Both the position numbers and the translations under genes were made by a program. Below, piece after piece: positions 1 to 64,000 of a DNA stretch of 64,000 nucleotides (position 1 is its first letter; each line of letters starts with the position of its first letter). The stretch lies in the NCBI RefSeq assembly GCF_003352045.1, contig NZ_CP025815.1, positions 1,364,001-1,428,000 of the forward strand, in the 5' to 3' direction. The notes under the pieces were generated by a model that saw only the letters and a program-made list of their open reading frames with translations, was not told the origin of the DNA and did no database searches. This stretch comes from Sulfitobacter sp. JL08. Lineage in GTDB: Bacteria; Pseudomonadota; Alphaproteobacteria; Rhodobacterales; Rhodobacteraceae.

Positions 1-1543
1 GTAATTCTCCCACGTTCTGTCGTAGCTCTTCGGAAAGCTTTCGACGCTCTTCAGCATGCATAGCCGCCAGAAGTTCTTTGTGAGCAACCTTGGCATCCTT
101 TTCGCGTTGCGGAGCACGCTGCGCGAGCGCGTCTTGTAGTTTGAGTTGGATTTCAGGGCTATCGGACATCAAGCTTCGGAGTGCGTCCTCGGGAAGATGT
201 GCGACCACTGAATATTGTTCCGCCTGTGCTAGGTAATTTCGAGGTGTGCCATTCAGGAAGCTTTGCAGGCCAAATATCTCTCCACTCGGGCAATTCTCCA
301 CTTTGACTTCGTTCACTCTGTCATCTTCTATGCGCTGATGAAGCGCGACATTTCCGCTAAGGACGAAATAGAGCCCATCTGACGGCTCGCCCGGCTCATA
401 ATAGCAAGCCGGTGGATTGAGCGTTATAATTCTAGCGGCTTCGGCCAGCTGAACCAGATTTTCCTCAGTGCATTCCGAGAATATTTCTGATTTTCCGAGC
501 TGGTCGGCGACCTTGTCTTTCCCGAAATCAGCGGCGCCTTCCCGGTCGAGTTTCTCCCACTCGTCGCCGGTACCCAGCCAATGTCGGTTGATCGCGATGC
601 GCAGCCGATGCTTTCTCATCGCACTCCAGATAGCCATAACCATCTCATTCTGTGCATCCCACCAATGATCGTCATCATCGAAATGCCAACGAACCCTCAC
701 TTCAATGCCCTCACTGGTATATCCAAGCATATTGAAGTCAGGTTTCGGGTCACGGCGAACGAACCTCGAGTTCTCAAGCTCTTTTGCGATCGCACGAATG
801 GCGAGTTCCGGAGGACAGGACAGTTCCAAAGTAAAAGTGAGGTAATAGCGAAACCGACTAGTGGGTTCGCTGAAGTTCAGGATGGTTCGATCAGCGACAC
901 CACTGTTGGGAAAGATATAAAGCGAGTTGGTATGGGGGTTTTTGACCGAGATCGAGCGCCAGTTGATCTCATGGACTTGACCATAAACTCCATCGATCTC
1001 GACATAGTCGCCGATACGCAAGGCCTGAGTGGCATTGAGAGCAACGCCGGAGAAGACCTCCTTGAGTGTTGATTGCGCCGCGAAGCCGAGCACCAGCGCC
1101 GCCACGCCCGATGTGGCCAGCAGACCTCCAACCGGCTCATCGTAGACGAAGTGCATAACCAGCAAGATTGCTGCAAGATAGAACGCAACCCCGACGCTTC
1201 CCGTAACAATGACTGGGACCTTCCTCTCGCCATGATCCGAGAGCAGTCCATCCCAAAGGACAACCCGAATCACACTATTTAACAGAAAGGCAAAACCGAT
1301 GGCTGTCGCAGCAATAACAGCTCTCTCTACAGGTGCGACAAGCGAATCTGCACCTAAAAAACGAAGCCCGGGGCCGATTGTGAAATCGAGCAACACCAGC
1401 AAGCCAATGAGTTCCGCGGATGCTCGGATGCGGTGAACGCGCCCGGACACATACACGGTCGCAATGCGCACCAATAAAAGGGTGGCGCAGGCCAGAAGCC
1501 CAAAAAGACCCAAGGCAGGTATCACCTGTTGTATGGCATCCAT
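1..1543 (-). CDS. MscS-type mechanosensitive channel with C-terminal cyclic nucleotide-binding domain (partial, 3' end off window)
   Basis: This minus-strand frame is open from an ATG at 1543 to the left edge (at least 513 residues), so its C-terminus is outside the window. The first ~130 residues hold several hydrophobic segments. Residues ~140-230 carry the MscS pore-helix and beta domain, with the readable stretches GFAAQSTLKEVFSG, GDYVEIDGVYGQVHEI and YIFPNSGVADRTILNFSEP. Residues ~370-450 form a CRP-like cyclic nucleotide-binding domain (LYFVLSGNVALHQRIEDD), followed by a charged, probably coiled-coil tail. Proteins of this layout sit in the inner membrane and couple tension gating to cAMP or cGMP. 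The ligand is inference. Two nucleotide cyclases lie at the other end of the window. Confidence 0.85.
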   Translation of the reverse strand, partial: MDAIQQVIPALGLFGLLACATLLLVRIATVYVSGRVHRIRASAELIGLLVLLDFTIGPGLRFLGADSLVAPVERAVIAATAIGFAFLLNSVIRVVLWDGLLSDHGERKVPVIVTGSVGVAFYLAAILLVMHFVYDEPVGGLLATSGVAALVLGFAAQSTLKEVFSGVALNATQALRIGDYVEIDGVYGQVHEINWRSISVKNPHTNSLYIFPNSGVADRTILNFSEPTSRFRYYLTFTLELSCPPELAIRAIAKELENSRFVRRDPKPDFNMLGYTSEGIEVRVRWHFDDDDHWWDAQNEMVMAIWSAMRKHRLRIAINRHWLGTGDEWEKLDREGAADFGKDKVADQLGKSEIFSECTEENLVQLAEAARIITLNPPACYYEPGEPSDGLYFVLSGNVALHQRIEDDRVNEVKVENCPSGEIFGLQSFLNGTPRNYLAQAEQYSVVAHLPEDALRSLMSDSPEIQLKLQDALAQRAPQREKDAKVAHKELLAAMHAEERRKLSEELRQNVGEL

Positions 1544-2016
1544 TTTTCGCCGATTCCCCCCCCAAATATATTGATTATTGAATGCTAGTATGTAACGTGT
1601 TGGTGAACGGTGTCAATTTGCCGAGGGCTTTCGTAGGGAGCGGGCAGGTCGACGGAAGGCAACATAAAAAGGGAGAGGGATTTCGAGTTCAACTGGGATG
1701 ACGAAGCCGAAACCAAGGCGGGATACACCGCCGCTATTGAGGCTGTGCTTGGCTTGGCCGCACAAAAGATGCCAGTCACAGAGAAGGCCGTCGCTGAGCG
1801 GCATTGACGGACATAAGCACATCCGTAGTCATGCCATGGCGTACGCTATGCGGATGATCCGTGCGCCGATGCATCCGCCAAATTGAACTTGTATTTCGCA
1901 CGATCATTATTCTTTTTTTCTTTCAACTATTGGCCGCATAGACTGCAGGACATCAGGAGCCGCTACCGTCTACTTGATAAATCAGAGCATGTCGTTAGTT
2001 AACAGTCGCAATCTGT
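1544..2016. other. Intergenic region with a short coding remnant
   Basis: This AT-rich spacer separates the channel gene from the AraC-type regulator. It carries no complete gene. It holds a short coding-like fragment at 1679-1807 and the left copy of a 42-bp inverted repeat at 1990-2031. It should contain the promoters of both divergently oriented neighbours, but I could not fix -35/-10 boxes with confidence. Confidence 0.5.
1679..1807 (+). pseudogene. Possible 3' remnant of a lost gene
   Basis: The frame reads 42 residues of well-composed protein (DFEFNWDDEAETKAGYTAAI, then a helix-like stretch ending in VAERH) before a TGA. It has no start codon, because an in-frame TAG lies about 45 bases upstream. 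The amino-acid composition resembles real protein more than chance, so I read it as the tail of a decayed gene. I do not recognise the family. Confidence 0.25.
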
Positions 2017-2031
2017 TTGTCTGAGAGTCTC
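1990..2031 (+). repeat. Left 42-bp inverted repeat flanking the AraC gene
   Basis: Compared with the reverse complement of 3198-3239, this segment matches at about 39 of 42 positions; the differences fall at the AAC/GCC block near 2001-2003 and at one T/C further in. It overlaps the first codons of the annotated AraC frame. Similarity stops sharply at both ends, and no target duplication flanks the pair. It may be an operator shared by the regulator and glnII, or the end of a small mobile unit. Confidence 0.85.
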
Positions 2032-3171
2032 CAGGAGACAAGGTCAAACCGCTCGATCCGGGTGAGATTTAGAAGCAAAGAACTCGAATGGGTGAAATCT
2101 GCTGAGATCGCTTCGTCGGAGTACGGAATGGCTGCATCTTACTACGTCAATACTTTTGATTTGCCGCCAGATCAGGCGCGAGCAATTTGGCGTGAGATAA
2201 CCGACGAAACATACGAACTAGCTTCAGCAGCCTGTGCGGGGAACGACTATAGATTTGCCACGCGTATGTGGCTTGCACCGGATATCTTATTTTTCAGGGT
2301 CCGAGCGAAAGCGAACACCATATTCAGACCGAGCAAGCTAGTCGAGGGGCGCCCCACTCGCCTCATAAAGGTTAAACTGTATCAGTATGGCGGAGAAACC
2401 ATTCAGTTAGATGGTGAGAAATTCCACTTGGATAGCAGTGCACTCCACTTTATCGATCAACATCGATCCAAAAGCGAAGCTCACACAGATCACGAACTGG
2501 TTTCGATCTTTTTACCCTATCACGCACTTGGATATGACCCGTCGACCCATCCGCCCGTCTTGAGTTTCAGCCTAGACTCCGCCCTCGGACGTTTTCTTTT
2601 GGCGAGCATTGACGCCGCATTTCAGGAGCTTGACCATCTGAGCCAAAATGAGCTTTCGGTTCTTGCAGAAAGCATCTCAGGGACGCTCAAAAGCGTTCTA
2701 TCTAATAGAACGAGACATAAAAAATATAAAAATGCCCAAAATGACCAAGTTAATGCCATCAAGGACTTCATTGAAAAGAATCTTAAATGTACTTGGCTTG
2801 GCGCGGGTAGGATATCCCAAGAATTGAAACTGTCCCGAGCGACACTGTTCCGCCACCTGGAAGAATACGGAGGAGTGAACCGGTACATTGTTTCGCGCCG
2901 GTTGAGCAGAGCATATCGGGATTTGTCTGAGGCACAGCCCGTGCGAGGCGTCGTTAAGGCCGTTGCCGAACGTTGGGCATTTTCTTCACAAGCTCACTTC
3001 AGTCGGGTGTTTAAGGAAGAATTTGACGTAAGCCCCGTGTCTTTGGTCGGTCGGTGGGTTCAAAAGCCTCATGATGCGGCAGCAACGGACAACGCTCATG
3101 AGCGAGGGAACATCTCTCAATATGCGCCCGACATCGCTGCGCTAAAGTGGGCGTACGAACGTTACAGATAG
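2017..3171 (+). CDS. AraC-family transcriptional regulator
   Basis: This 384-residue protein has an N-terminal ligand/effector domain of ~260 residues resembling the AraC_binding_2 type (WLAPDILFFRVRAKANTIF; FLPYHALGYDP) and a C-terminal double helix-turn-helix. The last part shows the family signature (AERWAFSSQAHFSRVFKEEFDVSPVS). The assigned TTG at 2017 lies inside the left inverted repeat and lacks a good Shine-Dalgarno sequence. The in-frame GTG at 2062 is an alternative start. The gene reads toward glnII, whose start is 156 bp downstream, and its own repeat-bounded layout suggests it regulates itself and glnII. The effector is unknown. Confidence 0.85.
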   Translation: MSESLQETRSNRSIRVRFRSKELEWVKSAEIASSEYGMAASYYVNTFDLPPDQARAIWREITDETYELASAACAGNDYRFATRMWLAPDILFFRVRAKANTIFRPSKLVEGRPTRLIKVKLYQYGGETIQLDGEKFHLDSSALHFIDQHRSKSEAHTDHELVSIFLPYHALGYDPSTHPPVLSFSLDSALGRFLLASIDAAFQELDHLSQNELSVLAESISGTLKSVLSNRTRHKKYKNAQNDQVNAIKDFIEKNLKCTWLGAGRISQELKLSRATLFRHLEEYGGVNRYIVSRRLSRAYRDLSEAQPVRGVVKAVAERWAFSSQAHFSRVFKEEFDVSPVSLVGRWVQKPHDAAATDNAHERGNISQYAPDIAALKWAYERYR

Positions 3172-3197
3172 TCGAGTGGCCCTTTGTTTATCCACTT

Positions 3198-3239
3198 GAG
3201 ACTCTCAGACAAGCAGATTGCGACTGGCAACTAACGACA
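3198..3239 (-). repeat. Right 42-bp inverted repeat between AraC gene and glnII
   Basis: This is the inverted partner of 1990-2031. It lies 27 bp after the AraC stop codon and ends about 88 bp before the glnII ATG, a plausible place for an activator or repressor site in the glnII promoter. The exact copy length and lack of decay argue that the sequence is under selection or was recently duplicated. Confidence 0.85.
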
Positions 3240-3327
3240 ACCAACGAATGAAAGAGTAGAATTTTATCGGTTTGATATCGGCCAGTTGATGGCACGAATA
3301 AGTAAAATGAACTAAAGGAAGAATATC

Positions 3328-4359
3328 ATGGGAAACGCTCGTCTCGACTACATCTGGCTGGACGGTTACGACATCGCGAACATCCGTACAAAAGCACAAA
3401 TCCACCCAGATAGTTCGTACAATGGATCTGTTGAAGACACCCCGAAATGGGGTTTCGATGGCAGTTCCACTCAGCAGGCGGAGGGCCATGACTCTGACTG
3501 CATTTTGCAGCCCGTTCGTGTCTATCCGAACCCCTTCAGGCAAAACGCCTACCTCGTTTTGTGCGAGGTTTTTCATCGAGATGGGCGCCCGCACGAAACC
3601 AACACGCGAAATCTGATTGATCGAGAAGCCGAAGCTGAATTCTGGTTTGGTTTTGAGCAGGAATACATTTTGATGACCTCAAATGGTCGACCTGTTGGGT
3701 TTCCCGATGGCGGCTTTCCCGAGCCTCAGGGACCGTATTATTGCGCCGTGGGATCGCATCGCGTCGAGGCGAGAGAATTGGTTGATGAACACTGGGACGC
3801 TTGCCTAACCGCCGACCTGGGTGTGACTGGGATCAATGCCGAGGTCATGTTGGGTCAGTGGGAATTTCAGTGTTTTGGAAAGGGAGCCCTTCGTGCGGCC
3901 GACGATTTGATCGTAGCGAGGTTCCTACTTCAACTAATCACAGAGAAGTATGATCTGATTGCAACCCTCGACCCAAAACCGATCTCTGGGGATTGGAATG
4001 GCTCTGGCATGCACTCAAACTTCTCGTACGACTACCTGCGGGATGTCGGCGGACAGAGCTACATTGAAGCGCTATGCGAAGGCTTCCGCCCATTCCACCA
4101 AGATCATATCGATGTTTATGGTGCTGGAAACGAACGCAGATTGACTGGGTCTCATGAAACGGCCTCTATCGATCAGTTCAGCTTTGGAGCATCGAACCGA
4201 GGTGCATCAATCCGCATCCCGCTCTACACGACAACGCATGACTGGAAAGGGTATCTTGAGGACCGGCGTCCTGCATCTGATGCTGACCCATATCTCGTCG
4301 TCGACCGCATCATGCGCACGGTCAAAGTGGCTCACGAAAAAGCGCTAGAAGCCGTCTAG
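3328..4359 (+). CDS. glnII: Glutamine synthetase, eukaryotic-like type II
   Basis: The enzyme makes glutamine from glutamate, ammonia and ATP in the cytosol. At 343 residues it has the short GSII length rather than the ~470 of GSI. Family hallmarks are visible: PKWGFDGSSTQQA near residue 40, FGFEQEYIL (metal-binding Glu), GQWEFQ, NGSGMHSNFS (ATP/glutamate site) and SNRGASIRIP near residue 285. A Shine-Dalgarno sequence (AAAGGAAG) precedes the ATG. Roseobacters normally also have GSI; the linkage to an AraC regulator suggests this copy serves assimilation tied to a specific nitrogen source or stress. The small gene 20 bp downstream is probably co-transcribed. Confidence 0.95.
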   Translation: MGNARLDYIWLDGYDIANIRTKAQIHPDSSYNGSVEDTPKWGFDGSSTQQAEGHDSDCILQPVRVYPNPFRQNAYLVLCEVFHRDGRPHETNTRNLIDREAEAEFWFGFEQEYILMTSNGRPVGFPDGGFPEPQGPYYCAVGSHRVEARELVDEHWDACLTADLGVTGINAEVMLGQWEFQCFGKGALRAADDLIVARFLLQLITEKYDLIATLDPKPISGDWNGSGMHSNFSYDYLRDVGGQSYIEALCEGFRPFHQDHIDVYGAGNERRLTGSHETASIDQFSFGASNRGASIRIPLYTTTHDWKGYLEDRRPASDADPYLVVDRIMRTVKVAHEKALEAV

Positions 4360-4379
4360 CTGCAAGGCTGGAGTGTGAT

Positions 4380-4589
4380 ATGGAGAGAATTGTAACTCAA
4401 AAGACGATGTTCGTAGGCGGGAAGGAGGTGCACGTTTCCGAACGTGCATCTGTCGCCGATGCGGCACACTCGGCCCGGGGCGAAATGAAGGCTCTCACTG
4501 ATAAGCTCGGCTGGCGCATAGACTGGCAGTTCCACATTTTAGTCGCAGAGGAGAACCACGCTCTGGAATCGAAGCTCGAGGTCTTCTGA
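4380..4589 (+). CDS. Small uncharacterised protein downstream of glnII
   Basis: A 69-residue frame begins 20 bp after the glnII stop with a usable GGAG-like ribosome site. The product is mixed-charge, soluble-looking and has no signal peptide. It has a beta-like N-terminal stretch (TQKTMFVGGKEVHV), a helix (ADAAHSARGEMKALTDKLG) and an acidic tail. I do not recognise the family. The tight spacing implies co-expression with glutamine synthetase, so a modulatory or partner role is possible but only inferred. Confidence 0.6.
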   Translation: MERIVTQKTMFVGGKEVHVSERASVADAAHSARGEMKALTDKLGWRIDWQFHILVAEENHALESKLEVF

Positions 4590-4761
4590 AAGCCTCTCCC
4601 TCAGCGGGCCAAGAGAAATCAGCATCAACCAAGTGGCTCGACTTCGATTTAAGGCAGTCCTCGTAGCGCGGAAAATTCACCGATCCGCAGAATTCGGGTG
4701 CTTCAGCTTTATTTCTCCGGGGTTAGGAACGCCCACTAAAGTAAGAAAGAGGGAACGGGAT

Positions 4762-5343
4762 TTGCCCAAGTACGAAACTCAGCGGAACAGCCTACCCATA
4801 GGCCCAAAGTTTCTTGTCATATTCGTTTTGTATTTCTTTGTCAGTTTGGTTTTGGGCATACTTAGCCTGACATTAGCGGCTAACTACGACGGTGTCGCGA
4901 TCATCTGGTTGCCTGCCGGTTCTGCTGTTGTTGCGCTGGTCTTTATAGATATGCGGCTTTGGCCAAGCATTGCTTTGGCATCCTTTGTTTCAAACCTGTA
5001 TTTTGGATCAAACATCCAAGCCGCCGTTGGAATTGGTATCGGGAGTGCTCTGGGCGCAATTATAGCCACCTTGGCCCTGCGTGCTCTGGGCCCTTGGAAT
5101 GAGCTTTCGATCTTTTTCAAAGCTCTAAAACTGGGCACCATCGGGGCAGCAATAAGTGCAAGCATTAGTGCCGGATTTGGTGTTGCATCACTTTATTTCT
5201 CAGGCATTGTGCCAGCTTCAAATATGGCAAAAAATTGGACGCGGTGGGTGTTGGGGGATTCAGTCGGGATCTTTTTGTTTAGCTCATTCATCCTGATCTA
5301 TTACATGATTGAAGACCGTAAAAGCAACAATGCCGAGCCCTAA
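4762..5343 (+). CDS. Free-standing MASE1-domain integral membrane protein
   Basis: The 193-residue product is almost wholly hydrophobic, with about seven or eight transmembrane helices, and carries MASE1 features (AIIWLPAGSAVVALVF, LWPSIALASFVSNL, WTRWVLGDSVGIFLF). MASE1 normally forms the N-terminal membrane sensor of histidine kinases or GGDEF proteins; here no output domain follows before the stop. I chose TTG at 4762 because AGGGA lies 7-8 bases upstream; the longer frame from 4633 adds an implausible basic leader. It sits 87 bp before the SulP gene and could act as a separate sensor or membrane partner. Function is not predictable beyond that. Confidence 0.7.
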   Translation: MPKYETQRNSLPIGPKFLVIFVLYFFVSLVLGILSLTLAANYDGVAIIWLPAGSAVVALVFIDMRLWPSIALASFVSNLYFGSNIQAAVGIGIGSALGAIIATLALRALGPWNELSIFFKALKLGTIGAAISASISAGFGVASLYFSGIVPASNMAKNWTRWVLGDSVGIFLFSSFILIYYMIEDRKSNNAEP

Positions 5344-5430
5344 CAGACGGCTAAGCGTGAGGTTTCTCGAACAAGTTGATGCGCCACTAAGATTGGAGGC
5401 AATAGGTTCGAGAAACGGCCACCCTGTAAA

Positions 5431-7698
5431 ATGTTCGACGATAATGCTGAGTGGGAATTAGGATTGATGCAGACTGGCTGGAAACAGGAACTCAAGGAAA
5501 ACTTGCGTGGCCCCGTTGTTGTCCCAAGTATCACCGCCGGACTGGTTGCGGGTGTCCTGACGGTCACCTTCATGTTTTCCTATTCGGCCGTGATTTTTAC
5601 CGGTGAACTCTCCGGCTACGTGCCACGAGCGACAGGGCAACTCCTCTTTGGTGGTGTTGTAATTGCGCTTGTCATTGGGCTCTTCAGCGAGCTTCGCGGC
5701 GTCGTGGCTTTGCCACAAGACAACCCAACGGCAATCATCGCTGTCATGATTGCGACTCTATCCCAACTTCCCGGGAGCACGCTCTCGCCAGAGATGCTGT
5801 TTGCCCAGGCGGTGGTAATAATGGTGGCGTCGACAGCTCTTTCGGGTGTGATCTTCTACCTCGTCGGCCGGTGGCGGCTCGCAGCCTTTGTCCAGCTGAT
5901 TCCGTATCCGGTGATCGCTGGTTTTCTGGCGGCAACGGGGTGGCTGCTTTTCAAGGGCTCCTTCAGCGTAATGGCGGATCAAAAGTTTGATTTTTCCCAG
6001 CTCGGTGCACTCGGCGAAGTCACGCATCTTTGGCTGCCCGGAGCCGCATTCGCTATCATTACGTTGTTCGTGTCCCTCAAGTACTCCAATGTTTTCATCA
6101 TGCCGGGGCTCATCTTGGGCGCGGTAGCTCTTTTTCACGTAATTCTAATTCTCAGTGGTGTTGCGAGCCAGGAAGCCATTGACGGAGGGTGGTTGCTGCA
6201 ACCATTTGGGGAAGGCGCGTTGTGGCAGCCTGTACCTCTTTCAACATTTCTTGCCGCCGATTGGACGTTGTTTGTGACAGAATTCACAGGGTTGGCCACT
6301 ATTCTTTCGATTGCGCTCATCTCTGTACTTCTTAACCTCACAGCTCTCGAGTCGGCCTTTAACCGTGACATAGACGTCCACCGCGAGATGCGCCTGGCCG
6401 GACTTGCAAACATGCTTGCTGCGCCTGGCGGAAGTCTTGTTGGATATCACTACGTAAGCCTCTCCACTCTCGGGCGTCGTATGCGTGGAGACAGTAGGCT
6501 CGTTGGGGTCGTAGTCGCAGTATTTTGCCTTCTTACAATGACGGTCGGCGCAGGTGCTCTGTCTGTATTCCCAAAATTTGTGCTGGGCGGCTTGGTAATG
6601 TTTATCGGACTAGGTTTCCTTTTCGATTGGGTTGTTAAAAGTTGGTCCAGTCTACGGCGCGGTGACGTCGCCATAATATTTGTGATCCTTTTTGTGGTCG
6701 AGTTTATCGGATTTCTCGAAGGTGTTGCGACCGGCGTAGCCGCAGCCGTAGTTCTCTTCGTGATTAGCTACAGCAAAATTAACGTTGTTCGCTTAGCCAT
6801 AGAGGGGAGTAATTTTTCGAGTGCCGTTGATCGCCCGGAAGACCAGCGAAACGCCCTGACTACCGAAGGCAAAAAAATTCTATATCTTAAACTTCACGGT
6901 TTCATTTTTTTCGCGTCCTCAATTAGGTTGTATGAGGAAGTGGCTGGAGCTCTATCTAAACAAGAGGCCGCACCAGAGTTCGTAATTTTGGACTTTCAGC
7001 AGGTTTCCGGATTGGATACGTCTGCCGTTCATGGCCTCGTCAAAATTAAGAAAAAGGCTCTCGAAGTCGGAACGCAGCTTGCGCTGGCTCACGTCTCAGA
7101 AGAAATTGATCGACGGTTGCACGAAGAAAAATTTCTAGATGGCGATGCTGTTATCGAGCCGATCTTCAAGGATGCAGACAGTGCCTTGGAATGGTGCGAA
7201 GATTTTCTTCTAAGAACGGCTGGTTTTGATCCAAGCCCAAAAGCGTTGCCGATAGACGATCAGTTGAACAAGGTTTTCAAGAGAGAGATCGATGTCCAAA
7301 AATTCCGGAGCTACTTGGAAACGATTGAGTTCTCATATGGTGATGTTGTTTCAGAACCTGGCAATGAGCAGCGCATGCTGTACTTTATCGAACAGGGGAC
7401 CATTTCGATTTATCTCGCCGAGTTAGACGGAAAAAACCGTAGAATACGAAGTGCGGGCTCAGGTTCGATGGTCGGCGTGGCAAGCTTCTTCAGGCAAGGA
7501 AATATCGGCCCGCTTGTGCTAGGTATAGCGGACACAGAAGGAACCGCTCACGTTATGACAGAATCGGCATTCGAACGTATGAAGTCCGAAGATCCGGAAT
7601 TGGTCCTTTCGTTCCAAACATTTGCGCTCGAATACGTTTCAGAGCGGTTGGCAAGTAACTTGCGAACACTTTCATCGATCCTTCGCCTCGAAGAATAA
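5431..7698 (+). CDS. SulP-family anion transporter with STAS and cyclic nucleotide-binding domains
   Basis: The 755-residue protein has three parts. Residues ~20-450 form a SulP/SLC26 transporter core of 10-14 transmembrane segments (FSELRGVVALPQDNPTAIIA; FVQLIPYPVIAGFLAATGWL). Residues ~490-600 form a STAS domain (FVILDFQQVSGLDTSAVHGL). Residues ~630-750 form a CRP-like nucleotide-binding domain (YFIEQGTISIYLAELDGKN). The family exchanges sulfate, bicarbonate or other anions across the inner membrane; substrate is not evident here. The C-terminal domain suggests cyclic-nucleotide control, as in the channel at the left edge. ATG 5467 is an alternative start with a better-placed AGGA. Confidence 0.9.
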   Translation: MFDDNAEWELGLMQTGWKQELKENLRGPVVVPSITAGLVAGVLTVTFMFSYSAVIFTGELSGYVPRATGQLLFGGVVIALVIGLFSELRGVVALPQDNPTAIIAVMIATLSQLPGSTLSPEMLFAQAVVIMVASTALSGVIFYLVGRWRLAAFVQLIPYPVIAGFLAATGWLLFKGSFSVMADQKFDFSQLGALGEVTHLWLPGAAFAIITLFVSLKYSNVFIMPGLILGAVALFHVILILSGVASQEAIDGGWLLQPFGEGALWQPVPLSTFLAADWTLFVTEFTGLATILSIALISVLLNLTALESAFNRDIDVHREMRLAGLANMLAAPGGSLVGYHYVSLSTLGRRMRGDSRLVGVVVAVFCLLTMTVGAGALSVFPKFVLGGLVMFIGLGFLFDWVVKSWSSLRRGDVAIIFVILFVVEFIGFLEGVATGVAAAVVLFVISYSKINVVRLAIEGSNFSSAVDRPEDQRNALTTEGKKILYLKLHGFIFFASSIRLYEEVAGALSKQEAAPEFVILDFQQVSGLDTSAVHGLVKIKKKALEVGTQLALAHVSEEIDRRLHEEKFLDGDAVIEPIFKDADSALEWCEDFLLRTAGFDPSPKALPIDDQLNKVFKREIDVQKFRSYLETIEFSYGDVVSEPGNEQRMLYFIEQGTISIYLAELDGKNRRIRSAGSGSMVGVASFFRQGNIGPLVLGIADTEGTAHVMTESAFERMKSEDPELVLSFQTFALEYVSERLASNLRTLSSILRLEE

Positions 7699-8417
7699 TA
7701 CTTTAGCCTAAAATTCTTTTTCCATCGCTTGTGACGTCAGTGAAAGAGGAACTTTCTTGTCGGCTGAGTTCGCGCTGACTAGCGTCACCGGATGACAAAA
7801 CGCAGCCCTTGTCGTTATTTCAAGACGAGCCCAGAGAATATTCGCTTGGCGCTTGTGATGTATGTCCGCTCTTAACACCTCGGATGGCATTGTCATTTGT
7901 GGACGGCCCCGGTTTTGCAAGGGTTGACTTGAGCGGATTTTGATCGTTGCGGGGTTCGGTCATGTGTCCGGCCTTTGTGTGCGGTGCATGTGACCGTTGG
8001 CCCTTCTGTGGTTGTCGCTAAAAATGCAAGAAGTTTCTGAAGCATGGATTTGAGATCGAGTGCGGTCTTCTATCAGGCCTCGTTGTGCGGTCTTTGCCGT
8101 CCTTTCCTCTCAGTGGCTGTAACACCACCATTCTGGCACATTGCGATGCCGTCGAGGGAGGGCGGCAACCACCCCATCTGATGATGTCGGCGTGCCGGAT
8201 CCCAATCAGACAATCGACGCCCTGACAGTATTTCGGGGTGTCACCTTCAGTTGGTTTGAAGGTCCGGTCCTGCAGAGCCCTGCAGGGAGATCAAATTTCA
8301 AGAACAGATTGCGCAGTTTTGATGTCGGAAAAACGTGCTCAGGCTGCGACCGGGGCGCCCTTGCAAAAACCGGTTCCGCGAGCCAAGATTGGCGCTGTCA
8401 GCCAATAGGATCCGACC
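7699..8417. other. 719-bp gap at a composition boundary
   Basis: No credible gene is visible. Frames in this stretch are short and lack plausible ribosome sites or protein-like composition. Base composition shifts here from the AT-richer left zone to the GC-rich catabolic block, so it may be a recombination scar. The Rieske promoter should be in its right part. I could not identify insertion-sequence ends by eye. Confidence 0.4.
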
Positions 8418-9626
8418 ATGTCATACCAGAAACCCGCAGGTCTGGGCGCGCTTGTCCAGAAGTGCCAGCCCGGTTTTGCCCTGCCGCGCGATTTTTACAC
8501 GCGCCCCGATATCTATCAGCACGACATCAAGACCTACTGGAACGAAAGCTGGATATGGGTCGGGCATGTCAGCCAGATTGTGGAAAAGGGCGCGTTCTTT
8601 CTGTTTGAATACGGGCATGAATCGATCATCGTGGTGCGCGACGGATCGGACCGGGTGCGCGCCTATCTGAATGTCTGCCGTCATCGCGGATCGCGGGTAT
8701 GCGTGGAACACCAAGGCACAGCGCGGGTGTTTTCGTGCCCCTATCACGCATGGACATATGATCTGGATGGCAAATTGCGCGGCGGGCGCGAAATGGGCCC
8801 CGATTTCGATCCGGCACAATACGGCCTGTTCGAAGCCCATGTGCGCGTGTTTGAGGGGCTGATTTTCATCTCGACCGGCGCAAATCCACCCGACATTGAT
8901 GCGGGGCTTGATCAGCTGCGCCCGCTGGTCGCGCCGTTCGATCTTGCCAATCTCAAACTCGCACATACGGCATCCTATCCGGTGCCCGCCAACTGGAAAC
9001 TGGCGATCGAAAACTACATGGAATGCTATCATTGCGCGCCAGCCCACAAGGATTATTCGCGCAGCCACAGTTTGAAAGATCCCGCGTCGATGACCGATGA
9101 ACTGGTCGGGGCGATGCAGGACAAGGCGCGTGCTGCCGGGCTGGATACGACCGAGATCAGCCTGCCGGAACAGTCGGGCGGGGGAATGAATTTCTATTTC
9201 CGCCGTTACCCGCTTTATTCCGGCTATGTCACCGGGAGCAAGGACGGCACGCCGGTTGCGCCGCTGCTGGGAACGCTGGGCGGTTATGATGGCGGCACCA
9301 CCGATCTTCAGATCGGGGTTCTGAACAATTTCCTGATCTATTCCGACTACGTCGTCGGCTATCGTTTTGTCCCGACCGGCGTGCAGGAAACCGATATTCA
9401 GGTCGTGTGGATGGTGCGCGGCGATGCCGAGGCGGGCAGGGATTACGACCCTGACACCCTGATCTGGCTGTGGCACGAAACATCGCTGGATGACGAACGG
9501 ATCATACGTGTCAATCAGGAAGGCGTGAATTCGCACCACTTTGTGCCGGGTCCGCTGTCGCACATGGAATGGGGCATTCAATCATTCTACGACAGCTATC
9601 TTGGCATGATCGCGCCCTCCGTCTGA
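8418..9626 (+). CDS. Rieske non-heme iron oxygenase, quaternary-amine (GbcA/Stc2/CntA-like) group
   Basis: This 402-residue oxygenase subunit binds a Rieske cluster through Cys87-x-His89 and Cys107-x2-His110 (CRHRG ... CPYH). The catalytic iron site is ENYMECYHCAPAH at ~198-210, with His205 and His210. Glu202 occupies the bridging position that is Asp in most ring-hydroxylating oxygenases; Glu there is typical of enzymes acting on glycine betaine, stachydrine or carnitine. The family demethylates or cleaves quaternary amines using electrons from a separate reductase, and no such reductase lies next to it. AGGA precedes the ATG. It converges on the GntR regulator. The exact substrate is unknown. 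Confidence 0.85.
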   Translation: MSYQKPAGLGALVQKCQPGFALPRDFYTRPDIYQHDIKTYWNESWIWVGHVSQIVEKGAFFLFEYGHESIIVVRDGSDRVRAYLNVCRHRGSRVCVEHQGTARVFSCPYHAWTYDLDGKLRGGREMGPDFDPAQYGLFEAHVRVFEGLIFISTGANPPDIDAGLDQLRPLVAPFDLANLKLAHTASYPVPANWKLAIENYMECYHCAPAHKDYSRSHSLKDPASMTDELVGAMQDKARAAGLDTTEISLPEQSGGGMNFYFRRYPLYSGYVTGSKDGTPVAPLLGTLGGYDGGTTDLQIGVLNNFLIYSDYVVGYRFVPTGVQETDIQVVWMVRGDAEAGRDYDPDTLIWLWHETSLDDERIIRVNQEGVNSHHFVPGPLSHMEWGIQSFYDSYLGMIAPSV

Positions 9627-9643
9627 TCGGGAAAACTTCGCGG

Positions 9644-10345
9644 TCAGTACCTTGTGCTCATCCGGTATCCGGGCTGAAAGGTCATGCGCACAAAGGTGAT
9701 CGGCTTGCTGCGAAACCACGTTGTGCGTTCCAGCTGGAACAGCGGGGTGCCCTTGGGTGTTGCCAGAAAATCCGCCATTTCGCCACTGGCACCAACCGCA
9801 GAAAACGTGATTTCGGCGTTGGAAAATGGCACGGCTTCCAACAGCCATTCATTCGGGCCGATGGTTGAAAAATCGGCGTCTACCACCGATTTCACCGCAT
9901 CGATGTTGATCCAGCGGTCTTCGAACTGAAACGGCTGGTTGTCGGCGTAATGCATGCAGTTCAGATGCAGGATCTGCGCGCCTTCCGCGACATTGATCTG
10001 CGCGCGCAGCCATGCGGGCACATCGATGATGCTGCGATGCACCAGCGCATAGCGATAGGTGGCGTTCATGTCCTCGATGGTGCGGCGCACCACGGAGATT
10101 TCGAATTTGGCCTGTTTTGACGGCGCGCTTTTCACGCGCGTGCCGCTTTTGCGTTTGCGATCCACCAGCCCCTGTTCGGCCAGTTCGCGCAAGGCCCGGT
10201 TTACCGTTGCGCGCGCACAGCCGAACTCTTCTGCCAGTTCCATTTCGGTGGGCAGCAGGCTGCCCTGCGGCCAGACGCGGTTTTCAATGCGCGCTTTGAC
10301 CTCTTCCTTTATATCGTGAAAGCTGACTTTTCGTTGCAAGGTCAT
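9644..10345 (-). CDS. GntR-family (HutC subfamily) transcriptional regulator
   Basis: The 233-residue protein has an N-terminal winged helix (residues ~10-75; LPTEMELAEEFGCARATVNRAL typical of GntR) and a C-terminal UTRA effector domain (~95-230) ending in the R-x-T-F-x-PGY motif usual for HutC members. The start at 10345 gives a normal family length; a longer upstream frame overlaps hutD and is not credible. It is divergent from hutD across an 83-bp gap that contains a dyad at 10371-10385. A site matching the HutC-family consensus also precedes hutF. The ligand may be urocanate, as for HutC, or the substrate of the neighbouring Rieske enzyme. Confidence 0.85.
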   Translation of the reverse strand: MTLQRKVSFHDIKEEVKARIENRVWPQGSLLPTEMELAEEFGCARATVNRALRELAEQGLVDRKRKSGTRVKSAPSKQAKFEISVVRRTIEDMNATYRYALVHRSIIDVPAWLRAQINVAEGAQILHLNCMHYADNQPFQFEDRWINIDAVKSVVDADFSTIGPNEWLLEAVPFSNAEITFSAVGASGEMADFLATPKGTPLFQLERTTWFRSKPITFVRMTFQPGYRMSTRY

Positions 10346-10370
10346 GCATTTTGTTCCTTTTGGTGGATGT

Positions 10371-10385
10371 TTATGATGTGCATAA
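10371..10385. promoter_or_regulatory. Dyad in the regulator/hutD divergent promoter
   Basis: TTATGATGTGCATAA has perfect 5-bp arms (TTATG/CATAA) around a 5-bp centre and lies between the divergent GntR regulator and hutD starts. It is a candidate operator but does not match the GT-N-TA-N-AC HutC consensus well. Confidence 0.4.
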
Positions 10386-10428
10386 CCGGCAAATGTCCAA
10401 TATTTATTGGGATCAAGGGGATGGTGCG

Positions 10429-10962
10429 ATGCGGTTCGATCTGAATACTTGCCCGAAACAGCCGTGGAAAAACGGTGGCGGGACCACTCAGGAACTGGCG
10501 GTCGGCTACAGTGGCGACGCACTCCTCTGGCGGCTGAGCATGGCGCAGATCTTGGCCGACGGGCCTTATTTGGTGTTTCCCGGTTTGCGGCGTATCCAGA
10601 CCATCGTGGAGGGGGCGGGCCTGCACCTTTCTGGCCCGGATCAGATGATCGCTGTGCGCCCCTTGCAACCTGTGGCCTTTGACGGCGCGGTGTCATTTTA
10701 CGCTGCATTGCGTGATGGTCCCTGTCAGGCATTGAACCTGATGTTCGATCCGACCCGCGTGCAGGCCGATATGACCGTTCTGTTCGGGCCGCAATGCTGG
10801 TCGGGCATTGATGAAACCCTGCTTTACTGCGCCCGCGGATCTGTCCGGTGTGGCGCCGAAACACTGGCGCAAGAGGCGGGTATCCATTGCACCGGACCTG
10901 TAGACATAGATGTATCATCCGGCGCGGTGGCGGTGCTGGCGACGCTGAAACCGGTCAGATAA
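10429..10962 (+). CDS. hutD: HutD-family protein
   Basis: HutD proteins are cupin-like and accompany histidine-utilisation genes; they are thought to limit formimino-glutamate build-up, but their biochemistry is not settled. The product has 177 residues from ATG 10429, chosen because AAGGGG lies eight bases upstream and because the family begins with this stretch (MRFDLNTCPKQPWKNGGGTT, then WRLSMAQI). An upstream ATG extension is disfavoured. Its 3' end overlaps the convergent hutF gene by 8 bp. The core hut genes hutH, hutU, hutI and hutG are not in the window. Confidence 0.85.
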   Translation: MRFDLNTCPKQPWKNGGGTTQELAVGYSGDALLWRLSMAQILADGPYLVFPGLRRIQTIVEGAGLHLSGPDQMIAVRPLQPVAFDGAVSFYAALRDGPCQALNLMFDPTRVQADMTVLFGPQCWSGIDETLLYCARGSVRCGAETLAQEAGIHCTGPVDIDVSSGAVAVLATLKPVR

Positions 10963-12322
10963 GCGCCAGCAAATCCTGCACTGTTTGTTTGTAACGTGCG
11001 ATGATGCGGTCACGGTGAATATGGTGGCCATCCTGCACGCAATGTCGCCCCGCGCTCCACAGGTCGGTAATGATGTCGTCGCCCGCAGCAAAACACAGCC
11101 CGTCCAGAACCTGACCATCGTTCAGGGCGCACAGGGCCGGTGTGTCGCTGTTGATCGCCACCAGATCGGCCAGCGCACCCACCTCGATCTGTCCGCTGCC
11201 GCGGTTCAGGGCTTGCGCGCCGCCCTGTGCCGCGCCCAGATACAGGTGGTCGCCCACCGATCCGGCTTGCGGCACCAGAACATTGCGGGCCAGATCGCGC
11301 AGGCGTTGCGAATATTCCAGCATCCGCAATTCCTCGGACAGCGCGATGCGCACGTTGGAATCCGAACCAATACCAAATGCCCCGCCCGCTGCAAGATAGT
11401 CCACACCGTTGAACGGACCGTCGCCCAGATTGGCCTCGGTGATTGGGCACAGGCCTGCCACGGCACCGGACTGCGCCAGCGCGCGGGTTTCTGCGTCGGT
11501 CATGTGGGTGGCATGGATCAGGCACCAGCGGGGATCAACACCGGCATTGTCCAGCAGCCACTGTACGGGCCGCGCCCCCAGCCATGCCGAAATATCCGCC
11601 ACTTCCTTTGGTTGTTCGGCCACATGGATGTGGACAGGCCCGTTCGGTGCGTCCGCCAACACAACCGACAGATCATCGGGGCAGGTGGCACGCAGCGAAT
11701 GGGGCGCGATGCCCACCTGAGCGTCTTCCGGCAGATCACGGGCGGCCCGGTCGCGCGCCTGTGCCACCAATGCGCCAAACCGGTCGACATCATTGCCGAA
11801 CCGCAATTGGCCGCCGTTCAATGCGGCCATGCCCGCGCCGCCATAGCTATATAGCACCGGCAGATGGGTCAGGCCGATACCGGTATGCGCTGCGGCGGCG
11901 AACACACGCGCGCTCAACTCTGACAGATCGTCATAAGGCTGCCCGCCCGGCTGGTGATGCACATAGTGAAACTCGCCCACGCTGGCATATCCGGCCTCTT
12001 GCATTTCCATGAACACGAGTGCCGCAATCGCTTCATAATGATCAGGCGTGATGTGATCCATGAAGCGGTACATCAATGTCCGCCATGTCCAGAAACTGTC
12101 TTGTCCGGCGGCGCGAAATTCGGTCATACCGGCCATTGCACGCTGAAAACTGTGCGAATGCAGGTTGGCCAAAGAGGGCAGCAACGTATCAACCGCTATG
12201 GCATCGGGTGCAGCGGATGCACCGGCTTTCACGTCCGCGATACGCCCGTGTTCAAGGGAAAGACGCACATTCTGCGCCCAGCCAGAGCTTAGTCGCGCGC
12301 GCTTGGCAAAAATTGTCTGCAT
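10955..12322 (-). CDS. hutF: Formimidoylglutamate deiminase
   Basis: HutF converts N-formimino-L-glutamate to N-formyl-L-glutamate and ammonia in the five-step histidine pathway. The 455-residue protein is an amidohydrolase-fold enzyme with zinc-site residues in NLHSHSFQRAMAG (residues ~53-65), a His in VHIHVAEQ, a His in CLIHATHM and Asp in GIGSDSNV. The stretch DSFWTWRTLMYRFM is characteristic of HutF. The partner HutG would be encoded elsewhere. A palindrome matching HutC-type operators lies 12 bp before the start. A role in a related pathway using a modified histidine cannot be excluded given the adjacent Rieske oxygenase. Confidence 0.9.
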   Translation of the reverse strand: MQTIFAKRARLSSGWAQNVRLSLEHGRIADVKAGASAAPDAIAVDTLLPSLANLHSHSFQRAMAGMTEFRAAGQDSFWTWRTLMYRFMDHITPDHYEAIAALVFMEMQEAGYASVGEFHYVHHQPGGQPYDDLSELSARVFAAAAHTGIGLTHLPVLYSYGGAGMAALNGGQLRFGNDVDRFGALVAQARDRAARDLPEDAQVGIAPHSLRATCPDDLSVVLADAPNGPVHIHVAEQPKEVADISAWLGARPVQWLLDNAGVDPRWCLIHATHMTDAETRALAQSGAVAGLCPITEANLGDGPFNGVDYLAAGGAFGIGSDSNVRIALSEELRMLEYSQRLRDLARNVLVPQAGSVGDHLYLGAAQGGAQALNRGSGQIEVGALADLVAINSDTPALCALNDGQVLDGLCFAAGDDIITDLWSAGRHCVQDGHHIHRDRIIARYKQTVQDLLALI

Positions 12323-12333
12323 GGGATCACTTT

Positions 12334-12343
12334 TGTCTAGACA
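12334..12343. promoter_or_regulatory. Candidate HutC-type operator upstream of hutF
   Basis: TGTCTAGACA is a perfect 10-bp palindrome and fits the GT-N-TA-N-AC consensus of the HutC subgroup exactly. It ends 12 bp from the hutF ATG, in the 69-bp gap after the desulfhydrase-family gene, where a repressor could block hutF transcription. Binding by the GntR protein of this window is inference. Confidence 0.55.
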
Positions 12344-12391
12344 TAAACTGTTTAAAGGCGCCCGATCCGGTAATCAACTTAATTGCGCCGA

Positions 12392-13393
12392 TCAACCGCG
12401 CGGCAGGGCGGTTTCGATCTCGTCCTGATAGGCGAACAGCGCGGCCAGACCGCCGGTATGGACAAACAGTACATTGCTGCCCTGCGGGATTGATCCCGAC
12501 CGGACCAGTGCGGGAATCGCGGCAAAGGATTTGGCGGTATAAACCGGGTCCAGCATGATCCCTTCGACCTGCGCCATCCGGGCCATGGCATCGGCGGCAG
12601 CAGGTCCGATCCGCCCGTATCCGGGGGCCAGCGCACCGTCCCAGATTTCGATCCGGTTCTGGGGAACAGGCCCGCCTGTGTCCGTCAGTTCAGACAGCGC
12701 CGCCAGAACCCGTTTCAACCTGTCGGTTTGCAGGCCCGCATCACGGCGCACGCAACTGCCAATCACCCGTGCGCCATGGCCGGCGCGGTGCAGCCCCGCG
12801 AGCAGGCCCGCATGGGTCAGCCCGCTGCCGGATGCCACGACGATCACGTCAAATCCGGCGTTCTGTGCAATGATTTCATCCGCCGCGCGCATGTATCCTA
12901 GCGCACCCAGAGGCGGGTTTCCGGCCGCCAGCGGGATCACATAGGGCACACGCCCCGCCTTTTGTTCCTGAACCGCGCGCGCCCGCAGCGCCGCGTCGGC
13001 ACCGGCTTCGTCCTCGCCATCAGGGTAGTGCATCACCTCTGCCCCCAGAATACGCGACAGCAACACATTGCCCGAGCGGTCATAGGTGGGCCCCATATCC
13101 GGCACACGGGATTCCAGTTGCACGATTGTGCGCATCCCCAACTGCGCCGCCGATGCGGCGGCGGTGCGCACGAAATTGGATTGAACGGCCCCGGTGATCA
13201 GGATCGTATCGGCGCTGGCCGCTTGCGCCGCCCCAAGGTAATATTCCAGCTGGCGGGATTTGTTGCCGCCAAAGGTCGTGCCCGCCAGATCATCGCGTTT
13301 GATGTGCAGCGTGATGCCTAGCTGTCCAGACAGGCGCGCCAGCGGTTGGATCGGTGTGGCTGGGCCAACCAGTTCGGCGCGCGGCTGTGCCAT
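12392..13393 (-). CDS. PLP-dependent D-cysteine desulfhydrase / L-cysteate sulfo-lyase / ACC deaminase family enzyme
   Basis: The 333-residue fold-type II PLP enzyme shows KRDDLAGTTFGGNKSRQLEY at residues ~33-52, where the Lys after GGN is the expected Schiff-base lysine, then GAVQSNFVRTAAA and a phosphate-binding SGSGLTHAG loop. Family members act on D-cysteine, L-cysteate (CuyA) or aminocyclopropane carboxylate; sequence alone does not separate them. CuyA would fit the sulfonate cluster 5 kb away, but the gene is coupled to a BKACE: its ATG overlaps that stop codon by one base. It precedes hutF by 69 bp. Confidence 0.8.
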   Translation of the reverse strand: MAQPRAELVGPATPIQPLARLSGQLGITLHIKRDDLAGTTFGGNKSRQLEYYLGAAQAASADTILITGAVQSNFVRTAAASAAQLGMRTIVQLESRVPDMGPTYDRSGNVLLSRILGAEVMHYPDGEDEAGADAALRARAVQEQKAGRVPYVIPLAAGNPPLGALGYMRAADEIIAQNAGFDVIVVASGSGLTHAGLLAGLHRAGHGARVIGSCVRRDAGLQTDRLKRVLAALSELTDTGGPVPQNRIEIWDGALAPGYGRIGPAAADAMARMAQVEGIMLDPVYTAKSFAAIPALVRSGSIPQGSNVLFVHTGGLAALFAYQDEIETALPRG

Positions 13394-14241
13394 TACGTCA
13401 GCCCCAGTATCGCCTTGGCCTGCTGCGGTGTTGCAACGGGCCGGTCATAACGCACGCACAGATCGGCAGCGCGCCGGATCAGGGCGGCATTCGATGGGGC
13501 CAGCCTGTGTTTGTCCAGCCGGACATTGTCCTCAAGTCCGGCGCGCGTATGACCGCCTGCGGCAATGGCCCATTCGTTCACAACGATCTGGTTTGCCCCG
13601 ATCCCTGCGGCACACCAGGGGGCATCGGGGGCAAGCCGGTGCATTGTGTGGACATAGTAATCGAACACATCCTTGTCGGCGGGCATGGCGTTTTTCACCC
13701 CCATGACAAACTGCACGTAAAGCGTGCCGTAAAGACGCCCCGCCTCGTGCAGGCGCACAGCCTGAAGAATGTGCGACAGATCAAACGCCTCGATCTCTGG
13801 CGTGACCTGATAGGTCTGCATTTCACCCGCCAGCCAGTCAACCAGATCGGGCGGGTTTTCATAGACGCGGGTGGGAAAGTTGTTTGATCCCACAGACAGG
13901 GATGCCATGTGCGGGCGCAGCGGCAGCATACCGCCGCGTTCACGCCCGGCGCCGGATCGCCCGCCTGTTGAAAACTGGATGATCACATCGGGGCAGTGTT
14001 CTTCCAACCCCTCCTTGAGCCGCGCGAACTTGTCGGGATCGGATGATGGTGTCTGATCGGAATTGCGCACATGGGCGTGAATGATGCTGGCCCCCGCCTC
14101 GTACGCGGCGTGCGCACTTTCGATCTGTTCGGCAATGCTGATCGGAACGGCGGGGTTGTCTTCCTTGCGCGGAACCGACCCCGTGATCGCGCAGCACAGG
14201 ATGCAGGGTTTGCCCGCGACGCTTTGGTTCGGGTTGGTCAT
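13393..14241 (-). CDS. BKACE-family beta-keto acid cleavage enzyme (first copy)
   Basis: BKACE enzymes (DUF849) condense a beta-keto acid with acetyl-CoA and release acetoacetyl-CoA or a related thioester plus a shortened acid. The 282-residue protein carries the zinc-binding HAHVR motif near residue 54 and the GGHTRAGLEDN motif near residue 228, both hallmarks. The ribosome site AAGGA lies before ATG 14241. The stop overlaps the next ATG, so the two proteins are translated together. It follows the oxyR gene by 36 bp on the same strand. It is only distantly similar to the second BKACE at 36337, so the substrates probably differ. Confidence 0.88.
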   Translation of the reverse strand: MTNPNQSVAGKPCILCCAITGSVPRKEDNPAVPISIAEQIESAHAAYEAGASIIHAHVRNSDQTPSSDPDKFARLKEGLEEHCPDVIIQFSTGGRSGAGRERGGMLPLRPHMASLSVGSNNFPTRVYENPPDLVDWLAGEMQTYQVTPEIEAFDLSHILQAVRLHEAGRLYGTLYVQFVMGVKNAMPADKDVFDYYVHTMHRLAPDAPWCAAGIGANQIVVNEWAIAAGGHTRAGLEDNVRLDKHRLAPSNAALIRRAADLCVRYDRPVATPQQAKAILGLT

Positions 14242-14277
14242 GTCTTGGCGTTCCTTTCGTTGTGCGTGCAGTTTCGG

Positions 14278-15198
14278 CTATCCGGCCTTTTGCGCTTTGT
14301 ACTGCCGCGAAGGTGCGGTCGAGCGGCGCACGACATCGGCGATTTTCGTCAGCTCTGTGGCAAGCGGGTTTGTCTTGCGCCAGATCATTCCGATTATACG
14401 GGCAGGCTGCGGGTCTTTGAACCGTGTTACTGAAACCGGGGCCGAGCGTGTTTCGACATCGACCGCCATTTCCGGGATGAGAGTGACACCGATACCCGCG
14501 CTGACCATCTGCACAAGTGTCGCAAGCGAACTGGCGTCCAGCCCTTCGCGTTGGCGGCTTGTCTGGATGTTGCAGAACGAAAGCGCCTGATCACGAAAGC
14601 AATGGCCTTCTTCCAGCAACAAAAGTTTCATTTCCCGCAAAGCGTCGCGGTCGGGCACCGGTTTGCCCTCGTCCCCCAAGGGGCGCGCCAGTACAAAATT
14701 TTCCGTGAACAGCGCAACCTCGGTCAGCGACGGTTCCGAAACAGGCAGGGCCACAATGGCGGTATCGATGCGCCCGTCCGCCAGTTCCTGTATCAATTTG
14801 TGCGTCATCGTTTCACGCACATGAATGTCCAGCCCGGCATGGGTGCGCGCAAGGCCGGTGATGATACGCGGCAGAAGATAGGGTGCGATGGTCGGGATCA
14901 CCCCGATGCGCAACCGCCCGACCAGACGGTCCCGCGACGCGCGCGCCAGATCGCCCAGTTCGTCAATCGAGCGCAAAATCTCGCGGGTGCGCAGGGCAAA
15001 TTCTTCGCCGAACAGGGTTAGCCGCACCTGTCGCGCACCGCGTTCAAACAGGACCGCCCCCAATTCCTGTTCCAGTTCCTTGATCTGGACCGACAGGGCC
15101 GGTTGCGATATCGCACAGGCCGCCGCCGCGTGCCCGAAATGGCAATGCCGCGCCAGCACTTCGAAATACCGCAACTGTTTCAGCGTGAAATTTATCAT
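14278..15198 (-). CDS. oxyR: OxyR hydrogen-peroxide sensor, LysR family
   Basis: This 306-residue LysR-type activator has an N-terminal winged helix (LRYFEVLARHCHFGHAAAAC) and a C-terminal sensor domain with EEGHCFRDQALSFC. Cys200 and Cys209 match the peroxidatic and resolving cysteines of E. coli OxyR. Oxidation to a disulfide switches on target genes. It is divergent from katG, with 155 bp between the starts, which is the classic arrangement. The downstream BKACE gene begins 36 bp after its stop, so some read-through is possible. Confidence 0.93.
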   Translation of the reverse strand: MINFTLKQLRYFEVLARHCHFGHAAAACAISQPALSVQIKELEQELGAVLFERGARQVRLTLFGEEFALRTREILRSIDELGDLARASRDRLVGRLRIGVIPTIAPYLLPRIITGLARTHAGLDIHVRETMTHKLIQELADGRIDTAIVALPVSEPSLTEVALFTENFVLARPLGDEGKPVPDRDALREMKLLLLEEGHCFRDQALSFCNIQTSRQREGLDASSLATLVQMVSAGIGVTLIPEMAVDVETRSAPVSVTRFKDPQPARIIGMIWRKTNPLATELTKIADVVRRSTAPSRQYKAQKAG

Positions 15199-15200
15199 AA

Positions 15201-17561
<2,361 letters not shown>

Positions 17562-17583
17562 TGGGCTGACTAAGAAATGTCTG

Positions 17584-17615
17584 GGGCGCGGTCTAATTTG
17601 GCCGCGCCCTTTTTT
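17584..17615 (+). terminator. Rho-independent terminator after katG
   Basis: GGGCGCGG (17584-17591) pairs with CCGCGCCC (17602-17609) around a 10-nt loop, followed by six T residues. It overlaps the end of the convergent LacI gene and may serve both directions. Confidence 0.85.
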
Positions 17616-18636
17616 ATGGCTTGGGGCAGGGGCCCAACGATCCGCGCAGGCACAGGCGCGTATCAAGTTCGATGCTGGTATCGGGCCCGTTTCCTGCCAC
17701 CATCGCAATCAGGTGTTTGGCCGCCTGGCGGCCCATTTCGCGATGCGGAACATGCACTGTGGTGATTTCAGGGGTCAGAACTGTCGCCAGTTCGATATCG
17801 TCAAACCCGGTGATCGAAACATCCTGCGGCACCCGCAGACCCATCTGGATGGCCTGACGCAACGCGCCTGCCGCCAGCACATCGTTGCCGCACATCACGA
17901 CTGTCGGGCGATCCTTGGCTTGCATCAAATCACGAAAGGCGGTGCCACCTTCCTCAATGCCATAGGGAACTTCGGTCAGTTTCATCAATTCGGGCGATAC
18001 CCCGTAATCCGCCATCGCCGCCCGAATACCTTCCACCCGGGCGCGGGCGCGGTCATTTGCGGCCTGTTGTGCTGAAATGACGCCGATGTGGCGATGGCCC
18101 ATGTTCAGGACCGCAAACGCCAGGGATTTCATCGCCTGCTTGTTGTCAAATCCGATCGACAGGTTGGGGTGCCCTGCATCATAGACCCATGCGCTTAGCA
18201 CTGGCACGGACTGGCGTTGCAGAAACCGGTAGATCGCGGGATCGCGGTGGTGCCCGATCAGCAGCAGCGCATCGGCACCGCGGGCCACCAAGGTGCGGAT
18301 CTGTTCGGTTTCCAGCTCTTCGCGGTAGGACGAACACGCGACCAGCAGCGTGATACCATGTTCGCGCAATTCTTCCTGAAAGGCGTGGATACCCCGCGCA
18401 AAAACCGCGTTTTCCATGGTCGGGATGACAGCACCGATGGTGTTCGTGCGTTTCGCTGCCAGCGCGCGCGCCCCGAAATTCGGTGAATAGTTCAGTTTCT
18501 GAACCGCGGTCATCACCTTGCTGCGGGTGTGTTCCGCCACCTGACTGGGCGAATTCAGACAGCGTGAGACCGTCGCCGTCGAAACGCCGGCCTCGCGCGA
18601 CACGTCTTCCAGTGTGGGCGTCGATATCTTGTTCAA
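17614..18636 (-). CDS. LacI-family regulator of the dihydroxypropanesulfonate cluster
   Basis: This 340-residue protein has the LacI helix-turn-helix at the N-terminus (TLEDVSREAGVSTATVSRCL, then LNYSPNFGARALAAKRT hinge) and a periplasmic-binding-protein-like effector domain. It is divergent from the TRAP/hps operon, and two palindromes of LacI-operator form occupy the shared promoter. It most likely represses hps genes until DHPS or a metabolite binds. The stop codon lies within the katG terminator. The effector is inferred from position only. Confidence 0.88.
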   Translation of the reverse strand: MNKISTPTLEDVSREAGVSTATVSRCLNSPSQVAEHTRSKVMTAVQKLNYSPNFGARALAAKRTNTIGAVIPTMENAVFARGIHAFQEELREHGITLLVACSSYREELETEQIRTLVARGADALLLIGHHRDPAIYRFLQRQSVPVLSAWVYDAGHPNLSIGFDNKQAMKSLAFAVLNMGHRHIGVISAQQAANDRARARVEGIRAAMADYGVSPELMKLTEVPYGIEEGGTAFRDLMQAKDRPTVVMCGNDVLAAGALRQAIQMGLRVPQDVSITGFDDIELATVLTPEITTVHVPHREMGRQAAKHLIAMVAGNGPDTSIELDTRLCLRGSLGPCPKP

Positions 18637-18681
18637 TCCCTGACTTTCCCGTTGCCTGTGTGCATCACCCTACAGCAGCCA

Positions 18682-18695
18682 TTCGCAATTGCGAA
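18682..18695. promoter_or_regulatory. 14-bp palindrome in LacI gene leader
   Basis: TTCGCAATTGCGAA is a perfect palindrome about 46 bp upstream of the LacI-family start. Its half-site differs from the two operators further right, so it may bind another regulator or be an autoregulatory site. Confidence 0.4.
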
Positions 18696-18721
18696 GCGCA
18701 GGCTTTGCTTTGAGTTGTAAA

Positions 18722-18735
18722 TGTAAGCGCTTGCA
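18722..18735. promoter_or_regulatory. LacI-type operator O1
   Basis: TGTAAGCGCTTGCA is a near-perfect palindrome with the central CG step and AGCGCT core typical of LacI-family operators. Its centre is 22 bp from that of O2, two helical turns, so repressor dimers would bind on the same DNA face. Confidence 0.75.
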
Positions 18736-18743
18736 AATTGAAA

Positions 18744-18757
18744 TGTAAGCGCTTACA
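18744..18757. promoter_or_regulatory. LacI-type operator O2
   Basis: TGTAAGCGCTTACA is a perfect 14-bp palindrome and the strongest LacI-family operator candidate in the window. It lies about 60 bp before the first gene of the TRAP/hps operon. Confidence 0.8.
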
Positions 18758-18816
18758 GATAAAAAGCAGACGGCGGCGCGAACAACCGCAAAAACGGACA
18801 AGGGGGAGGTTTAATC

Positions 18817-19005
18817 ATGTATATGGCAATCGCCGCAATCTTGTTCGGCGTCTATTTCCTGAACGTCACACTCGGTGCCTTCGGAGGAGGAGGGTTTCTG
18901 AGTGATGTGCCCGAACTGCTATTGCTGACAGTTTCGGTGCTGTTTTTCGTTGCGGCCATTCTGCTGCGCGAAGCGGCGGAGAAAAACAAACCAAAACAAG
19001 ACTGA
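18817..19005 (+). CDS. Small two-helix membrane protein heading the hps operon
   Basis: The 62-residue product has two hydrophobic helices (AIAAILFGVYFLNVTLGAF and LLLLTVSVLFFVAAILL) separated by a glycine-rich turn, and a lysine-rich tail. A strong GGGGGAGG ribosome site precedes the ATG. It is the first gene after the operators and 20 bp before the TRAP binding-protein gene, so it is expressed with the transporter. It may be an accessory or assembly subunit; I know no assigned function. Confidence 0.75.
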   Translation: MYMAIAAILFGVYFLNVTLGAFGGGGFLSDVPELLLLTVSVLFFVAAILLREAAEKNKPKQD

Positions 19006-19025
19006 ACCAACCCGGGAGGAAGACT

Positions 19026-20165
19026 TTGGACAACGAACTCAAATCGGCATCACGCCGCAATTTTCTGAAACTGACAACTGGCGGTGCCTTCACTGCGGCA
19101 ATGGTCGCGGGCGCCGCAGGTACCCTTTGGTCGACCCAGGCTGTGGCCCAGACCGCCAAGGAAGAACAGGACCGCGAAGCCGCCGCAGAACACACGATGA
19201 CAATCGCCACGGCCTATGTGCTGGGCGCATCGCGCAGCTATCCGATTCTGCAACTTGATCTGAAAGAAAACATCCAGAACGCCACCAACGGCAAGGTCTA
19301 CGTCAAGCTGGCGCCGGGCGGCCAGTTGGGTGCAGGCGGTGCTTTGGTGCAGAAGGTGCAGGGTGGCACTATTCAGGCTGCGCAACATTCGCTGGCCAAT
19401 TTTGCCGCGTTTGCACCGGCGGCCGACCTGATCAACATGCCGTATTTCTGTGGTTCGAACCAGCGTTTCACTAATCTGGTGCATTCGGATGCGTGGAAAA
19501 GCGATGTCGAGGCAAATGTCGAGGCCAAGGGCTTCAAGGCGCTGTTCTATGTCGTGATCGACCCGCGCGTCGTGGCCGTGCGCAAAGGTGGCGCAGGGGC
19601 CGTGATCACGCCCAGCGATCTGGCCGGTGTCAAATTCCGCGTACCGGGATCGAAAATGCTGCAACAGTACTATAAGATGGTTGGCGCAAACCCGACACCT
19701 GTGGCGTGGGGCGAAACACCGTCCGCGATCAAGCAGGGTGTGGCAGATGCGCTCGACCCGTCTGTTGGTGCGCTTTATGTCTTTGGCTTCAAGGATATCC
19801 TGAGCCACGTGACATTCACGCAGGCCGTACCGGACAGTCAGGTGTTTTCCTGCAATCTGGAATGGTTCAACTCCATGCCCGCCGATGTTCAGGAAGGCAT
19901 CATGGTCGCCTCGGAAATCACCGGCCACCAGAACCTTGCCAAGGTACCGTCGGCCCGCAACTACGCGATGGCGGAACTGCGCAAATCCGGTGTTGAATTC
20001 CATTCCCTGTCCGATGACCAACTGGCCGAATGGAAGGCTGCAGGTGGCTATCAGCGGTCCGAATGGGACGAATTCAAGGTCGAACTGGCCGGATCGATGG
20101 AGGCCTTTGGCAAGCTGGAAGAAGCTGCCGGCACCCAGGGGCGCTATTACGTCCACGACGCCTGA
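19026..20165 (+). CDS. TRAP transporter substrate-binding protein (DctP type)
   Basis: The 379-residue periplasmic protein captures the substrate for the TRAP importer, here probably DHPS. It starts at TTG 19026 with GGGAGGA upstream. The N-terminus has a twin-arginine signal (SRRNFLKL, RR at 10-11) and a hydrophobic stretch ending near AVAQ, so export by Tat is expected. The body shows DctP features (LAPGGQLGAGGALVQKVQGG; VPGSKMLQQYYKMVGANPTP). It belongs to the operon with the HpsKLM-type transporter and hpsN. Substrate assignment rests on context. Confidence 0.88.
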   Translation: MDNELKSASRRNFLKLTTGGAFTAAMVAGAAGTLWSTQAVAQTAKEEQDREAAAEHTMTIATAYVLGASRSYPILQLDLKENIQNATNGKVYVKLAPGGQLGAGGALVQKVQGGTIQAAQHSLANFAAFAPAADLINMPYFCGSNQRFTNLVHSDAWKSDVEANVEAKGFKALFYVVIDPRVVAVRKGGAGAVITPSDLAGVKFRVPGSKMLQQYYKMVGANPTPVAWGETPSAIKQGVADALDPSVGALYVFGFKDILSHVTFTQAVPDSQVFSCNLEWFNSMPADVQEGIMVASEITGHQNLAKVPSARNYAMAELRKSGVEFHSLSDDQLAEWKAAGGYQRSEWDEFKVELAGSMEAFGKLEEAAGTQGRYYVHDA

Positions 20166-20171
20166 TCCTGA

Positions 20172-20198
20172 CGCCGCCGGTGCAGGCCACCGGCGGCG
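20172..20198 (+). promoter_or_regulatory. Intra-operon hairpin after TRAP binding-protein gene
   Basis: Perfect 11-bp GC-rich arms (CGCCGCCGGTG and its complement) surround a 5-nt loop, with no T-run. Such hairpins often protect the 3' end of binding-protein mRNA, so that it exceeds the permease mRNA. Confidence 0.65.
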
Positions 20199-20259
20199 CA
20201 CTTCCTTCTTCAGCAGCACTGCGTGAACCGGGCCATTTGCCCGATCCCGCCTGCGCGCC

Positions 20260-20790
20260 ATGAAAGTGAATGAAATGGGACAATTCCTGAGCAATTTGAA
20301 CAAGAACGCAGAGCGCTGGGCGCTGCTGTTTTTCTACGTGCTGCTGGTGGTGACAATGTTTGTCGAAGTCATCCGGCGCGAAGTGTTTTCCTATTCGTCG
20401 ATCTGGGGCGAAGAGATTGTGCGCTATTCTTTCATTTATCTGGCATGGATCGGTGCCGCATCCGCGGTACGCGAACGCGCGCATATCCGCATCGACGTGA
20501 TCATGCATTACGTGTCACGCCGCACCAAGGCGATGATCTATATCCTGGGCGATATCGTGATGTTCGCGGTCGCTGTGATCGCGCTTTACTGGTCGTTTGA
20601 AACGGTACTTGTCTCGCTCAAATTCGGCTCTGTCAGCCATGGCCTGCGGGTTTCGATGGTGTGGTTCCTTGCGGCGGTGCCTATCGGGTTTTCGCTGCTG
20701 ATCCTGCGCCTAGTCCAATCCTTCCTGCGCGATGTCGCAGACCTTCGTGCGGGCAAGCCCGTCTACGAAGGTGACAAACTTTTTGATTGA
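20260..20790 (+). CDS. TRAP transporter small membrane subunit (DctQ type)
   Basis: The 176-residue protein has four hydrophobic helices in the DctQ pattern (WALLFFYVLLVVTMFVEVI; EEIVRYSFIYLAWIGAASA; YILGDIVMFAVAVIALYWS; a last helix near 145-165). It partners the large DctM subunit to form the inner-membrane TRAP permease. ATG 20275 is an alternative start. Its stop lies 12 bp from the dctM-type ATG, in one operon. Confidence 0.85.
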   Translation: MKVNEMGQFLSNLNKNAERWALLFFYVLLVVTMFVEVIRREVFSYSSIWGEEIVRYSFIYLAWIGAASAVRERAHIRIDVIMHYVSRRTKAMIYILGDIVMFAVAVIALYWSFETVLVSLKFGSVSHGLRVSMVWFLAAVPIGFSLLILRLVQSFLRDVADLRAGKPVYEGDKLFD

Positions 20791-20801
20791 GGGGCGGGGC
20801 C

Positions 20802-22133
20802 ATGCTTTTTCCAACATTACAAGACCAGACCGTTGTTCTGGGATGGGATTTTTACGGACCGGTTCTGCTGTTCGTGGTGCTGTGCGCCCTTGCCATTCCG
20901 ATCTGGGCCTCGATCGGGGCTGCCGCCATTCTGATGCTGTTGCTGTCAGGCGCGCTGCCGTTGTCACTGCTGGGGGAATCCCTGTTTGACGGCATTGATG
21001 CCTTCGCACTGACTGCCGTGCCGCTGTTCATTCTGACGGGGGATGTGCTTGTTCGCACCGGGCTTAGCCGGAAATTCCTGAACGTCGCCGAAGCGCTGAC
21101 CTGCTGGACCAAGGGCGGCTTCGGATCGGCCACGGTGCTGGTCTGCGGTATGTTTTCCGCGATTTCGGGTTCCGACGCGGCCGGGGCTGCGGCCGTCGGG
21201 CGCATGACAATCGACCGGTTGGTCGAATCCGGCTATCCGCGCCCCTACGCCTGTGCCCTGGTTGCGGCGGGCGCCTGTACCGGCGTTCTGATCCCGCCGT
21301 CAATTGCCTATATCATCATCGGTCTTGTTCTGGGGATATCCGCATCCACCCTGTTTATCGCCGCGCTGATCCCCGGTGTTGCGATCCTTGTCGCCATCCT
21401 TGTCACCAATCTGGTGATGAACCGGATCTACGCCTATGAAGGTGGCGGCCAGATGACGATGGGCGAATGGGCCGGCAATCTGGGCCGCGCCATTGCCAGC
21501 GGATGGTACGCTTTTCTGGTGCCGGGAATCATTTTCTACGGCATCTTTTCGGGTCGCCTGACACCGACCGAAGCGGGCGCAACAGCGGTGATCGTCACCA
21601 TCATTCTGGGTTTCATCCTGCGCACGCTCAGGTTTTCGGATTTTCCGGCGATGCTGATCAGTTCGGCCAAGGTGAACGGTGTGATCCTGCCGATCATCGC
21701 GTTTTCCCTGCCGCTGGCACAGGCGCTGGCGATCATGGGGGTGCCGCAGGGGTTCGTGTCTTCCGTATCGGCCCTGACCGATGATCCGACAATGTTGATC
21801 CTGCTGATGATCGGTATCCTGATCCTTGCCGGCTGCGTGATGGAAACCACGCCCAATATCGTGATCCTTGCCCCGATCCTCAAGCCGCTGGCGGATTCGA
21901 TCGGGATGCACGAAATCCAGTTCTGTATCATGATGATCACCGCGCTGGGTGTCGGCTTCATCACACCACCTTTGGGCCTTAACCTGTTTGTCGTGTCCGG
22001 AATTACGGGAGAATCCGTTCTTCGCATTGCGTCACGGGTGGGTCCGTTTGTATTCTTCATGCTGCTCGTGACTTTGCTGATTGCCTATGTTCCGGCAATC
22101 TCGCTGACGATGCTGCCCGACAACTTGCGATAA
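20802..22133 (+). CDS. TRAP transporter large membrane subunit (DctM type)
   Basis: This 443-residue permease subunit has about twelve hydrophobic segments and DctM motifs (VPLFILTGDVLVRTGLSRK; AISGSDAAGAAAVGRMTI; LIPPSIAYIIIGLVLGISAS). It drives sodium- or proton-coupled uptake of the ligand delivered by the DctP protein. ATG 20802 is preceded by GAGGGGCGGGG; the TTG at 20787 is less likely. The hpsN gene follows 12 bp after its stop. Confidence 0.9.
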   Translation: MLFPTLQDQTVVLGWDFYGPVLLFVVLCALAIPIWASIGAAAILMLLLSGALPLSLLGESLFDGIDAFALTAVPLFILTGDVLVRTGLSRKFLNVAEALTCWTKGGFGSATVLVCGMFSAISGSDAAGAAAVGRMTIDRLVESGYPRPYACALVAAGACTGVLIPPSIAYIIIGLVLGISASTLFIAALIPGVAILVAILVTNLVMNRIYAYEGGGQMTMGEWAGNLGRAIASGWYAFLVPGIIFYGIFSGRLTPTEAGATAVIVTIILGFILRTLRFSDFPAMLISSAKVNGVILPIIAFSLPLAQALAIMGVPQGFVSSVSALTDDPTMLILLMIGILILAGCVMETTPNIVILAPILKPLADSIGMHEIQFCIMMITALGVGFITPPLGLNLFVVSGITGESVLRIASRVGPFVFFMLLVTLLIAYVPAISLTMLPDNLR

Positions 22134-22145
22134 CAGGAGGCCTGA

Positions 22146-23453
22146 ATGGCACGTGAATATTTGAAAAAGGCCAAACTGACGGCCAAATCCGACGCTTCGG
22201 ACGTGCATCAAACGGTCAGCACGATACTGGCCGAAATCGAAGAGGGTGGGGACGCCAAGGCGTTGGAATACGCCGCCAAATTCGACAACTACAATGGCCC
22301 CGTTTTGCTGAGCGCGGAAGATATCGCGGCGGCTGCGGACAAGGTGCCGCAACGCCTGAAGGATGACATCGCATTCGCCCACGACAACGTGCGCCGCTTT
22401 GCGCAGGTGCAGAAATCGACGATGACGGATGTCGAACTGGAAGTTGTACCGGGTCTGATCGCGGGGCAAAAGGCGATCCCCTGTCAGGCGGCTGGATGCT
22501 ATGTGCCTGGTGGGCGTTACAGCCATATCGCCAGCGCCATCATGACAGTCACAACCGCCAAGGTGGCCGGATGCAAGCACATCGTAGCCTGTTCGCCGCC
22601 ACGCGCGGGTGAAGGTATCGCGCCTGCCATCATCTATGCCGCCAACCTGTGCGGTGCCGACAAGATCCTGTCGATGGGTGGTGTTCAGGGCGTGGCCGCG
22701 ATGACATTCGGACTGTTCGGATTGCCCAAGGCCGATATTCTGGTCGGCCCCGGAAACCAGTTCGTCGCCGAAGCCAAACGCATACTGTTCGGCCGTGTCG
22801 GCATTGACATGATCGCCGGTCCGACCGACAGCCTGATCCTTGCCGATGCAACGGCTGATCCGTTCATCGTGGCCACCGATCTGGTCGGTCAGGCCGAACA
22901 CGGCTATAATTCTCCGGTCTGGCTGGTGACAGACAACCGGGCGCTGGCGGAAAAGGTGATGGAACTGGTGCCCGGCCTGATTGATGATCTGCCGGACGTG
23001 AACCGCGAAAACGCCACCGCTGCGTGGCGCGATTACGCCGAAATCATACTGTGCCCCAACCGCGAGGAAATGGCTGCCACATCGGATGATTATGCACCCG
23101 AACACCTGACAGTACAGGCCGCCGATCTGCCATGGTGGCGCGACCGTTTGCAATGCTACGGTTCGCTGTTTCTGGGCGAAGAAACCACTGTCGCCTTTGG
23201 CGACAAGGCATCGGGTACGAACCATGTGCTGCCCACATCGCAATCGGCCAAATATACCGGTGGCCTGTCAGTACACAAATACATGAAGATCGTGACATGG
23301 CAGCAATCCACCCGCGACGGATCAAAACCTGTCGCCGAAGCGACAGCACGCATTTCCCGACTGGAAGGGATGGAAGGGCACGCCCGCACCGCAGATGCCC
23401 GCCTTGCCAAGTATTTCCCCGATGAAACCTTTGATCTGACAGGCATCGAATAA
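22146..23453 (+). CDS. hpsN: Sulfopropanediol 3-dehydrogenase
   Basis: HpsN oxidises (R)-DHPS to (R)-3-sulfolactate with two NAD+ in the cytosol. The 435-residue protein is a histidinol-dehydrogenase homolog with zinc-site residues in VGQAEHG, YAPEHL and EGMEGHART, plus the family stretch VLVGPGNQFVAEAKR (read as ILVGPGNQFVAEAKR). Placement after a TRAP transporter and before an SDR and a zinc dehydrogenase matches the hps cluster known from Cupriavidus pinatubonensis and roseobacters, which supports HpsN over HisD. AGGAGG precedes the ATG. No his biosynthetic genes are near. Confidence 0.9.
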   Translation: MAREYLKKAKLTAKSDASDVHQTVSTILAEIEEGGDAKALEYAAKFDNYNGPVLLSAEDIAAAADKVPQRLKDDIAFAHDNVRRFAQVQKSTMTDVELEVVPGLIAGQKAIPCQAAGCYVPGGRYSHIASAIMTVTTAKVAGCKHIVACSPPRAGEGIAPAIIYAANLCGADKILSMGGVQGVAAMTFGLFGLPKADILVGPGNQFVAEAKRILFGRVGIDMIAGPTDSLILADATADPFIVATDLVGQAEHGYNSPVWLVTDNRALAEKVMELVPGLIDDLPDVNRENATAAWRDYAEIILCPNREEMAATSDDYAPEHLTVQAADLPWWRDRLQCYGSLFLGEETTVAFGDKASGTNHVLPTSQSAKYTGGLSVHKYMKIVTWQQSTRDGSKPVAEATARISRLEGMEGHARTADARLAKYFPDETFDLTGIE

Positions 23454-23456
23454 CCT

Positions 23457-24209
23457 ATGGCGGACCTGTTCGATGTCAGCGGTAAAACGGTCTGCGTGAC
23501 CGGCGCCAGTTCCGGACTGGGGCGGGCTGCTGCCACATTGCTGGCGGCGCGGGGCGCAAATGTCGTTGGCATCGCGCGGCGCGCCGATGCTTTGCAGGGA
23601 TGGCAGGATGATACCGCAGGAAAGACAGCCGCCGTTGTGGCTGATCTGTCAGATCGTGCGGCCTTGTCCGGCATTGCAGAACAGGCGGCGCAGCCTTTTG
23701 GCGCGCCTGATATCCTGATCAATGCGGCGGGCCTGAACAATCGTGAACCGGCCGAAGACGTAAGTGCGGCGGGCTGGGACGACACGATCAACCTGAACCT
23801 TGCAACGCCGTTTTTTCTGGCTCAGGCAATGGTGCCGGCGATGAAGGCGCGCGGCTGGGGGCGGATCATAAACTTTGCGTCACTGCAATCGCGCCGCGCC
23901 TTTGCCAATTCGATCAGTTATGGCGCGTCCAAAGGCGGTGTGGAACAGCTGACACGGGCCATGGCCCAGGCGTGGTCGCCCCATGGCATTACCGCCAACG
24001 CGCTGGCCCCGGGTTTTTTTCGCACCGAACTGACCGGACCTGTCTTTGACAACCCCGAATTGGCGCAAAGGAATGCCGATCAAACCTGCATCGGGCGCAA
24101 CGGCGAACCCAGTGATCTGGATGGTCCGTTGCTGTTCTTCTGCGGGGCCGCGTCGGATTATGTGACAGGGCAACTTCTGTTTGTGGACGGGGGATTTACC
24201 GCAAAATGA
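23457..24209 (+). CDS. hpsO: Short-chain dehydrogenase, DHPS 2-dehydrogenase type
   Basis: The 250-residue SDR has the nucleotide motif VTGASSGLG, NAAG, a catalytic Ser in NFASLQS and YGASK. In the known hps pathway HpsO and HpsP interconvert DHPS enantiomers through dihydroxyacetone sulfonate so that HpsN can use both. The start is 3 bp after the hpsN stop and the stop overlaps the next ATG (ATGA), so the three enzymes are translationally coupled. Stereochemical roles are taken from the family, not seen here. Confidence 0.82.
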   Translation: MADLFDVSGKTVCVTGASSGLGRAAATLLAARGANVVGIARRADALQGWQDDTAGKTAAVVADLSDRAALSGIAEQAAQPFGAPDILINAAGLNNREPAEDVSAAGWDDTINLNLATPFFLAQAMVPAMKARGWGRIINFASLQSRRAFANSISYGASKGGVEQLTRAMAQAWSPHGITANALAPGFFRTELTGPVFDNPELAQRNADQTCIGRNGEPSDLDGPLLFFCGAASDYVTGQLLFVDGGFTAK

Positions 24210-25213
24210 AAGCACTGGTTTACACCGGCGTGCAAACACTGGAACAGCAGGATGTGGCCCGCCCCGAACCGCGACAGGGCGAAAGCCTGATCCGCATCAT
24301 GGCTTCGGGCATCTGCGGGTCGGATATGCACGCCTATCTGGGCCATGATGCGCGACGCCCCGCGCCGCTGATACTGGGCCACGAGGCAGCAGGCATCGTT
24401 GTGGGCGGGGTCAGAGACGGACGCCGCGTTACGGTCAATCCTCTGGTCACATGCGGGCAATGTTCAAACTGCCAATCAGGGCACACTAACCTCTGCGCCG
24501 ACCGCCAGATCATATCCATGCCGCCGCGTCCGGGGGCATTTGCCGAATATGTCGTGATGCCCGACAGCAATCTTGTCACCGTGCCGGGCAGCGTGACGCT
24601 GGAACAGGCCGCACTGGCCGAACCTTTGGCCTGCGGATGGCACGGGGTGCGTCTGGGGCTGGCGGCGGGTGCACCGGATGCGCGCGCCGTGCGCGGTCTG
24701 GCTATCGGGGGCGGTGCCATCGGGCTGGGGGCGGCGCTTTCAATGAAGGCGCAGGGCATCAGGGATGTGACGATAGTTGAACCCAACGAAACGCGGCGCG
24801 CGTTTCTGGTGGAAAAATGCGGCTTTCCGGTGATTGCACCGGATGCGCTGTCAGAGGATGACAGCTTTGATCTGGTGGTGGACGGTGTCGGCTTTGCCGC
24901 GACCCGCGCCACCGCATCCGCGCGCACCCGCCCCGGCGGGGTGATCGTGCATATCGGACTGGGCGAAGACACCGGTGGGCTGGATATCCGCCGCATGACG
25001 CTGCAGGAAATCACCTTTATCGGCACCTATACCTACACCGCCGAAGATTTCCGCCAGACGGCCGCCGCGATATTTGACGGGCGCTTTGGTGCACTGGACT
25101 GGATCACGACCCGCGCACTGGCTGACGGGCAGGCGGCATTTCACGAGATTAGGGCTGGTCAAGTGGCTGCCCCCAAGACCATTCTGGTTCCGTCCCACGC
25201 GGCCCCGGGCTGA
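24206..25213 (+). CDS. hpsP: Zinc-dependent alcohol dehydrogenase, DHPS dehydrogenase type
   Basis: This 335-residue MDR enzyme shows GICGSDMHAY with the catalytic Cys, GHEAAG, a four-Cys structural zinc lobe (CGQCSNCQSGHTNLC) and a Rossmann motif GGGAIGLGAA. It is expected to act with HpsO in racemising DHPS via dihydroxyacetone sulfonate. The ATG overlaps the hpsO stop by four bases. A universal stress protein gene follows 43 bp later. Confidence 0.82.
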   Translation: MKALVYTGVQTLEQQDVARPEPRQGESLIRIMASGICGSDMHAYLGHDARRPAPLILGHEAAGIVVGGVRDGRRVTVNPLVTCGQCSNCQSGHTNLCADRQIISMPPRPGAFAEYVVMPDSNLVTVPGSVTLEQAALAEPLACGWHGVRLGLAAGAPDARAVRGLAIGGGAIGLGAALSMKAQGIRDVTIVEPNETRRAFLVEKCGFPVIAPDALSEDDSFDLVVDGVGFAATRATASARTRPGGVIVHIGLGEDTGGLDIRRMTLQEITFIGTYTYTAEDFRQTAAAIFDGRFGALDWITTRALADGQAAFHEIRAGQVAAPKTILVPSHAAPG

Positions 25214-25256
25214 CGCCCTTCGGCTTCGCCCGCATACCCTTAAACGAGGAATGACC

Positions 25257-25661
25257 ATGTATAAAAAAATCATCATATCCCTGTCGCTTGATCACGGTAT
25301 CAGTGCGCGTGCCATCGAAGTTGCCCGCGCGCTTCTGGCCCCCGGCGGTAAAATTCAGGCGGTTCATGTCTATGAACCGATGCAGGGCTCTGTCAGCGCC
25401 TATGTGAACGAAGAAGCGGTCGCGCAAGCCATGAAAGGCGCAACACGCGCGCTGGCCAAGCGGGTTGAAAACGCCCCGGACGTAGAGCCAGTGATGATCG
25501 AGGGCCATTCCGGTCGCGCTATCACCGATTACGCCGGCGATATCGATGCAGACTGCATCATCGTCGGATCGCACAAGCCGGGATTGCGTGATTTTCTGCT
25601 TGGCTCTACCGCGGCGCGCGTCGTGCGTCACGCGCCCTGTTCCGTACATGTTTTGCGCTAG
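25257..25661 (+). CDS. Universal stress protein (UspA family)
   Basis: The 134-residue single-domain protein ends with the nucleotide-binding pattern GSHKPGLRDFLLGSTAARV, the G-x2-G-x9-G-[ST] motif of ATP-binding Usp proteins. ATG 25257 is preferred, with GAGG upstream; an ATG two codons earlier is possible. A usp gene is a recurrent member of roseobacter TRAP/sulfonate clusters. Its role there is unknown. Confidence 0.87.
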   Translation: MYKKIIISLSLDHGISARAIEVARALLAPGGKIQAVHVYEPMQGSVSAYVNEEAVAQAMKGATRALAKRVENAPDVEPVMIEGHSGRAITDYAGDIDADCIIVGSHKPGLRDFLLGSTAARVVRHAPCSVHVLR

Positions 25662-25713
25662 GCAGGGCAAGATTTAACAGACTGAAACCCAGACCATAAA
25701 CAGGAGAAGCCCC

Positions 25714-26220
25714 TTGTCCATCCACTCGAGGATCGTGGACGATTTCGTCGCCAATGGCGTTGATTTCATTACCACGGTGCCATGCAAACAACTGGCGGGC
25801 GTCATTGACGAAGTCGATGCCCGACCCGAAATTTATCACATCCCGTCAAACAAGGAAGACGAAGGTATGGGGCTGTGCGCCGGTGCGCATATGGGGGGCA
25901 AACGGCCTGCGATCATCATGCAGAACACCGCCATCGGCGTAACGATCAACACCCTAGCGACGCTGATCCAGTATTACCGGATGCCGCTGCCGATGCTGAT
26001 TTCCTATCGCGGGGAATTGCGCGAACCGGTCGCCTGTCAGGTTGAAATGGCGGTGCACACCAAGGCGCTTTTGGCGCAGATGAACATCCCGACCTATCAT
26101 TTTCACGAAGAAGCGGATGTGCACGAACTGGATACGATCCTGAAATACACGTTCATGTGCAATAAACCTGTTGCGATCCTGACGGACGCATCCTTTTGGG
26201 GAGGCTATGGGGATCAATGA
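25714..26220 (+). CDS. comD: Sulfopyruvate decarboxylase alpha subunit
   Basis: ComD with ComE decarboxylates 3-sulfopyruvate to sulfoacetaldehyde and CO2 using thiamine diphosphate. The 168-residue protein is the PYR-domain half (TVPCKQLAGVIDEV; SNKEDEGMGLCAGAHMGGK, where the Glu is expected to activate the cofactor). It starts at TTG 25714 with AGGAG upstream. Its TGA overlaps the comE ATG. The split-subunit form is typical of bacterial and archaeal ComDE; a phosphonopyruvate decarboxylase is the close alternative, but context favours the sulfonate. Confidence 0.87.
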   Translation: MSIHSRIVDDFVANGVDFITTVPCKQLAGVIDEVDARPEIYHIPSNKEDEGMGLCAGAHMGGKRPAIIMQNTAIGVTINTLATLIQYYRMPLPMLISYRGELREPVACQVEMAVHTKALLAQMNIPTYHFHEEADVHELDTILKYTFMCNKPVAILTDASFWGGYGDQ

Positions 26221-26771
26221 TCAGATCTGAAATTCTGCGCGAGATCGCGCCCATCCTGCGGGATCATCTGGTGATCTGCAACATCGGCCTGCCCAGTCAG
26301 GAAATGCACATGATCGATGACCAGCCGACCAATTTCTACATGCTGGGCACGATGGGTCTGTCTTCCAGCATCGGGCTGGGGCTGGCGCTGGCACAGGACA
26401 AGACCGTAATCTCGATCGACGGGGACGGTTCGGTTCTGACCAATCTGGGGACCTTGCCGACCATTGCCAACAATGTGGCCGACAATTTCATCCTGATGAT
26501 CATCGACAACGGCAGTTATGGCTCGACCGGCGATCAGCCGACCTATGCGGGCAAAAAGACATCGCTGGCCGCCGTGGCAACGGCCTGTGGTTGCGAAAAC
26601 GTTGTCGAATGCCGCGATGTCGATACCGGTGCTGCGCTCTCGGCGGCGATCGCATCGGGCAAGATGACCGTGCTTGTGGTGAAATGTGACAGTGGCAACG
26701 TCAAGGTGCCGGTGATCACAATGGACCCTGTGGTGATCAAGGACCGGTTCATGAAAGCGGTGCAGCAATAG
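26217..26771 (+). CDS. comE: Sulfopyruvate decarboxylase beta subunit
   Basis: This 184-residue subunit is the PP domain that binds thiamine diphosphate through magnesium: GDGSVLTNLGTL followed about 25 residues later by IDNGSYG. The ATG is in an ATGA overlap with comD, giving equal synthesis. The product sulfoacetaldehyde requires Xsc (sulfoacetaldehyde acetyltransferase), which is not in this window. Confidence 0.87.
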   Translation: MIRSEILREIAPILRDHLVICNIGLPSQEMHMIDDQPTNFYMLGTMGLSSSIGLGLALAQDKTVISIDGDGSVLTNLGTLPTIANNVADNFILMIIDNGSYGSTGDQPTYAGKKTSLAAVATACGCENVVECRDVDTGAALSAAIASGKMTVLVVKCDSGNVKVPVITMDPVVIKDRFMKAVQQ

Positions 26772-26779
26772 GGCAGGCC

Positions 26780-27898
26780 ATGTCGCGCGCGGCGCAGATA
26801 CAATCCTACGGTGATGCGCGCCGCCTTGCGCGCCGCGCTTTGCCATGGATGGTATTCGACTATATCGACGGGGCTGCGGGCACAGGCACAGGCGAGGCGG
26901 CGAATATCGCGGCCTTGCAAGCCATCCGCCTGCAACCCCGCGTGCTGGTCAATGTGGCGCAGCGCGAACTGGGTGTGCGTGTCTTTGATCACAATTGTGC
27001 GCTGCCCTTCGGGATCAGCCCGATGGGCATGTGCAACCTGTCGGCACCGGGGGCCGATCTGATGCTGGCGCGGTTGGCGGCGCGGTGTGAAATGCCGGTG
27101 GGCGTGTCTACCGTCGCTTCGACCGCGTTGGAAAAGATGATTGAAACGGCGGATGGGCACGCGTGGTTCCAGCTCTATTACAGCGCTGATGGCCGCGGCA
27201 ATGACCGTCTGATCGAACGCGCCAAAGCGGCGGGCTATCGCACCCTGATCCTGACCGTCGATGTCCCCGAGGTCGGGCGTCGTCCGCGTGAATTGCGGCG
27301 CGGGTTCAAGATGCCGTTCCGCATCGGGCCGCGCCAGTTTGTCGATTTCGCCCTGCATCCGCGGTGGTCGCTGACCACACTGCTCAAGGGGCGGCCCGAA
27401 ATGGGCAACTTTACAGAACCCGGGTTCGCATTTGATCGCACCGCTAGCAGGGCAGGGGCCGACTGGGATTTCCTGGCACGCCTGCGCGACGGCTGGGATG
27501 GCAATCTGGTGATCAAGGGCGTCACATCCGTCAAGGATGCGGTACGTCTGAAATCGGTCGGGGTGGACGCCATTCAGGTTTCCAACCACGGCGGGCGGCA
27601 ACTGGATTGTGCGCCCCCGCCGATCCTTGCGCTGCCCGCCATCCGCAAGGCGGTGGGGCAGGATTTTCCGTTGTTTTTCGACAGCGGCCTGCGCTCGGGC
27701 GAGGATGTGATCAAAGCCTACGCCATGGGCGCCGATTTCGTGTTCTTCGGGCGTGCCATGCAATTTGCCATCGCCGCCGCAGGGGCTGCGGGTCTTGACC
27801 AGATGTGCGATGTGTTCGCACAAGAGGCCAGCCTGACACTGGCCCAGATCGGGCGCACGAACCTGACCGGACTGAACGCCTGTTTCAGCGAAACCTGA
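26780..27898 (+). CDS. slcD: FMN-dependent alpha-hydroxy acid dehydrogenase, probable sulfolactate dehydrogenase
   Basis: The 372-residue protein belongs to the lactate/glycolate oxidase family: FDYIDGAAG near residue 27, FGISPMGM, WFQLYY, the catalytic-site SNHGGRQLD with active His near residue 273, and FDSGLRSGEDVIKA. Between ComDE and HpsN chemistry the missing step is 3-sulfolactate to 3-sulfopyruvate, matching the membrane-associated SlcD activity described in Roseovarius nubinhibens. That name is by role, since L-lactate or another hydroxy acid remains possible. It starts 8 bp after comE. Confidence 0.75.
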   Translation: MSRAAQIQSYGDARRLARRALPWMVFDYIDGAAGTGTGEAANIAALQAIRLQPRVLVNVAQRELGVRVFDHNCALPFGISPMGMCNLSAPGADLMLARLAARCEMPVGVSTVASTALEKMIETADGHAWFQLYYSADGRGNDRLIERAKAAGYRTLILTVDVPEVGRRPRELRRGFKMPFRIGPRQFVDFALHPRWSLTTLLKGRPEMGNFTEPGFAFDRTASRAGADWDFLARLRDGWDGNLVIKGVTSVKDAVRLKSVGVDAIQVSNHGGRQLDCAPPPILALPAIRKAVGQDFPLFFDSGLRSGEDVIKAYAMGADFVFFGRAMQFAIAAAGAAGLDQMCDVFAQEASLTLAQIGRTNLTGLNACFSET

Positions 27899-27926
27899 TC
27901 CGGTCCCGCCAGCGTTCGTCTGGGTG

Positions 27927-28535
27927 TCAGTCTTTGACACCTGCAGGGTTTTCCACGTCACGCCCTAAGGATGCCAGATCGGAATACCGGTCGCCGATGC
28001 GGTGATGCGGACGCCCGCCCGTGGCCGCACCCAATGCCACGACCAGTTCATCCGCCGCAGGCGCATCGTAGATCGAAAACTGCACCGTCAGATAATGCGA
28101 CCGGCGTCCGGTATCGTGTTTGTCCATCAGCGGGATGTTGATCTGTGTATTGGCCGGCCCGCGTGTGTTGGTGAACCCCAGATAGCTTTTTGCGCCAACC
28201 GCCTCGCGGTAGAAATTGCCGAAATGCAATGTGTGGATCAGGGCCGAGGCATGTTCCAGTTCGCAATTGGTGCCTGCGATGCAGGCTTTGCCATAGGCCT
28301 CGATCGCGTCGCCGGAACCCGCCAGCGCAATCAACCGGTCTGTCAGCATCTGGCCCAGAGGCGGGGCCATACGGCGGATATCAGGCGACAGGTCCTCGAC
28401 ATATCCCTTGCCGGCCCACGGGTTTGCGACCACGGCTGCCACACCGATCATGCGCAGGGGCGGGCTGGCTTCGCGTGCGCCTTCGCGGTGGACATCTTCG
28501 TCAAATGTGACGACTTTTCTAAGTTCTGGAAGCAT
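27927..28535 (-). CDS. PF06684 (DUF1185, 'amino acid synthesis') family protein
   Basis: This 202-residue protein has the features of PF06684: LRKVVTFDEDVHREG at the start, ANPWAGKGYVEDLSP, an ELEHASALIH helix and DELVVALGAATGGRPHHRIG at the end. The family has a variant chorismate-mutase-like (Rid-like) fold and no proven enzyme activity. It lies 24 bp after the hydrolase/flavin reductase gene, last in an operon with a Rid protein. That suggests a role on reactive imine or amide intermediates of the flavin monooxygenase pathway, which is inference. Confidence 0.8.
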   Translation of the reverse strand: MLPELRKVVTFDEDVHREGAREASPPLRMIGVAAVVANPWAGKGYVEDLSPDIRRMAPPLGQMLTDRLIALAGSGDAIEAYGKACIAGTNCELEHASALIHTLHFGNFYREAVGAKSYLGFTNTRGPANTQINIPLMDKHDTGRRSHYLTVQFSIYDAPAADELVVALGAATGGRPHHRIGDRYSDLASLGRDVENPAGVKD

Positions 28536-28559
28536 GTTGCGGTCTCTTTTTCTGTCCGA

Positions 28560-30299
28560 TTAGTGTTTTGAAGGTTGGCGCGCCGCGACCTGATGCACCA
28601 TTCCGGTGCTTTCGTCGCCCTGATAAATACCGAAACTGCCGTGGCGGAATTCTTCGCGATACCGCGCCAGCATGCTGCGCTGTGCGCGGCTTTGGATGCG
28701 GTCCAGCGGGATGTCTTCCAACGCAAAATACGCCATGTCAGACGGGGGATCACCGCTGACGGTGCCATGATAATAGATGCCGTGATGCGCCGTTTCGCTG
28801 TCACGATAGACGGCGTAAAGATAATCCAGCCGCGCGTTCAGGCCGGACGCTTTCAGCCCCGCAACCAGCCCGTCCAGACTGTTGCGATCTTCTGCTGCCA
28901 TGGGCACGCCATAGGTGCCGTCACCGTGGCGTTTCAACAAAACCTTCTGGTCCCGTTCCATCACCGCCCCGATGGCAATGGTGCCGCCCGCACTGGCCAC
29001 ATCGACCAGCGGGTCTTCAAGTCCGATGGAAAAATACGATCCGCGAAAATAGCCCAAAGGCTGGCTGTCGGTCACACCGTATTCCTCGACCCGCCCGATC
29101 AGAACCAGATGATCCCCTGCATCCACGACCGAGTGGCGCGCGCACACGAACCGGCCCAGCGATCCGTCCAGAACCGGCATGTCCGCATGCCCGCTATGCC
29201 AGTCGGCCAGTTCGAATTTGTCCGCCGCGCGGGATGCAAACAGGCCGGAAACGGCCTTTTGCGCTTCGCCCAGTACGTTGACGGCGAAATGCGGCGCGCT
29301 GGCAAACACATCGCAACTGTGCGCGGATTTGGCGATGCATACCAGTACCAGTGGCGGATCAAGCGATACGGATGTAAATGAATTGGCGGTAAACCCGCGC
29401 GGTGTGCCATCGGGCTGTCGCGTTGTCACCACTGTCACGCCGGTTGCAAAAGTTCCGAATGCATTGCGCAAGGCGCGTTTGTCTTCATCCGTCATCACGG
29501 GCGGGGCCGCAACTACCCGATCCAGAAAACCGCGCAGGGGCGCATTGATCTGATCCGGCGCTTCGGCCAGTGCCATGTGGCGCAATCCCTTCAGGATGTG
29601 CAGTTCTGATCCGGCAATTTCAGCGGCGATAGCCTGCGACATCTCTGGCCCGTTGCCATAATCCTCGTCGCCTGTAATCACCAGCGCCGGACAGGACAGC
29701 GGCGGGACCGGGTTGACAATCTCGTCAATCCCGTCTGCCAGAACCTTGTAATTCTTATAGTAAATCTCGATCGGATTGGCAGTCACCCAACTGCGCACAA
29801 GATCCATCATTTCGGTGTTGTCTGCACGGAACCCGTCTGTGAACCACCGTTCCAAGGCCGCATCGACCGTTGCTGCCGGTCCATCCCGTTTGGCCTGTTC
29901 CACGCGTTGCAGAATGGCGCCTTGTGCCTTGGTGCTGCGCCTGTGCGGGGAATGCAGGATCGCCAGCGCGCTGATCCGCTGCGGCGCGTCCTGCGCCACC
30001 CGCCGCGCGATCATTCCGCCCAGCGAAAATCCGACAATGGCGGCAGCGGGTGTATCCAGATGGTCCAGCAGGCCGGTCAACTGCCGCGAAAACATAGACA
30101 AAGACGGTGTTTCGGGCGGCGGCGCGCTTTGGCCATGGCCGAAAAGATCATAAGTCACAACGCGGTAGCGATCCGACAGGGCTGGCAGCGTCCATTGCCA
30201 GCACGCCCGGTTCAGGCCCAGCCCGTGCACCAGAACCACGACAGGCGCGTCCGGCGGGCCGGCCACATCAAAAACGGTGCCGTCTTCTGTCATATTCAT
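28560..30299 (-). CDS. Three-domain fusion: alpha/beta hydrolase, flavin reductase, degenerate Nudix-like domain
   Basis: Residues 1-265 are an alpha/beta hydrolase with nucleophile Ser92 in GFSLGG, Asp211 and His241. Residues ~270-430 are an HpaC/RutF-type flavin reductase (RNAFGTFATGVTVVTT; GFTANSFTSVSLDPPLVLVC). Residues ~435-579 resemble a Nudix fold (GAVMERDQKVLLKRH) but lack the GX5EX7REUXEEXGU box, so they may only bind a ligand. The parts are normally separate proteins, as in RutD and RutF. The reductase would supply reduced flavin to the monooxygenase at 32340, and the hydrolase would open its product. The ATG overlaps the Rid gene stop (ATGA). Confidence 0.85.
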   Translation of the reverse strand: MNMTEDGTVFDVAGPPDAPVVVLVHGLGLNRACWQWTLPALSDRYRVVTYDLFGHGQSAPPPETPSLSMFSRQLTGLLDHLDTPAAAIVGFSLGGMIARRVAQDAPQRISALAILHSPHRRSTKAQGAILQRVEQAKRDGPAATVDAALERWFTDGFRADNTEMMDLVRSWVTANPIEIYYKNYKVLADGIDEIVNPVPPLSCPALVITGDEDYGNGPEMSQAIAAEIAGSELHILKGLRHMALAEAPDQINAPLRGFLDRVVAAPPVMTDEDKRALRNAFGTFATGVTVVTTRQPDGTPRGFTANSFTSVSLDPPLVLVCIAKSAHSCDVFASAPHFAVNVLGEAQKAVSGLFASRAADKFELADWHSGHADMPVLDGSLGRFVCARHSVVDAGDHLVLIGRVEEYGVTDSQPLGYFRGSYFSIGLEDPLVDVASAGGTIAIGAVMERDQKVLLKRHGDGTYGVPMAAEDRNSLDGLVAGLKASGLNARLDYLYAVYRDSETAHHGIYYHGTVSGDPPSDMAYFALEDIPLDRIQSRAQRSMLARYREEFRHGSFGIYQGDESTGMVHQVAARQPSKH

Positions 30300-30700
30300 T
30301 CGGCGGTGCCCGTCAGCGGACGATAGGCAACCACTTCTACCTCGACACGGGCATCAACCAGAAGATCGCTGACAACAGCCGACCGGGTCGGGGGCTCGAC
30401 CGGAAAATACTCGCCATAAACCGCGTTGAAACCGGGAAAATCGGCGCGGCTGCGCAGCCACACCATCGATTTCACGACATCCTCCAGCACGCATCCCGCT
30501 TGCGCCAGTGTCGCCTTGATATCTTCCAGCACCGCGCGGGTCTGATCCTCGATTGTGCCGGTGGTCATTGGCACACCATCCTGCATCGGAATCTGCCCTG
30601 TCAGGAAAACAAAATCACCGGCACGAATGGCGCGCGATAATGTCAGAACGCGCCCGTCGATTTCCAGCGGTCCGCCTATGATCTGTTTGCTTTTGGACAT
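30296..30700 (-). CDS. Rid/YjgF (RutC-like) family protein
   Basis: Rid proteins hydrolyse reactive enamine/imine intermediates. The 134-residue product has the family's FLTGQIPMQDG segment and the C-terminal PPTRSAVVSDLLVDARVEVE with the conserved arginine. ATG 30700 has GGGAGG upstream; a longer frame to 30844 would overlap the divergent gene. It is the first gene of the minus-strand operon and is translationally coupled to the hydrolase/flavin-reductase fusion, the same pairing logic as RutC with RutD and RutF. Confidence 0.85.
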   Translation of the reverse strand: MSKSKQIIGGPLEIDGRVLTLSRAIRAGDFVFLTGQIPMQDGVPMTTGTIEDQTRAVLEDIKATLAQAGCVLEDVVKSMVWLRSRADFPGFNAVYGEYFPVEPPTRSAVVSDLLVDARVEVEVVAYRPLTGTAE

Positions 30701-30842
30701 ACCCGCGCCTCCCTTGGTGCAGGGTAGACGTGAATTTGGGGCGGCGTATGCTTTTTTTTCGCCATATGGTGTCGAATTTACGCACGTTTGCCGCGCTGAA
30801 CCGACAAGAATGGGAATCACGCGGATGAAGGGAGCAGGCGAC
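30701..30842. promoter_or_regulatory. Divergent promoter region of the two flavin-pathway operons
   Basis: This 142-bp spacer lies between the Rid start on the minus strand and the aldehyde dehydrogenase start on the plus strand, so it must hold both promoters. It contains an A/T-rich core with a T-run near 30750-30760. I found no convincing palindrome. No regulator gene adjoins; the nearest is the CdhR-like one at 35151. Confidence 0.5.
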
Positions 30843-32324
30843 ATGACAGATATCCGGACCTACAAAATGCTGATCGACGGGGCATGGGTCGATGCCGCCG
30901 ACGGCGCGGTATTTGACAGCATAAACCCGACAACCGGTCAGGTCTGGAGCAAAATCCCCGAAGCCACCGCCGAGGATGTCGACCGTGCCGTGCGCGCAGC
31001 CCATGATGCGTTTCTGACGGGGCCGTGGGCGAAAATGACCCCGACAGAACGGGGAAAATGCCTGCGTAAACTGGCGGAACTGCTGGCCGATCAATCCGAA
31101 GAACTGGGGCGCACGGAATCTGTGGATACCGGAAAAATGCTGAAGGAAACCCGCTGGCAGGCCAAATATATTGCTGAATTCTTTCAGTTTTACGCGGGAT
31201 GCGCCGACAAGATCAGCGGCGAAACCCTGCCCATTGATAAACCTGATATGTTTGTCTTTACTAAGCGCGAACCACTGGGTGTGGTTGCCGCAGTGGTGCC
31301 GTGGAATTCGCAACTGTTTCTGGTGGCGGTCAAGATCGGGCCGGCGCTGGCGGCGGGCAATACCGTGGTGTTGAAAGCGTCAGAACATGCATCGGCCGCA
31401 ATGCTGGAATTTGGCCGGCTTATCGAACAGGCCGGCTTTCCACCCGGCGTGGTCAACATCGTCACCGGGCATGGTGATCCGTGTGGCCGTGTGCTGACCG
31501 GCCATCCGCTGGTGGCGCGCATTTCCTTTACCGGCGGGCCGAATGCGGCGCGCCATGTGCTGGAAAACTCTAAAAACAATTTTGCCGAAGTGTCGCTGGA
31601 ACTGGGCGGCAAATCGCCGTTTATCGTGTTTGACGACGCCAATATAGAAAGTGCCGTGAACGCATCAATTGCCGGTATTTTCGGGGCCACGGGGCAAAGC
31701 TGTGTAGCCGGGTCACGCCTTTATCTGCACGATGACATCGCCGATGAATTCCTCGACCGGATGACCGGGCTGGCCCGCCAGATCAGAATGGGTGACCCGC
31801 TGGAAGAAGAAACCCAGATGGGCCCGCTATGCACCACCGGACAGCTTGAGCACATCAAGGCCGAAGTGGCCCATGCCCAAAGCCAAGGCGGCACGGTACT
31901 GACCGGCGGCAAGCAGCCCGATGACATGCAGGGTTTGTTCTTTGAACCCACGATCATCGATTGCCCGCGGCAGGATTTGCGCATTGTCGACACGGAATTG
32001 TTTGGCCCTGTCCTGTGCGTGCAGCGGTTCAAGACCGAAGACGAGGTGATCGCGCTGGCCAACGATACCGAACACGGGCTTGCGGCAGGGATATTCACCC
32101 GCGACAGCGCCCGGTCCTTGCGGATGGCGAACGCGGTGCGCGCAGGCATCGTATGGGTCAACACCTATCGCGTTGTTTCCCCGATTGCCGAATTTGGCGG
32201 CATCAAAGGGTCTGGCTACGGGCGCGAAAGCGGCTTTCAGGCCATGTATGACTATACCCGCCCCAAAACCATCTGGATGAACACCTCGGACGAGCCGATG
32301 GCAAACCCGTTCGTTATGCGCTGA
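30843..32324 (+). CDS. NAD(P)-dependent aldehyde dehydrogenase
   Basis: The 493-residue enzyme has the ALDH signatures ELGGKSP with general base Glu254 and GATGQSCVAG with nucleophile Cys287, plus the coenzyme-site PWNSQL and SFTGGPNAAR. It resembles betaine-aldehyde and aminobutyraldehyde dehydrogenases in length, but substrate cannot be read from sequence. Candidates are an aldehyde released by the adjacent luciferase-like monooxygenase, or trimethylaminobutyraldehyde feeding the carnitine genes. It is first in a four-gene operon. An in-frame ATG at 30825 is an alternative start. Confidence 0.87.
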   Translation: MTDIRTYKMLIDGAWVDAADGAVFDSINPTTGQVWSKIPEATAEDVDRAVRAAHDAFLTGPWAKMTPTERGKCLRKLAELLADQSEELGRTESVDTGKMLKETRWQAKYIAEFFQFYAGCADKISGETLPIDKPDMFVFTKREPLGVVAAVVPWNSQLFLVAVKIGPALAAGNTVVLKASEHASAAMLEFGRLIEQAGFPPGVVNIVTGHGDPCGRVLTGHPLVARISFTGGPNAARHVLENSKNNFAEVSLELGGKSPFIVFDDANIESAVNASIAGIFGATGQSCVAGSRLYLHDDIADEFLDRMTGLARQIRMGDPLEEETQMGPLCTTGQLEHIKAEVAHAQSQGGTVLTGGKQPDDMQGLFFEPTIIDCPRQDLRIVDTELFGPVLCVQRFKTEDEVIALANDTEHGLAAGIFTRDSARSLRMANAVRAGIVWVNTYRVVSPIAEFGGIKGSGYGRESGFQAMYDYTRPKTIWMNTSDEPMANPFVMR

Positions 32325-32339
32325 GCAGGAGACAAACAC

Positions 32340-33377
32340 ATGAAATTCCAACTTGCGATCAATATGGAACGTCTGGACGACAGCGCCGACATGACTGATG
32401 TGGCGCGCCATACCCTTGAAATGGTGCAAATGGCCGATCAGGGCGGGTTCAATATTGTCTGGGCGGCAGAACATCACGCGCTGGAAATGACTATCGCGCC
32501 CAACCCGTTTTCGATCCTGACGTGGTGGGCGGGTGAAACCAATAATATCCGCCTTGGCACGGCGGTCGCCACGGCTGCCTACTGGCACCCGATCAAACTT
32601 GCGGGCGAGGCGGCGTTTCTTGATCTGATCAGTGGCGGGCGGCTGGAATTCGGTATCGGATCAGGCGCCTACCAGCGCGAATTTGACAGGATGCACCCCG
32701 GTTTGCTGCAAACGGACGGGTATAAATACATGCAGGAAATGCTGCCCGCCGTTCTGGCGCTGTGGCAGGGCGATTACGCCCATGACGGCGAATTCTGGCA
32801 ATTCCCGACATCAACATCCGTGCCAAAACCGCTGCAACAGCCGCACCCGCGCATCTGGGTCGCGGCGCGTTCACCGATAACCTATGATTATGCGGTGGCC
32901 AATGATGCAAATATCATGTGCTGGCCCTTTACCCGCCCCCACGCCGAGGCGGAACTGTACAAACGCCAGCTGGACGAGGCGATCGCCAAACAGGGCGGCA
33001 CGGCCAACCCGATTTTCGCACTGATGCGCCACAGTGCGCTTTATGAAAACGCGGCAGGCCGGGACGAGGCGATTTCCGCAATCACCCGTGTTCTTGGCCA
33101 GTTCGAAAATCTTTATCGCAATCTGGGCGACGTCAAAAACGGCTTTCCCAAGGAAATTCCGCTGAACGAACTGGAAGGGCGCGAACAATATGATCCGGCG
33201 ATGCTGGAACAGAACCTGATGTTCGGATCGCCCGAGGATGTGATCAAGAAAATCAAGATCTACGAAGATCTGGGCGTCGATGAATACATCTACTATGCCA
33301 GCTTGGGCCTTGGGCGCGAGGCGCAGAAACGCTCGCTCAAGCTGTTTATTGACGAAGTCATGCCCGCGTTTCAGTAA
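32340..33377 (+). CDS. LLM-class (bacterial luciferase-like) flavin-dependent monooxygenase
   Basis: The 345-residue TIM-barrel protein has luciferase-like motifs: GFNIVWAAEHHALEM near residue 37, IRLGTAVATAAYWHP, and LDLISGGRLEFGIGSGAYQREF near residue 90. Members use reduced FMN and oxygen; RutA opens uracil and TgnA opens trigonelline. A flavin reductase is encoded divergently as part of a fusion. The gene starts 15 bp after the aldehyde dehydrogenase stop with GGAG upstream. I infer oxidative C-N or ring cleavage of a nitrogen compound, with substrate unknown. Confidence 0.83.
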   Translation: MKFQLAINMERLDDSADMTDVARHTLEMVQMADQGGFNIVWAAEHHALEMTIAPNPFSILTWWAGETNNIRLGTAVATAAYWHPIKLAGEAAFLDLISGGRLEFGIGSGAYQREFDRMHPGLLQTDGYKYMQEMLPAVLALWQGDYAHDGEFWQFPTSTSVPKPLQQPHPRIWVAARSPITYDYAVANDANIMCWPFTRPHAEAELYKRQLDEAIAKQGGTANPIFALMRHSALYENAAGRDEAISAITRVLGQFENLYRNLGDVKNGFPKEIPLNELEGREQYDPAMLEQNLMFGSPEDVIKKIKIYEDLGVDEYIYYASLGLGREAQKRSLKLFIDEVMPAFQ

Positions 33378-33391
33378 AAGGACATTCCCCC

Positions 33392-34195
33392 ATGACAAAC
33401 GGTGTCACCACCACCCGCAACGGCCACGTGCTTGAGGTTGTTCTGGATCGCCCCAAGGTCAACGCCATTGATGTGCCAACGTCGCAAGCGCTGGCGGCGG
33501 CCTTTGCCGAACTGCGCGATGATCCCGAATTGCGCGTTGCGATCCTGACCGGCGCGGGCGACCGGATATTTTCTGCGGGCTGGGATCTCAAGGCGCTGAA
33601 CGAAGGCGATATGCAGTTGGACAACTGGTGGGAAACCGATGATTACGGCGAAGGCGGCTTTACCGGCCTGACCGAAAACTGGACGCTGAACAAACCGGTC
33701 ATCGCGGCGATCAATGGCCACGCCATCGGCGGCGGGTTTGAAATGGCGATGGGCTGCGATCTGCTGATCGCGGCTGAGCACGTTGAATTCGGCCTGCCGG
33801 AAATGCCATTGGGGATCGTGCCGGATGCCGGTGCCCTTCAACGCCTGCCGCGCCGTATCCCGCACAACATCGCAATGGAAATGTTTCTTCTGGGGCGCCG
33901 CATGCCCGCGCAAGAGGCGGCGCATTATGGTCTGGTCAACAAGGTCGTTCCCAAGGACAAGTTGATGGAAGCCGCGCGGGAATGGGCAGCGTCCATTGCG
34001 TGGTCGGCCCCGCTGGCCATGCAATCGGTGAAAGAGGTCCAGCGCGAGATTGAATGTGTGCCGCTGAAACAGGCGTTTCACAAGATGCGCACCGATCCGA
34101 TGCCGACCTACCGGAAGATGCTGAAATCATCCGACGCCGCCGAAGGTGTGGCGGCGTTTGTCGAAAAACGCGAACCCAAGTTCAAAGGCGAATAG
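33392..34195 (+). CDS. Enoyl-CoA hydratase, carnitinyl-CoA dehydratase (CaiD)-like
   Basis: The 267-residue crotonase-fold protein strongly resembles CaiD: VLDRPKVNAID at the start, FSAGWDLKAL (oxyanion loop), NGHAIGGGFEMAMGCD and FGLPEMPLGIVPDAGALQRLP with the acidic catalytic position. CaiD hydrates crotonobetainyl-CoA to carnitinyl-CoA. Its place directly before an L-carnitine dehydrogenase-like gene fits this reaction, although other 2-enoyl-CoAs are possible. Spacing is 14 bp upstream and 2 bp downstream, indicating one operon. Confidence 0.82.
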   Translation: MTNGVTTTRNGHVLEVVLDRPKVNAIDVPTSQALAAAFAELRDDPELRVAILTGAGDRIFSAGWDLKALNEGDMQLDNWWETDDYGEGGFTGLTENWTLNKPVIAAINGHAIGGGFEMAMGCDLLIAAEHVEFGLPEMPLGIVPDAGALQRLPRRIPHNIAMEMFLLGRRMPAQEAAHYGLVNKVVPKDKLMEAAREWAASIAWSAPLAMQSVKEVQREIECVPLKQAFHKMRTDPMPTYRKMLKSSDAAEGVAAFVEKREPKFKGE

Positions 34196-34197
34196 CG

Positions 34198-35154
34198 ATG
34201 TATCCCGATCCGCAATCCATCACCCGCATCGCCAGCATCGGCGGCGGGCCCATCGGCGGTGGCTGGGCCGCCCATTTTCTGGCCCGCGGCTATGACGTGA
34301 CCAGCTATCTGCACGACCCTGCCGAGATTGGGGCGTTCCGTGCGATCCTGGACACGGCCTGGCGCAGCCTGACTGATCTGGGCCTTGCCAAAGGCGCGTC
34401 GCTGGATCGGTTGACGATTGTCCACAACTTGAAGGACGCGGTGCAAGGCGCACAGTTCATTCAGGAAAGCGCGCCGGAAAATCTGGCGATGAAACAGGCG
34501 CTTTACAAAACGTTGGGCGAAATTGTTCCCGCCGATGTGGTGATCGGATCCTCTACATCCGGGTTGATGATGACAGATATTCAGGCCGAATGCGCCACCC
34601 CCGAACGCTGTGTGATCGGCCACCCGTTCAACCCGCCCTATCTTTTGCCACTTGTCGAAATCGTTGGCGGCAAAAAAACATCGCTCGATGCCGTGGCATG
34701 GGCGGGCCGGTTTTACGAAATAGCGGGCAAGGCCCCGCTGATGATGAAAAAGGAAATCCCCGGTTTTGTCGCGACCCGCCTGCAAGAAGCGCTATGGCGC
34801 GAGGCGTTGCACATGGTCGCCAATGGCGAGGCAACGCCGGAAGATATCGACATCGCCCTGATGAACGGCCCCGCGCCGCGCATGGTGGCTCAGGGCCAGT
34901 GCATGGCATTTCACGTGGCCTGCGGGGCAGGGGGCATGGCCACCAATCTGGATCAGTTCGGTCCGGCCCTGAAATTGCCATGGACGCGGCTGACCGCCCC
35001 CGAGCTTACGCCGGAATTGCGCAACCGGATGGTGGATGGCTGCAATGCCATTGCCGGCGATCGCCCCTTTGAGGACATGGCCGCGCAGCGGGATCGCGAA
35101 ATCGTCGCCGTTCTGAATGCGCTGCGCGACGTGCGCGCGGATCAGACACCCTAG
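34198..35154 (+). CDS. L-carnitine dehydrogenase-like 3-hydroxyacyl dehydrogenase
   Basis: The 318-residue protein has an N-terminal Rossmann motif IGGGPIGGGWAAHFLARGYDV and the L-carnitine dehydrogenase signature series: QESAPENLAMKQAL, SSTSGLMMTDIQ, GHPFNPPYLLPLVEIVGG and EIPGFVATRLQEALWREAL. The family oxidises L-carnitine to 3-dehydrocarnitine with NAD+. BKACE enzymes then cleave 3-dehydrocarnitine with acetyl-CoA, and one is encoded at 36337. ATG 34198 lies 2 bp after the hydratase stop. Its stop overlaps the convergent CdhR-like gene by 4 bp. Another beta-hydroxy acid remains possible. Confidence 0.82.
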   Translation: MYPDPQSITRIASIGGGPIGGGWAAHFLARGYDVTSYLHDPAEIGAFRAILDTAWRSLTDLGLAKGASLDRLTIVHNLKDAVQGAQFIQESAPENLAMKQALYKTLGEIVPADVVIGSSTSGLMMTDIQAECATPERCVIGHPFNPPYLLPLVEIVGGKKTSLDAVAWAGRFYEIAGKAPLMMKKEIPGFVATRLQEALWREALHMVANGEATPEDIDIALMNGPAPRMVAQGQCMAFHVACGAGGMATNLDQFGPALKLPWTRLTAPELTPELRNRMVDGCNAIAGDRPFEDMAAQRDREIVAVLNALRDVRADQTP

Positions 35155-36212
35155 GATTTGCGCGCCTTGATCGGGCGCGTGTTCAGAAACTCGGACAGGG
35201 TGCCGGGCCACGTGGGCGCGGCTTCGTTCTGGGGCCATGCCTCGCGGTATTCCGACGGGCGGCGGCCAAAGAACTTGCCGAACGAATAGGCGAAATGCGA
35301 CAGGGTGTTGAACCCTGATGCGGTCGCAATCTCGCGCACGCTCAGCTTGGTTGAAATCAGCAGAACCCGCGCGTTCTGTAGCCGCATCAACAGGCTGAAC
35401 TGGATCACGGTGCAGCCGATGTATTTCTTGAACTGGCGTTCCAGCTGGCGTTGCGAAATCCCCAGACTGCGGGCAATTTCGGGCACGCCCAACGGTTCTT
35501 CTATGTTGCGTTCGATCAGACGGATGGCCTGCCGGACCACCGGTGCCATGGTTTCGGTGCCCTGACCCATCGTGCGCCGTTGCGGAGTTGTTTCCGTGCG
35601 GATCGGATGGTGCAGCATCTGATCCGCAATTTCGCCCGCAAAGCTGCTGCCGTGGGATTTTTCGATCAGCCGCAACATCAGATCAACGCCGGCCAGCCCA
35701 CCGGCGCAGGTCATCACCTTGTCGCCGATCGTGAACAGCTGTTCGCTGCACTGGACCGTGTCAAAGCTTTCCTGAAATCCCGACATCCATGACCAGTGGG
35801 TCGTGGCGGATTTTCCGGCAAGCAATCCGGCGCGCGCCACGATGTAGCAGCCCAGTTCGACAGAGCAGACCCGCTCGCCCTGCCGCGCGCGTTTGCGCAG
35901 CCATGAAATCAGCGACTTGTTCGCGTAATGCTCTGTGCCCCAACTGCCCAGAACAAAGATCAGATCGGCCGGGCCCAGGCTGTCGGTATCCGCGTTCACT
36001 TCGGTTTTCATGCCGTTGCTGGCGGTGATGGATGCCCCGTCGAACGATACGATTTCCCACGAAAACGCCCGGATAGAAGACAGATAATTCGCAATGCGCA
36101 TGGTTTCGATGGTGGTAATCAGGGTCGCGATGTTAAAGCGTGGAACGACCACGAAAATGGCATGTGACTGCCCGCGCGCGCCGCCGCTTGTGCCGTCGAG
36201 ATTGATGTTCAT
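35151..36212 (-). CDS. GlxA/CdhR-type AraC-family regulator
   Basis: The ~353-residue protein joins an N-terminal DJ-1/PfpI-like amidotransferase-fold domain (residues ~15-180; [39 protein letters not shown]) to a C-terminal AraC helix-turn-helix pair ([40 protein letters not shown]). CdhR of Pseudomonas has this architecture and controls carnitine dehydrogenase genes. It is convergent with the carnitine dehydrogenase-like gene and divergent from the BKACE/Pot operon, across a long dyad. ATG 36212 is chosen; GTG 36254 would add 14 residues. Confidence 0.85.
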
Positions 36213-36260
36213 GTCGCGGTCCGCTCTTTCAAATCCAGTAAGGTTTTTCGTCACTATGAC

Positions 36261-36294
36261 GCAAAATAAGTCGAAAAATCGACATTTATTTTGC
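36261..36294. promoter_or_regulatory. Long dyad operator between CdhR-like gene and BKACE operon
   Basis: Outer arms GCAAAATAA/TTATTTTGC and inner arms GTCGA/TCGAC enclose an AAAA centre; only a 2-nt asymmetry interrupts the symmetry. It sits in the divergent promoter 42 bp before the BKACE start, a good candidate binding site for the CdhR-like protein. Confidence 0.65.
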
Positions 36295-36336
36295 CTGTCT
36301 GGCCGCCAAACTGATAAAAAACGGGAGGTGCGGCCA

Positions 36337-37227
36337 ATGAATTACGAAGTGATTGTAACCTGTGCCGTCACGGGCGCGGGGGATACGACAGGGCGCAGCG
36401 CGCATGTCCCTGTGACCCCCAAACAGGTCGCAGATGCCGCGATAGAAGCGGCCAAGGCCGGCGCGGCGGTGGCCCATATCCACGTGCGCGACCCCGAAAC
36501 CGGCAAGGGATCGCGCGATCCCAAACTGTTCAAGGAAGTCGTGGATCGTGTGCGCGACAGTGGCACTGACGTGATCATCAATCTGACGGCCGGCATGGGC
36601 GGCGACTGGGTGCCTGATGCAACCAACCCTGCCTTGCCGGGGCCGGGTACGGACATGATCAGTGCCGAAGACCGGCTGATCCATGTGCATGAATGCATGC
36701 CCGATATCTGTTCACTGGATTGCGGTACGCTGAATTTCGGGGATGGCGACAACATCTATATCTCGACCCCGCCAACGTTGCGTCGGATGGCCGAACTGAC
36801 GCTGGAATGGGGGGTAAAGCCGGAACTGGAAGTGTTCGAGCTGGGGCATATCCGTTTTGCCCGCCAGATGATTGCCGAAGGCCTGATCGCCGATCCGCCG
36901 ATGTTCCAGATTTGTCTGGGTATCCCGTGGGGGGCCGATCAAAGCGTCGATACGATGAAGGTGATGAAAGACCACCTGCCAGATGATGCAAGCTGGGCCG
37001 GTTTTGGGATTTCGCGCATGCAGATGCCGATGGCTGCCGCCGCGGTGGCGATGGGGGGTAATGTGCGTGTCGGGCTGGAGGATAATCTGTTTCTGGATCG
37101 GGGTGTGCTGGCCACAAACGGGCAGCTGGTGACACGGATCGTTGAAATCATCGAAAGGATGGGCGCGCGGGCCATCACCCCGCAAGAAGCGCGCAACAAG
37201 CTGAATTTGCGGGGGGCAAACGCGTAA
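36337..37227 (+). CDS. BKACE-family enzyme, probable 3-dehydrocarnitine cleavage enzyme
   Basis: The 296-residue DUF849 protein begins [20 protein letters not shown] and has the zinc motif AHIHVRDP near residue 46 and [11 protein letters not shown] near residue 246. With acetyl-CoA, homologs in carnitine operons turn 3-dehydrocarnitine into glycine betaine and acetoacetyl-CoA. GGGAGG precedes the ATG. It heads an operon whose next gene, the Pot-type ATPase, starts one base after its stop codon. Linkage to the CdhR-like regulator and carnitine dehydrogenase homolog supports the assignment. Confidence 0.87.
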
Positions 37228-37228
37228 C

Positions 37229-38236
37229 ATGGCAGCCACCACCGTCGATCAGGGCAGTTTGCAGGTTCGGGATTTATCCAAATACTTCGGTGCGTTCTGT
37301 GCCGTTGATAAAGTAAATCTCGAGATTCAGAAGGGTGAGTTCCTGACCCTGCTGGGCCCGTCCGGTTCGGGCAAGACAACGCTTTTGATGATGATCGCGG
37401 GGTTTCTGGATATCACCTCGGGCGATATCGCGCTGGATGGCAATTCGATAGCGGATGTGCCCGCCGAAAAACGCAATTTCGGCATGGTGTTTCAGGGCTA
37501 TGCCCTGTTCCCGCACATGAGCGTGCGCGACAATATCGGCTATGCGCTGTCGGTACGAAAACGCCCCGCTGACGAAATAGCCCGCCGCGTCGACGAAATG
37601 CTGGAACTGGTACAATTGCAGGATTTTGCCGATCGCAAGCCCGGCCAGTTGTCAGGCGGGCAGCAACAGCGCGTTGCCCTGGCCCGCGCGTTGTGTTTCG
37701 CGCCACCCGTTCTGCTGCTGGATGAACCGCTGGGCGCGCTCGACAAAAAACTGCGCGTCGAGGTGCAGGAACAGCTGAAAGACATCCACAACCGCGTTGG
37801 CACTACATTCATATACGTCACCCACGATCAGGAAGAGGCGCTGTCGATGTCGGATCGTGTCGTGATCATGCGCGACGGTGCAATTGAACAGGTCGGCACG
37901 CCTGTCGAACTTTACGAAAACCCGAAAACCGAATTTGCCGCCAGCTTTCTGGGCAAAAGCAACTTCTTGCACCGAAGCGACGGTATCTATGCGCTGCGCC
38001 CCGAAAAGATCGATATCCACCCCGCCGGACAAAGCCAGACAGATGTGCGCCTGTCCGGAACGATCAGGTCCATCACCTATTTCGGATCCATGCAGCGCAT
38101 CATCGTGGCCACGACGGACGGGGCCGAGCTTGAGGTTGATATAGATGTCTGGCGCAACGAGGCGCCGCTGGAAACCGGCCAGTCGGTCGATCTGACTTGG
38201 CGCAAGGGGGCGGCTGTCAAACTGGAAGACGGATAA
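37229..38236 (+). CDS. ABC transporter ATPase, PotA/spermidine-putrescine type
   Basis: This 335-residue ATPase shows Walker A GPSGSGKTT near residue 44, the Q-loop VFQGYALFPH, signature LSGGQQQRVALARAL, Walker B LLLDEP and the H-loop THDQEEAL. A C-terminal TOBE-like regulatory region follows residue 245. It powers the importer formed with the three downstream genes. PotABCD-type systems take up polyamines, opines and betaines; here operon context suggests a carnitine-like or acylated quaternary amine. Confidence 0.9.
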   Translation: MAATTVDQGSLQVRDLSKYFGAFCAVDKVNLEIQKGEFLTLLGPSGSGKTTLLMMIAGFLDITSGDIALDGNSIADVPAEKRNFGMVFQGYALFPHMSVRDNIGYALSVRKRPADEIARRVDEMLELVQLQDFADRKPGQLSGGQQQRVALARALCFAPPVLLLDEPLGALDKKLRVEVQEQLKDIHNRVGTTFIYVTHDQEEALSMSDRVVIMRDGAIEQVGTPVELYENPKTEFAASFLGKSNFLHRSDGIYALRPEKIDIHPAGQSQTDVRLSGTIRSITYFGSMQRIIVATTDGAELEVDIDVWRNEAPLETGQSVDLTWRKGAAVKLEDG

Positions 38237-38321
38237 AAGCACGTAATCAGAACGCCAGCCAATGGCGTCATTTTTGCCAACGTCCGGCACCAAGCCGGGC
38301 ACAACAACAAGGAGAGATATA

Positions 38322-39431
38322 ATGCAAGACAAGCAGTTCATGCGTGAAACGCTGCAAGACGGGGCCAAGGCCTTCAAAGCCGGAAAAATGGACCGGCGCG
38401 CGTTTCTGACCCTGTGCGCGATGACAGGATTTGCGTCGGCCACGGTTCTGGCGGGCAAGGCCGAAGCGGCGGCGGACGAAATTGTAATGTGGAACTGGGG
38501 CGGCCAATCCGAAGAATGCCACGGCAACGCCATCGGGAAACCGTTCGAGGCCGCAACCGGTATGCCGTTGCGCTTTGACACGTCCGGTCCGCTTCAAGGC
38601 AAGATCCGCGAAATGGTCGACAGCGGCAATGTCACCGCCGATGTGTGCGATGCGGACCTGTTTGATTCCATCGCGTTGGGGCCATCGGGACATCTCGAAC
38701 CGATCGATTACAGCGTCGTCAGCAAGGAAAAGACACTGCCGCAATACGCGTTGGAATATGGCGTTTCGATCATCCTTTACGGCTATGCGTTCGTCTATGA
38801 TACCGAAGCCTACGGCGACACGCCCCCCAACAGCTGGGCGGATTTCTTTGACACTGCCAAATTTCCCGGCAAACGCTCGCTTTACAAGTGGGCCAACGGT
38901 TCGCTTGAGGCGGCATTGATGGCCGACGGTGTGGCCAAGGATGCGCTTTATCCGCTGGATATGGATCGTGCGCTGGCCAAGATCAAATCGATCAAGGATG
39001 ACAGCCTGTACTGGGGCTCAGGCTCCGAAGCGCACTCGATGTGTGTGAATGGCGAGGTCAGCATGGGCATGATCTGGCAGAACCGCGGCAAGAACATCGA
39101 AGCGGACACAGACGGGCGCTATAAACTGGTGATGAACGAGGCGCTGGCGATGCCGGGCGCTTATATCGTGCCCAAGGGCAACCCGGCCGGGCGCGAAGCG
39201 ATCATGAAATTCATCGCCGTCGCGCAAGAGCCAGAGGCGCAGTTGCAGCTTCTGGATTGTCTGGGCATGACGCCGTCCAACCCTGCCGCGTTCGCACAAA
39301 TTCCGGACGGGCAGCAGGCTTATGCCATCACGTCGGCGCAAAACATCGACGGTGTCGCGTTTAACGATCCGGTCTGGTGGGGCGAAAATTCGGGCGAGGC
39401 GGTCAACGCCTTCCTTGACGCCATCAGCTGA
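38322..39431 (+). CDS. ABC transporter substrate-binding protein, PotD type
   Basis: The 369-residue periplasmic protein starts at ATG 38322 (GGAGAG upstream; an upstream frame to 38262 is not supported). It has a twin-arginine-like leader (MDRRAFLTLCAMTGFASATV) ending near GKAEAAADE. The mature part shows MWNWGGQ at the start, typical of the spermidine/putrescine group, and an IWQNRGKN stretch. The ligand is not known. A strong hairpin follows the gene. Confidence 0.87.
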   Translation: MQDKQFMRETLQDGAKAFKAGKMDRRAFLTLCAMTGFASATVLAGKAEAAADEIVMWNWGGQSEECHGNAIGKPFEAATGMPLRFDTSGPLQGKIREMVDSGNVTADVCDADLFDSIALGPSGHLEPIDYSVVSKEKTLPQYALEYGVSIILYGYAFVYDTEAYGDTPPNSWADFFDTAKFPGKRSLYKWANGSLEAALMADGVAKDALYPLDMDRALAKIKSIKDDSLYWGSGSEAHSMCVNGEVSMGMIWQNRGKNIEADTDGRYKLVMNEALAMPGAYIVPKGNPAGREAIMKFIAVAQEPEAQLQLLDCLGMTPSNPAAFAQIPDGQQAYAITSAQNIDGVAFNDPVWWGENSGEAVNAFLDAIS

Positions 39432-39437
39432 ACCCTG

Positions 39438-39471
39438 CGCGATCCGGCGGATTATGACCCGCCGGATCGCG
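39438..39471 (+). promoter_or_regulatory. Intra-operon hairpin after potD-type gene
   Basis: Perfect 13-bp arms (CGCGATCCGGCGG and its complement) flank an 8-nt loop, without a T-run. The position, directly after the binding-protein gene and before the permeases, matches the stabilising hairpin seen after the TRAP binding-protein gene at 20172. Confidence 0.75.
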
Positions 39472-39504
39472 TGACCCAAACCCATGTGATCGGGCCGAAC
39501 CAAG

Positions 39505-40353
39505 ATGAACGCGCTGCAAAAACACATAAGTCCGGGATGGCTGCTGGTCGCGCCGTTCCTGTTGCTTGTTGTGGCACTTTATCTTGGCCCGATCGCGAAT
39601 ATCCTGTGGCTTAGCGTGACAGACCCCGAACCGGGTCTGGGCAATTATGCCAAGCTGTACGAAAGCGATGCCTTGCCGCGCATCATCTGGACCACCTTGC
39701 GGATTTGCATTGTCACAACGGTATTTTCCGTCCTTCTGGGGTATTCCATTGCCTACGCCATGGTGCACTGCCACCAGAAGCAAAAGAATTACATGCTGAC
39801 CCTGCTGTTGGTGTCCTTCTGGATTTCGATCCTTGTGCGCACCTTTTCCTGGCTGATGCTGCTGGGGCGCAACGGGCTGGTCAACAACACGCTGGAAGGC
39901 ATCGGGATCATTTCCGAACCGATCGCCTTCATGCGCAACGAGCTGGGCGTGCTGATCGGGATGGTGCATTACATGGTGCCCTATGCGGTGCTGCCGTTGC
40001 TGGTGAACATGCAATCGCTGGATACGCGGGTCATGGATGCCTCGCGCAATCTGGGGGCGACGGGTGCGCAAACCTTCTGGCGGGTCTATCTGCCGCTGAC
40101 CACACCGGGTCTTGTCGCCTCTACGCTGCTGGTCTTTATCCTGAGCCTTGGGTTTTACGTGACACCTGCGGTTCTGGGCGGCGGCAAGGTGCTGATGATC
40201 GCCGAATACATCTCGGTCCAGCTTCTGGTGACGCTGCAATGGGGCACGGCAGCGATGCTGGCAGCGCTGATGCTGTTCGGCGTGCTGTCGATGCTCTACA
40301 TCATGTCCAAATTCATGAAGCTCAGCACCGTGTTCGGGGGCAGCGCGTCATGA
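39505..40353 (+). CDS. ABC transporter permease, PotB type
   Basis: This 282-residue inner-membrane permease has six hydrophobic segments and the EAA loop (DTRVMDASRNLGATGAQTFWRVYLPL, near residue 175) that contacts the ATPase. It pairs with the PotC-type subunit; the two genes overlap at ATGA, giving matched synthesis. Confidence 0.88.
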   Translation: MNALQKHISPGWLLVAPFLLLVVALYLGPIANILWLSVTDPEPGLGNYAKLYESDALPRIIWTTLRICIVTTVFSVLLGYSIAYAMVHCHQKQKNYMLTLLLVSFWISILVRTFSWLMLLGRNGLVNNTLEGIGIISEPIAFMRNELGVLIGMVHYMVPYAVLPLLVNMQSLDTRVMDASRNLGATGAQTFWRVYLPLTTPGLVASTLLVFILSLGFYVTPAVLGGGKVLMIAEYISVQLLVTLQWGTAAMLAALMLFGVLSMLYIMSKFMKLSTVFGGSAS

Positions 40354-41147
40354 AAACGGGAATTTTGTCACGGTTCAACAGGGTTGGCGCATGGGTTTTG
40401 CTGCTGTTTCTGGTCACGCCCGCCTTGATCGCGATCCCGGTGTCACTGACACCAAAACGGTTCCTGTCAATGCCGGGCGGCGAACTGTCGCTGCGCCATT
40501 TTGAAAAACTGTTCACCAGCCCCGAATGGATGTCGAGCTTTTTTCAAAGTGCGGTGATCGGGTTGGCGACGTCTTTTCTGGCCACGGTTCTGGGCACGCT
40601 GTGCGCCATCGGATTGTGGCGCGTGTCATCGAAATACAGCGAGGTCGTGCGCGCCTTTCTGTTGCTGCCGCTGATCATTCCGCAAATCATTTCCGCCATG
40701 GCGTTTTACCGGCTGTGGATACCGATGGGCCTGCTGGACAGCTACGCCGGCCTGATCATCGCCCATACCATTCTGGCCGCGCCGATGGTGCTGATCACGG
40801 TCAGCGCGTCGCTTGCGAACTTCGATCCGAAACTGGAACAGGCGTCCAAAAATCTGGGCGCGTCGAATTGGACAACCATGCGCCGCGTGATCCTGCCCTC
40901 AGTGCGCCCCGGCGTGTATGCAGGCGCCTTGTTCGCCTTTATCCTCAGTTGGGATGAAATCGTGGTGACGTTGTTCATTTCCAAATTCAACGTCTACACG
41001 CTGCCACGCCGGATGTGGAACGGCATCCGCGAAAACACCGACCCGACAGTGGCCGCGGCCGCCGTCGTCCTGATTGCCATAACGCTGATTGCCTTTACCG
41101 CATCGGCCATCATGTCGCGGCGCAAAGCCGCGCAATCCAACCCCTGA
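40350..41147 (+). CDS. ABC transporter permease, PotC type
   Basis: The 265-residue permease has six transmembrane segments and the EAA loop (KLEQASKNLGASNWTTMRRV, near residue 155). It completes the importer with the PotA-, PotD- and PotB-type proteins. The start ATG 40350 overlaps the previous stop. The acyl-CoA dehydrogenase gene follows after 13 bp, so uptake and catabolism share one transcript. Confidence 0.88.
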   Translation: MKTGILSRFNRVGAWVLLLFLVTPALIAIPVSLTPKRFLSMPGGELSLRHFEKLFTSPEWMSSFFQSAVIGLATSFLATVLGTLCAIGLWRVSSKYSEVVRAFLLLPLIIPQIISAMAFYRLWIPMGLLDSYAGLIIAHTILAAPMVLITVSASLANFDPKLEQASKNLGASNWTTMRRVILPSVRPGVYAGALFAFILSWDEIVVTLFISKFNVYTLPRRMWNGIRENTDPTVAAAAVVLIAITLIAFTASAIMSRRKAAQSNP

Positions 41148-41160
41148 AGAGGAGCGAGAC

Positions 41161-42321
41161 ATGAACAGCATCACCTCGCACGAAAACGAACTTTTGCTCA
41201 ACACGGTGCGCAGTTTTCTGGAAACCGAGATATATCCGCACGAAGACATGGTCGATCGCGCGGGCGAAGTGCCCGAAGACCTGGGCCGCCAGATCGAAAC
41301 CCGCGCCAAAGAGGTCGGGCTTTATGCATCCAACCTGCCGGAGTCAGTCGGTGGGGGCGGGTTGAACTATTCCGCGATGGCACTGGTCGAACGCGAATAC
41401 GGCAAGACGACACATGCCCTGCACAGCTGGATCGGCCGCCCGACCGAACTGCTTTTAGCGTGTCAGGGGGATCAGATCGCGCGCTATCTGGATCCGTGTG
41501 TAACGGGCGAGAAACGCGAATTGTTTGCACTGACAGAACCCGAGGCCGGATCGGATGTGATGGGCATGAAAACCAATGCGCGCCGCGATGGTGACGATTG
41601 GATACTGAACGGATCAAAGCATTTTATTTCCGGCCCGTGCATGCCCGATTTCGCCATCGTGTTCGCCGCAACGGGTGTCGATGAAACAAAACGCGGCCCG
41701 CGCAAACGGGTTACGGCATTTCTGGTCGATGTCGGCACGCCGGGGTTTGATTGCCGCGAAGGCAACAAATGCGTCAGCTATCGTGGCTACAAGACCTTCC
41801 AGCTCAGCTTTGACAATGTGCGCCTTGGACCGGGGCAGGTTCTGGGCGAAGAAGGCCGCGGGCTGGAGTTGTCAGGCAAATGGCTGGGTATGGGCCGCAT
41901 CTGGGTCGGGGCGACCTGTTGTGGCAAGGCCGAACGCCTGATGGAAATGGCCACCGACTGGGCGGCCAACCGCAAACAGTTCGGCAAACCCATCGGCACG
42001 TTTCAGGCCACTGGTTTTCGCCTTGCCGATATGGCCATCGGATTGCGCACCGCGGATCTTTTGGTGGCGGACGCGGTGCGCCGTGCGGATGCCGGAATGA
42101 TGGAAGATGCCGATGCGGCCATGGTCAAGGTTTACTGTTCGGAAATGCTGAACAAGGTTGCCGATGACACGGTGCAGATTTACGGTGGCATGGGCCTGAT
42201 GGAAGAATTGCCGATCCAGCGTTTGTGGCGGGATTCGCGGCTGGAACGGATCTGGGACGGCACCAGTGAAATCCAGCGCCATATCATCACCCGTTCGATA
42301 CTAAGGCCGCTTGGTGCATGA
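41161..42321 (+). CDS. Acyl-CoA dehydrogenase family protein
   Basis: The 386-residue flavoenzyme has ACAD signatures: LTEPEAGSDVMGMKTNA (FAD/substrate site), a Trp-bearing helix GRIWVGATCCGKAERL, RKQFGKPIGTFQ and the C-terminal IWDGTSEIQRHI. In many ACADs the Glu of EGT is the catalytic base; Asp stands there in this protein. It could oxidise gamma-butyrobetainyl-CoA or a fatty acyl-CoA. GAGGAG precedes ATG 41161; the stop overlaps the next gene at ATGA. Confidence 0.87.
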   Translation: MNSITSHENELLLNTVRSFLETEIYPHEDMVDRAGEVPEDLGRQIETRAKEVGLYASNLPESVGGGGLNYSAMALVEREYGKTTHALHSWIGRPTELLLACQGDQIARYLDPCVTGEKRELFALTEPEAGSDVMGMKTNARRDGDDWILNGSKHFISGPCMPDFAIVFAATGVDETKRGPRKRVTAFLVDVGTPGFDCREGNKCVSYRGYKTFQLSFDNVRLGPGQVLGEEGRGLELSGKWLGMGRIWVGATCCGKAERLMEMATDWAANRKQFGKPIGTFQATGFRLADMAIGLRTADLLVADAVRRADAGMMEDADAAMVKVYCSEMLNKVADDTVQIYGGMGLMEELPIQRLWRDSRLERIWDGTSEIQRHIITRSILRPLGA

Positions 42322-44417
42322 CGCCCGCGCAGCGCCGGAACTTTGACAGGTTACTGAACCCGCGCCACATTGCCTTTGTCGGCGGGCGTGATGCGATCAC
42401 GGCCATCAACGAGGCACGCCGCCGTGGATTTGCAGGCCAGATGTGGGCCGTGAACCCGACGCGGCCCGATCTGGCCGATGTGCCCTGTTTTGCCAGCCTT
42501 GATGATCTGCCCGATGCACCGGATGCCGTCTATCTGGCCATCCCCGCTCAGGCGGCGGTTCTGGCGGTGGCGCAACTGGCCGCGATGGGGGCAGGGGGTG
42601 TCGTATGCTATACCGCCGGTTTCAAGGAGGCGGGGCACTCCGGGGCCAAGGCCGAAGCTGCGCTGAAACGTGCAAATGGCGACATGGCCCTGATCGGCCC
42701 GAACTGTTACGGCGTAATCAATTATCTGGGCAATGCGGCGCTATGGTCTTTCGAACATGGCGGCGCGTCGCCGGGATACGGCGCGGCCATCATCACCCAG
42801 TCGGGTATGTTTTCCTCTGACATCACAATGAGCCAGCGATCGTTGCCGATGGCCTATATGATTTCTGCGGGCAACCAGACCGTTCTGGGCCAAGAGGATT
42901 TTCTGGATGTCCTGTGCGAAGATCCCCGCGTACGCGCCATTGGTCTGCACATCGAAGGCTTGCGCGATGTGGCCCGTTTTGAACGCGCCGCACTCAAGGC
43001 ATTGGAACACAACACACCGGTCGTGGCGCTGAAAACCGGCAGTTCCGCAATTGGCGGAGCGCTGACGGTCAGCCACACCGGATCGCTGTCGGGCGCCAAC
43101 GATCTTTATCAGGCGATGTTTGAACGCACCGGCTTGATTTCCGTCACGAACCCTGCGCAAATGCTGGAAACATTGAAGTATCTTTGTGTCGTCGGCGCGC
43201 CGAAGGGACGCAACATTGCAGGCTTTACCTGTTCGGGTGGCGGCGCCACGATGCTGGCGGATCACGGCGAAACGATCGGCCTGACCTATCCCGACTTTAA
43301 CGGCGATAGCGCGCAGCGTCTGGGGGCGCTGTTGCCTGATATAGCCACCGTGTCCAACCCGCTGGATTACACAACACCGATCTGGGGCCAGCCCGAACAT
43401 ACCTATCCGGTGTTTGCGGCCGCGATGCAGGGGCTGGTGGCCGATGCGGCCGTTCTGGTGCAGGATTATCCCGCTGCCGGTCTGGATGCGTCCAAGATCT
43501 ACTACCAGAATGATGCCGCAGCCTTTGCGCGTGCGGCAGCGGAAAGCGGTGTGCCCGCCGCGATCTGCGCGACCCTGCCGGAAAATCTGGATCAGGACAC
43601 GCGCGATGCCCTGATCGCACAGGGCGTTGCCCCGATGCAGGGCCTGCACGAAACGCTGAATGCAATGTTGGATGCGGCGGGCTGGGCGCAGGCACGTGCG
43701 CGCATCCTGACACACCCGCCTCAGCCATTGGCGCCGCCACAGTTAACGGGCCTGGTGAAAATGGTGAACGAGGCAGAAGGCAAGGCATGGCTGCAAAAGG
43801 CGCGCGTGCCGGTGCCGCGCGGAAAATGTGTGCCGGCATCGGGGCTTTTGGCCGCCGCTGCTGAACTCGGCTATCCGGTTGCGCTAAAGATGATGGGTCC
43901 GAAACTTGCCCACAAAACCGAGGCGGGCGCGGTTGCGCTGGGGCTGTCATCGTCTGACGAATTGTCCGCTGCCATCTGCCGGATGAAGCAGGACGTGGCC
44001 GCATTTGATGCGGATGCCGTGAACGACAGTTTTCTGGTGGAACAGATGTCACCGCCGCCGCTGGCCGAATTGATCGTGTCCCTGCGCCGCGATGCGCAGT
44101 TCGGCTGGGCGCTGACACTGGGCAGCGGCGGTATACTGGTCGAACTGGTGGGCGATGCCGGAACGCTGTTGTTGCCAAGTTCGCCCGCCGACATTCAGAC
44201 CGCGCTGGCCAGGTTGAAAGTGGGCCATTTGCTGGGTGGGTTTCGTGGCCGGCCAAGGGCCGAACTGGCGGCAATCGCTGACGCCCTGCACCAGCTTTGC
44301 AGCTATGTTCTGGCTGGTGATGATCCCATAGCCGAAGTCGAAATCAATCCGATGTTTGTCTATCCCGACAGCATCATGGCCGTTGATGTTCTGCTACACC
44401 TCGAGGACCGGACATGA
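42318..44417 (+). CDS. ADP-forming acyl-CoA synthetase family protein
   Basis: The 699-residue protein is a single-chain ADP-forming acyl-CoA synthetase (acetate-CoA ligase/AcdAB type). The N-terminal CoA-binding domain has AFVGGRDA and GPNCYGVINY; the phosphorylated-His region is VSHTGSLSGANDLY near residue 255. The C-terminal third is an ATP-grasp domain (YPVALKMMGPKLAHKTEAGA; LGSGGILVELVGD). It activates a carboxylic acid to its CoA ester for the neighbouring dehydrogenase. Both its ends overlap neighbours by ATGA, in a strongly coupled operon. The acid is unknown. Confidence 0.88.
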   Translation: MTPAQRRNFDRLLNPRHIAFVGGRDAITAINEARRRGFAGQMWAVNPTRPDLADVPCFASLDDLPDAPDAVYLAIPAQAAVLAVAQLAAMGAGGVVCYTAGFKEAGHSGAKAEAALKRANGDMALIGPNCYGVINYLGNAALWSFEHGGASPGYGAAIITQSGMFSSDITMSQRSLPMAYMISAGNQTVLGQEDFLDVLCEDPRVRAIGLHIEGLRDVARFERAALKALEHNTPVVALKTGSSAIGGALTVSHTGSLSGANDLYQAMFERTGLISVTNPAQMLETLKYLCVVGAPKGRNIAGFTCSGGGATMLADHGETIGLTYPDFNGDSAQRLGALLPDIATVSNPLDYTTPIWGQPEHTYPVFAAAMQGLVADAAVLVQDYPAAGLDASKIYYQNDAAAFARAAAESGVPAAICATLPENLDQDTRDALIAQGVAPMQGLHETLNAMLDAAGWAQARARILTHPPQPLAPPQLTGLVKMVNEAEGKAWLQKARVPVPRGKCVPASGLLAAAAELGYPVALKMMGPKLAHKTEAGAVALGLSSSDELSAAICRMKQDVAAFDADAVNDSFLVEQMSPPPLAELIVSLRRDAQFGWALTLGSGGILVELVGDAGTLLLPSSPADIQTALARLKVGHLLGGFRGRPRAELAAIADALHQLCSYVLAGDDPIAEVEINPMFVYPDSIMAVDVLLHLEDRT

Positions 44418-45559
44418 ACCGTTTGCGAACACACCCCAACCCGGATCTGAGTGTTGGGGCAGACAACAAGCAAAGATGGAACCAACCCGCGCATCGTCGC
44501 CACGGTTTTCACAATGCCCACAGCCTGTTTCGCCGCGCGTTGATGGTACGCGCGCGCAATGTGCTGGCACTTGATCCGGTGCCGCCGCGGGGTATCAGCA
44601 CGCCGGCGCTGGACAAGTTGATGGACCATGTGGCGTTTTCCGCCTTTGTATGCGCACGGGACAACAAAATTCTGCTGGACCACTCCGCGCCCGATTTCGA
44701 TACACGCCACCCCCATTCCATCCAGTCCGTCACCAAGATGCACATTCATCTGATCGTGGGGCGGTTGTTGGAAAAGGGGCTGCTGGATCTTTACAAACCG
44801 GTGCGACACTATTTGCCCGATATCGGATCAGGCTATGCAATGGCGCGGGTTCAGGATCTTCTGGATATGAACGTCGCGAATGATTTTTCCGAAGATTACG
44901 ACGATCCGCAATCCGATTGTTATGCCGAAGAGGCGGCGCTTGGCTGGCGTCTGCCCGAATCCGGCACGCCTGAGATCACGCTGCGCGATTTCACCCATGC
45001 CATAACGGGATCCGATCTGAAAAACCGCACGGGCCATGCGGATTACAAATCGGCCAATACCGATGTCCTGACCCTGATCTGCGCCGCCGTGTCACCAGTG
45101 CCTCTTGCCGCGCAGATCGAAGCCATCGCAGATGCCGCCGGGTACGAGGATACGTTTCACATCAGCCTGTCGCGGGACGGTTTTCCGGCATTTTCCGGCG
45201 GCGGTTGTGTCTCTGCGCGCGATCTGGCGCGCTTTGGGCTATTGTTTGCCCGCGGCGGGCGCGACATCCGCGGCCGCACCTTTGCCAATGACGCGTTCCT
45301 GCGCACGTCGCTGCAACGCGCGGCACCGGCGCTGAACCCGCCGCGCGACTGGTTGCGCTATTCCAATCATCTGATGACAGACGGGCGGTTTCTGGGCCAC
45401 GCAGGATATGGCGGCCAGTTTCTGATGGTTGATACGGTGTCGCGCACGGCCTGCGCGTATCTAAGCGTTCTGGAAAACGATGCCGGCTATGACGAGGATT
45501 ACATGCTATCTGTCATTCTGGCCCTGCGCGAAGTGTGCGAGGCTGTAGGGCAACAATAG
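44414..45559 (+). CDS. Beta-lactamase-fold serine hydrolase (6-aminohexanoate-dimer hydrolase/EstB type)
   Basis: The 381-residue protein has the class C penicillin-recognising fold: SVTK (Ser105, Lys108) as the S-x-x-K motif, a Tyr-bearing YKSANTD near 215 and HAGYGG near 330 in place of the KTG triad. There is no signal peptide, so it acts in the cytosol. Relatives hydrolyse small amides or esters. Coupled to acyl-CoA ligase and dehydrogenase genes, it could release an acid or amine from an imported conjugate such as an acylated betaine. That is inference. Confidence 0.82.
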   Translation: MNRLRTHPNPDLSVGADNKQRWNQPAHRRHGFHNAHSLFRRALMVRARNVLALDPVPPRGISTPALDKLMDHVAFSAFVCARDNKILLDHSAPDFDTRHPHSIQSVTKMHIHLIVGRLLEKGLLDLYKPVRHYLPDIGSGYAMARVQDLLDMNVANDFSEDYDDPQSDCYAEEAALGWRLPESGTPEITLRDFTHAITGSDLKNRTGHADYKSANTDVLTLICAAVSPVPLAAQIEAIADAAGYEDTFHISLSRDGFPAFSGGGCVSARDLARFGLLFARGGRDIRGRTFANDAFLRTSLQRAAPALNPPRDWLRYSNHLMTDGRFLGHAGYGGQFLMVDTVSRTACAYLSVLENDAGYDEDYMLSVILALREVCEAVGQQ

Positions 45560-45627
45560 CGATGGGTTTAACCCTTGATGATCACGGCAGAAAACCGGGC
45601 TTTGTATGGTAACCCGATGCCCCAACC

Positions 45628-46526
45628 CTATTCACGGTGCCCCAGCAGAAAATTGCGGACCTCCAGCGTGGCGGGCGCGCAATTATCGCGATGGGTCAGA
45701 TAATAACCAAGCCCCGTCCGTTTGAGAGCCGGCCCAAGGCGGATAATCTCGCCTTTTTCAACCCATGCATCATCCAGCCCCGCAACACCGATGGCCACAC
45801 CTTCGCCCGCGCGCACCATATCCAGAAGGGTGGGAAAATTGCGCACTTCGGGCTTGGGGATTGCGGGCAGGGGGGGCCGTGATGGCGGAACCAGGATTTC
45901 CATGTCATCCATCCCACATTGTATTGATCGCCGTGTTCCAGCAACCATTCCCCGCGCAGAGTGAATGGCAGGTTATCGGCGTCAATCTCGGGATGCGCGG
46001 CCAGAAAATCCGGTGACGCGATCACATGGGTTTCCTCTTCGAACAGCAGGTCGGAATGCACACCGGCCCATTGCCCGGTGCCAAAGCGGATCGACAGATC
46101 AACCCCCTGCCGATCAAAGGCATCATAGTTTTCGGATGTCACAAAATTGATGACCGCGCCGCCCGCCGCCATGCGCAACCCGGAAATCCGCGGGATCACC
46201 CACAGATGCGCCATGCCAAAGGACGCGCCGATCACCACTTCGGATCGTGGCGCGGCGCGAATTGCGCCCAGCCCGATCTCAAGCCGGTCAAGGACCGAAA
46301 TCGCCAGATCGGCGGCCTCCTGTCCGTCCTTGGTCAGCGAAACCGCATTGCCGTGGCGGTGAAACAGCGCGACGCCCAGCCAACCTTCCAGATTGGCGAT
46401 GTGGCGCGTAACGGCGGGTTGCGCCACAGTCAGTTCCTGCCCGGCGCGGGTAAAGCTGCCATTGCGGGCGACCGCGTCAAACGCGATCAGGGCATTCAGG
46501 GAAGGCAGGCGACGACGGCTGGCCAT
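45628..46526 (-). pseudogene. LysR-family regulator interrupted by a frameshift
   Basis: The N-terminal ~215 codons read a normal GcvA-type LysR protein (LNALIAFDAVARNGSFTRAG helix-turn-helix; DRQGVDLSIRFGTGQWAG). Around 45870-45876, a run of seven G, the reading moves to the next frame, which completes the effector domain (VRNFPTLLDMVRAGEGVAIG) to the stop at 45628. The shift fits one missing G. It may be a sequencing error, a phase-variable tract or true inactivation. The gene is divergent from the HD-domain gene and probably controlled it. Confidence 0.8.
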
Positions 46527-46642
46527 ATCTGCGGCTCCATAACAAAAAGGCATGATGCCTTGCCTGTTTTTGGGCCTATCAGACGCGAATGGAAAGGCCT
46601 ATTGTGTCGGCAAGCAATCGTTCAGCGAAAAAGGGCGCCCGC

Positions 46643-47260
46643 GTGCAAACTGTAAAATTCACCCAGATGAAAGAAGGCGACAAGGCGGATTACGATCTGC
46701 TGAACGCGCATGAAACCGAATATGCAAGCCATACGGCCACCCGCCTGTTGGACGCATTGGAAAGCCTTGATACATCGCTTTCGGGCTATCAGATCACGCG
46801 GCTGGGCCATTCATTACAATCCGCGACCCGCGCATGGCGCGACGGCGCCGATACCGACTGGCTGGTTTCGGCATTGCTGCACGATATCGGCGACATCTAT
46901 GCACCGTACAACCATGATGAATATGCGGCTGCGATCCTGCGGCCCTTCGTGCGTGAACAATGCGCATGGGTGGTGGAAAAACATGGTGATTTCCAGATGC
47001 TTTATTACGCGACCCATGTCGGGGCTGATCCGAACAAACGTGACGCCTACAAGGGCCATGCCTATTTTGACGATTGCGCCACGTTTTGCGAGCGTTGGGA
47101 TCAAACCAGTTTTGACCCGGATTATGATACGCTGCCACTGTCGTTTTTCGCGCCGATGGTGCATCAGGTTTTCGCCCGCAAGGCCTATGACCCGGGCGTT
47201 ATTCAGGCCGGGGTGCGCGTCGCACTTCAAAACCCCGAGATTGCATCACAGCGCGCCTAG
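46643..47260 (+). CDS. HD-domain protein, probable mixed-valent diiron oxygenase (PhnZ/TmpB-like)
   Basis: The 205-residue protein (GTG 46643, AAGGG upstream) shows the six-ligand pattern of dinuclear HD enzymes: His56 (RLGHSLQSA), His80-Asp81 (LLHDIGD), His91, His114 (EKHGDFQ) and an Asp in DQTSFDPDYD near 153-160. It is often annotated as a phosphohydrolase, but close relatives of this size, PhnZ and TmpB, are iron oxygenases that cleave a C-P bond after a partner hydroxylates the alpha carbon. Here the partner may be the membrane hydroxylase encoded 21 bp downstream. Substrate unknown. Confidence 0.75.
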   Translation: MQTVKFTQMKEGDKADYDLLNAHETEYASHTATRLLDALESLDTSLSGYQITRLGHSLQSATRAWRDGADTDWLVSALLHDIGDIYAPYNHDEYAAAILRPFVREQCAWVVEKHGDFQMLYYATHVGADPNKRDAYKGHAYFDDCATFCERWDQTSFDPDYDTLPLSFFAPMVHQVFARKAYDPGVIQAGVRVALQNPEIASQRA

Positions 47261-47281
47261 CGCCAACCCCGAGATCCGATC

Positions 47282-48298
47282 ATGACCGATGAAACGCCCC
47301 AGACCGGCGCGCCCCGCGCCGTGCGAAAGATATGGAATTACACACCGGCCCTGCCGCTCAGGCTTGCGCCCTACTGGGACTGGCCTTTGGCACCTCTTGC
47401 CTCGCTCAAATATCTGGCGCGCAGTTGGAATCCGGTGGCGCAGCGCTGTCTGTTTCTGGTCTGCGCGGTTATCACCTGGCTGTATTTCACTCCGGAACTT
47501 GAACGCGCGCAGACATGGCAGTTTGACTGGGTGTTCGAAATCTGGCTGCGCAATCTGGTGATCCTGCTGGTGGTCGCGGGCGGATTGCATCTGCTGTTGC
47601 TGCGGTTTCGTGCGCAGGGCGATGAATATCGCTATGACATGCGCCCGATGGCGAGGGGCGCCAAGGTGTTCTATTTCAAGAACCAGGTCTGGGATAACAT
47701 GTTCTGGACGCTGGGGCCGGCGCTGGCCTTCTGGACCTTTTGGGAAAGCCTGATGTACTGGGCCTATGCCAACGGCTGGGCCACGCTGATCACATTTACG
47801 GATAATCCGGTCTGGTTCGTGGGCCTGATTGTGCTGATCCCGTTATGGGCAGGGTTTCATTTCTACTGGCTGCACCGGCTGCTTCATGTCGGCCCGCTCT
47901 ATACACGCGTGCACGCGTGGCATCACAAGAACGTCAATACCGGCCCGTGGTCGGGTCTGGCGATGCATCCGGTTGAAAGCTTTTTCCTGATGTTTGACAC
48001 GATGATCTTTTTCATCGTCGCCTCGCATCCGGTGCACGTGATTTTCCTGCTGTTTCACCATGGCATCGGCGCGCCCACATCCCATGCCGGATTTGAAAAC
48101 CTGAAGATCGGGGAATCTGGCCGTTTCCAGTTGGGCGATTTTTATCACCAGCTGCACCACAAGTTTTTCGATTGCAACTATGGCACATGGGAAACGCCGT
48201 GGGATGCGTGGTTCAATACATTTCACGATGGCACGCCGCAAGGCGACGCGCTGGTCAAGGAGCGGCGGCGGAAAATCTGGGCAGGCAAAGGCGATTGA
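47282..48298 (+). CDS. Membrane di-iron hydroxylase (fatty acid hydroxylase/sterol desaturase superfamily)
   Basis: The 338-residue inner-membrane protein has about five hydrophobic helices and three cytosolic histidine boxes: H193-x4-H198-x3-H202 (HFYWLHRLLH), H211-x2-HH (HAWHH) and H289-x2-HH (HQLHH). This set binds two irons and hydroxylates or desaturates with oxygen. The gene follows the HD-domain gene by 21 bp. That pairing suggests sequential oxidation of one substrate: hydroxylation here, then cleavage by the HD enzyme. The substrate is not known. Confidence 0.83.
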   Translation: MTDETPQTGAPRAVRKIWNYTPALPLRLAPYWDWPLAPLASLKYLARSWNPVAQRCLFLVCAVITWLYFTPELERAQTWQFDWVFEIWLRNLVILLVVAGGLHLLLLRFRAQGDEYRYDMRPMARGAKVFYFKNQVWDNMFWTLGPALAFWTFWESLMYWAYANGWATLITFTDNPVWFVGLIVLIPLWAGFHFYWLHRLLHVGPLYTRVHAWHHKNVNTGPWSGLAMHPVESFFLMFDTMIFFIVASHPVHVIFLLFHHGIGAPTSHAGFENLKIGESGRFQLGDFYHQLHHKFFDCNYGTWETPWDAWFNTFHDGTPQGDALVKERRRKIWAGKGD

Positions 48299-48413
48299 TA
48301 CCCTTGTTTACAAAGGCCGGGCAAGGAATTTCCCAACAAAAATAAAAACCTCTGGTCAATCGAACCTATTGCGATAACCTGTCCGGACGATCACCGGGGG
48401 AGTCGCTTGCACA

Positions 48414-49475
48414 GTGCGGGATTTTCGATCACCGGCCGTATTTGATGGCCACAATGATGTATTGCTTAAACTGTTTCGCGCGGGCGGACGGTCTGCTGTT
48501 GCGGGTTTTCTGACCGGGCGTGACGGCGCGATTGATGCGGTTTCGGCGCAAAAGGGCGGCTTTGGCGGCGGGTTCTTTGCCGTCTACGTACCATCCGACA
48601 TGGATCAGGACGTCAAGGTCGACGAGATGACCAAACCGGCTTACGATCTGCCATTGCCGGACCCGATCCCCCAGCAGGATGCCTTGCCCGTCGTCATGGA
48701 GCAGGCGGCAATCCTGTTCGAGATGGAACGACAGGGTGCTTTGAAAATCTGCCGGACCGCATCCGACCTACGCACTTGTCTGGCCGATGGCATCATGGCG
48801 GCAATCTTTCACATCGAAGGGGCCGAGGCGATCGATCCCGATATGCACGTTTTGCATGTGCTCTATCAGGCGGGTCTGCGCTCGGTCGGTCCGGTCTGGA
48901 GCCGCGATACGACTTTCGGATATGGTGTGCCGTTCCGCTATCCCAGCACGCCGGATATCGGTGACGGGCTAACCGATCATGGCAAGCGGCTGGTCAAAAC
49001 CTGCAACGAATTGCGCATCATGCTGGATCTGTCGCACCTGAACGAAGCGGGGTTCTGGGATGTGGCGCGACAATCGGATGCGCCGTTGGTGGCGACCCAT
49101 TCGAACGCCCATGCGATCTGCCCGCACAGCCGCAACCTGACCGACAGGCAGTTGCACGCCATCCGCGAAAGCGATGGTATGGTAGGGCTGAATTTTGCCG
49201 TGGCGTTTCTGCGCGCGGATGGCCGCATGCTGGCCGATGTGCCGTTGGAACAGATGTTGCGCCATCTGGATCATCTGATGACGGAACTGGGCGAGGATCG
49301 TGTCGGCCTGGGGTCGGATTATGACGGGGCGGTGGTGCCGGATGATGTCACAACCTGCGCGACCTTGCCCAAACTGAAACAGGCGATGGCACAGCATGGG
49401 TATGGCGATGAACTGATCGCGAAGCTGTGCCATGAAAACTGGCTGCGCGTTCTGGAAAAGACATGGGGGTCATAA
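48414..49475 (+). CDS. Membrane (renal) dipeptidase family, peptidase M19
   Basis: This 353-residue zinc peptidase has FDGHNDVL (His, Asp), the bridging Glu in FHIEGAEAI, DLSHLNEAGF and ATHSNAHAICPHSRN, the ordered metal ligands of M19 enzymes, and GLGSDYDG near the end. Such enzymes split dipeptides with varied or D-amino acid ends. GTG 48414 with GGGGGAG upstream is the start. There is no signal peptide, so it probably works on dipeptides brought in by the adjoining ABC importer. Confidence 0.87.
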   Translation: MRDFRSPAVFDGHNDVLLKLFRAGGRSAVAGFLTGRDGAIDAVSAQKGGFGGGFFAVYVPSDMDQDVKVDEMTKPAYDLPLPDPIPQQDALPVVMEQAAILFEMERQGALKICRTASDLRTCLADGIMAAIFHIEGAEAIDPDMHVLHVLYQAGLRSVGPVWSRDTTFGYGVPFRYPSTPDIGDGLTDHGKRLVKTCNELRIMLDLSHLNEAGFWDVARQSDAPLVATHSNAHAICPHSRNLTDRQLHAIRESDGMVGLNFAVAFLRADGRMLADVPLEQMLRHLDHLMTELGEDRVGLGSDYDGAVVPDDVTTCATLPKLKQAMAQHGYGDELIAKLCHENWLRVLEKTWGS

Positions 49476-49522
49476 CCCCGCGCATTCGATACAAGTGAAA
49501 CCAAAACAGGAGAGGACAGAAG

Positions 49523-51118
49523 ATGACGATAATGAACAAATGGCTATCCAGCGCCGCATTGGGCCTTGCGCTTAGCGTGACGTCGATGGCGGCCTATGCG
49601 GAAACGCCTGCCAACATGCTGGTCATTGCCAACCGGATTGACGATATCACCACACTGGACCCGGCGGAATCCTTTGAATTTGCCGGTTCTGATGTCAGCC
49701 GCAACGTCTATGGCAAGCTGGTCAACTTTGATCCGCTTGATCTGGCTGCGGGCTATCAGCCCGATCTGGCCGAAAGCTGGGAAGTCAGCGAAGACGGGAT
49801 GACAATCACCTTTACCATGCGCGAAGGCGTCAGCTTTCACTCGGGCAATCCGGTGCGTGCCGAAGATGCCGAATTTTCGCTGCGCCGTGCGGTGCTGCTG
49901 AACAAGACACCGGCGTTCATCCTGACGCAGTTCGGTTTTACCCCCGAAAACATCGAAGACACCATCAGGGCGGATGGCAACAAGCTGATGATCACAACCG
50001 ACAAACGGTATGCGACATCGTTTGTGCTGAACTGCCTGACCGCCACCATCGGCGGGATCGTCGACAAAGAACTGGTCATGGCCAACGAAGTTGACGGCGA
50101 TATGGGCAACACATGGCTGAAAACCAATTCGGCCGGGTCAGGTGCCTACAAACTGGACAGCTGGAAGCCGAACGAAAGCGTCACACTGTCCTCGAACCCT
50201 GATTTCTACAGTGGCGCACCGGCCATGGAACGCGTCATCGTGCGCCACGTTCTGGAAAGCGCGAGTCAGCGCCTGCTGCTGGAACGCGGCGACATCGACA
50301 TCGCGCGTAACCTCAACCCCGAAGATATCGCAGGGGCCACTGAGGCGGACGGCGTGAAGATCGTGGACGAACTGAAGGGCCGATTGATGTATGCCTCGCT
50401 TAATCAGGCGCATCCGGTTCTGTCCAAGCCCGAAGTGCGCCAGGCATTCAAGTATCTGGTTGATTACGAAGGCATGCGCGACAGTTTTCTGAAGGGTCAG
50501 TACACGATCCACCAGAACTTCTTGCCGCAGACCTATCTGGGCTCGACCGATGAAAATCCGTTTACCCTTGATGTGGCCAAGGCACAGGAACTGCTGACGG
50601 CAGCAGGTGTTGACAGGCTTGAAATCGAAGTGGGCGTGCGCGAGGCGCAGGAACGCATCGAAATCGCGCAATCCTTGCAGAACACGCTGGCGCAGGTCGG
50701 CATCACGATGAACATCACGGTGGGGACGGCCAAACAGATACTGGGCCGCTATCGTTCCCGCGAACTTGATGTCTATCTGGGCGCGTGGGGGCCGGATTAT
50801 CCCGATCCGCAAACGAATGCGGGCACATTTGCCTACAACCCCGACAATTCGATGGAAGCACAGGCCACAGGTTTGCTGGCATGGCGCAATTCATGGGACA
50901 CCGGCGGTCTGACGGCCAAGGTGGACGCTGCCGTGGTTGAAAACGATCGCGATGCACGGGTGCAGATGTACAAGGATATTCAGGCCGAATTCCGCGAAAC
51001 ATCGCCCTTCGTGATCATGTTCCAGCAAATCGAACAGTCCGCCATGCGCGACAATGTCACGAACTTTTCGACCGGACAGGCCATTACATCAGCATCCTAC
51101 TGGCAAGTTACCAAGTAA
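49523..51118 (+). CDS. Dipeptide/oligopeptide-type ABC substrate-binding protein
   Basis: The 531-residue periplasmic protein has a Sec signal peptide (NKWLSSAALGLALSVTSMAA, cleavage near AYA-ET) and SBP family 5 features: TTLDPAESFEF, AAGYQPDLAESWEVSEDGMT and FTMREGVSFHSGNPV. It binds peptides or a similar ligand for the DppBCDF-like importer. The permease ATG is directly adjacent to its stop codon. Placement after an M19 dipeptidase supports a dipeptide or modified amino acid as ligand. Confidence 0.88.
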   Translation: MTIMNKWLSSAALGLALSVTSMAAYAETPANMLVIANRIDDITTLDPAESFEFAGSDVSRNVYGKLVNFDPLDLAAGYQPDLAESWEVSEDGMTITFTMREGVSFHSGNPVRAEDAEFSLRRAVLLNKTPAFILTQFGFTPENIEDTIRADGNKLMITTDKRYATSFVLNCLTATIGGIVDKELVMANEVDGDMGNTWLKTNSAGSGAYKLDSWKPNESVTLSSNPDFYSGAPAMERVIVRHVLESASQRLLLERGDIDIARNLNPEDIAGATEADGVKIVDELKGRLMYASLNQAHPVLSKPEVRQAFKYLVDYEGMRDSFLKGQYTIHQNFLPQTYLGSTDENPFTLDVAKAQELLTAAGVDRLEIEVGVREAQERIEIAQSLQNTLAQVGITMNITVGTAKQILGRYRSRELDVYLGAWGPDYPDPQTNAGTFAYNPDNSMEAQATGLLAWRNSWDTGGLTAKVDAAVVENDRDARVQMYKDIQAEFRETSPFVIMFQQIEQSAMRDNVTNFSTGQAITSASYWQVTK

Positions 51119-52177
51119 ATGGCATTGACTGAAAACCAGCAAAAGGCGCGCGAAAGCGCGCCTTTTGTGCCGGCGATCAAGACTGCCGCGCTGACATTGG
51201 GATCAATCGCGGTCACGATGCTGGGCCTGTTGTTCGTCACCTTCGTGATCGGTCGCGTCATGCCGATTGATCCGGTGCTGGCCATTGTCGGGGAACGCGC
51301 GTCGCAATCGACCTATGATGCGGTTTATACCCAACTGGGGCTGGATAAGCCGTTAATCGTGCAGTTTCTTTATTACATCTGGGATGTGATGCACGGCGAT
51401 TTCGGCATCTCCCTGCTGAACGCGCGCCCCGTGTCCGAAGACATCGCCCGCGTCTTTCCCGCCACGCTGGAACTGGCCACGCTGGGCGTGATCTTCGGCA
51501 TCGTGTTGGGAGTGCCTTTGGGCGTGGTTGCAGCCGTCAAGAAGGGATCGTGGATTGACCAGATCGCGCGTGTTGTCGCGCTGGTGGGCTATTCGATGCC
51601 GATCTTCTGGCTGGGCCTGATGGGGCTTTTGATCTTTTACGGTATTCTGGGCTGGGTTGGCGGGCCGGGGCGTGTAGGCATTTTCTATGTGGATGTTGTG
51701 CCATCCGTCACCGGTATGATCCTGATTGACAGCCTGCTGGACGGCAACTGGGACGTGTTCAAGAACGCGTTCAGCCATATCATTCTGCCCGCATCGCTGC
51801 TGGGCTATTATTCGCTGGCCTATATCAGCCGTATGACGCGTTCTTTCATGCTTGAACAACTCAGCGCGGAATATGTGACCACTGCGCGGGTCAAGGGCAT
51901 GTCGGAATGGAATGTGGTCTGGAAACATGCGTTCCGCAACATCCGCGTGCAATTGATCACCGTTATTGCGCTAAGCTATGCGACCCTGCTGGAAGGGTCG
52001 GTTTTGACCGAGATCGTGTTCAGCTGGCCGGGCATCGGCAGCTATATCACCACGGCTCTTTTGTCGGCGGACATGAACGCCGTTCTGGGTGGCACTGTTG
52101 TGGTCGGGCTGATCTTTATCCTGCTGAACATCTTTTCCGACCTGCTTTACAAATTCTTTGATCCGAGGGCGAAATAA
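51119..52177 (+). CDS. Dipeptide-type ABC permease (DppB-like)
   Basis: The 352-residue permease has six transmembrane helices, an extended periplasmic loop and the EAA-type loop (EYVTTARVKGMSEWNVVWKH near residue 250). The N-terminus is a longer hydrophilic tail than usual. Its TAA overlaps the next ATG by one base. It forms the channel with the DppC-like protein. Confidence 0.88.
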   Translation: MALTENQQKARESAPFVPAIKTAALTLGSIAVTMLGLLFVTFVIGRVMPIDPVLAIVGERASQSTYDAVYTQLGLDKPLIVQFLYYIWDVMHGDFGISLLNARPVSEDIARVFPATLELATLGVIFGIVLGVPLGVVAAVKKGSWIDQIARVVALVGYSMPIFWLGLMGLLIFYGILGWVGGPGRVGIFYVDVVPSVTGMILIDSLLDGNWDVFKNAFSHIILPASLLGYYSLAYISRMTRSFMLEQLSAEYVTTARVKGMSEWNVVWKHAFRNIRVQLITVIALSYATLLEGSVLTEIVFSWPGIGSYITTALLSADMNAVLGGTVVVGLIFILLNIFSDLLYKFFDPRAK

Positions 52178-53091
52178 TGGCCGAACCGCAAAGCCTGCGC
52201 GCGTGGCTGTTGACAGATACGCCCACATCAAGACAGCACGCGAAACTGTCCGCACTCTATCAGGGCTGGCTGTCGTTTCGCAGCAATACGATGGCAATGG
52301 TCGGTCTGATCATTCTGGTGCTGCTGGTGCTGATTGCCTTTGCCGCGCCGATCCTCGCCCCGCATGATCCCTTTGCACAGGATCTGGGCAACCGGCTGGC
52401 GCCTTTGGGAACAGAGGGGCATGTTTTCGGCACTGACAGTCTGGGCCGGGATATCCTGTCGCGGCTGATCTATGGTGCGCGGATCACGCTTTACATCGTC
52501 GCACTTGTCGCGCTGATCGCGCCGGTTGCGGGGCTGCTGGTGGGCACAGTATCGGGCTATGTCGGCGGCTGGACAGATATGGTTCTGATGCGCATCACCG
52601 ATATCTTTCTGGCCTTTCCGCGCCTTGTTCTGGCGCTGGCCTTTGTGGCGGCATTGGGCGCGGGGATCGAAAATGCGGTACTGGCCATTTCGCTGACAGC
52701 ATGGCCGCCCTATGCGCGGATCGCGCGCGCCGAAACGCTGACCATCCGGTCATCGGATTACATCAGCGCGATCCAGTTGCAGGGGGCGGGACCGCTGCGC
52801 ATCATCACCAAACATATCTGGCCGCTGTGCATTTCATCATTGATCGTGCGGGTGACGCTGGACATGGCGGGGATCATCCTTGCCGCTGCGGGCCTTGGGT
52901 TTCTGGGGCTGGGCGCACAGCCGCCCTCGCCGGAATGGGGCGCCATGATCTCGGAAGGGCGCCGGTTCATTCTGGATCACTGGTGGGTTGCCACCGTGCC
53001 CGGACTGGCGATCTTTACCGTGTCGCTGGCCTTTAACCTGCTGGGTGACGGGCTGCGCGATGTGCTGGATCCAAAGGCGGGTGAACAATGA
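52177..53091 (+). CDS. Dipeptide-type ABC permease (DppC-like)
   Basis: The 304-residue protein contains the N-terminal OppC-type leader helix (MAMVGLIILVLLVLIAFAAP), the conserved FGTDSLGRDILSRLIYGARI motif and the EAA loop (SSDYISAIQLQGAGPLRIIT). It completes the inner-membrane channel. The stop overlaps the next ATG (ATGA). Confidence 0.9.
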   Translation: MAEPQSLRAWLLTDTPTSRQHAKLSALYQGWLSFRSNTMAMVGLIILVLLVLIAFAAPILAPHDPFAQDLGNRLAPLGTEGHVFGTDSLGRDILSRLIYGARITLYIVALVALIAPVAGLLVGTVSGYVGGWTDMVLMRITDIFLAFPRLVLALAFVAALGAGIENAVLAISLTAWPPYARIARAETLTIRSSDYISAIQLQGAGPLRIITKHIWPLCISSLIVRVTLDMAGIILAAAGLGFLGLGAQPPSPEWGAMISEGRRFILDHWWVATVPGLAIFTVSLAFNLLGDGLRDVLDPKAGEQ

Positions 53092-53942
53092 CCATTCTGG
53101 ATGTCAAAGACCTGTGGGTACAGTTTCCCACGCGCAACGGCGTGTTCGATGCGGTGCGCGGCGTGTCGTTTTCGCTGGGGCGCGAGCGGCTGGGCATTGT
53201 CGGCGAAAGCGGCTCGGGCAAATCCATGACCGGGCGCGCCATCCTGCGCCTGATCCGCCCGCCCGGTATCGTCAAGGCCGCTCATATTGCGCTGGAAGGC
53301 ACTGATCTGATGGGGCTGAGCGAAAAAGAAATGCGATCCGTGCGCGGCAGCCGCATTTCCATGGTCATGCAGGACCCGAAATTTTCGCTGAATCCGGTGA
53401 TGACCATCGGCGACCAGATCATGGAGGCGTACCGCCTGCATAATTCGGTCAGCAAATCCGAAGCCTACAAGAAGTCGCTCGAAATGCTGCAAGCGGTTTC
53501 GATCCGCGATTCAGAACGCGTGATGCGCGCCTATCCGCATGAGATGTCTGGCGGTATGGGCCAGCGTATCATGATTGCGATGATGCTGATCCCGAACCCT
53601 GAAATCCTGATCGCGGATGAACCGACCTCGGCGCTGGATGTGTCGGTGCAGCGGCAGGTGCTGGATATCATGGACAAGCTGGTCAAGGATCGCGGCATGG
53701 GCCTGATCTTTATCAGCCACGATCTGAACCTTGTGGCGGATTTCTGTGATCGGGTACTGATCATGTATGCGGGTCGCATCGTTGAGGTGTGCGATGCCGA
53801 CAAGCTGCATCAGGCAAAGCACCCCTATACCCGTGGCCTGCTGAATTCGCTGCCGCGTCTGAATGCGCCGCGCGAGCGGCTTGAGGTGCTGGAACGCGAT
53901 CCTGAGTGGGCGCTGGCCGACAGCGTCAGCGGGCAGGTGTAG
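53088..53942 (+). CDS. Dipeptide-type ABC ATPase (DppD-like, short form)
   Basis: This 284-residue ATPase has Walker A GESGSGKS, signature MSGGMGQRIMIAMML, Walker B LIADEPTSALD and an H-loop SHDLNLV. At 284 residues it is shorter than the usual ~330 DppD and ends soon after the HPYTRGLLNSLPRL segment, so the C-terminal cysteine-rich extension is absent. The second ATPase starts 3 bp after its stop. Confidence 0.88.
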   Translation: MTILDVKDLWVQFPTRNGVFDAVRGVSFSLGRERLGIVGESGSGKSMTGRAILRLIRPPGIVKAAHIALEGTDLMGLSEKEMRSVRGSRISMVMQDPKFSLNPVMTIGDQIMEAYRLHNSVSKSEAYKKSLEMLQAVSIRDSERVMRAYPHEMSGGMGQRIMIAMMLIPNPEILIADEPTSALDVSVQRQVLDIMDKLVKDRGMGLIFISHDLNLVADFCDRVLIMYAGRIVEVCDADKLHQAKHPYTRGLLNSLPRLNAPRERLEVLERDPEWALADSVSGQV

Positions 53943-53945
53943 GCG

Positions 53946-54689
53946 ATGACAATGTTGCACATCAACGGGTTGAATGTCTGGTTCGGATCGGGGCGCGACC
54001 GGGTGGATGCGGTGCGTGACGCAGCATTCGATGTGGCCATGGGCGAAAGCTTTGGTCTGGTCGGGGAAAGCGGGTCAGGCAAATCCACGATCCTGCGCGC
54101 GATCGCCGGATTGGCCCCGAACTGGTCGGGCAACATCCGGGTGGAGGGTACGGAACTGTCCGGAAAGCGCCCCAAATCCTTTTTCAAAACGGTGCAGATG
54201 GTGTTTCAGGATCCCTATGCATCGCTGCATCCGCGCCATTCGGTGGATCAGGTGCTGGGTGAAACCCTGCATCTGCACGGGTTCACCGATATCGACACGC
54301 GCGTTGTCAAACTGCTGGATGATGTCGGACTGGGGCAGAAATTCCGGTTTCGCTATCCCCACCAGCTGTCCGGCGGACAGCGGCAGCGTGTGGCCATTGC
54401 CCGCGCGCTGGCCCCCGAACCGGAACTGGTGCTGCTGGACGAACCCACCTCGGCACTGGATGTGTCGGTGCAGGCGGAAATCCTGAACCTTCTGGCGGAT
54501 TTGCGCACAGATCGTGGCCTGACCTATCTGATGGTGTCCCATGATCTGCCGGTGATCGGGCATATGTGCGACAGGCTGGCGGTGATGAAAGACGGCGAGA
54601 TCGTCGAAACCATGGATGTCGCCCAATTGCGCCAGATGAAGGCCGTGCATCCCTATTCGCAGGAACTGCTGGCGGCCTCTGTGGTTTAG
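53946..54689 (+). CDS. Dipeptide-type ABC ATPase (DppF-like, short form)
   Basis: The 247-residue ATPase shows Walker A GESGSGKST, signature LSGGQRQRVAIARAL, Walker B LLLDEPTSALD and H-loop SHDLPVI. It lacks most of the C-terminal oligopeptide-domain found in ~320-residue DppF proteins. It is the last gene of the importer operon and of the GC-rich block; composition changes within about 100 bp after its stop. Confidence 0.88.
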   Translation: MTMLHINGLNVWFGSGRDRVDAVRDAAFDVAMGESFGLVGESGSGKSTILRAIAGLAPNWSGNIRVEGTELSGKRPKSFFKTVQMVFQDPYASLHPRHSVDQVLGETLHLHGFTDIDTRVVKLLDDVGLGQKFRFRYPHQLSGGQRQRVAIARALAPEPELVLLDEPTSALDVSVQAEILNLLADLRTDRGLTYLMVSHDLPVIGHMCDRLAVMKDGEIVETMDVAQLRQMKAVHPYSQELLAASVV

Positions 54690-54839
54690 GGGGGTGGCCT
54701 GTTGGGTCAAAAGCGCTGTCTGGCGGGAGAGTGGGCGTTGGTGCAATCGGTGGGGAAGGGGCGGTTTGAGCCTTTAGTGAACAAAGCTACAATTTTGCAT
54801 TATCGTTTGGATCAGATTGGAAGACGGCTGCGACTTCGG

Positions 54840-55724
54840 TTATTTGAAGGTTGCAGCGTACCGCGGCGCAAAGAACTTGGTGAAAGCTTTGACCTCGGGG
54901 CGTCGGTACGCGGCGGGTGCAATCAGCATCATATTTGAACTCGACAACTCTTCAATATTGTCAAAACAGCGGATGAGCGTATGGTCAGCTTCAGCCAACC
55001 TCAGGTTAACAAGACCCAAACCATGACCTGCCCGTATAGATGCTCTCATCAATTCCGGTTCACTAAAAGACTTAACGATTTGATCCGGTGACACGTGGCG
55101 CAAAAGCCATCTGCGCTCATAATCCGGCACGTCGAAGTGCTCGAAAGTTACAAAGCGGTGGCCTTGAAAATCGTCCACGGACTTTGGCAAGCCGAACTTA
55201 TCAGCATAGCTTTGCGCTCCAAACAGAGCCCATTTTGCGGTGCTAATTTTCCGGCAGATGAGAGTCTTATCCGGTTCACTTCCGCCAATTCGAAATGCAA
55301 TGTCGGCCTCGCCTGCAGACAGGTCCAAGACTTTCAAGCTGGGAATGAATTCGAATGCAACGCCAGGATTCAATGTTGTAAATTCGCTGAACATGTCCAT
55401 CACCCGGTCCGAGAAAATTCCGGGCGCAGTGATGCGGATTGGCCGTAGTTCAGCTAGATCTCGTGTTTTGCTGGCAAAGGTTTCTGCAGCTTCTTCAATG
55501 GCCTCGACCAGCGGAATAAGACTGCGCGCTTCTTCCGTTGGCTTGAAACCCCGCGTATCGCGCTCAAACAGCTTGAGTCCAATCTCGTTTTCCAACGCTT
55601 CGATGCGCCGTGCGACAGTGGGCTGGGCAACGCCCAGTTTTCGCGATGCCGACAACGTCGAGCCTTCTCTGACAACCGTCAGAAACACTCGAGCATCTGA
55701 CCAATTTCGAAACTCTTTCTTCAT
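54840..55724 (-). CDS. LysR-family transcriptional regulator
   Basis: The ~294-residue protein has the winged helix at the N-terminus (DARVFLTVVREGSTLSASRK; GVAQPTVARRIEALE) and a CbnR/CynR-type effector domain (LSAGEADIAFRIGGSEPDKT). ATG 55724 is preferred over the upstream TTG at 55742; neither has a clear ribosome site. A divergent 74-residue gene begins 93 bp away and may be its target. Codon use is AT-richer than in the block to the left. Confidence 0.88.
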   Translation of the reverse strand: MKKEFRNWSDARVFLTVVREGSTLSASRKLGVAQPTVARRIEALENEIGLKLFERDTRGFKPTEEARSLIPLVEAIEEAAETFASKTRDLAELRPIRITAPGIFSDRVMDMFSEFTTLNPGVAFEFIPSLKVLDLSAGEADIAFRIGGSEPDKTLICRKISTAKWALFGAQSYADKFGLPKSVDDFQGHRFVTFEHFDVPDYERRWLLRHVSPDQIVKSFSEPELMRASIRAGHGLGLVNLRLAEADHTLIRCFDNIEELSSSNMMLIAPAAYRRPEVKAFTKFFAPRYAATFK

Positions 55725-55817
55725 TTTTGTAGAACAGCGCAATATCTAACACGATACCAGACGTGTTGGGCTGCAAATATAGTGGGAGTCGAAATGTAAA
55801 GCCAGAAGGACCTTGCC

Positions 55818-56042
55818 ATGACTTCCCTTACTATGACGCGACCCATTGTCTGGAAACGTATTGAAGAAATCTGGAAAGCCTTGAAGCCATCGAGGAATTG
55901 CGCGGCTTCAACCGACGATGCGCAGAAGGATTCACGTGCCGAGCGGGATTTCATCCTTGAGATGCTGGATAGGAATCCTGAGGCTTTTCAAAGCGAGTTC
56001 GACATTCAAAGCTTGGCGCGTTTGTATCGTTGCAAATTCTAG
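55818..56042 (+). CDS. Small conserved-looking protein divergent from LysR gene
   Basis: A 74-residue product with AGAAGGA eight bases before the ATG. It is basic at the N-terminus (RPIVWKRIEEIWKALKPS) and acidic further on. It ends in a helical segment FILEMLDRNPEAFQSEFDIQ that resembles short roseobacter proteins I have seen paired with LysR genes. There is no membrane helix or signal. Function is unknown; being divergent from the LysR gene suggests it is that regulator's target. Confidence 0.6.
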   Translation: MTSLTMTRPIVWKRIEEIWKALKPSRNCAASTDDAQKDSRAERDFILEMLDRNPEAFQSEFDIQSLARLYRCKF

Positions 56043-56460
56043 TCCCCTCAAATGAAGTTAGCCTACCAGAACATTGAGACGGTAGGTCGTTAGGCCCGCA
56101 AATCAGTCACTGGTGCTGACTGCGGCGAATGACTGGTGAGAGCCCACAGCCGACATGCCGGTTTCTCGCCGCGCGTTGGTAGCACAAAAATTTCTGCGGG
56201 AGCGCAATTTTTCATGCTGCTTGGCAGCGAGGAGAGCAGCCGTTCGAGTGAGGCGCAGCGTAAAGACAGCCGCTATGAACAGTTCGCGGACAATCTCGCT
56301 GGTCAACCGGGTCGATTATTCGCCGGCCCCACCGACAACGCCCGTCGAAAAAAATATGTGGCTTGTCCTCATCGGAGGTGCAGCGCGTTTATTCGAGGTA
56401 CGGCTCGACAGACAGGTCCAGGAAACCATAAGATCGGGAGACACCAGGATTGGGGCTCCA
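56043..56460. other. 418-bp gap without a convincing gene
   Basis: The reading frame of the next gene is open backward to 56155, but that leader is arginine-rich, lacks a ribosome site and does not look like protein. I see no RNA gene or repeat with confidence. Base composition rises in GC through the interval toward the flavoprotein gene. Confidence 0.4.
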
Positions 56461-57867
56461 ATGGCGAGACAATCGACTGAGACTGACTACCTCGTCATCG
56501 GGGCTGGGGCGATGGGCATGGCGTTCACCGATGCGCTTATCGACAACGCCGACGTTCACGTCACCGTCGTTGACCGACGCCATGTCGCCGGAGGACACTG
56601 GCAAGACGCCTACCCGTTCGTGCAGTTGCACCAAGCGTCGCTCTTTTACGGAGTCGCATCGACCGAATTGGGGACCGGCACCATACAACGTGAAGGGCCG
56701 GAAGCCGGGTTGCACGAACGCGCCCATCAGCCGGAGATCCAAGCTTACTACCACGATATACTACATCGCCGATTCCTCAGCTCCGGCCGCGTCACTTTCC
56801 TCGGAGGTTACGAATACCACGAAGAAGAAGGTCATCACGTTACATCAGTGGTTTCGGGCGAGAGTTTTCAGGTGAACGTCAGGCATCGGGTTGTCGATGC
56901 AAATTACCTGTCGCCAAACATTCCCGCGACCACGCCGCCGCCGTTCGGTGTCGCTGACGACGTCCGCGTCGTGCCAGTCAATCAACTCGCGCGGCTGGCT
57001 GAGGCGCCGAATGATTTCGTCATCGTAGGTTCGGGTAAGACTGCGACCGACGCAATCATCTGGCTGCTGGCAAACGGCGTGCAGCCAGATCGCATTGTGT
57101 GGGCCCGTCCCCGCGACCCGTGGATGCTCAATCGTGCGGTGGTCCAGCCGGACCCGGCCGTGGCGCTCAACCTCGCGGCGGCCACCATGGCGTCCGCGAT
57201 CGAAGCCGGGTCGGTCGACGAAATGTTCCTGCGCCTCGAGGCCGCTGGCGTGATGCTCCGGATCGATCGCGACGTCGTCCCGACCATGGCGAAGACGCCG
57301 ACCCTCGGACAGTGGGAACTCGATCTGCTACGCACCATCGATCGCGTCGTCCGGCTCGGTCACATCAGGAGCGTCAACCGACGCGAGATTGTGTTCGAGA
57401 AGGGCTCTATCCCATTGGCTCCGCGTGCGCTCGTCGTCCACTGCGCGGCCTCCGGACATCGCTATCCACCGCTCGTCCCGATCTGGGGGGCTGACAAGAT
57501 ACGCCTTCAGACCATCCGGGCAGGCTTCCCGTGCTTTTGCGCAGCACTGGCCGGTTACGTGGAGGCCACCCGCGACGACGACCGCGAACGCAACCGGCTG
57601 TGTCCGCCGAACACGCTTCCCGACAACCCAACGAACTGGGCAGAAATGCAGATGCGCGGCATCTTGGCGAGCCGCTCGTATGGCGCCCAGCCGGACATTG
57701 CTTTATGGGCTAACCAGTGTGCCCTCAACCCGGCGCGTCTCGACCCGTCGCGGGCTGAAGACCTTCCCGTCACGTCAGCTTCCGCTCGTCTTGCCTCTGT
57801 ATCTGGGCGAGGCCTAGAGCGTATGTCTGCGCTAGCAGGCATGCCGTTTCCCAGCTTTGGGACCTAG
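56461..57867 (+). CDS. FAD/NAD(P)-binding oxidoreductase, flavin monooxygenase-like
   Basis: The 468-residue protein begins with an FAD-binding Rossmann motif (DYLVIGAGAMGMAFTDALI) and has a second nucleotide-binding motif (DFVIVGSGKTATDAIIWLL near residue 182), as in flavin-containing monooxygenases. A GG-H-W-x-D-A-Y-P-F stretch near residue 45 fits the FAD site of that group. No specific substrate is suggested. The start at ATG 56461 is by homology-like content; its ribosome site is weak. The gene is markedly GC-richer than those around it, which suggests acquisition from another lineage. Confidence 0.75.
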   Translation: MARQSTETDYLVIGAGAMGMAFTDALIDNADVHVTVVDRRHVAGGHWQDAYPFVQLHQASLFYGVASTELGTGTIQREGPEAGLHERAHQPEIQAYYHDILHRRFLSSGRVTFLGGYEYHEEEGHHVTSVVSGESFQVNVRHRVVDANYLSPNIPATTPPPFGVADDVRVVPVNQLARLAEAPNDFVIVGSGKTATDAIIWLLANGVQPDRIVWARPRDPWMLNRAVVQPDPAVALNLAAATMASAIEAGSVDEMFLRLEAAGVMLRIDRDVVPTMAKTPTLGQWELDLLRTIDRVVRLGHIRSVNRREIVFEKGSIPLAPRALVVHCAASGHRYPPLVPIWGADKIRLQTIRAGFPCFCAALAGYVEATRDDDRERNRLCPPNTLPDNPTNWAEMQMRGILASRSYGAQPDIALWANQCALNPARLDPSRAEDLPVTSASARLASVSGRGLERMSALAGMPFPSFGT

Positions 57868-58302
57868 ACGAGCCAGCGCTTGCGTCCACGTTCCCCTGCC
57901 TCAAGATGTGGTAGCGCGTTGTTTACGCCAGTTGGCGTCACCTGACAGAAGGTCCGGCAAGTCCGCTAGGCGGTCATGAATGCTGAGTGTAGCGAACGTC
58001 TGGTGCCGGTGAAAGCAGTCGTTCAGAACCAAAACTTCGAATTTCCAGTCGCGAACGTCTGCTAAACGGGACACAGCAGGCACCCGCCAAGAACCTACGA
58101 AGGTCTGTTCCGAGCCCTGATGCAGACATTTCCTTATTTACCAAAACTGAAACGACGATCCGCCGAGCTGAACAAACTCTCTAGTTTTCCTCAAAAAAAT
58201 CACCTTGTTTTCACTCTCAAGCGGGGCCTGTATTTCACACTGGGCGATCGGGCTGACATAACCAAAGTAGCACGCTAAGTTCTAATTAACAGGGAGATGG
58301 GA
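57868..58302. other. 435-bp gap with a dispersed repeat
   Basis: No credible gene is present. The interval contains one copy of a ~36-nt repeat (58022-58057), shared with 62110-62144, and an AT-rich tail that should hold the cyclase promoter. Confidence 0.45.
58022..58057 (+). repeat. Dispersed intergenic repeat, copy 1
   Basis: The segment starts TTCAGAAC, contains TCGAATTTCCA and ends GAACG. It aligns with 62110-62144 with a single-base gap and a few substitutions. Both copies are intergenic and in the same orientation. Confidence 0.6.
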
Positions 58303-60015
58303 ATGGACAGACGGCTCACGACGGTACTGGCGGCTGATATTGTTGGGTATTCAGGGCTTATGGATCATGATCGCGAGGGCACTATTGCAGCGCTCAAATC
58401 ATTTCGCGAAGAAACGCTCATGTCGATCCTCGCGGCCCATAATGGGACCTTGATCAAAAGTATGGGGGACGGCTGGATCGTCGAGTTTTTTTCGACGTCC
58501 GACGCCGCCGATTGCGCCATCGCAATACAATCGTCCCGCAAATCAAACGATATTCGACTCCGAATTGGCATTCACACGGGCGAAGTGGTCACCGATGGCG
58601 ACGACATATTCGGTGATGGCATCAATATCGCCGCGCGGCTTGAATCTTTGGCCAAGCCGGATCAGATTTTGATTTCGGATACCTCTCACAACAGCCTCGA
58701 CCGAGGCAACGCAGCCTTGTTTGACGGCGGAGAGCAAACGGAACTGAAGAACATCACCCGCCGCATCGGCGTCTGGTGCTGGCCCAAAGGGACGTCGCCA
58801 AATCTTGCCGAAATGTCAGATGTCAGGCCTGGAATTGCAGTCCTTCCGTTCGACAACATGTCGGGGGATCCCGAGCAGGAGTTTTTCGCTGATGGCATCA
58901 CTGAAGACATTATCACCGAGCTTTCACGGTTCCGTTGGCTGATGGTGGTGGCGCGAAACTCTTCGTTCACATTCAAAGGCCAAAGCACGGATATTCGCGA
59001 AGTTGGTCGAACCCTGGGCGTGCGCTATGTGCTGGAGGGGTCGGTCAGAAGGGCGGGTCAACGAGTCCGTATTACGGGGCAGCTCATTGATGCTGATAAC
59101 GGCAGCCATCTTTGGGCTGATCGCTTTGACGGGGTGCTGGATGACATTTTCGATCTTCAGGACAAGGTCACCCAAGAAGTGGTTACTGCAATTGAACCGT
59201 CGCTCCGGCACGCCGAAACCAATCGTGCACGGGCGAAGCCAACGGAGAACCTGGAAGCCTATGAGCTCTACCTCCGGGCACAATCGCACTTCCACCTGTT
59301 GACGGACAATGACAACAGAGAGGCGATCAAGCTGACCGCACTCGCTTTGGAGCGGGATCCTGATTACGCAGCCGCAGCGGGGCTGATGGCCTGGCTGCAC
59401 ATTCAGCGCATGGTTCAGGGCCTCGAGCCCGTAGGTGAGGGGCCAAAATCAGCCGTTGCTGCAGCTGAGAAGGTTCTGACGAGCGATCGCGCCGACGGGA
59501 TTGCCATGGCCTATGCGGCACACTCGATCTCTATGTTGGCACGCGACTTGCCACGGGCCAGGGAGGCCTTCAAACAGGCGTTGGCCGAAATCCCGAACGC
59601 GGCGACCGTTCATATGTTGGCATCTATGAACCTGTTCCTTCTTGATCGGCCGCAAGATGCGTTGGAACATGCGTCTCAGGCTATCGTCCTTAGCCCGCAC
59701 GATCCGCTGCGCCATGCCGCCTATCTCGTCCAAGGCTGTGCGTTCTTTCACATGGGACGCTACGAAGAGGCCGCCGAGGCTTGCCGCAATGCTTTGGCGG
59801 TACGCTCAGGATTTGTTATGAGCCACCTCATGCTCATTGCGTCACTCGGACAACTGGACAAAGTCGATGTGGCGCAGGCGGCGGTGAGTGACCTGCAGGC
59901 GCTGCGTCCGGAAATAACGGCCTCGTCCCCGCAGGCTCAGATGCCGATATTTACCGTTCCCGCCTCCGCAGAAAACTGCCGCAAAGGCTGGTTGAAGGCT
60001 GGTTTGCCACAATGA
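58303..60015 (+). CDS. Class III adenylate/guanylate cyclase with C-terminal TPR-like region
   Basis: The ~570-residue soluble protein has a class III cyclase domain at residues 5-170 (LTTVLAADIVGYSGLMDHDR with the metal-binding Asp; MGDGWIVEFFS; IGIHTGEVV; GDGINIAARLE). A central region follows with the pattern AVLPFDNMSGDPEQEFFADG and RYVLEGSVRRAG. The C-terminus has helical repeats resembling TPRs (residues ~320-530). Proteins of this layout are common in Alphaproteobacteria and probably make cAMP in response to protein partners. AGGGAG fits ATG 58303 better than 58297. Confidence 0.9.
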   Translation: MDRRLTTVLAADIVGYSGLMDHDREGTIAALKSFREETLMSILAAHNGTLIKSMGDGWIVEFFSTSDAADCAIAIQSSRKSNDIRLRIGIHTGEVVTDGDDIFGDGINIAARLESLAKPDQILISDTSHNSLDRGNAALFDGGEQTELKNITRRIGVWCWPKGTSPNLAEMSDVRPGIAVLPFDNMSGDPEQEFFADGITEDIITELSRFRWLMVVARNSSFTFKGQSTDIREVGRTLGVRYVLEGSVRRAGQRVRITGQLIDADNGSHLWADRFDGVLDDIFDLQDKVTQEVVTAIEPSLRHAETNRARAKPTENLEAYELYLRAQSHFHLLTDNDNREAIKLTALALERDPDYAAAAGLMAWLHIQRMVQGLEPVGEGPKSAVAAAEKVLTSDRADGIAMAYAAHSISMLARDLPRAREAFKQALAEIPNAATVHMLASMNLFLLDRPQDALEHASQAIVLSPHDPLRHAAYLVQGCAFFHMGRYEEAAEACRNALAVRSGFVMSHLMLIASLGQLDKVDVAQAAVSDLQALRPEITASSPQAQMPIFTVPASAENCRKGWLKAGLPQ

Positions 60016-60117
60016 GTGGACAGGAAACCAGAGAGAAGGTCATATCCGTCACGATCTTCAGTGCACGCTGGGTGCGGCATTAGTCGGCCGCGAAACAAAA
60101 ACGCAGTCCGAAACATG

Positions 60118-60932
60118 GGTGCTGTCAGACGAATTCGAACCCGTCTCAGGTTGCCGCCAAATGCCGGAACCTATGTGGAACAAAGCTGGCGCCACTCGGC
60201 AAGAGCGGCGCCTCGGTTGATCTTGAAATGGTCTCTGTTGTAGAGGGCGCGCTCCTGATTGAAATGGTTGAAAACGGTAGAATGAACAGCAGCGAATTTT
60301 TGCAGACATCGCATCTGTCGAAAGCGGAGCATTGCGCGTTCTCGTCGTCGAAACGGCAGATGAGAGTTCTCCGCCCTGTTGTTCAGCCAGCGCCCCGTTT
60401 CCTGCTTATCTGCTGCGCCAATTTCTTTTAGTGCAGCACCGTATGATCGCAGCCTGTCGGTTACGATCACTTCGGGACTACCGTGCTTACGCATTGCTTT
60501 CTTTAAGAATTTCAGAGCAGCCTTCTTGTCGCGGGTCTTCGTCACAAAGCTTTCCAGAACCTCGCCTTCGTGATCCACGGCGCGCCAAAGATAATGCCGC
60601 TCACCGTTGATTTTCACGAACACCTCATCAAGATGCCAGCGCCACTTACTCGATTTCATGCCGACAATCCGCCGTTTTCGGATCTCGGCAGCGAACATCG
60701 GGCCGAACCGATGCCACCAATATCTCACCGCTTCATGGCTCACATCGATGCCCCGTTCGTGGAGCAGATCTTCCACATTCCTTAGCGACAACGGAAATCG
60801 GACATACATCATCACAGCCAATCGGATGATCTCGGGGCTAGTTTTAAAGTAACGAAATGGATCAGGTTTGGTCATGTTCGAAAAGTACGGAACCGCCCAG
60901 CCCGTCTCAAGCAGGTTTTGTCTGACAATGCC
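60118..60932 (-). mobile_element. IS6-family insertion sequence, complete
   Basis: The ~815-bp element encloses one transposase gene. Its ends share the inverted pattern GG-N3-TGTCAGAC, at 60118-60130 and, inverted, at 60920-60932. IS6 elements normally leave 8-bp target duplications; the flanking octamers (60110-60117 and 60933-60940) do not match, suggesting replicative rearrangement or recombination between copies. The end positions are set by eye. Confidence 0.8.
60171..60875 (-). CDS. IS6-family DDE transposase
   Basis: The intact 234-residue transposase has an N-terminal helix-turn-helix (SLRNVEDLLHERGIDVSHEA) and the DDE catalytic core: WHLDEVFVKINGERHYLWRA (first Asp), VIVTDRLRSYGAALKEIG (second Asp) and NNRAENSHLPFRRRERAM (Glu). 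It catalyses replicative transposition with cointegrate formation. No frameshift is seen, so the element may be active. Confidence 0.93.
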   Translation of the reverse strand: MTKPDPFRYFKTSPEIIRLAVMMYVRFPLSLRNVEDLLHERGIDVSHEAVRYWWHRFGPMFAAEIRKRRIVGMKSSKWRWHLDEVFVKINGERHYLWRAVDHEGEVLESFVTKTRDKKAALKFLKKAMRKHGSPEVIVTDRLRSYGAALKEIGAADKQETGRWLNNRAENSHLPFRRRERAMLRFRQMRCLQKFAAVHSTVFNHFNQERALYNRDHFKINRGAALAEWRQLCST

Positions 60933-61166
60933 AATTGGAGCACTGCTGTTACTATTGCTGACCGCTCGATGCCTCGGAGCGCTCGCAGAACGGACCTCGA
61001 TGAGTACCCTGCTCTGAGCTTATGGGGCATTCGTGGCTGGTGCAGCGAAAGTCTGGTCTAAGCTCTATCTTTCGCGCCGGACAGCGAGTCAAAACGTTAT
61101 TTAATCGGGATGCCGGCTTTGGTGGTCAGTTGAAGGCCGTCCAATGCGATACAAAGGTTCATTGTA
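60933..61166. other. Spacer between IS element and small secreted-protein gene
   Basis: This 234-bp stretch shows no gene. It adjoins the right end of the IS element and is not similar to the sequence left of the element, consistent with a rearranged insertion site. Confidence 0.4.
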
Positions 61167-61535
61167 TCAGAGCTTCAAAACCGTTTTGACGGCGGTGTCT
61201 ACAATCCCTGCCAGCAATCCTTTTCTGTCTGCTTCGCATCCAGCCCGCAGCTCTTCAATAAATTCAGCGCGCAGTACCGCACGTTCTTCCTCCGTATCTG
61301 CATAGTCCGAGAGATCGATGTCACGGTTCGCAAGGGATACGATCACCATTTTGCGGACAATATCCACAATCGCCTCTTCGTTTCCGCCGGTTTCCTCAAC
61401 CGCGGTGTCGCAAGAGTGTTGCATGACTGGTAGCGCTTCTTTGAGCATCTGGTCTAGTTCCTCATCTGCGGTCGCGGTCACCGCAGATATGACAAGCGCA
61501 GTTGCTCCAATACCGAGTAATCTGATTATAGCCAC
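61167..61535 (-). CDS. Small exported protein of unknown function
   Basis: The 122-residue product has a Sec-type signal peptide (RLLGIGATALVISAVTATAD, cleavage near ATA-DE). The mature helical domain of ~98 residues contains two cysteines (QHSCDTA and RAGCEAD) that could form a disulfide in the periplasm. It is acidic and without membrane helices. It follows the glycine-zipper protein gene by 47 bp on the same strand and is likely co-expressed. I do not recognise the family. Confidence 0.65.
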   Translation of the reverse strand: MAIIRLLGIGATALVISAVTATADEELDQMLKEALPVMQHSCDTAVEETGGNEEAIVDIVRKMVIVSLANRDIDLSDYADTEEERAVLRAEFIEELRAGCEADRKGLLAGIVDTAVKTVLKL

Positions 61536-61582
61536 TATTTCAGCTCCCTTATGATTGTGGTCAGAACCGGCACAGGTTGCCG

Positions 61583-61786
61583 TCAGGAATTTTTCCCAAT
61601 GATCGCTCCGGCAACTCCTCCGGCAACGGCTCCTTTACTGCCCCCGACGAGACCGCCGACGCCCGCGCCGATAACGGCTCCTTTTGTAGTCTTACTTAGG
61701 GCATGCGCTGAAGTGACTGAAGCAAGCGCAACCATCAGCGCTAAAGCGCCAGAAATGAACACGATCTTTCTTTGAGTGATAATCAT
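61583..61786 (-). CDS. Small glycine-zipper protein
   Basis: The 67-residue protein has a signal-like hydrophobic N-terminus (FISGALALMVALASVTSAHA) and then a glycine-zipper repeat (KGAVIGAGVGGLVGGSKGAV, continuing AGGVAGAIIG). Such repeats pack in membranes and occur in outer-membrane or surface proteins. ATG 61786 is preferred over a longer upstream frame. It probably forms an operon with the exported protein downstream. Confidence 0.7.
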   Translation of the reverse strand: MIITQRKIVFISGALALMVALASVTSAHALSKTTKGAVIGAGVGGLVGGSKGAVAGGVAGAIIGKNS

Positions 61787-62237
61787 AACAAGCTCCAATT
61801 GTTTGGCATTCTCCAAGTAGAATGCCCTCTTTTACATGTTGTCCCTATTTCGCGCGCCTATCAAGCGTTTTGGGCTTGCTGTGTTGTAACAGCGACACCT
61901 AGCCTACAAACTGAGCGCGGTTCTCGATCTCGGTGGGCCGTTGGTTGGGATATTTTGGTCGACGCATGGTTGGGCTAGCCCGCCGATGCAAAATGTCCGT
62001 TCGGGCCGTCATGCCGATGTCATATCGGCGAACTTAAACGGCGGCTCCGTCCCGCAACTCGGAAACTCGCAATTTTTTGACGAACATCCGCTAATGGTAA
62101 GAGCGGTCCTTCAGAACGAAACGTCGAATTTCCAATCGTGAACGACTTCTTCACGCGGCATTGCAGTCAACTTCAGAAATTGCGCTCGTGCGCAGTTGCT
62201 TACGATCACACCCAAAGTCACCAGCCGAATTCAGAAT
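61787..62237. other. 451-bp gap with dispersed repeat copy 2
   Basis: No credible gene is visible. It carries the second copy of the intergenic repeat (62110-62144) and phrases such as AAATGTCCG that recur in roseobacter intergenic DNA, suggesting decayed repeat sequence. Confidence 0.4.
62110..62144 (+). repeat. Dispersed intergenic repeat, copy 2
   Basis: The copy matches 58022-58057 over 35 nt (TTCAGAACGAA ... TCGAATTTCCA ... GAACG) with one gap. The pair brackets the nucleotide cyclase and the IS element. Confidence 0.6.
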
Positions 62238-62507
62238 TTAAGCGCCGCCCTCGACCTCGATATAGATTTCAATCGGATCGATCACTGTGTGTTGGGATTT
62301 GCTCGCTGCGGCCTCTGATGATCCGAGTGTGGTCTTCATCTTTTCAAGATCTACGCCTTCGAAGACAATTGACACTTGATCTTTGTTGGAATGCTTGAAA
62401 ATTCGGTGACCTGAACAGAAGTTGGAGAAAGTTTGCGTGCGCACTTCTCCCCCGCCTAACCATGTGTCCATGTTTCCAACAGCATGCGTTACAACAACCG
62501 TAGTCAT
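62238..62507 (-). CDS. Small ABM-like (antibiotic biosynthesis monooxygenase fold) protein
   Basis: The 89-residue product starts at ATG 62507 with AGGGGG upstream. Its pattern of beta strand (TTVVVTHAVGNMDTWLGG), helix, strand with NKDQVSIVFEGVDLEKMKT and a C-terminal EIYIEVEGG resembles small dimeric alpha-beta barrel proteins. No catalytic residue can be assigned. It stands alone, so a stress or detoxification role is only a guess. Confidence 0.6.
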   Translation of the reverse strand: MTTVVVTHAVGNMDTWLGGGEVRTQTFSNFCSGHRIFKHSNKDQVSIVFEGVDLEKMKTTLGSSEAAASKSQHTVIDPIEIYIEVEGGA

Positions 62508-63008
62508 GATGAATCCCCCTGTTTCTGCCGCGCTTTGTATAGCTACGGCAGTGTCCACTCTAACACATCTGACTGATAATCCCTATAACTCATGGAGTTG
62601 CCCTTTGTTGTCGGTATTGACGAACCTGGCTCATTCGTGGCGTCCAGTTGGTTTGGACGCCTGTGAATTTTGCAGTTCTGAAGGCCGCTTCGAGCACGTT
62701 TACGCTGACTTTCCGGTTTGTCCGCAGAACAGTCATTGATGCACCGTGCGGCGTAGGTCTGCTCCAGCCCAGAACAGACGTTTATAGGGAGTTTCCACGC
62801 CACATCGCGGCTAATAACTGTTTTGAGCCCAAAGTCGGCCTATCGGGAGAACGTTGACAGCTTATTCGTTGAACCAATTCCAGCTGTGATATAGCGTATT
62901 TCTCGGTGGCACATGCTGTGTCCAACGGATCGATTTAAACAGAATTTGAGGCCTTTACAACGCGCCACCATCTTCGGAGGAGATCAGACCACTTGTCGGA
63001 CGTTTACA
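62508..63008. other. 501-bp gap upstream of the right-edge cyclase
   Basis: No convincing gene is present. A GGAGGAGA box at 62976-62983 is too far (25 bp) from ATG 63009 but well placed for a TTG at 62993, which would begin a 14-codon frame ending inside the cyclase start region; a leader peptide is conceivable. The rest looks like decayed intergenic repeat sequence. Confidence 0.35.
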
Positions 63009-64000
63009 ATGATCGGCTGGAAGCTTCTGATGTTTGATCTCATCCAGCGAACCATCGATCTCGTGCTTTGGACGCCTCCGGGGATCGATGGTAAAGAGGC
63101 GCGATATTACATGTTTCACCGCCTCGGACCGTGGGTTGCGAGCTTTTCTCATGGTTTATGGGCAATCACTTTTGCACTGAATGGTGTAACCGTGATGGCG
63201 AACTATAACATCGCCGTAACGCTTTTGTTTGCTGTGTACGGATTTCTTTGGCCGCGTCGCCAAGGCCCTATGTGGTACATCCACTTCCTCTATTTCGGAG
63301 AAATACCTCTGCATGCTTTGCTTGGCACGCTCTATGCAGGGGTCGGAGCAATGTTTTGGCTCTTCCCGCTTGTGTCTGCCATTGTGTGCTTGGTTACGCC
63401 GCAGTTTTCATGGGCGCGCAAAACTCTGATCTGCTCAGGACTCGTTGCTTATGCCGTCCTTGTTGGTGTCCTGGAAATCACATCGCAGCCCTGGGTGATA
63501 ATGCCCGACGCGTCTATTATTTTCCTCTTCGTCTTAAATACGATCAGCGTGAGTTCGGCATTGGTCTTCTATCTGGGGCTTAACCAGTATCTGGTTGAAA
63601 CCGCAGAAGAAGGTATGAAACGTGAATATGAACGGGCCGAGAATTTGCTACACAATATTTTGCCGACCCCAATTGCTTTGCGTTTAAAGAACGGCGAACG
63701 CGTCATTGCAAATGAGCATAGGGAAGTTTCGGTCATTTTCGCAGATATCGCGAACTTCACAGCCGCGAGCTCACAACTTTCGGCAGGCGAGCTTGTTGAG
63801 TCCCTTAATCTGATCTTCACTGAATTTGACAATCTAGCAGACAACTATGGCGCAGAAAAAATCAAAACGATTGGTGATGCCTATATGGTTGTTGTCGGGG
63901 TACCTGAAGACAAACGGAACCATGCCGAAATCGCTATCGAGCTTGCGACGGAGATGCATAAGGCCGCAGTAGCCATAAGCGCGCACACGCATTTCAATGT
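63009..64000 (+). CDS. Membrane-bound class III adenylate cyclase (partial, 3' end off window)
   Basis: The frame is open from ATG 63009 to the right edge (330 residues seen). Residues ~25-200 contain about six hydrophobic helices in pairs, a membrane anchor or sensor. After a linker (EYERAENLLHNILPTPIALR), the class III cyclase domain starts: VSVIFADIANFTAASSQLSA with the first metal-binding Asp, and EKIKTIGDAYMVVVGVPE with the second. The linker form NILP is typical of receptor-type cyclases. Its cAMP could act on the nucleotide-binding channel and transporter in zone A. Confidence 0.88.
   Translation, partial: MIGWKLLMFDLIQRTIDLVLWTPPGIDGKEARYYMFHRLGPWVASFSHGLWAITFALNGVTVMANYNIAVTLLFAVYGFLWPRRQGPMWYIHFLYFGEIPLHALLGTLYAGVGAMFWLFPLVSAIVCLVTPQFSWARKTLICSGLVAYAVLVGVLEITSQPWVIMPDASIIFLFVLNTISVSSALVFYLGLNQYLVETAEEGMKREYERAENLLHNILPTPIALRLKNGERVIANEHREVSVIFADIANFTAASSQLSAGELVESLNLIFTEFDNLADNYGAEKIKTIGDAYMVVVGVPEDKRNHAEIAIELATEMHKAAVAISAHTHFN

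Follow-up and report, generated by a model that had tools for sequence, protein, structure and literature searches.

A putative HD-domain diiron oxygenase beside a membrane hydroxylase in Sulfitobacter sp. JL08, with recurrent hydroxylase pairing and relatives in carnitine gene sets

What reaction might be carried out by an HD-domain protein whose gene is immediately followed by that of a membrane hydroxylase? The question is raised by a stretch of 64,000 nucleotides of Sulfitobacter sp. JL08 (contig NZ_CP025815.1, positions 1,364,001 to 1,428,000; this whole stretch is called the window), where the two genes, both open reading frames, lie 21 bp apart. The first-pass annotation took them for an HD diiron oxygenase and a di-iron hydroxylase that could carry out a two-step oxidation on a lipid-like or amphiphilic substrate, in analogy with the C-P bond cleavage by PhnY-PhnZ and TmpA-TmpB but with a different first enzyme. 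The features concerned are as follows, in positions of the window.

46643 to 47260, forward strand: HD-domain protein, putative mixed-valent diiron oxygenase (HD), ligands H56, H80, D81, H91, H114 and D153
47282 to 48298, forward strand: membrane hydroxylase (FAH; PF04116, sterol desaturase/fatty acid hydroxylase superfamily) with three His boxes
45696 to 46553, reverse strand: LysR-type regulator (GcvA-like), divergent from HD and FAH, C-terminal part apparently frame-shifted
41161 to 42321, forward strand: acyl-CoA dehydrogenase (context), 50-52% to the counterpart in the carnitine operons of relatives
42318 to 44417, forward strand: ADP-forming-type acyl-CoA ligase (context), 36-41% to the counterpart in the carnitine operons
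36094 to 37227, forward strand: context gene of the window cluster
35151 to 36254, reverse strand: AraC-family regulator with a DJ-1/PfpI domain (context)
34054 to 35154 (limits of the open reading frame), forward strand: carnitine-dehydrogenase-like 3HCDH protein (context), score below the NCBIfam cut-off
33392 to 34195, forward strand: crotonobetainyl-CoA-hydratase-like protein (context), score below the NCBIfam cut-off

HD has 205 amino acids when translation starts at GTG 46643; the in-frame ATG 46589 is an alternative start that would add 18 amino acids, and the start at 46643 is preferred because it agrees with the N-terminus of the relatives. Upstream of HD and FAH lies a cluster with genes of an aldehyde dehydrogenase, a luciferase-like monooxygenase, a crotonobetainyl-CoA-hydratase-like protein, a carnitine-dehydrogenase-like (LcdH-like) protein, BKACE, an ABC transporter, an acyl-CoA dehydrogenase and a CoA ligase, plus the AraC regulator with the DJ-1/PfpI domain, with the LcdH-like and hydratase-like genes about 11-13 kb from HD. 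Judged by its sequences, this cluster appears to be related to the carnitine gene set of the relatives but divergent from it. An AraC domain combined with a DJ-1/PfpI domain is presumably also what CdhR and GbdR, two GATase1-like regulators, consist of. Both are presented, in passages of PMC5806209, as AraC regulators of the GATase1-like subfamily.

HD scores 23.9 bits with the Pfam model HD (cut-off 22) and 25.2 bits with the Pfam model MIOX (cut-off 25). When 56 sequences of its family are aligned with nine TmpB-like proteins, H56, H80, D81, H91, H114 and D153 occupy the ligand columns of TmpB, with five of the six being invariant in the family and H56 present in 55 of the 56 sequences. The six-ligand set noted in the first-pass annotation is thus present, and the Asp that was left unplaced there is D153. 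The structure model predicted from the 56 sequences has a pLDDT of 93.5. In a Foldseek search of the PDB with this model, PhnZ and TmpB account for all of the ten best hits (E 9e-7 to 1e-4), with the next one at E 0.05, and VIA-align 2 gives Z values of 16.4 for PhnZ, 15.6 for TmpB, 10.6 and 9.1 for MIOX and at most 7.5 for the remaining listed chains. A profile sequence search with the HD family also finds PhnZ (2e-9) and TmpB (3e-7). Since the nearest folds are those of PhnZ, TmpB and then MIOX, the HD family groups with the oxygenases within the HD superfamily, and the suggested kinship with PhnZ/TmpB-type oxygenases is borne out by the predicted fold. Based on fold, ligands and relationships, HD probably forms a branch of its own among the HD mixed-valent diiron oxygenases, so that the corresponding iron state and activity would be expected of it.

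It does not follow that HD acts on phosphonates. The YxxE loop is absent from HD, where the positions read L46-x-x-Y49, with Y49 invariant in the 56 sequences. The HDxGH motif of PhnZ and TmpB is HDxGD in the HD family, the last His being replaced by Asp84 in all 56 sequences; the Lys four residues past the fourth His is Gln118 (56/56), and the Arg three residues before the last Asp is Glu150 (52/56). We take the His of HDxGH and these Lys and Arg residues to be the basic residues at the phosphonate in PhnZ and TmpB, and Lys108 and Arg158 of PhnZ, the positions of which hold Gln118 and mostly Glu150 in the HD family, to be phosphonate ligands. Such a charge-reversed pocket argues against a phosphonate substrate. 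The alignment also shows shorter loops in HD than in the PhnZ/TmpB-like proteins. In section 1.4 of PMC8177086 the YxxE loop is given for PhnZ and TmpB and not for MIOX. With the NCBIfam phosphonate HD models, HD scores 32.1 bits (TIGR03276, cut-off 214.6), 26.1 bits (NF049941, cut-off 300) and 25.2 bits (NF052439, cut-off 300), far below these cut-offs, while a separate TmpB-like protein encoded in the same genome scores 198.1 bits with TIGR03276, also just below the cut-off. Moreover, the annotation of three plasmid loci with HD shows no phosphonate gene next to it. Because the loop and the presumed basic contacts are not conserved and the scores are far below the cut-offs, these tests place HD in the wider class of HD oxygenases but outside its phosphonate-cleaving members, and C-P cleavage, inferred before by analogy, has been dropped as the leading reading.

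The survey of HD partners covered 248 genomes from the same family, apparently one per genus, with gene calls in the relatives made by a simple open-reading-frame caller and tblastn, so that HD genes classed as solo may hide diverged partners. The co-occurrence figures ignore kinship and include the window that raised the question. A long HD homologue is carried by 84 of the 248 genomes, at 85 places; an 85th genome, with a short match, is not counted, and the places exclude two fragments in G223 as well as the short matches in G244 and at G090:C4. At 33 of the 85 places a PhyH-type 2OG oxygenase lies directly upstream of HD, with gaps of 2-59 bp; its copy at locus L105 belongs to Pfam PhyH. 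HD is carried by 46 of the 48 genomes with this PhyH (E 1e-40 or better), and no PhyH match was found in the window genome. In the PDB, PhyH is matched best by 6zyk/6zyl, an entry pair labelled as a monooxygenase, which we take to be ThoJ, a histidine beta-hydroxylase.

FAH orthologues of at least 69% identity occur in 8 of the 248 genomes (7 without the window), and FAH lies directly downstream of HD at 6 of these 8 (5 of 7 without the window), 21-69 bp from match to match. All eight genomes also have HD (hypergeometric P 1.4e-4) and seven of them fall in the HD group of at least 69% identity (P 1.8e-5), both values ignoring kinship and counting the window that prompted the question. Four more pairs were found on a Phaeobacter inhibens plasmid and on contigs of Tateyamaria, Octadecabacter and Roseovarius, giving ten distinct FAH-HD loci with the window included, and in seven of the ten a divergent LysR gene stands immediately before HD. 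The two genes therefore do occur together in other genomes, and their pairing is not chance. It is noted that PhyH, HD and FAH form a trio at two of the ten loci (L105 and L180), and that five of the six FAH-HD genomes have no PhyH match (P = 0.064). The latter absence fits a different first enzyme and is suggestive only; with both enzymes present at two loci, the idea that FAH simply stands in for PhyH has weak support. The proposal of a two-step oxidation with another first enzyme is thus partly supported: HD orthologues pair with a 2OG hydroxylase and the pairing with FAH recurs, but the trio loci, the FAH orthologues found apart from HD and the HD genes with neither partner speak against simple replacement. 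On the whole, the arrangement of a hydroxylase with an HD oxygenase is well supported.

The history of the pairing was read from an HD tree of 138 rows, which comprise 47 solo rows (with none of the partners sought, so that HD without either hydroxylase also occurs), 44 with PhyH, 34 in a carnitine operon, 9 with FAH, 2 with PhyH and FAH and 2 with a class II aldolase. Some rows are of one genome or identical (L109/L152, L035/L144, L042/L174 and L050/L206), L125, L053 and L115 have long branches, and the duplicates L036 and L040 and the FAH loci devoid of HD (L102, L103, L107, L110, L111 and L123) were left out. The 11 FAH rows, interspersed among the PhyH-linked rows, need 9 changes on the tree, at least 4 of them forced by well supported branches; only 7 changes are needed if the two rows with PhyH and FAH are a separate group. 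The HD and FAH distances over the 10 loci are uncorrelated (r 0.15, Mantel 428 of 2000). With the FAH rows so scattered and the distances uncorrelated, the pairing is not one inherited cassette, which is ruled out as an explanation. A pairing that was made or lost repeatedly argues for a functional link instead of one fixed cassette.

We now consider FAH itself. It scores 68.6 bits with PF04116 (FA_hydroxylase, cut-off 31) and has hydrophobic segments and the His boxes HRLLH at 198, HAWHH at 211 and HQLHH at 289, which agrees with the earlier description of a three-His-box membrane hydroxylase adjoining HD. Its predicted model, made from 5 sequences, is poor (pLDDT 42.6), it has no match in the PDB at E 1, and no characterized member of the window FAH subfamily was found in NCBIfam or the PDB. 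FAH paralogues of 40-48% lie within 15 kb of the CoA ligase at no fewer than 14 places in at least 11 genomes, as counted among the matches listed (150 FAH and 150 ligase places), and among the same matches none of the 8 close orthologues does so. Of 12 stretches fetched around FAH paralogues, 11 contain genes of a class II aldolase, FAH, an acyl-CoA dehydrogenase, a CoA ligase and a crotonobetainyl-CoA-hydratase-like protein, nine of them in this order and two (L227 and L234) arranged otherwise, while the stretch of the window genome itself (L233) has the aldolase and FAH only.

On four of eight plasmid loci FAH is accompanied by 2Fe-2S and FAD-oxidoreductase genes, as expected of a membrane di-iron hydroxylase that is fed by ferredoxin; the other four lack them. 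On 3 rhizobial plasmids the operons that hold FAH paralogues also encode a PanB-like protein, a 2Fe-2S protein and an FAD-oxidoreductase, and a PanB-like gene follows FAH in L102, L108, L122 and L179. FAH orthologues also stand with no HD beside them in G199, in G038 and on two Ruegeria plasmids, so FAH may have a job of its own. A lipid substrate, guessed from the membrane enzyme alone, was set aside, as the paralogues sit among genes of small-molecule catabolism, both carnitine-type and other.

The neighbourhoods of HD point to carnitine. Among 80 named loci, the best 80 of at least 592 confirmed HD relatives, 33, mostly from Mesorhizobium, have the genes BKACE (dehydrocarnitine cleavage), HD and LcdH (carnitine dehydrogenase) in this order on one strand, followed by genes of an acyl-CoA dehydrogenase, a CoA ligase and a crotonobetainyl-CoA-hydratase-like protein. 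Five of the gaps between BKACE and HD were printed as large; by match coordinates only that of L204 (about 380 bp) is truly far, and the other four are read as alignments crossing a stop upstream of the start. The dehydrogenase of L138 scores 598 bits, above the NCBIfam cut-off for carnitine 3-dehydrogenase of 592, and the same placement of HD is seen in G010 (L037), in another part of the HD tree. An LcdH match (E 1e-55 or better, a permissive threshold that lets in weaker paralogues) is present in 83 of the 84 HD genomes versus 101 of the 164 without HD, and the CoA ligase in 80 of 84 versus 86 of 164, with kinship ignored in both comparisons. Among the LcdH-positive genomes, the ligase is present in 79 of 83 with HD versus 80 of 101 without (P 0.001, kinship again ignored).

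Ten genomes among those of the 33 carnitine-operon loci were looked at for partners: a PhyH match is missing from nine, and no FAH exceeds 41% identity in any of the ten, with paralogues of 31-41% in five. With PhyH and close FAH lacking, HD must find its hydroxylated substrate there otherwise, and carnitine is the simplest candidate. LcdH and BKACE have their closer homologues in the window genome at sites away from HD and FAH, so that the window cluster may serve a carnitine analogue; at the other FAH-HD loci no such divergent carnitine-like set was found. Genes of carnitine dehydrogenase, BKACE and gamma-butyrobetaine dioxygenase are reported for one SAR11 region in a section of PMC12421898, where a class II aldolase is also named in the legend of a figure.

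We propose, with somewhat less than even confidence, that HD cleaves a C-C bond of a carnitine-type beta-hydroxylated quaternary amine, the hydroxyl of which comes from interchangeable enzymes; the activity and the substrate are those that gene context and fold suggest. In this model, HD would use O2 to cut the bond between the carbinol carbon and a neighbouring carbon, releasing a shorter betaine. A candidate reaction is carnitine (or a homologue) + O2 giving glycine betaine + glycolate, which balances on paper and would be the carbon counterpart of the conversion by TmpB of a hydroxy-phosphonate to glycine betaine and phosphate. As the gene contexts suggest, the hydroxyl may be supplied by the PhyH-type 2OG oxygenase in many Rhodobacteraceae, by the membrane di-iron hydroxylase FAH in the window and at nine other loci, and, where HD is part of a carnitine operon, by the carnitine pathway. 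The fuller statement, that an undescribed branch of mixed-valent HD diiron enzymes cleaves beta-hydroxylated quaternary amines at a C-C bond during carnitine-type catabolism and is fed by interchangeable hydroxylases from two unrelated families, so that in the window both steps would be di-iron O2 chemistry, is doubtful. The model has two weak points. The loss of the basic residues suits a carboxylate no better than a phosphonate, so the acidic pocket is a weak point of the carnitine reading. Moreover, if LcdH and BKACE make betaine from carnitine, as they are taken to do in the same operons, direct cleavage of carnitine would be redundant. Also counting against the model are the position of the closer LcdH and BKACE homologues of the window genome away from HD, the lack of the divergent set at the other FAH-HD loci, the distance of all 8 close FAH orthologues from the listed ligases, the FAH genes that have no HD at their side and the 47 solo rows among 138.

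The main rival within the same frame places HD upstream of carnitine breakdown: PhyH or FAH would beta-hydroxylate trimethyllysine, and HD would cut the C2-C3 bond of 3-hydroxy-trimethyllysine oxidatively to give gamma-butyrobetaine, thus taking the place of the aldolase and the aldehyde dehydrogenase with which eukaryotes make carnitine. This is rather unlikely as a whole, yet many observations are consistent with it: the CoA ligase, acyl-CoA dehydrogenase and crotonobetainyl-CoA-hydratase-like genes with which HD sits are likely gamma-butyrobetaine entry genes, that ligase being found in 80 of 84 HD genomes; the best PDB match of PhyH (6zyk/6zyl) is presumably the histidine beta-hydroxylase ThoJ; genes for a class II aldolase and for the same CoA enzymes lie with the FAH paralogues; and the acidic pocket suits a cation. 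By contrast, with PhyH missing from nine and FAH above 41% from all of the ten carnitine-operon genomes, those genomes would have to obtain the hydroxylated substrate in some other way. It is quite possible, on the other hand, that FAH and HD, although adjacent and subject to the same LysR regulator, catalyse different steps, with FAH working with a PanB-like protein or alone. This would account for the FAH orthologues that exist without HD, for the PanB-like gene after FAH in four loci, for the paralogue operons with PanB-like, 2Fe-2S and FAD-oxidoreductase genes on the three rhizobial plasmids and for the trio with PhyH at L105 and L180, but less readily for an FAH immediately 3' of HD at ten distinct, scattered loci and for HD in all eight genomes with an FAH orthologue.

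Two further explanations deny HD the proposed chemistry. Dinuclear hydrolases can have the same ligand pattern, and HD could be a metal-dependent phosphohydrolase or lyase that lies near hydroxylase genes by accident. Section 1.4 of PMC8177086 describes the majority of known HD proteins as phosphohydrolases. With PhnZ, TmpB and MIOX at the top of the fold similarity and with HD pairing recurrently with two unrelated hydroxylase families, such a role is very unlikely. Still less credible is that FAH hydroxylates a lipid-like phosphonate from which HD then releases phosphate by C-P cleavage. PhnZ and TmpB are indeed the nearest folds of HD, the six metal ligands are identical and the phosphonate HD models are its best NCBIfam matches; however, these matches reach 25-32 bits against cut-offs of 214.6-300, YxxE is absent (L46/Y49), HDxGD stands in place of HDxGH, Gln118 and mostly Glu150 occupy the positions of the presumed phosphonate ligands Lys108 and Arg158, the window genome codes for another protein that is TmpB-like, and the three annotated HD plasmid loci have no phosphonate gene beside HD.

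If the carnitine-type cleavage is true, the chemistry of HD oxygenases would extend from phosphonates and inositol to quaternary amines, and a common conserved branch (at least 592 relatives) would be tied to carnitine genes, which would suggest that Rhodobacteraceae and rhizobia need O2 at one step when they break down carnitine-like compounds. Annotators would then have reason not to label these genes phosphohydrolases or inositol oxygenases. The variety of partners, which may be a 2OG enzyme or a membrane di-iron enzyme or be lacking altogether, would also test how two-step oxidations are assembled. Among the literature matches listed, mostly from outside subscription papers, there is no description of the HD-FAH pair, in line with the first-pass annotation, or of an HD gene in carnitine operons, and none of the matches listed gives a pathway of bacterial trimethyllysine or carnitine catabolism with such oxygenases. 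Section 1.4 of a 2020 review (PMC8177086) names three HD oxygenases, MIOX, PhnZ and TmpB, and passages of PMC10574752 name four PhnY/PhnZ-type versions, all acting on phosphonates.

Finally, we compare the locus with known systems. With the PF04116 membrane di-iron hydroxylases FAH has the three His boxes in common, and 2Fe-2S and FAD-oxidoreductase genes accompany its paralogues on four of eight plasmid loci. AlkB/XylM-type membrane di-iron hydroxylases likewise have three His boxes; in contrast to both groups, the window FAH subfamily is found among genes of small-molecule catabolism. MIOX has the HD diiron oxygenase fold (Z 9.1-10.6), is a precedent for C-C cleavage and, by section 1.4 of PMC8177086, also lacks the YxxE loop, but it has 15-16% identity with HD over the aligned part and its substrate is a cyclitol. 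The P. aeruginosa carnitine operon leads from carnitine to glycine betaine, and the window cluster also has an AraC regulator, taken as GATase1-like; by contrast, the passages of PMC5806209 on that operon name no HD or PF04116 gene. The closest likeness in fold is to TmpA-TmpB and PhnY-PhnZ, where a 2OG hydroxylase and an HD diiron oxygenase cleave a C-P bond: the HD fold, the six ligands and the two-gene logic of hydroxylase and HD are common to both, the latter literally as PhyH and HD in many orthologues of the window HD. The window HD differs from them in lacking YxxE, in the changed charges at the positions taken to contact the phosphonate and in its shorter loops, its partner is a membrane PF04116 enzyme, and its contexts are those of carnitine-type catabolism. 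Note also that the substrate of TmpB itself resembles carnitine in its trimethylammonium-carbinol half.

It is noted that the LysR regulator gene lying divergently in front of the gene of the HD-domain protein (HD), a putative mixed-valent diiron oxygenase, seems to be frameshifted (window 45628-46553), with its C-terminal part running on in a different frame, and that a run of C is present close to the apparent frameshift:

45696-46553, minus strand, LysR gene
45628-45948, open reading frame in another frame than the main part of LysR, C-terminal continuation of LysR

This LysR gene may be a broken regulator or may reflect a sequencing error.

Further upstream, at 28560-44417, the window holds a second, divergent set of carnitine/gamma-butyrobetaine-type genes. 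This set has an ABC transporter of its own and an AraC regulator that carries a DJ-1/PfpI domain; it also encodes a luciferase-like monooxygenase and an aldehyde dehydrogenase, whose genes are divergent from that of an alpha/beta hydrolase fused to a flavin-reductase domain (28560-30299). The closer homologues of the carnitine dehydrogenase (LcdH) and of the dehydrocarnitine-cleavage gene (BKACE) in this genome are located at about 3.0 Mb (locus L235). Elsewhere in the window, a 570-aa open frame at 56155-57867 has no match in Pfam, and it adjoins the following gene:

58297-60015, protein combining an adenylate/guanylate-cyclase domain with TPR repeats

Paralogues of FAH, the PF04116 membrane hydroxylase encoded directly downstream of HD, are seen repeatedly in a module of class II aldolase, FAH, acyl-CoA dehydrogenase, CoA ligase and crotonobetainyl-CoA-hydratase-like protein, with one or two FAH copies per module (L223-L232 and L234, from genomes of the same family as the window); locus L236 of the window genome carries this module without FAH. 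On Mesorhizobium and Bradyrhizobium plasmids (L218, L219, L222), an FAH paralogue adjoins PanB-like, 2Fe-2S and FAD-oxidoreductase genes, and at L102, L108, L122 and L179 FAH is followed by a PanB-like gene.

A distant relative of HD with 43% identity is encoded on a 12.9-kb mobilizable plasmid of Sphingobium baderi (L125, 5052-7353), where it has a class II aldolase gene on one side and an alpha/beta-hydrolase gene on the other. A third HD group (L066-L071, identity 42-47%) has its own divergent LysR in five of the six loci and, in three of the six, a nearby 835-aa protein similar to dimethylglycine dehydrogenase.
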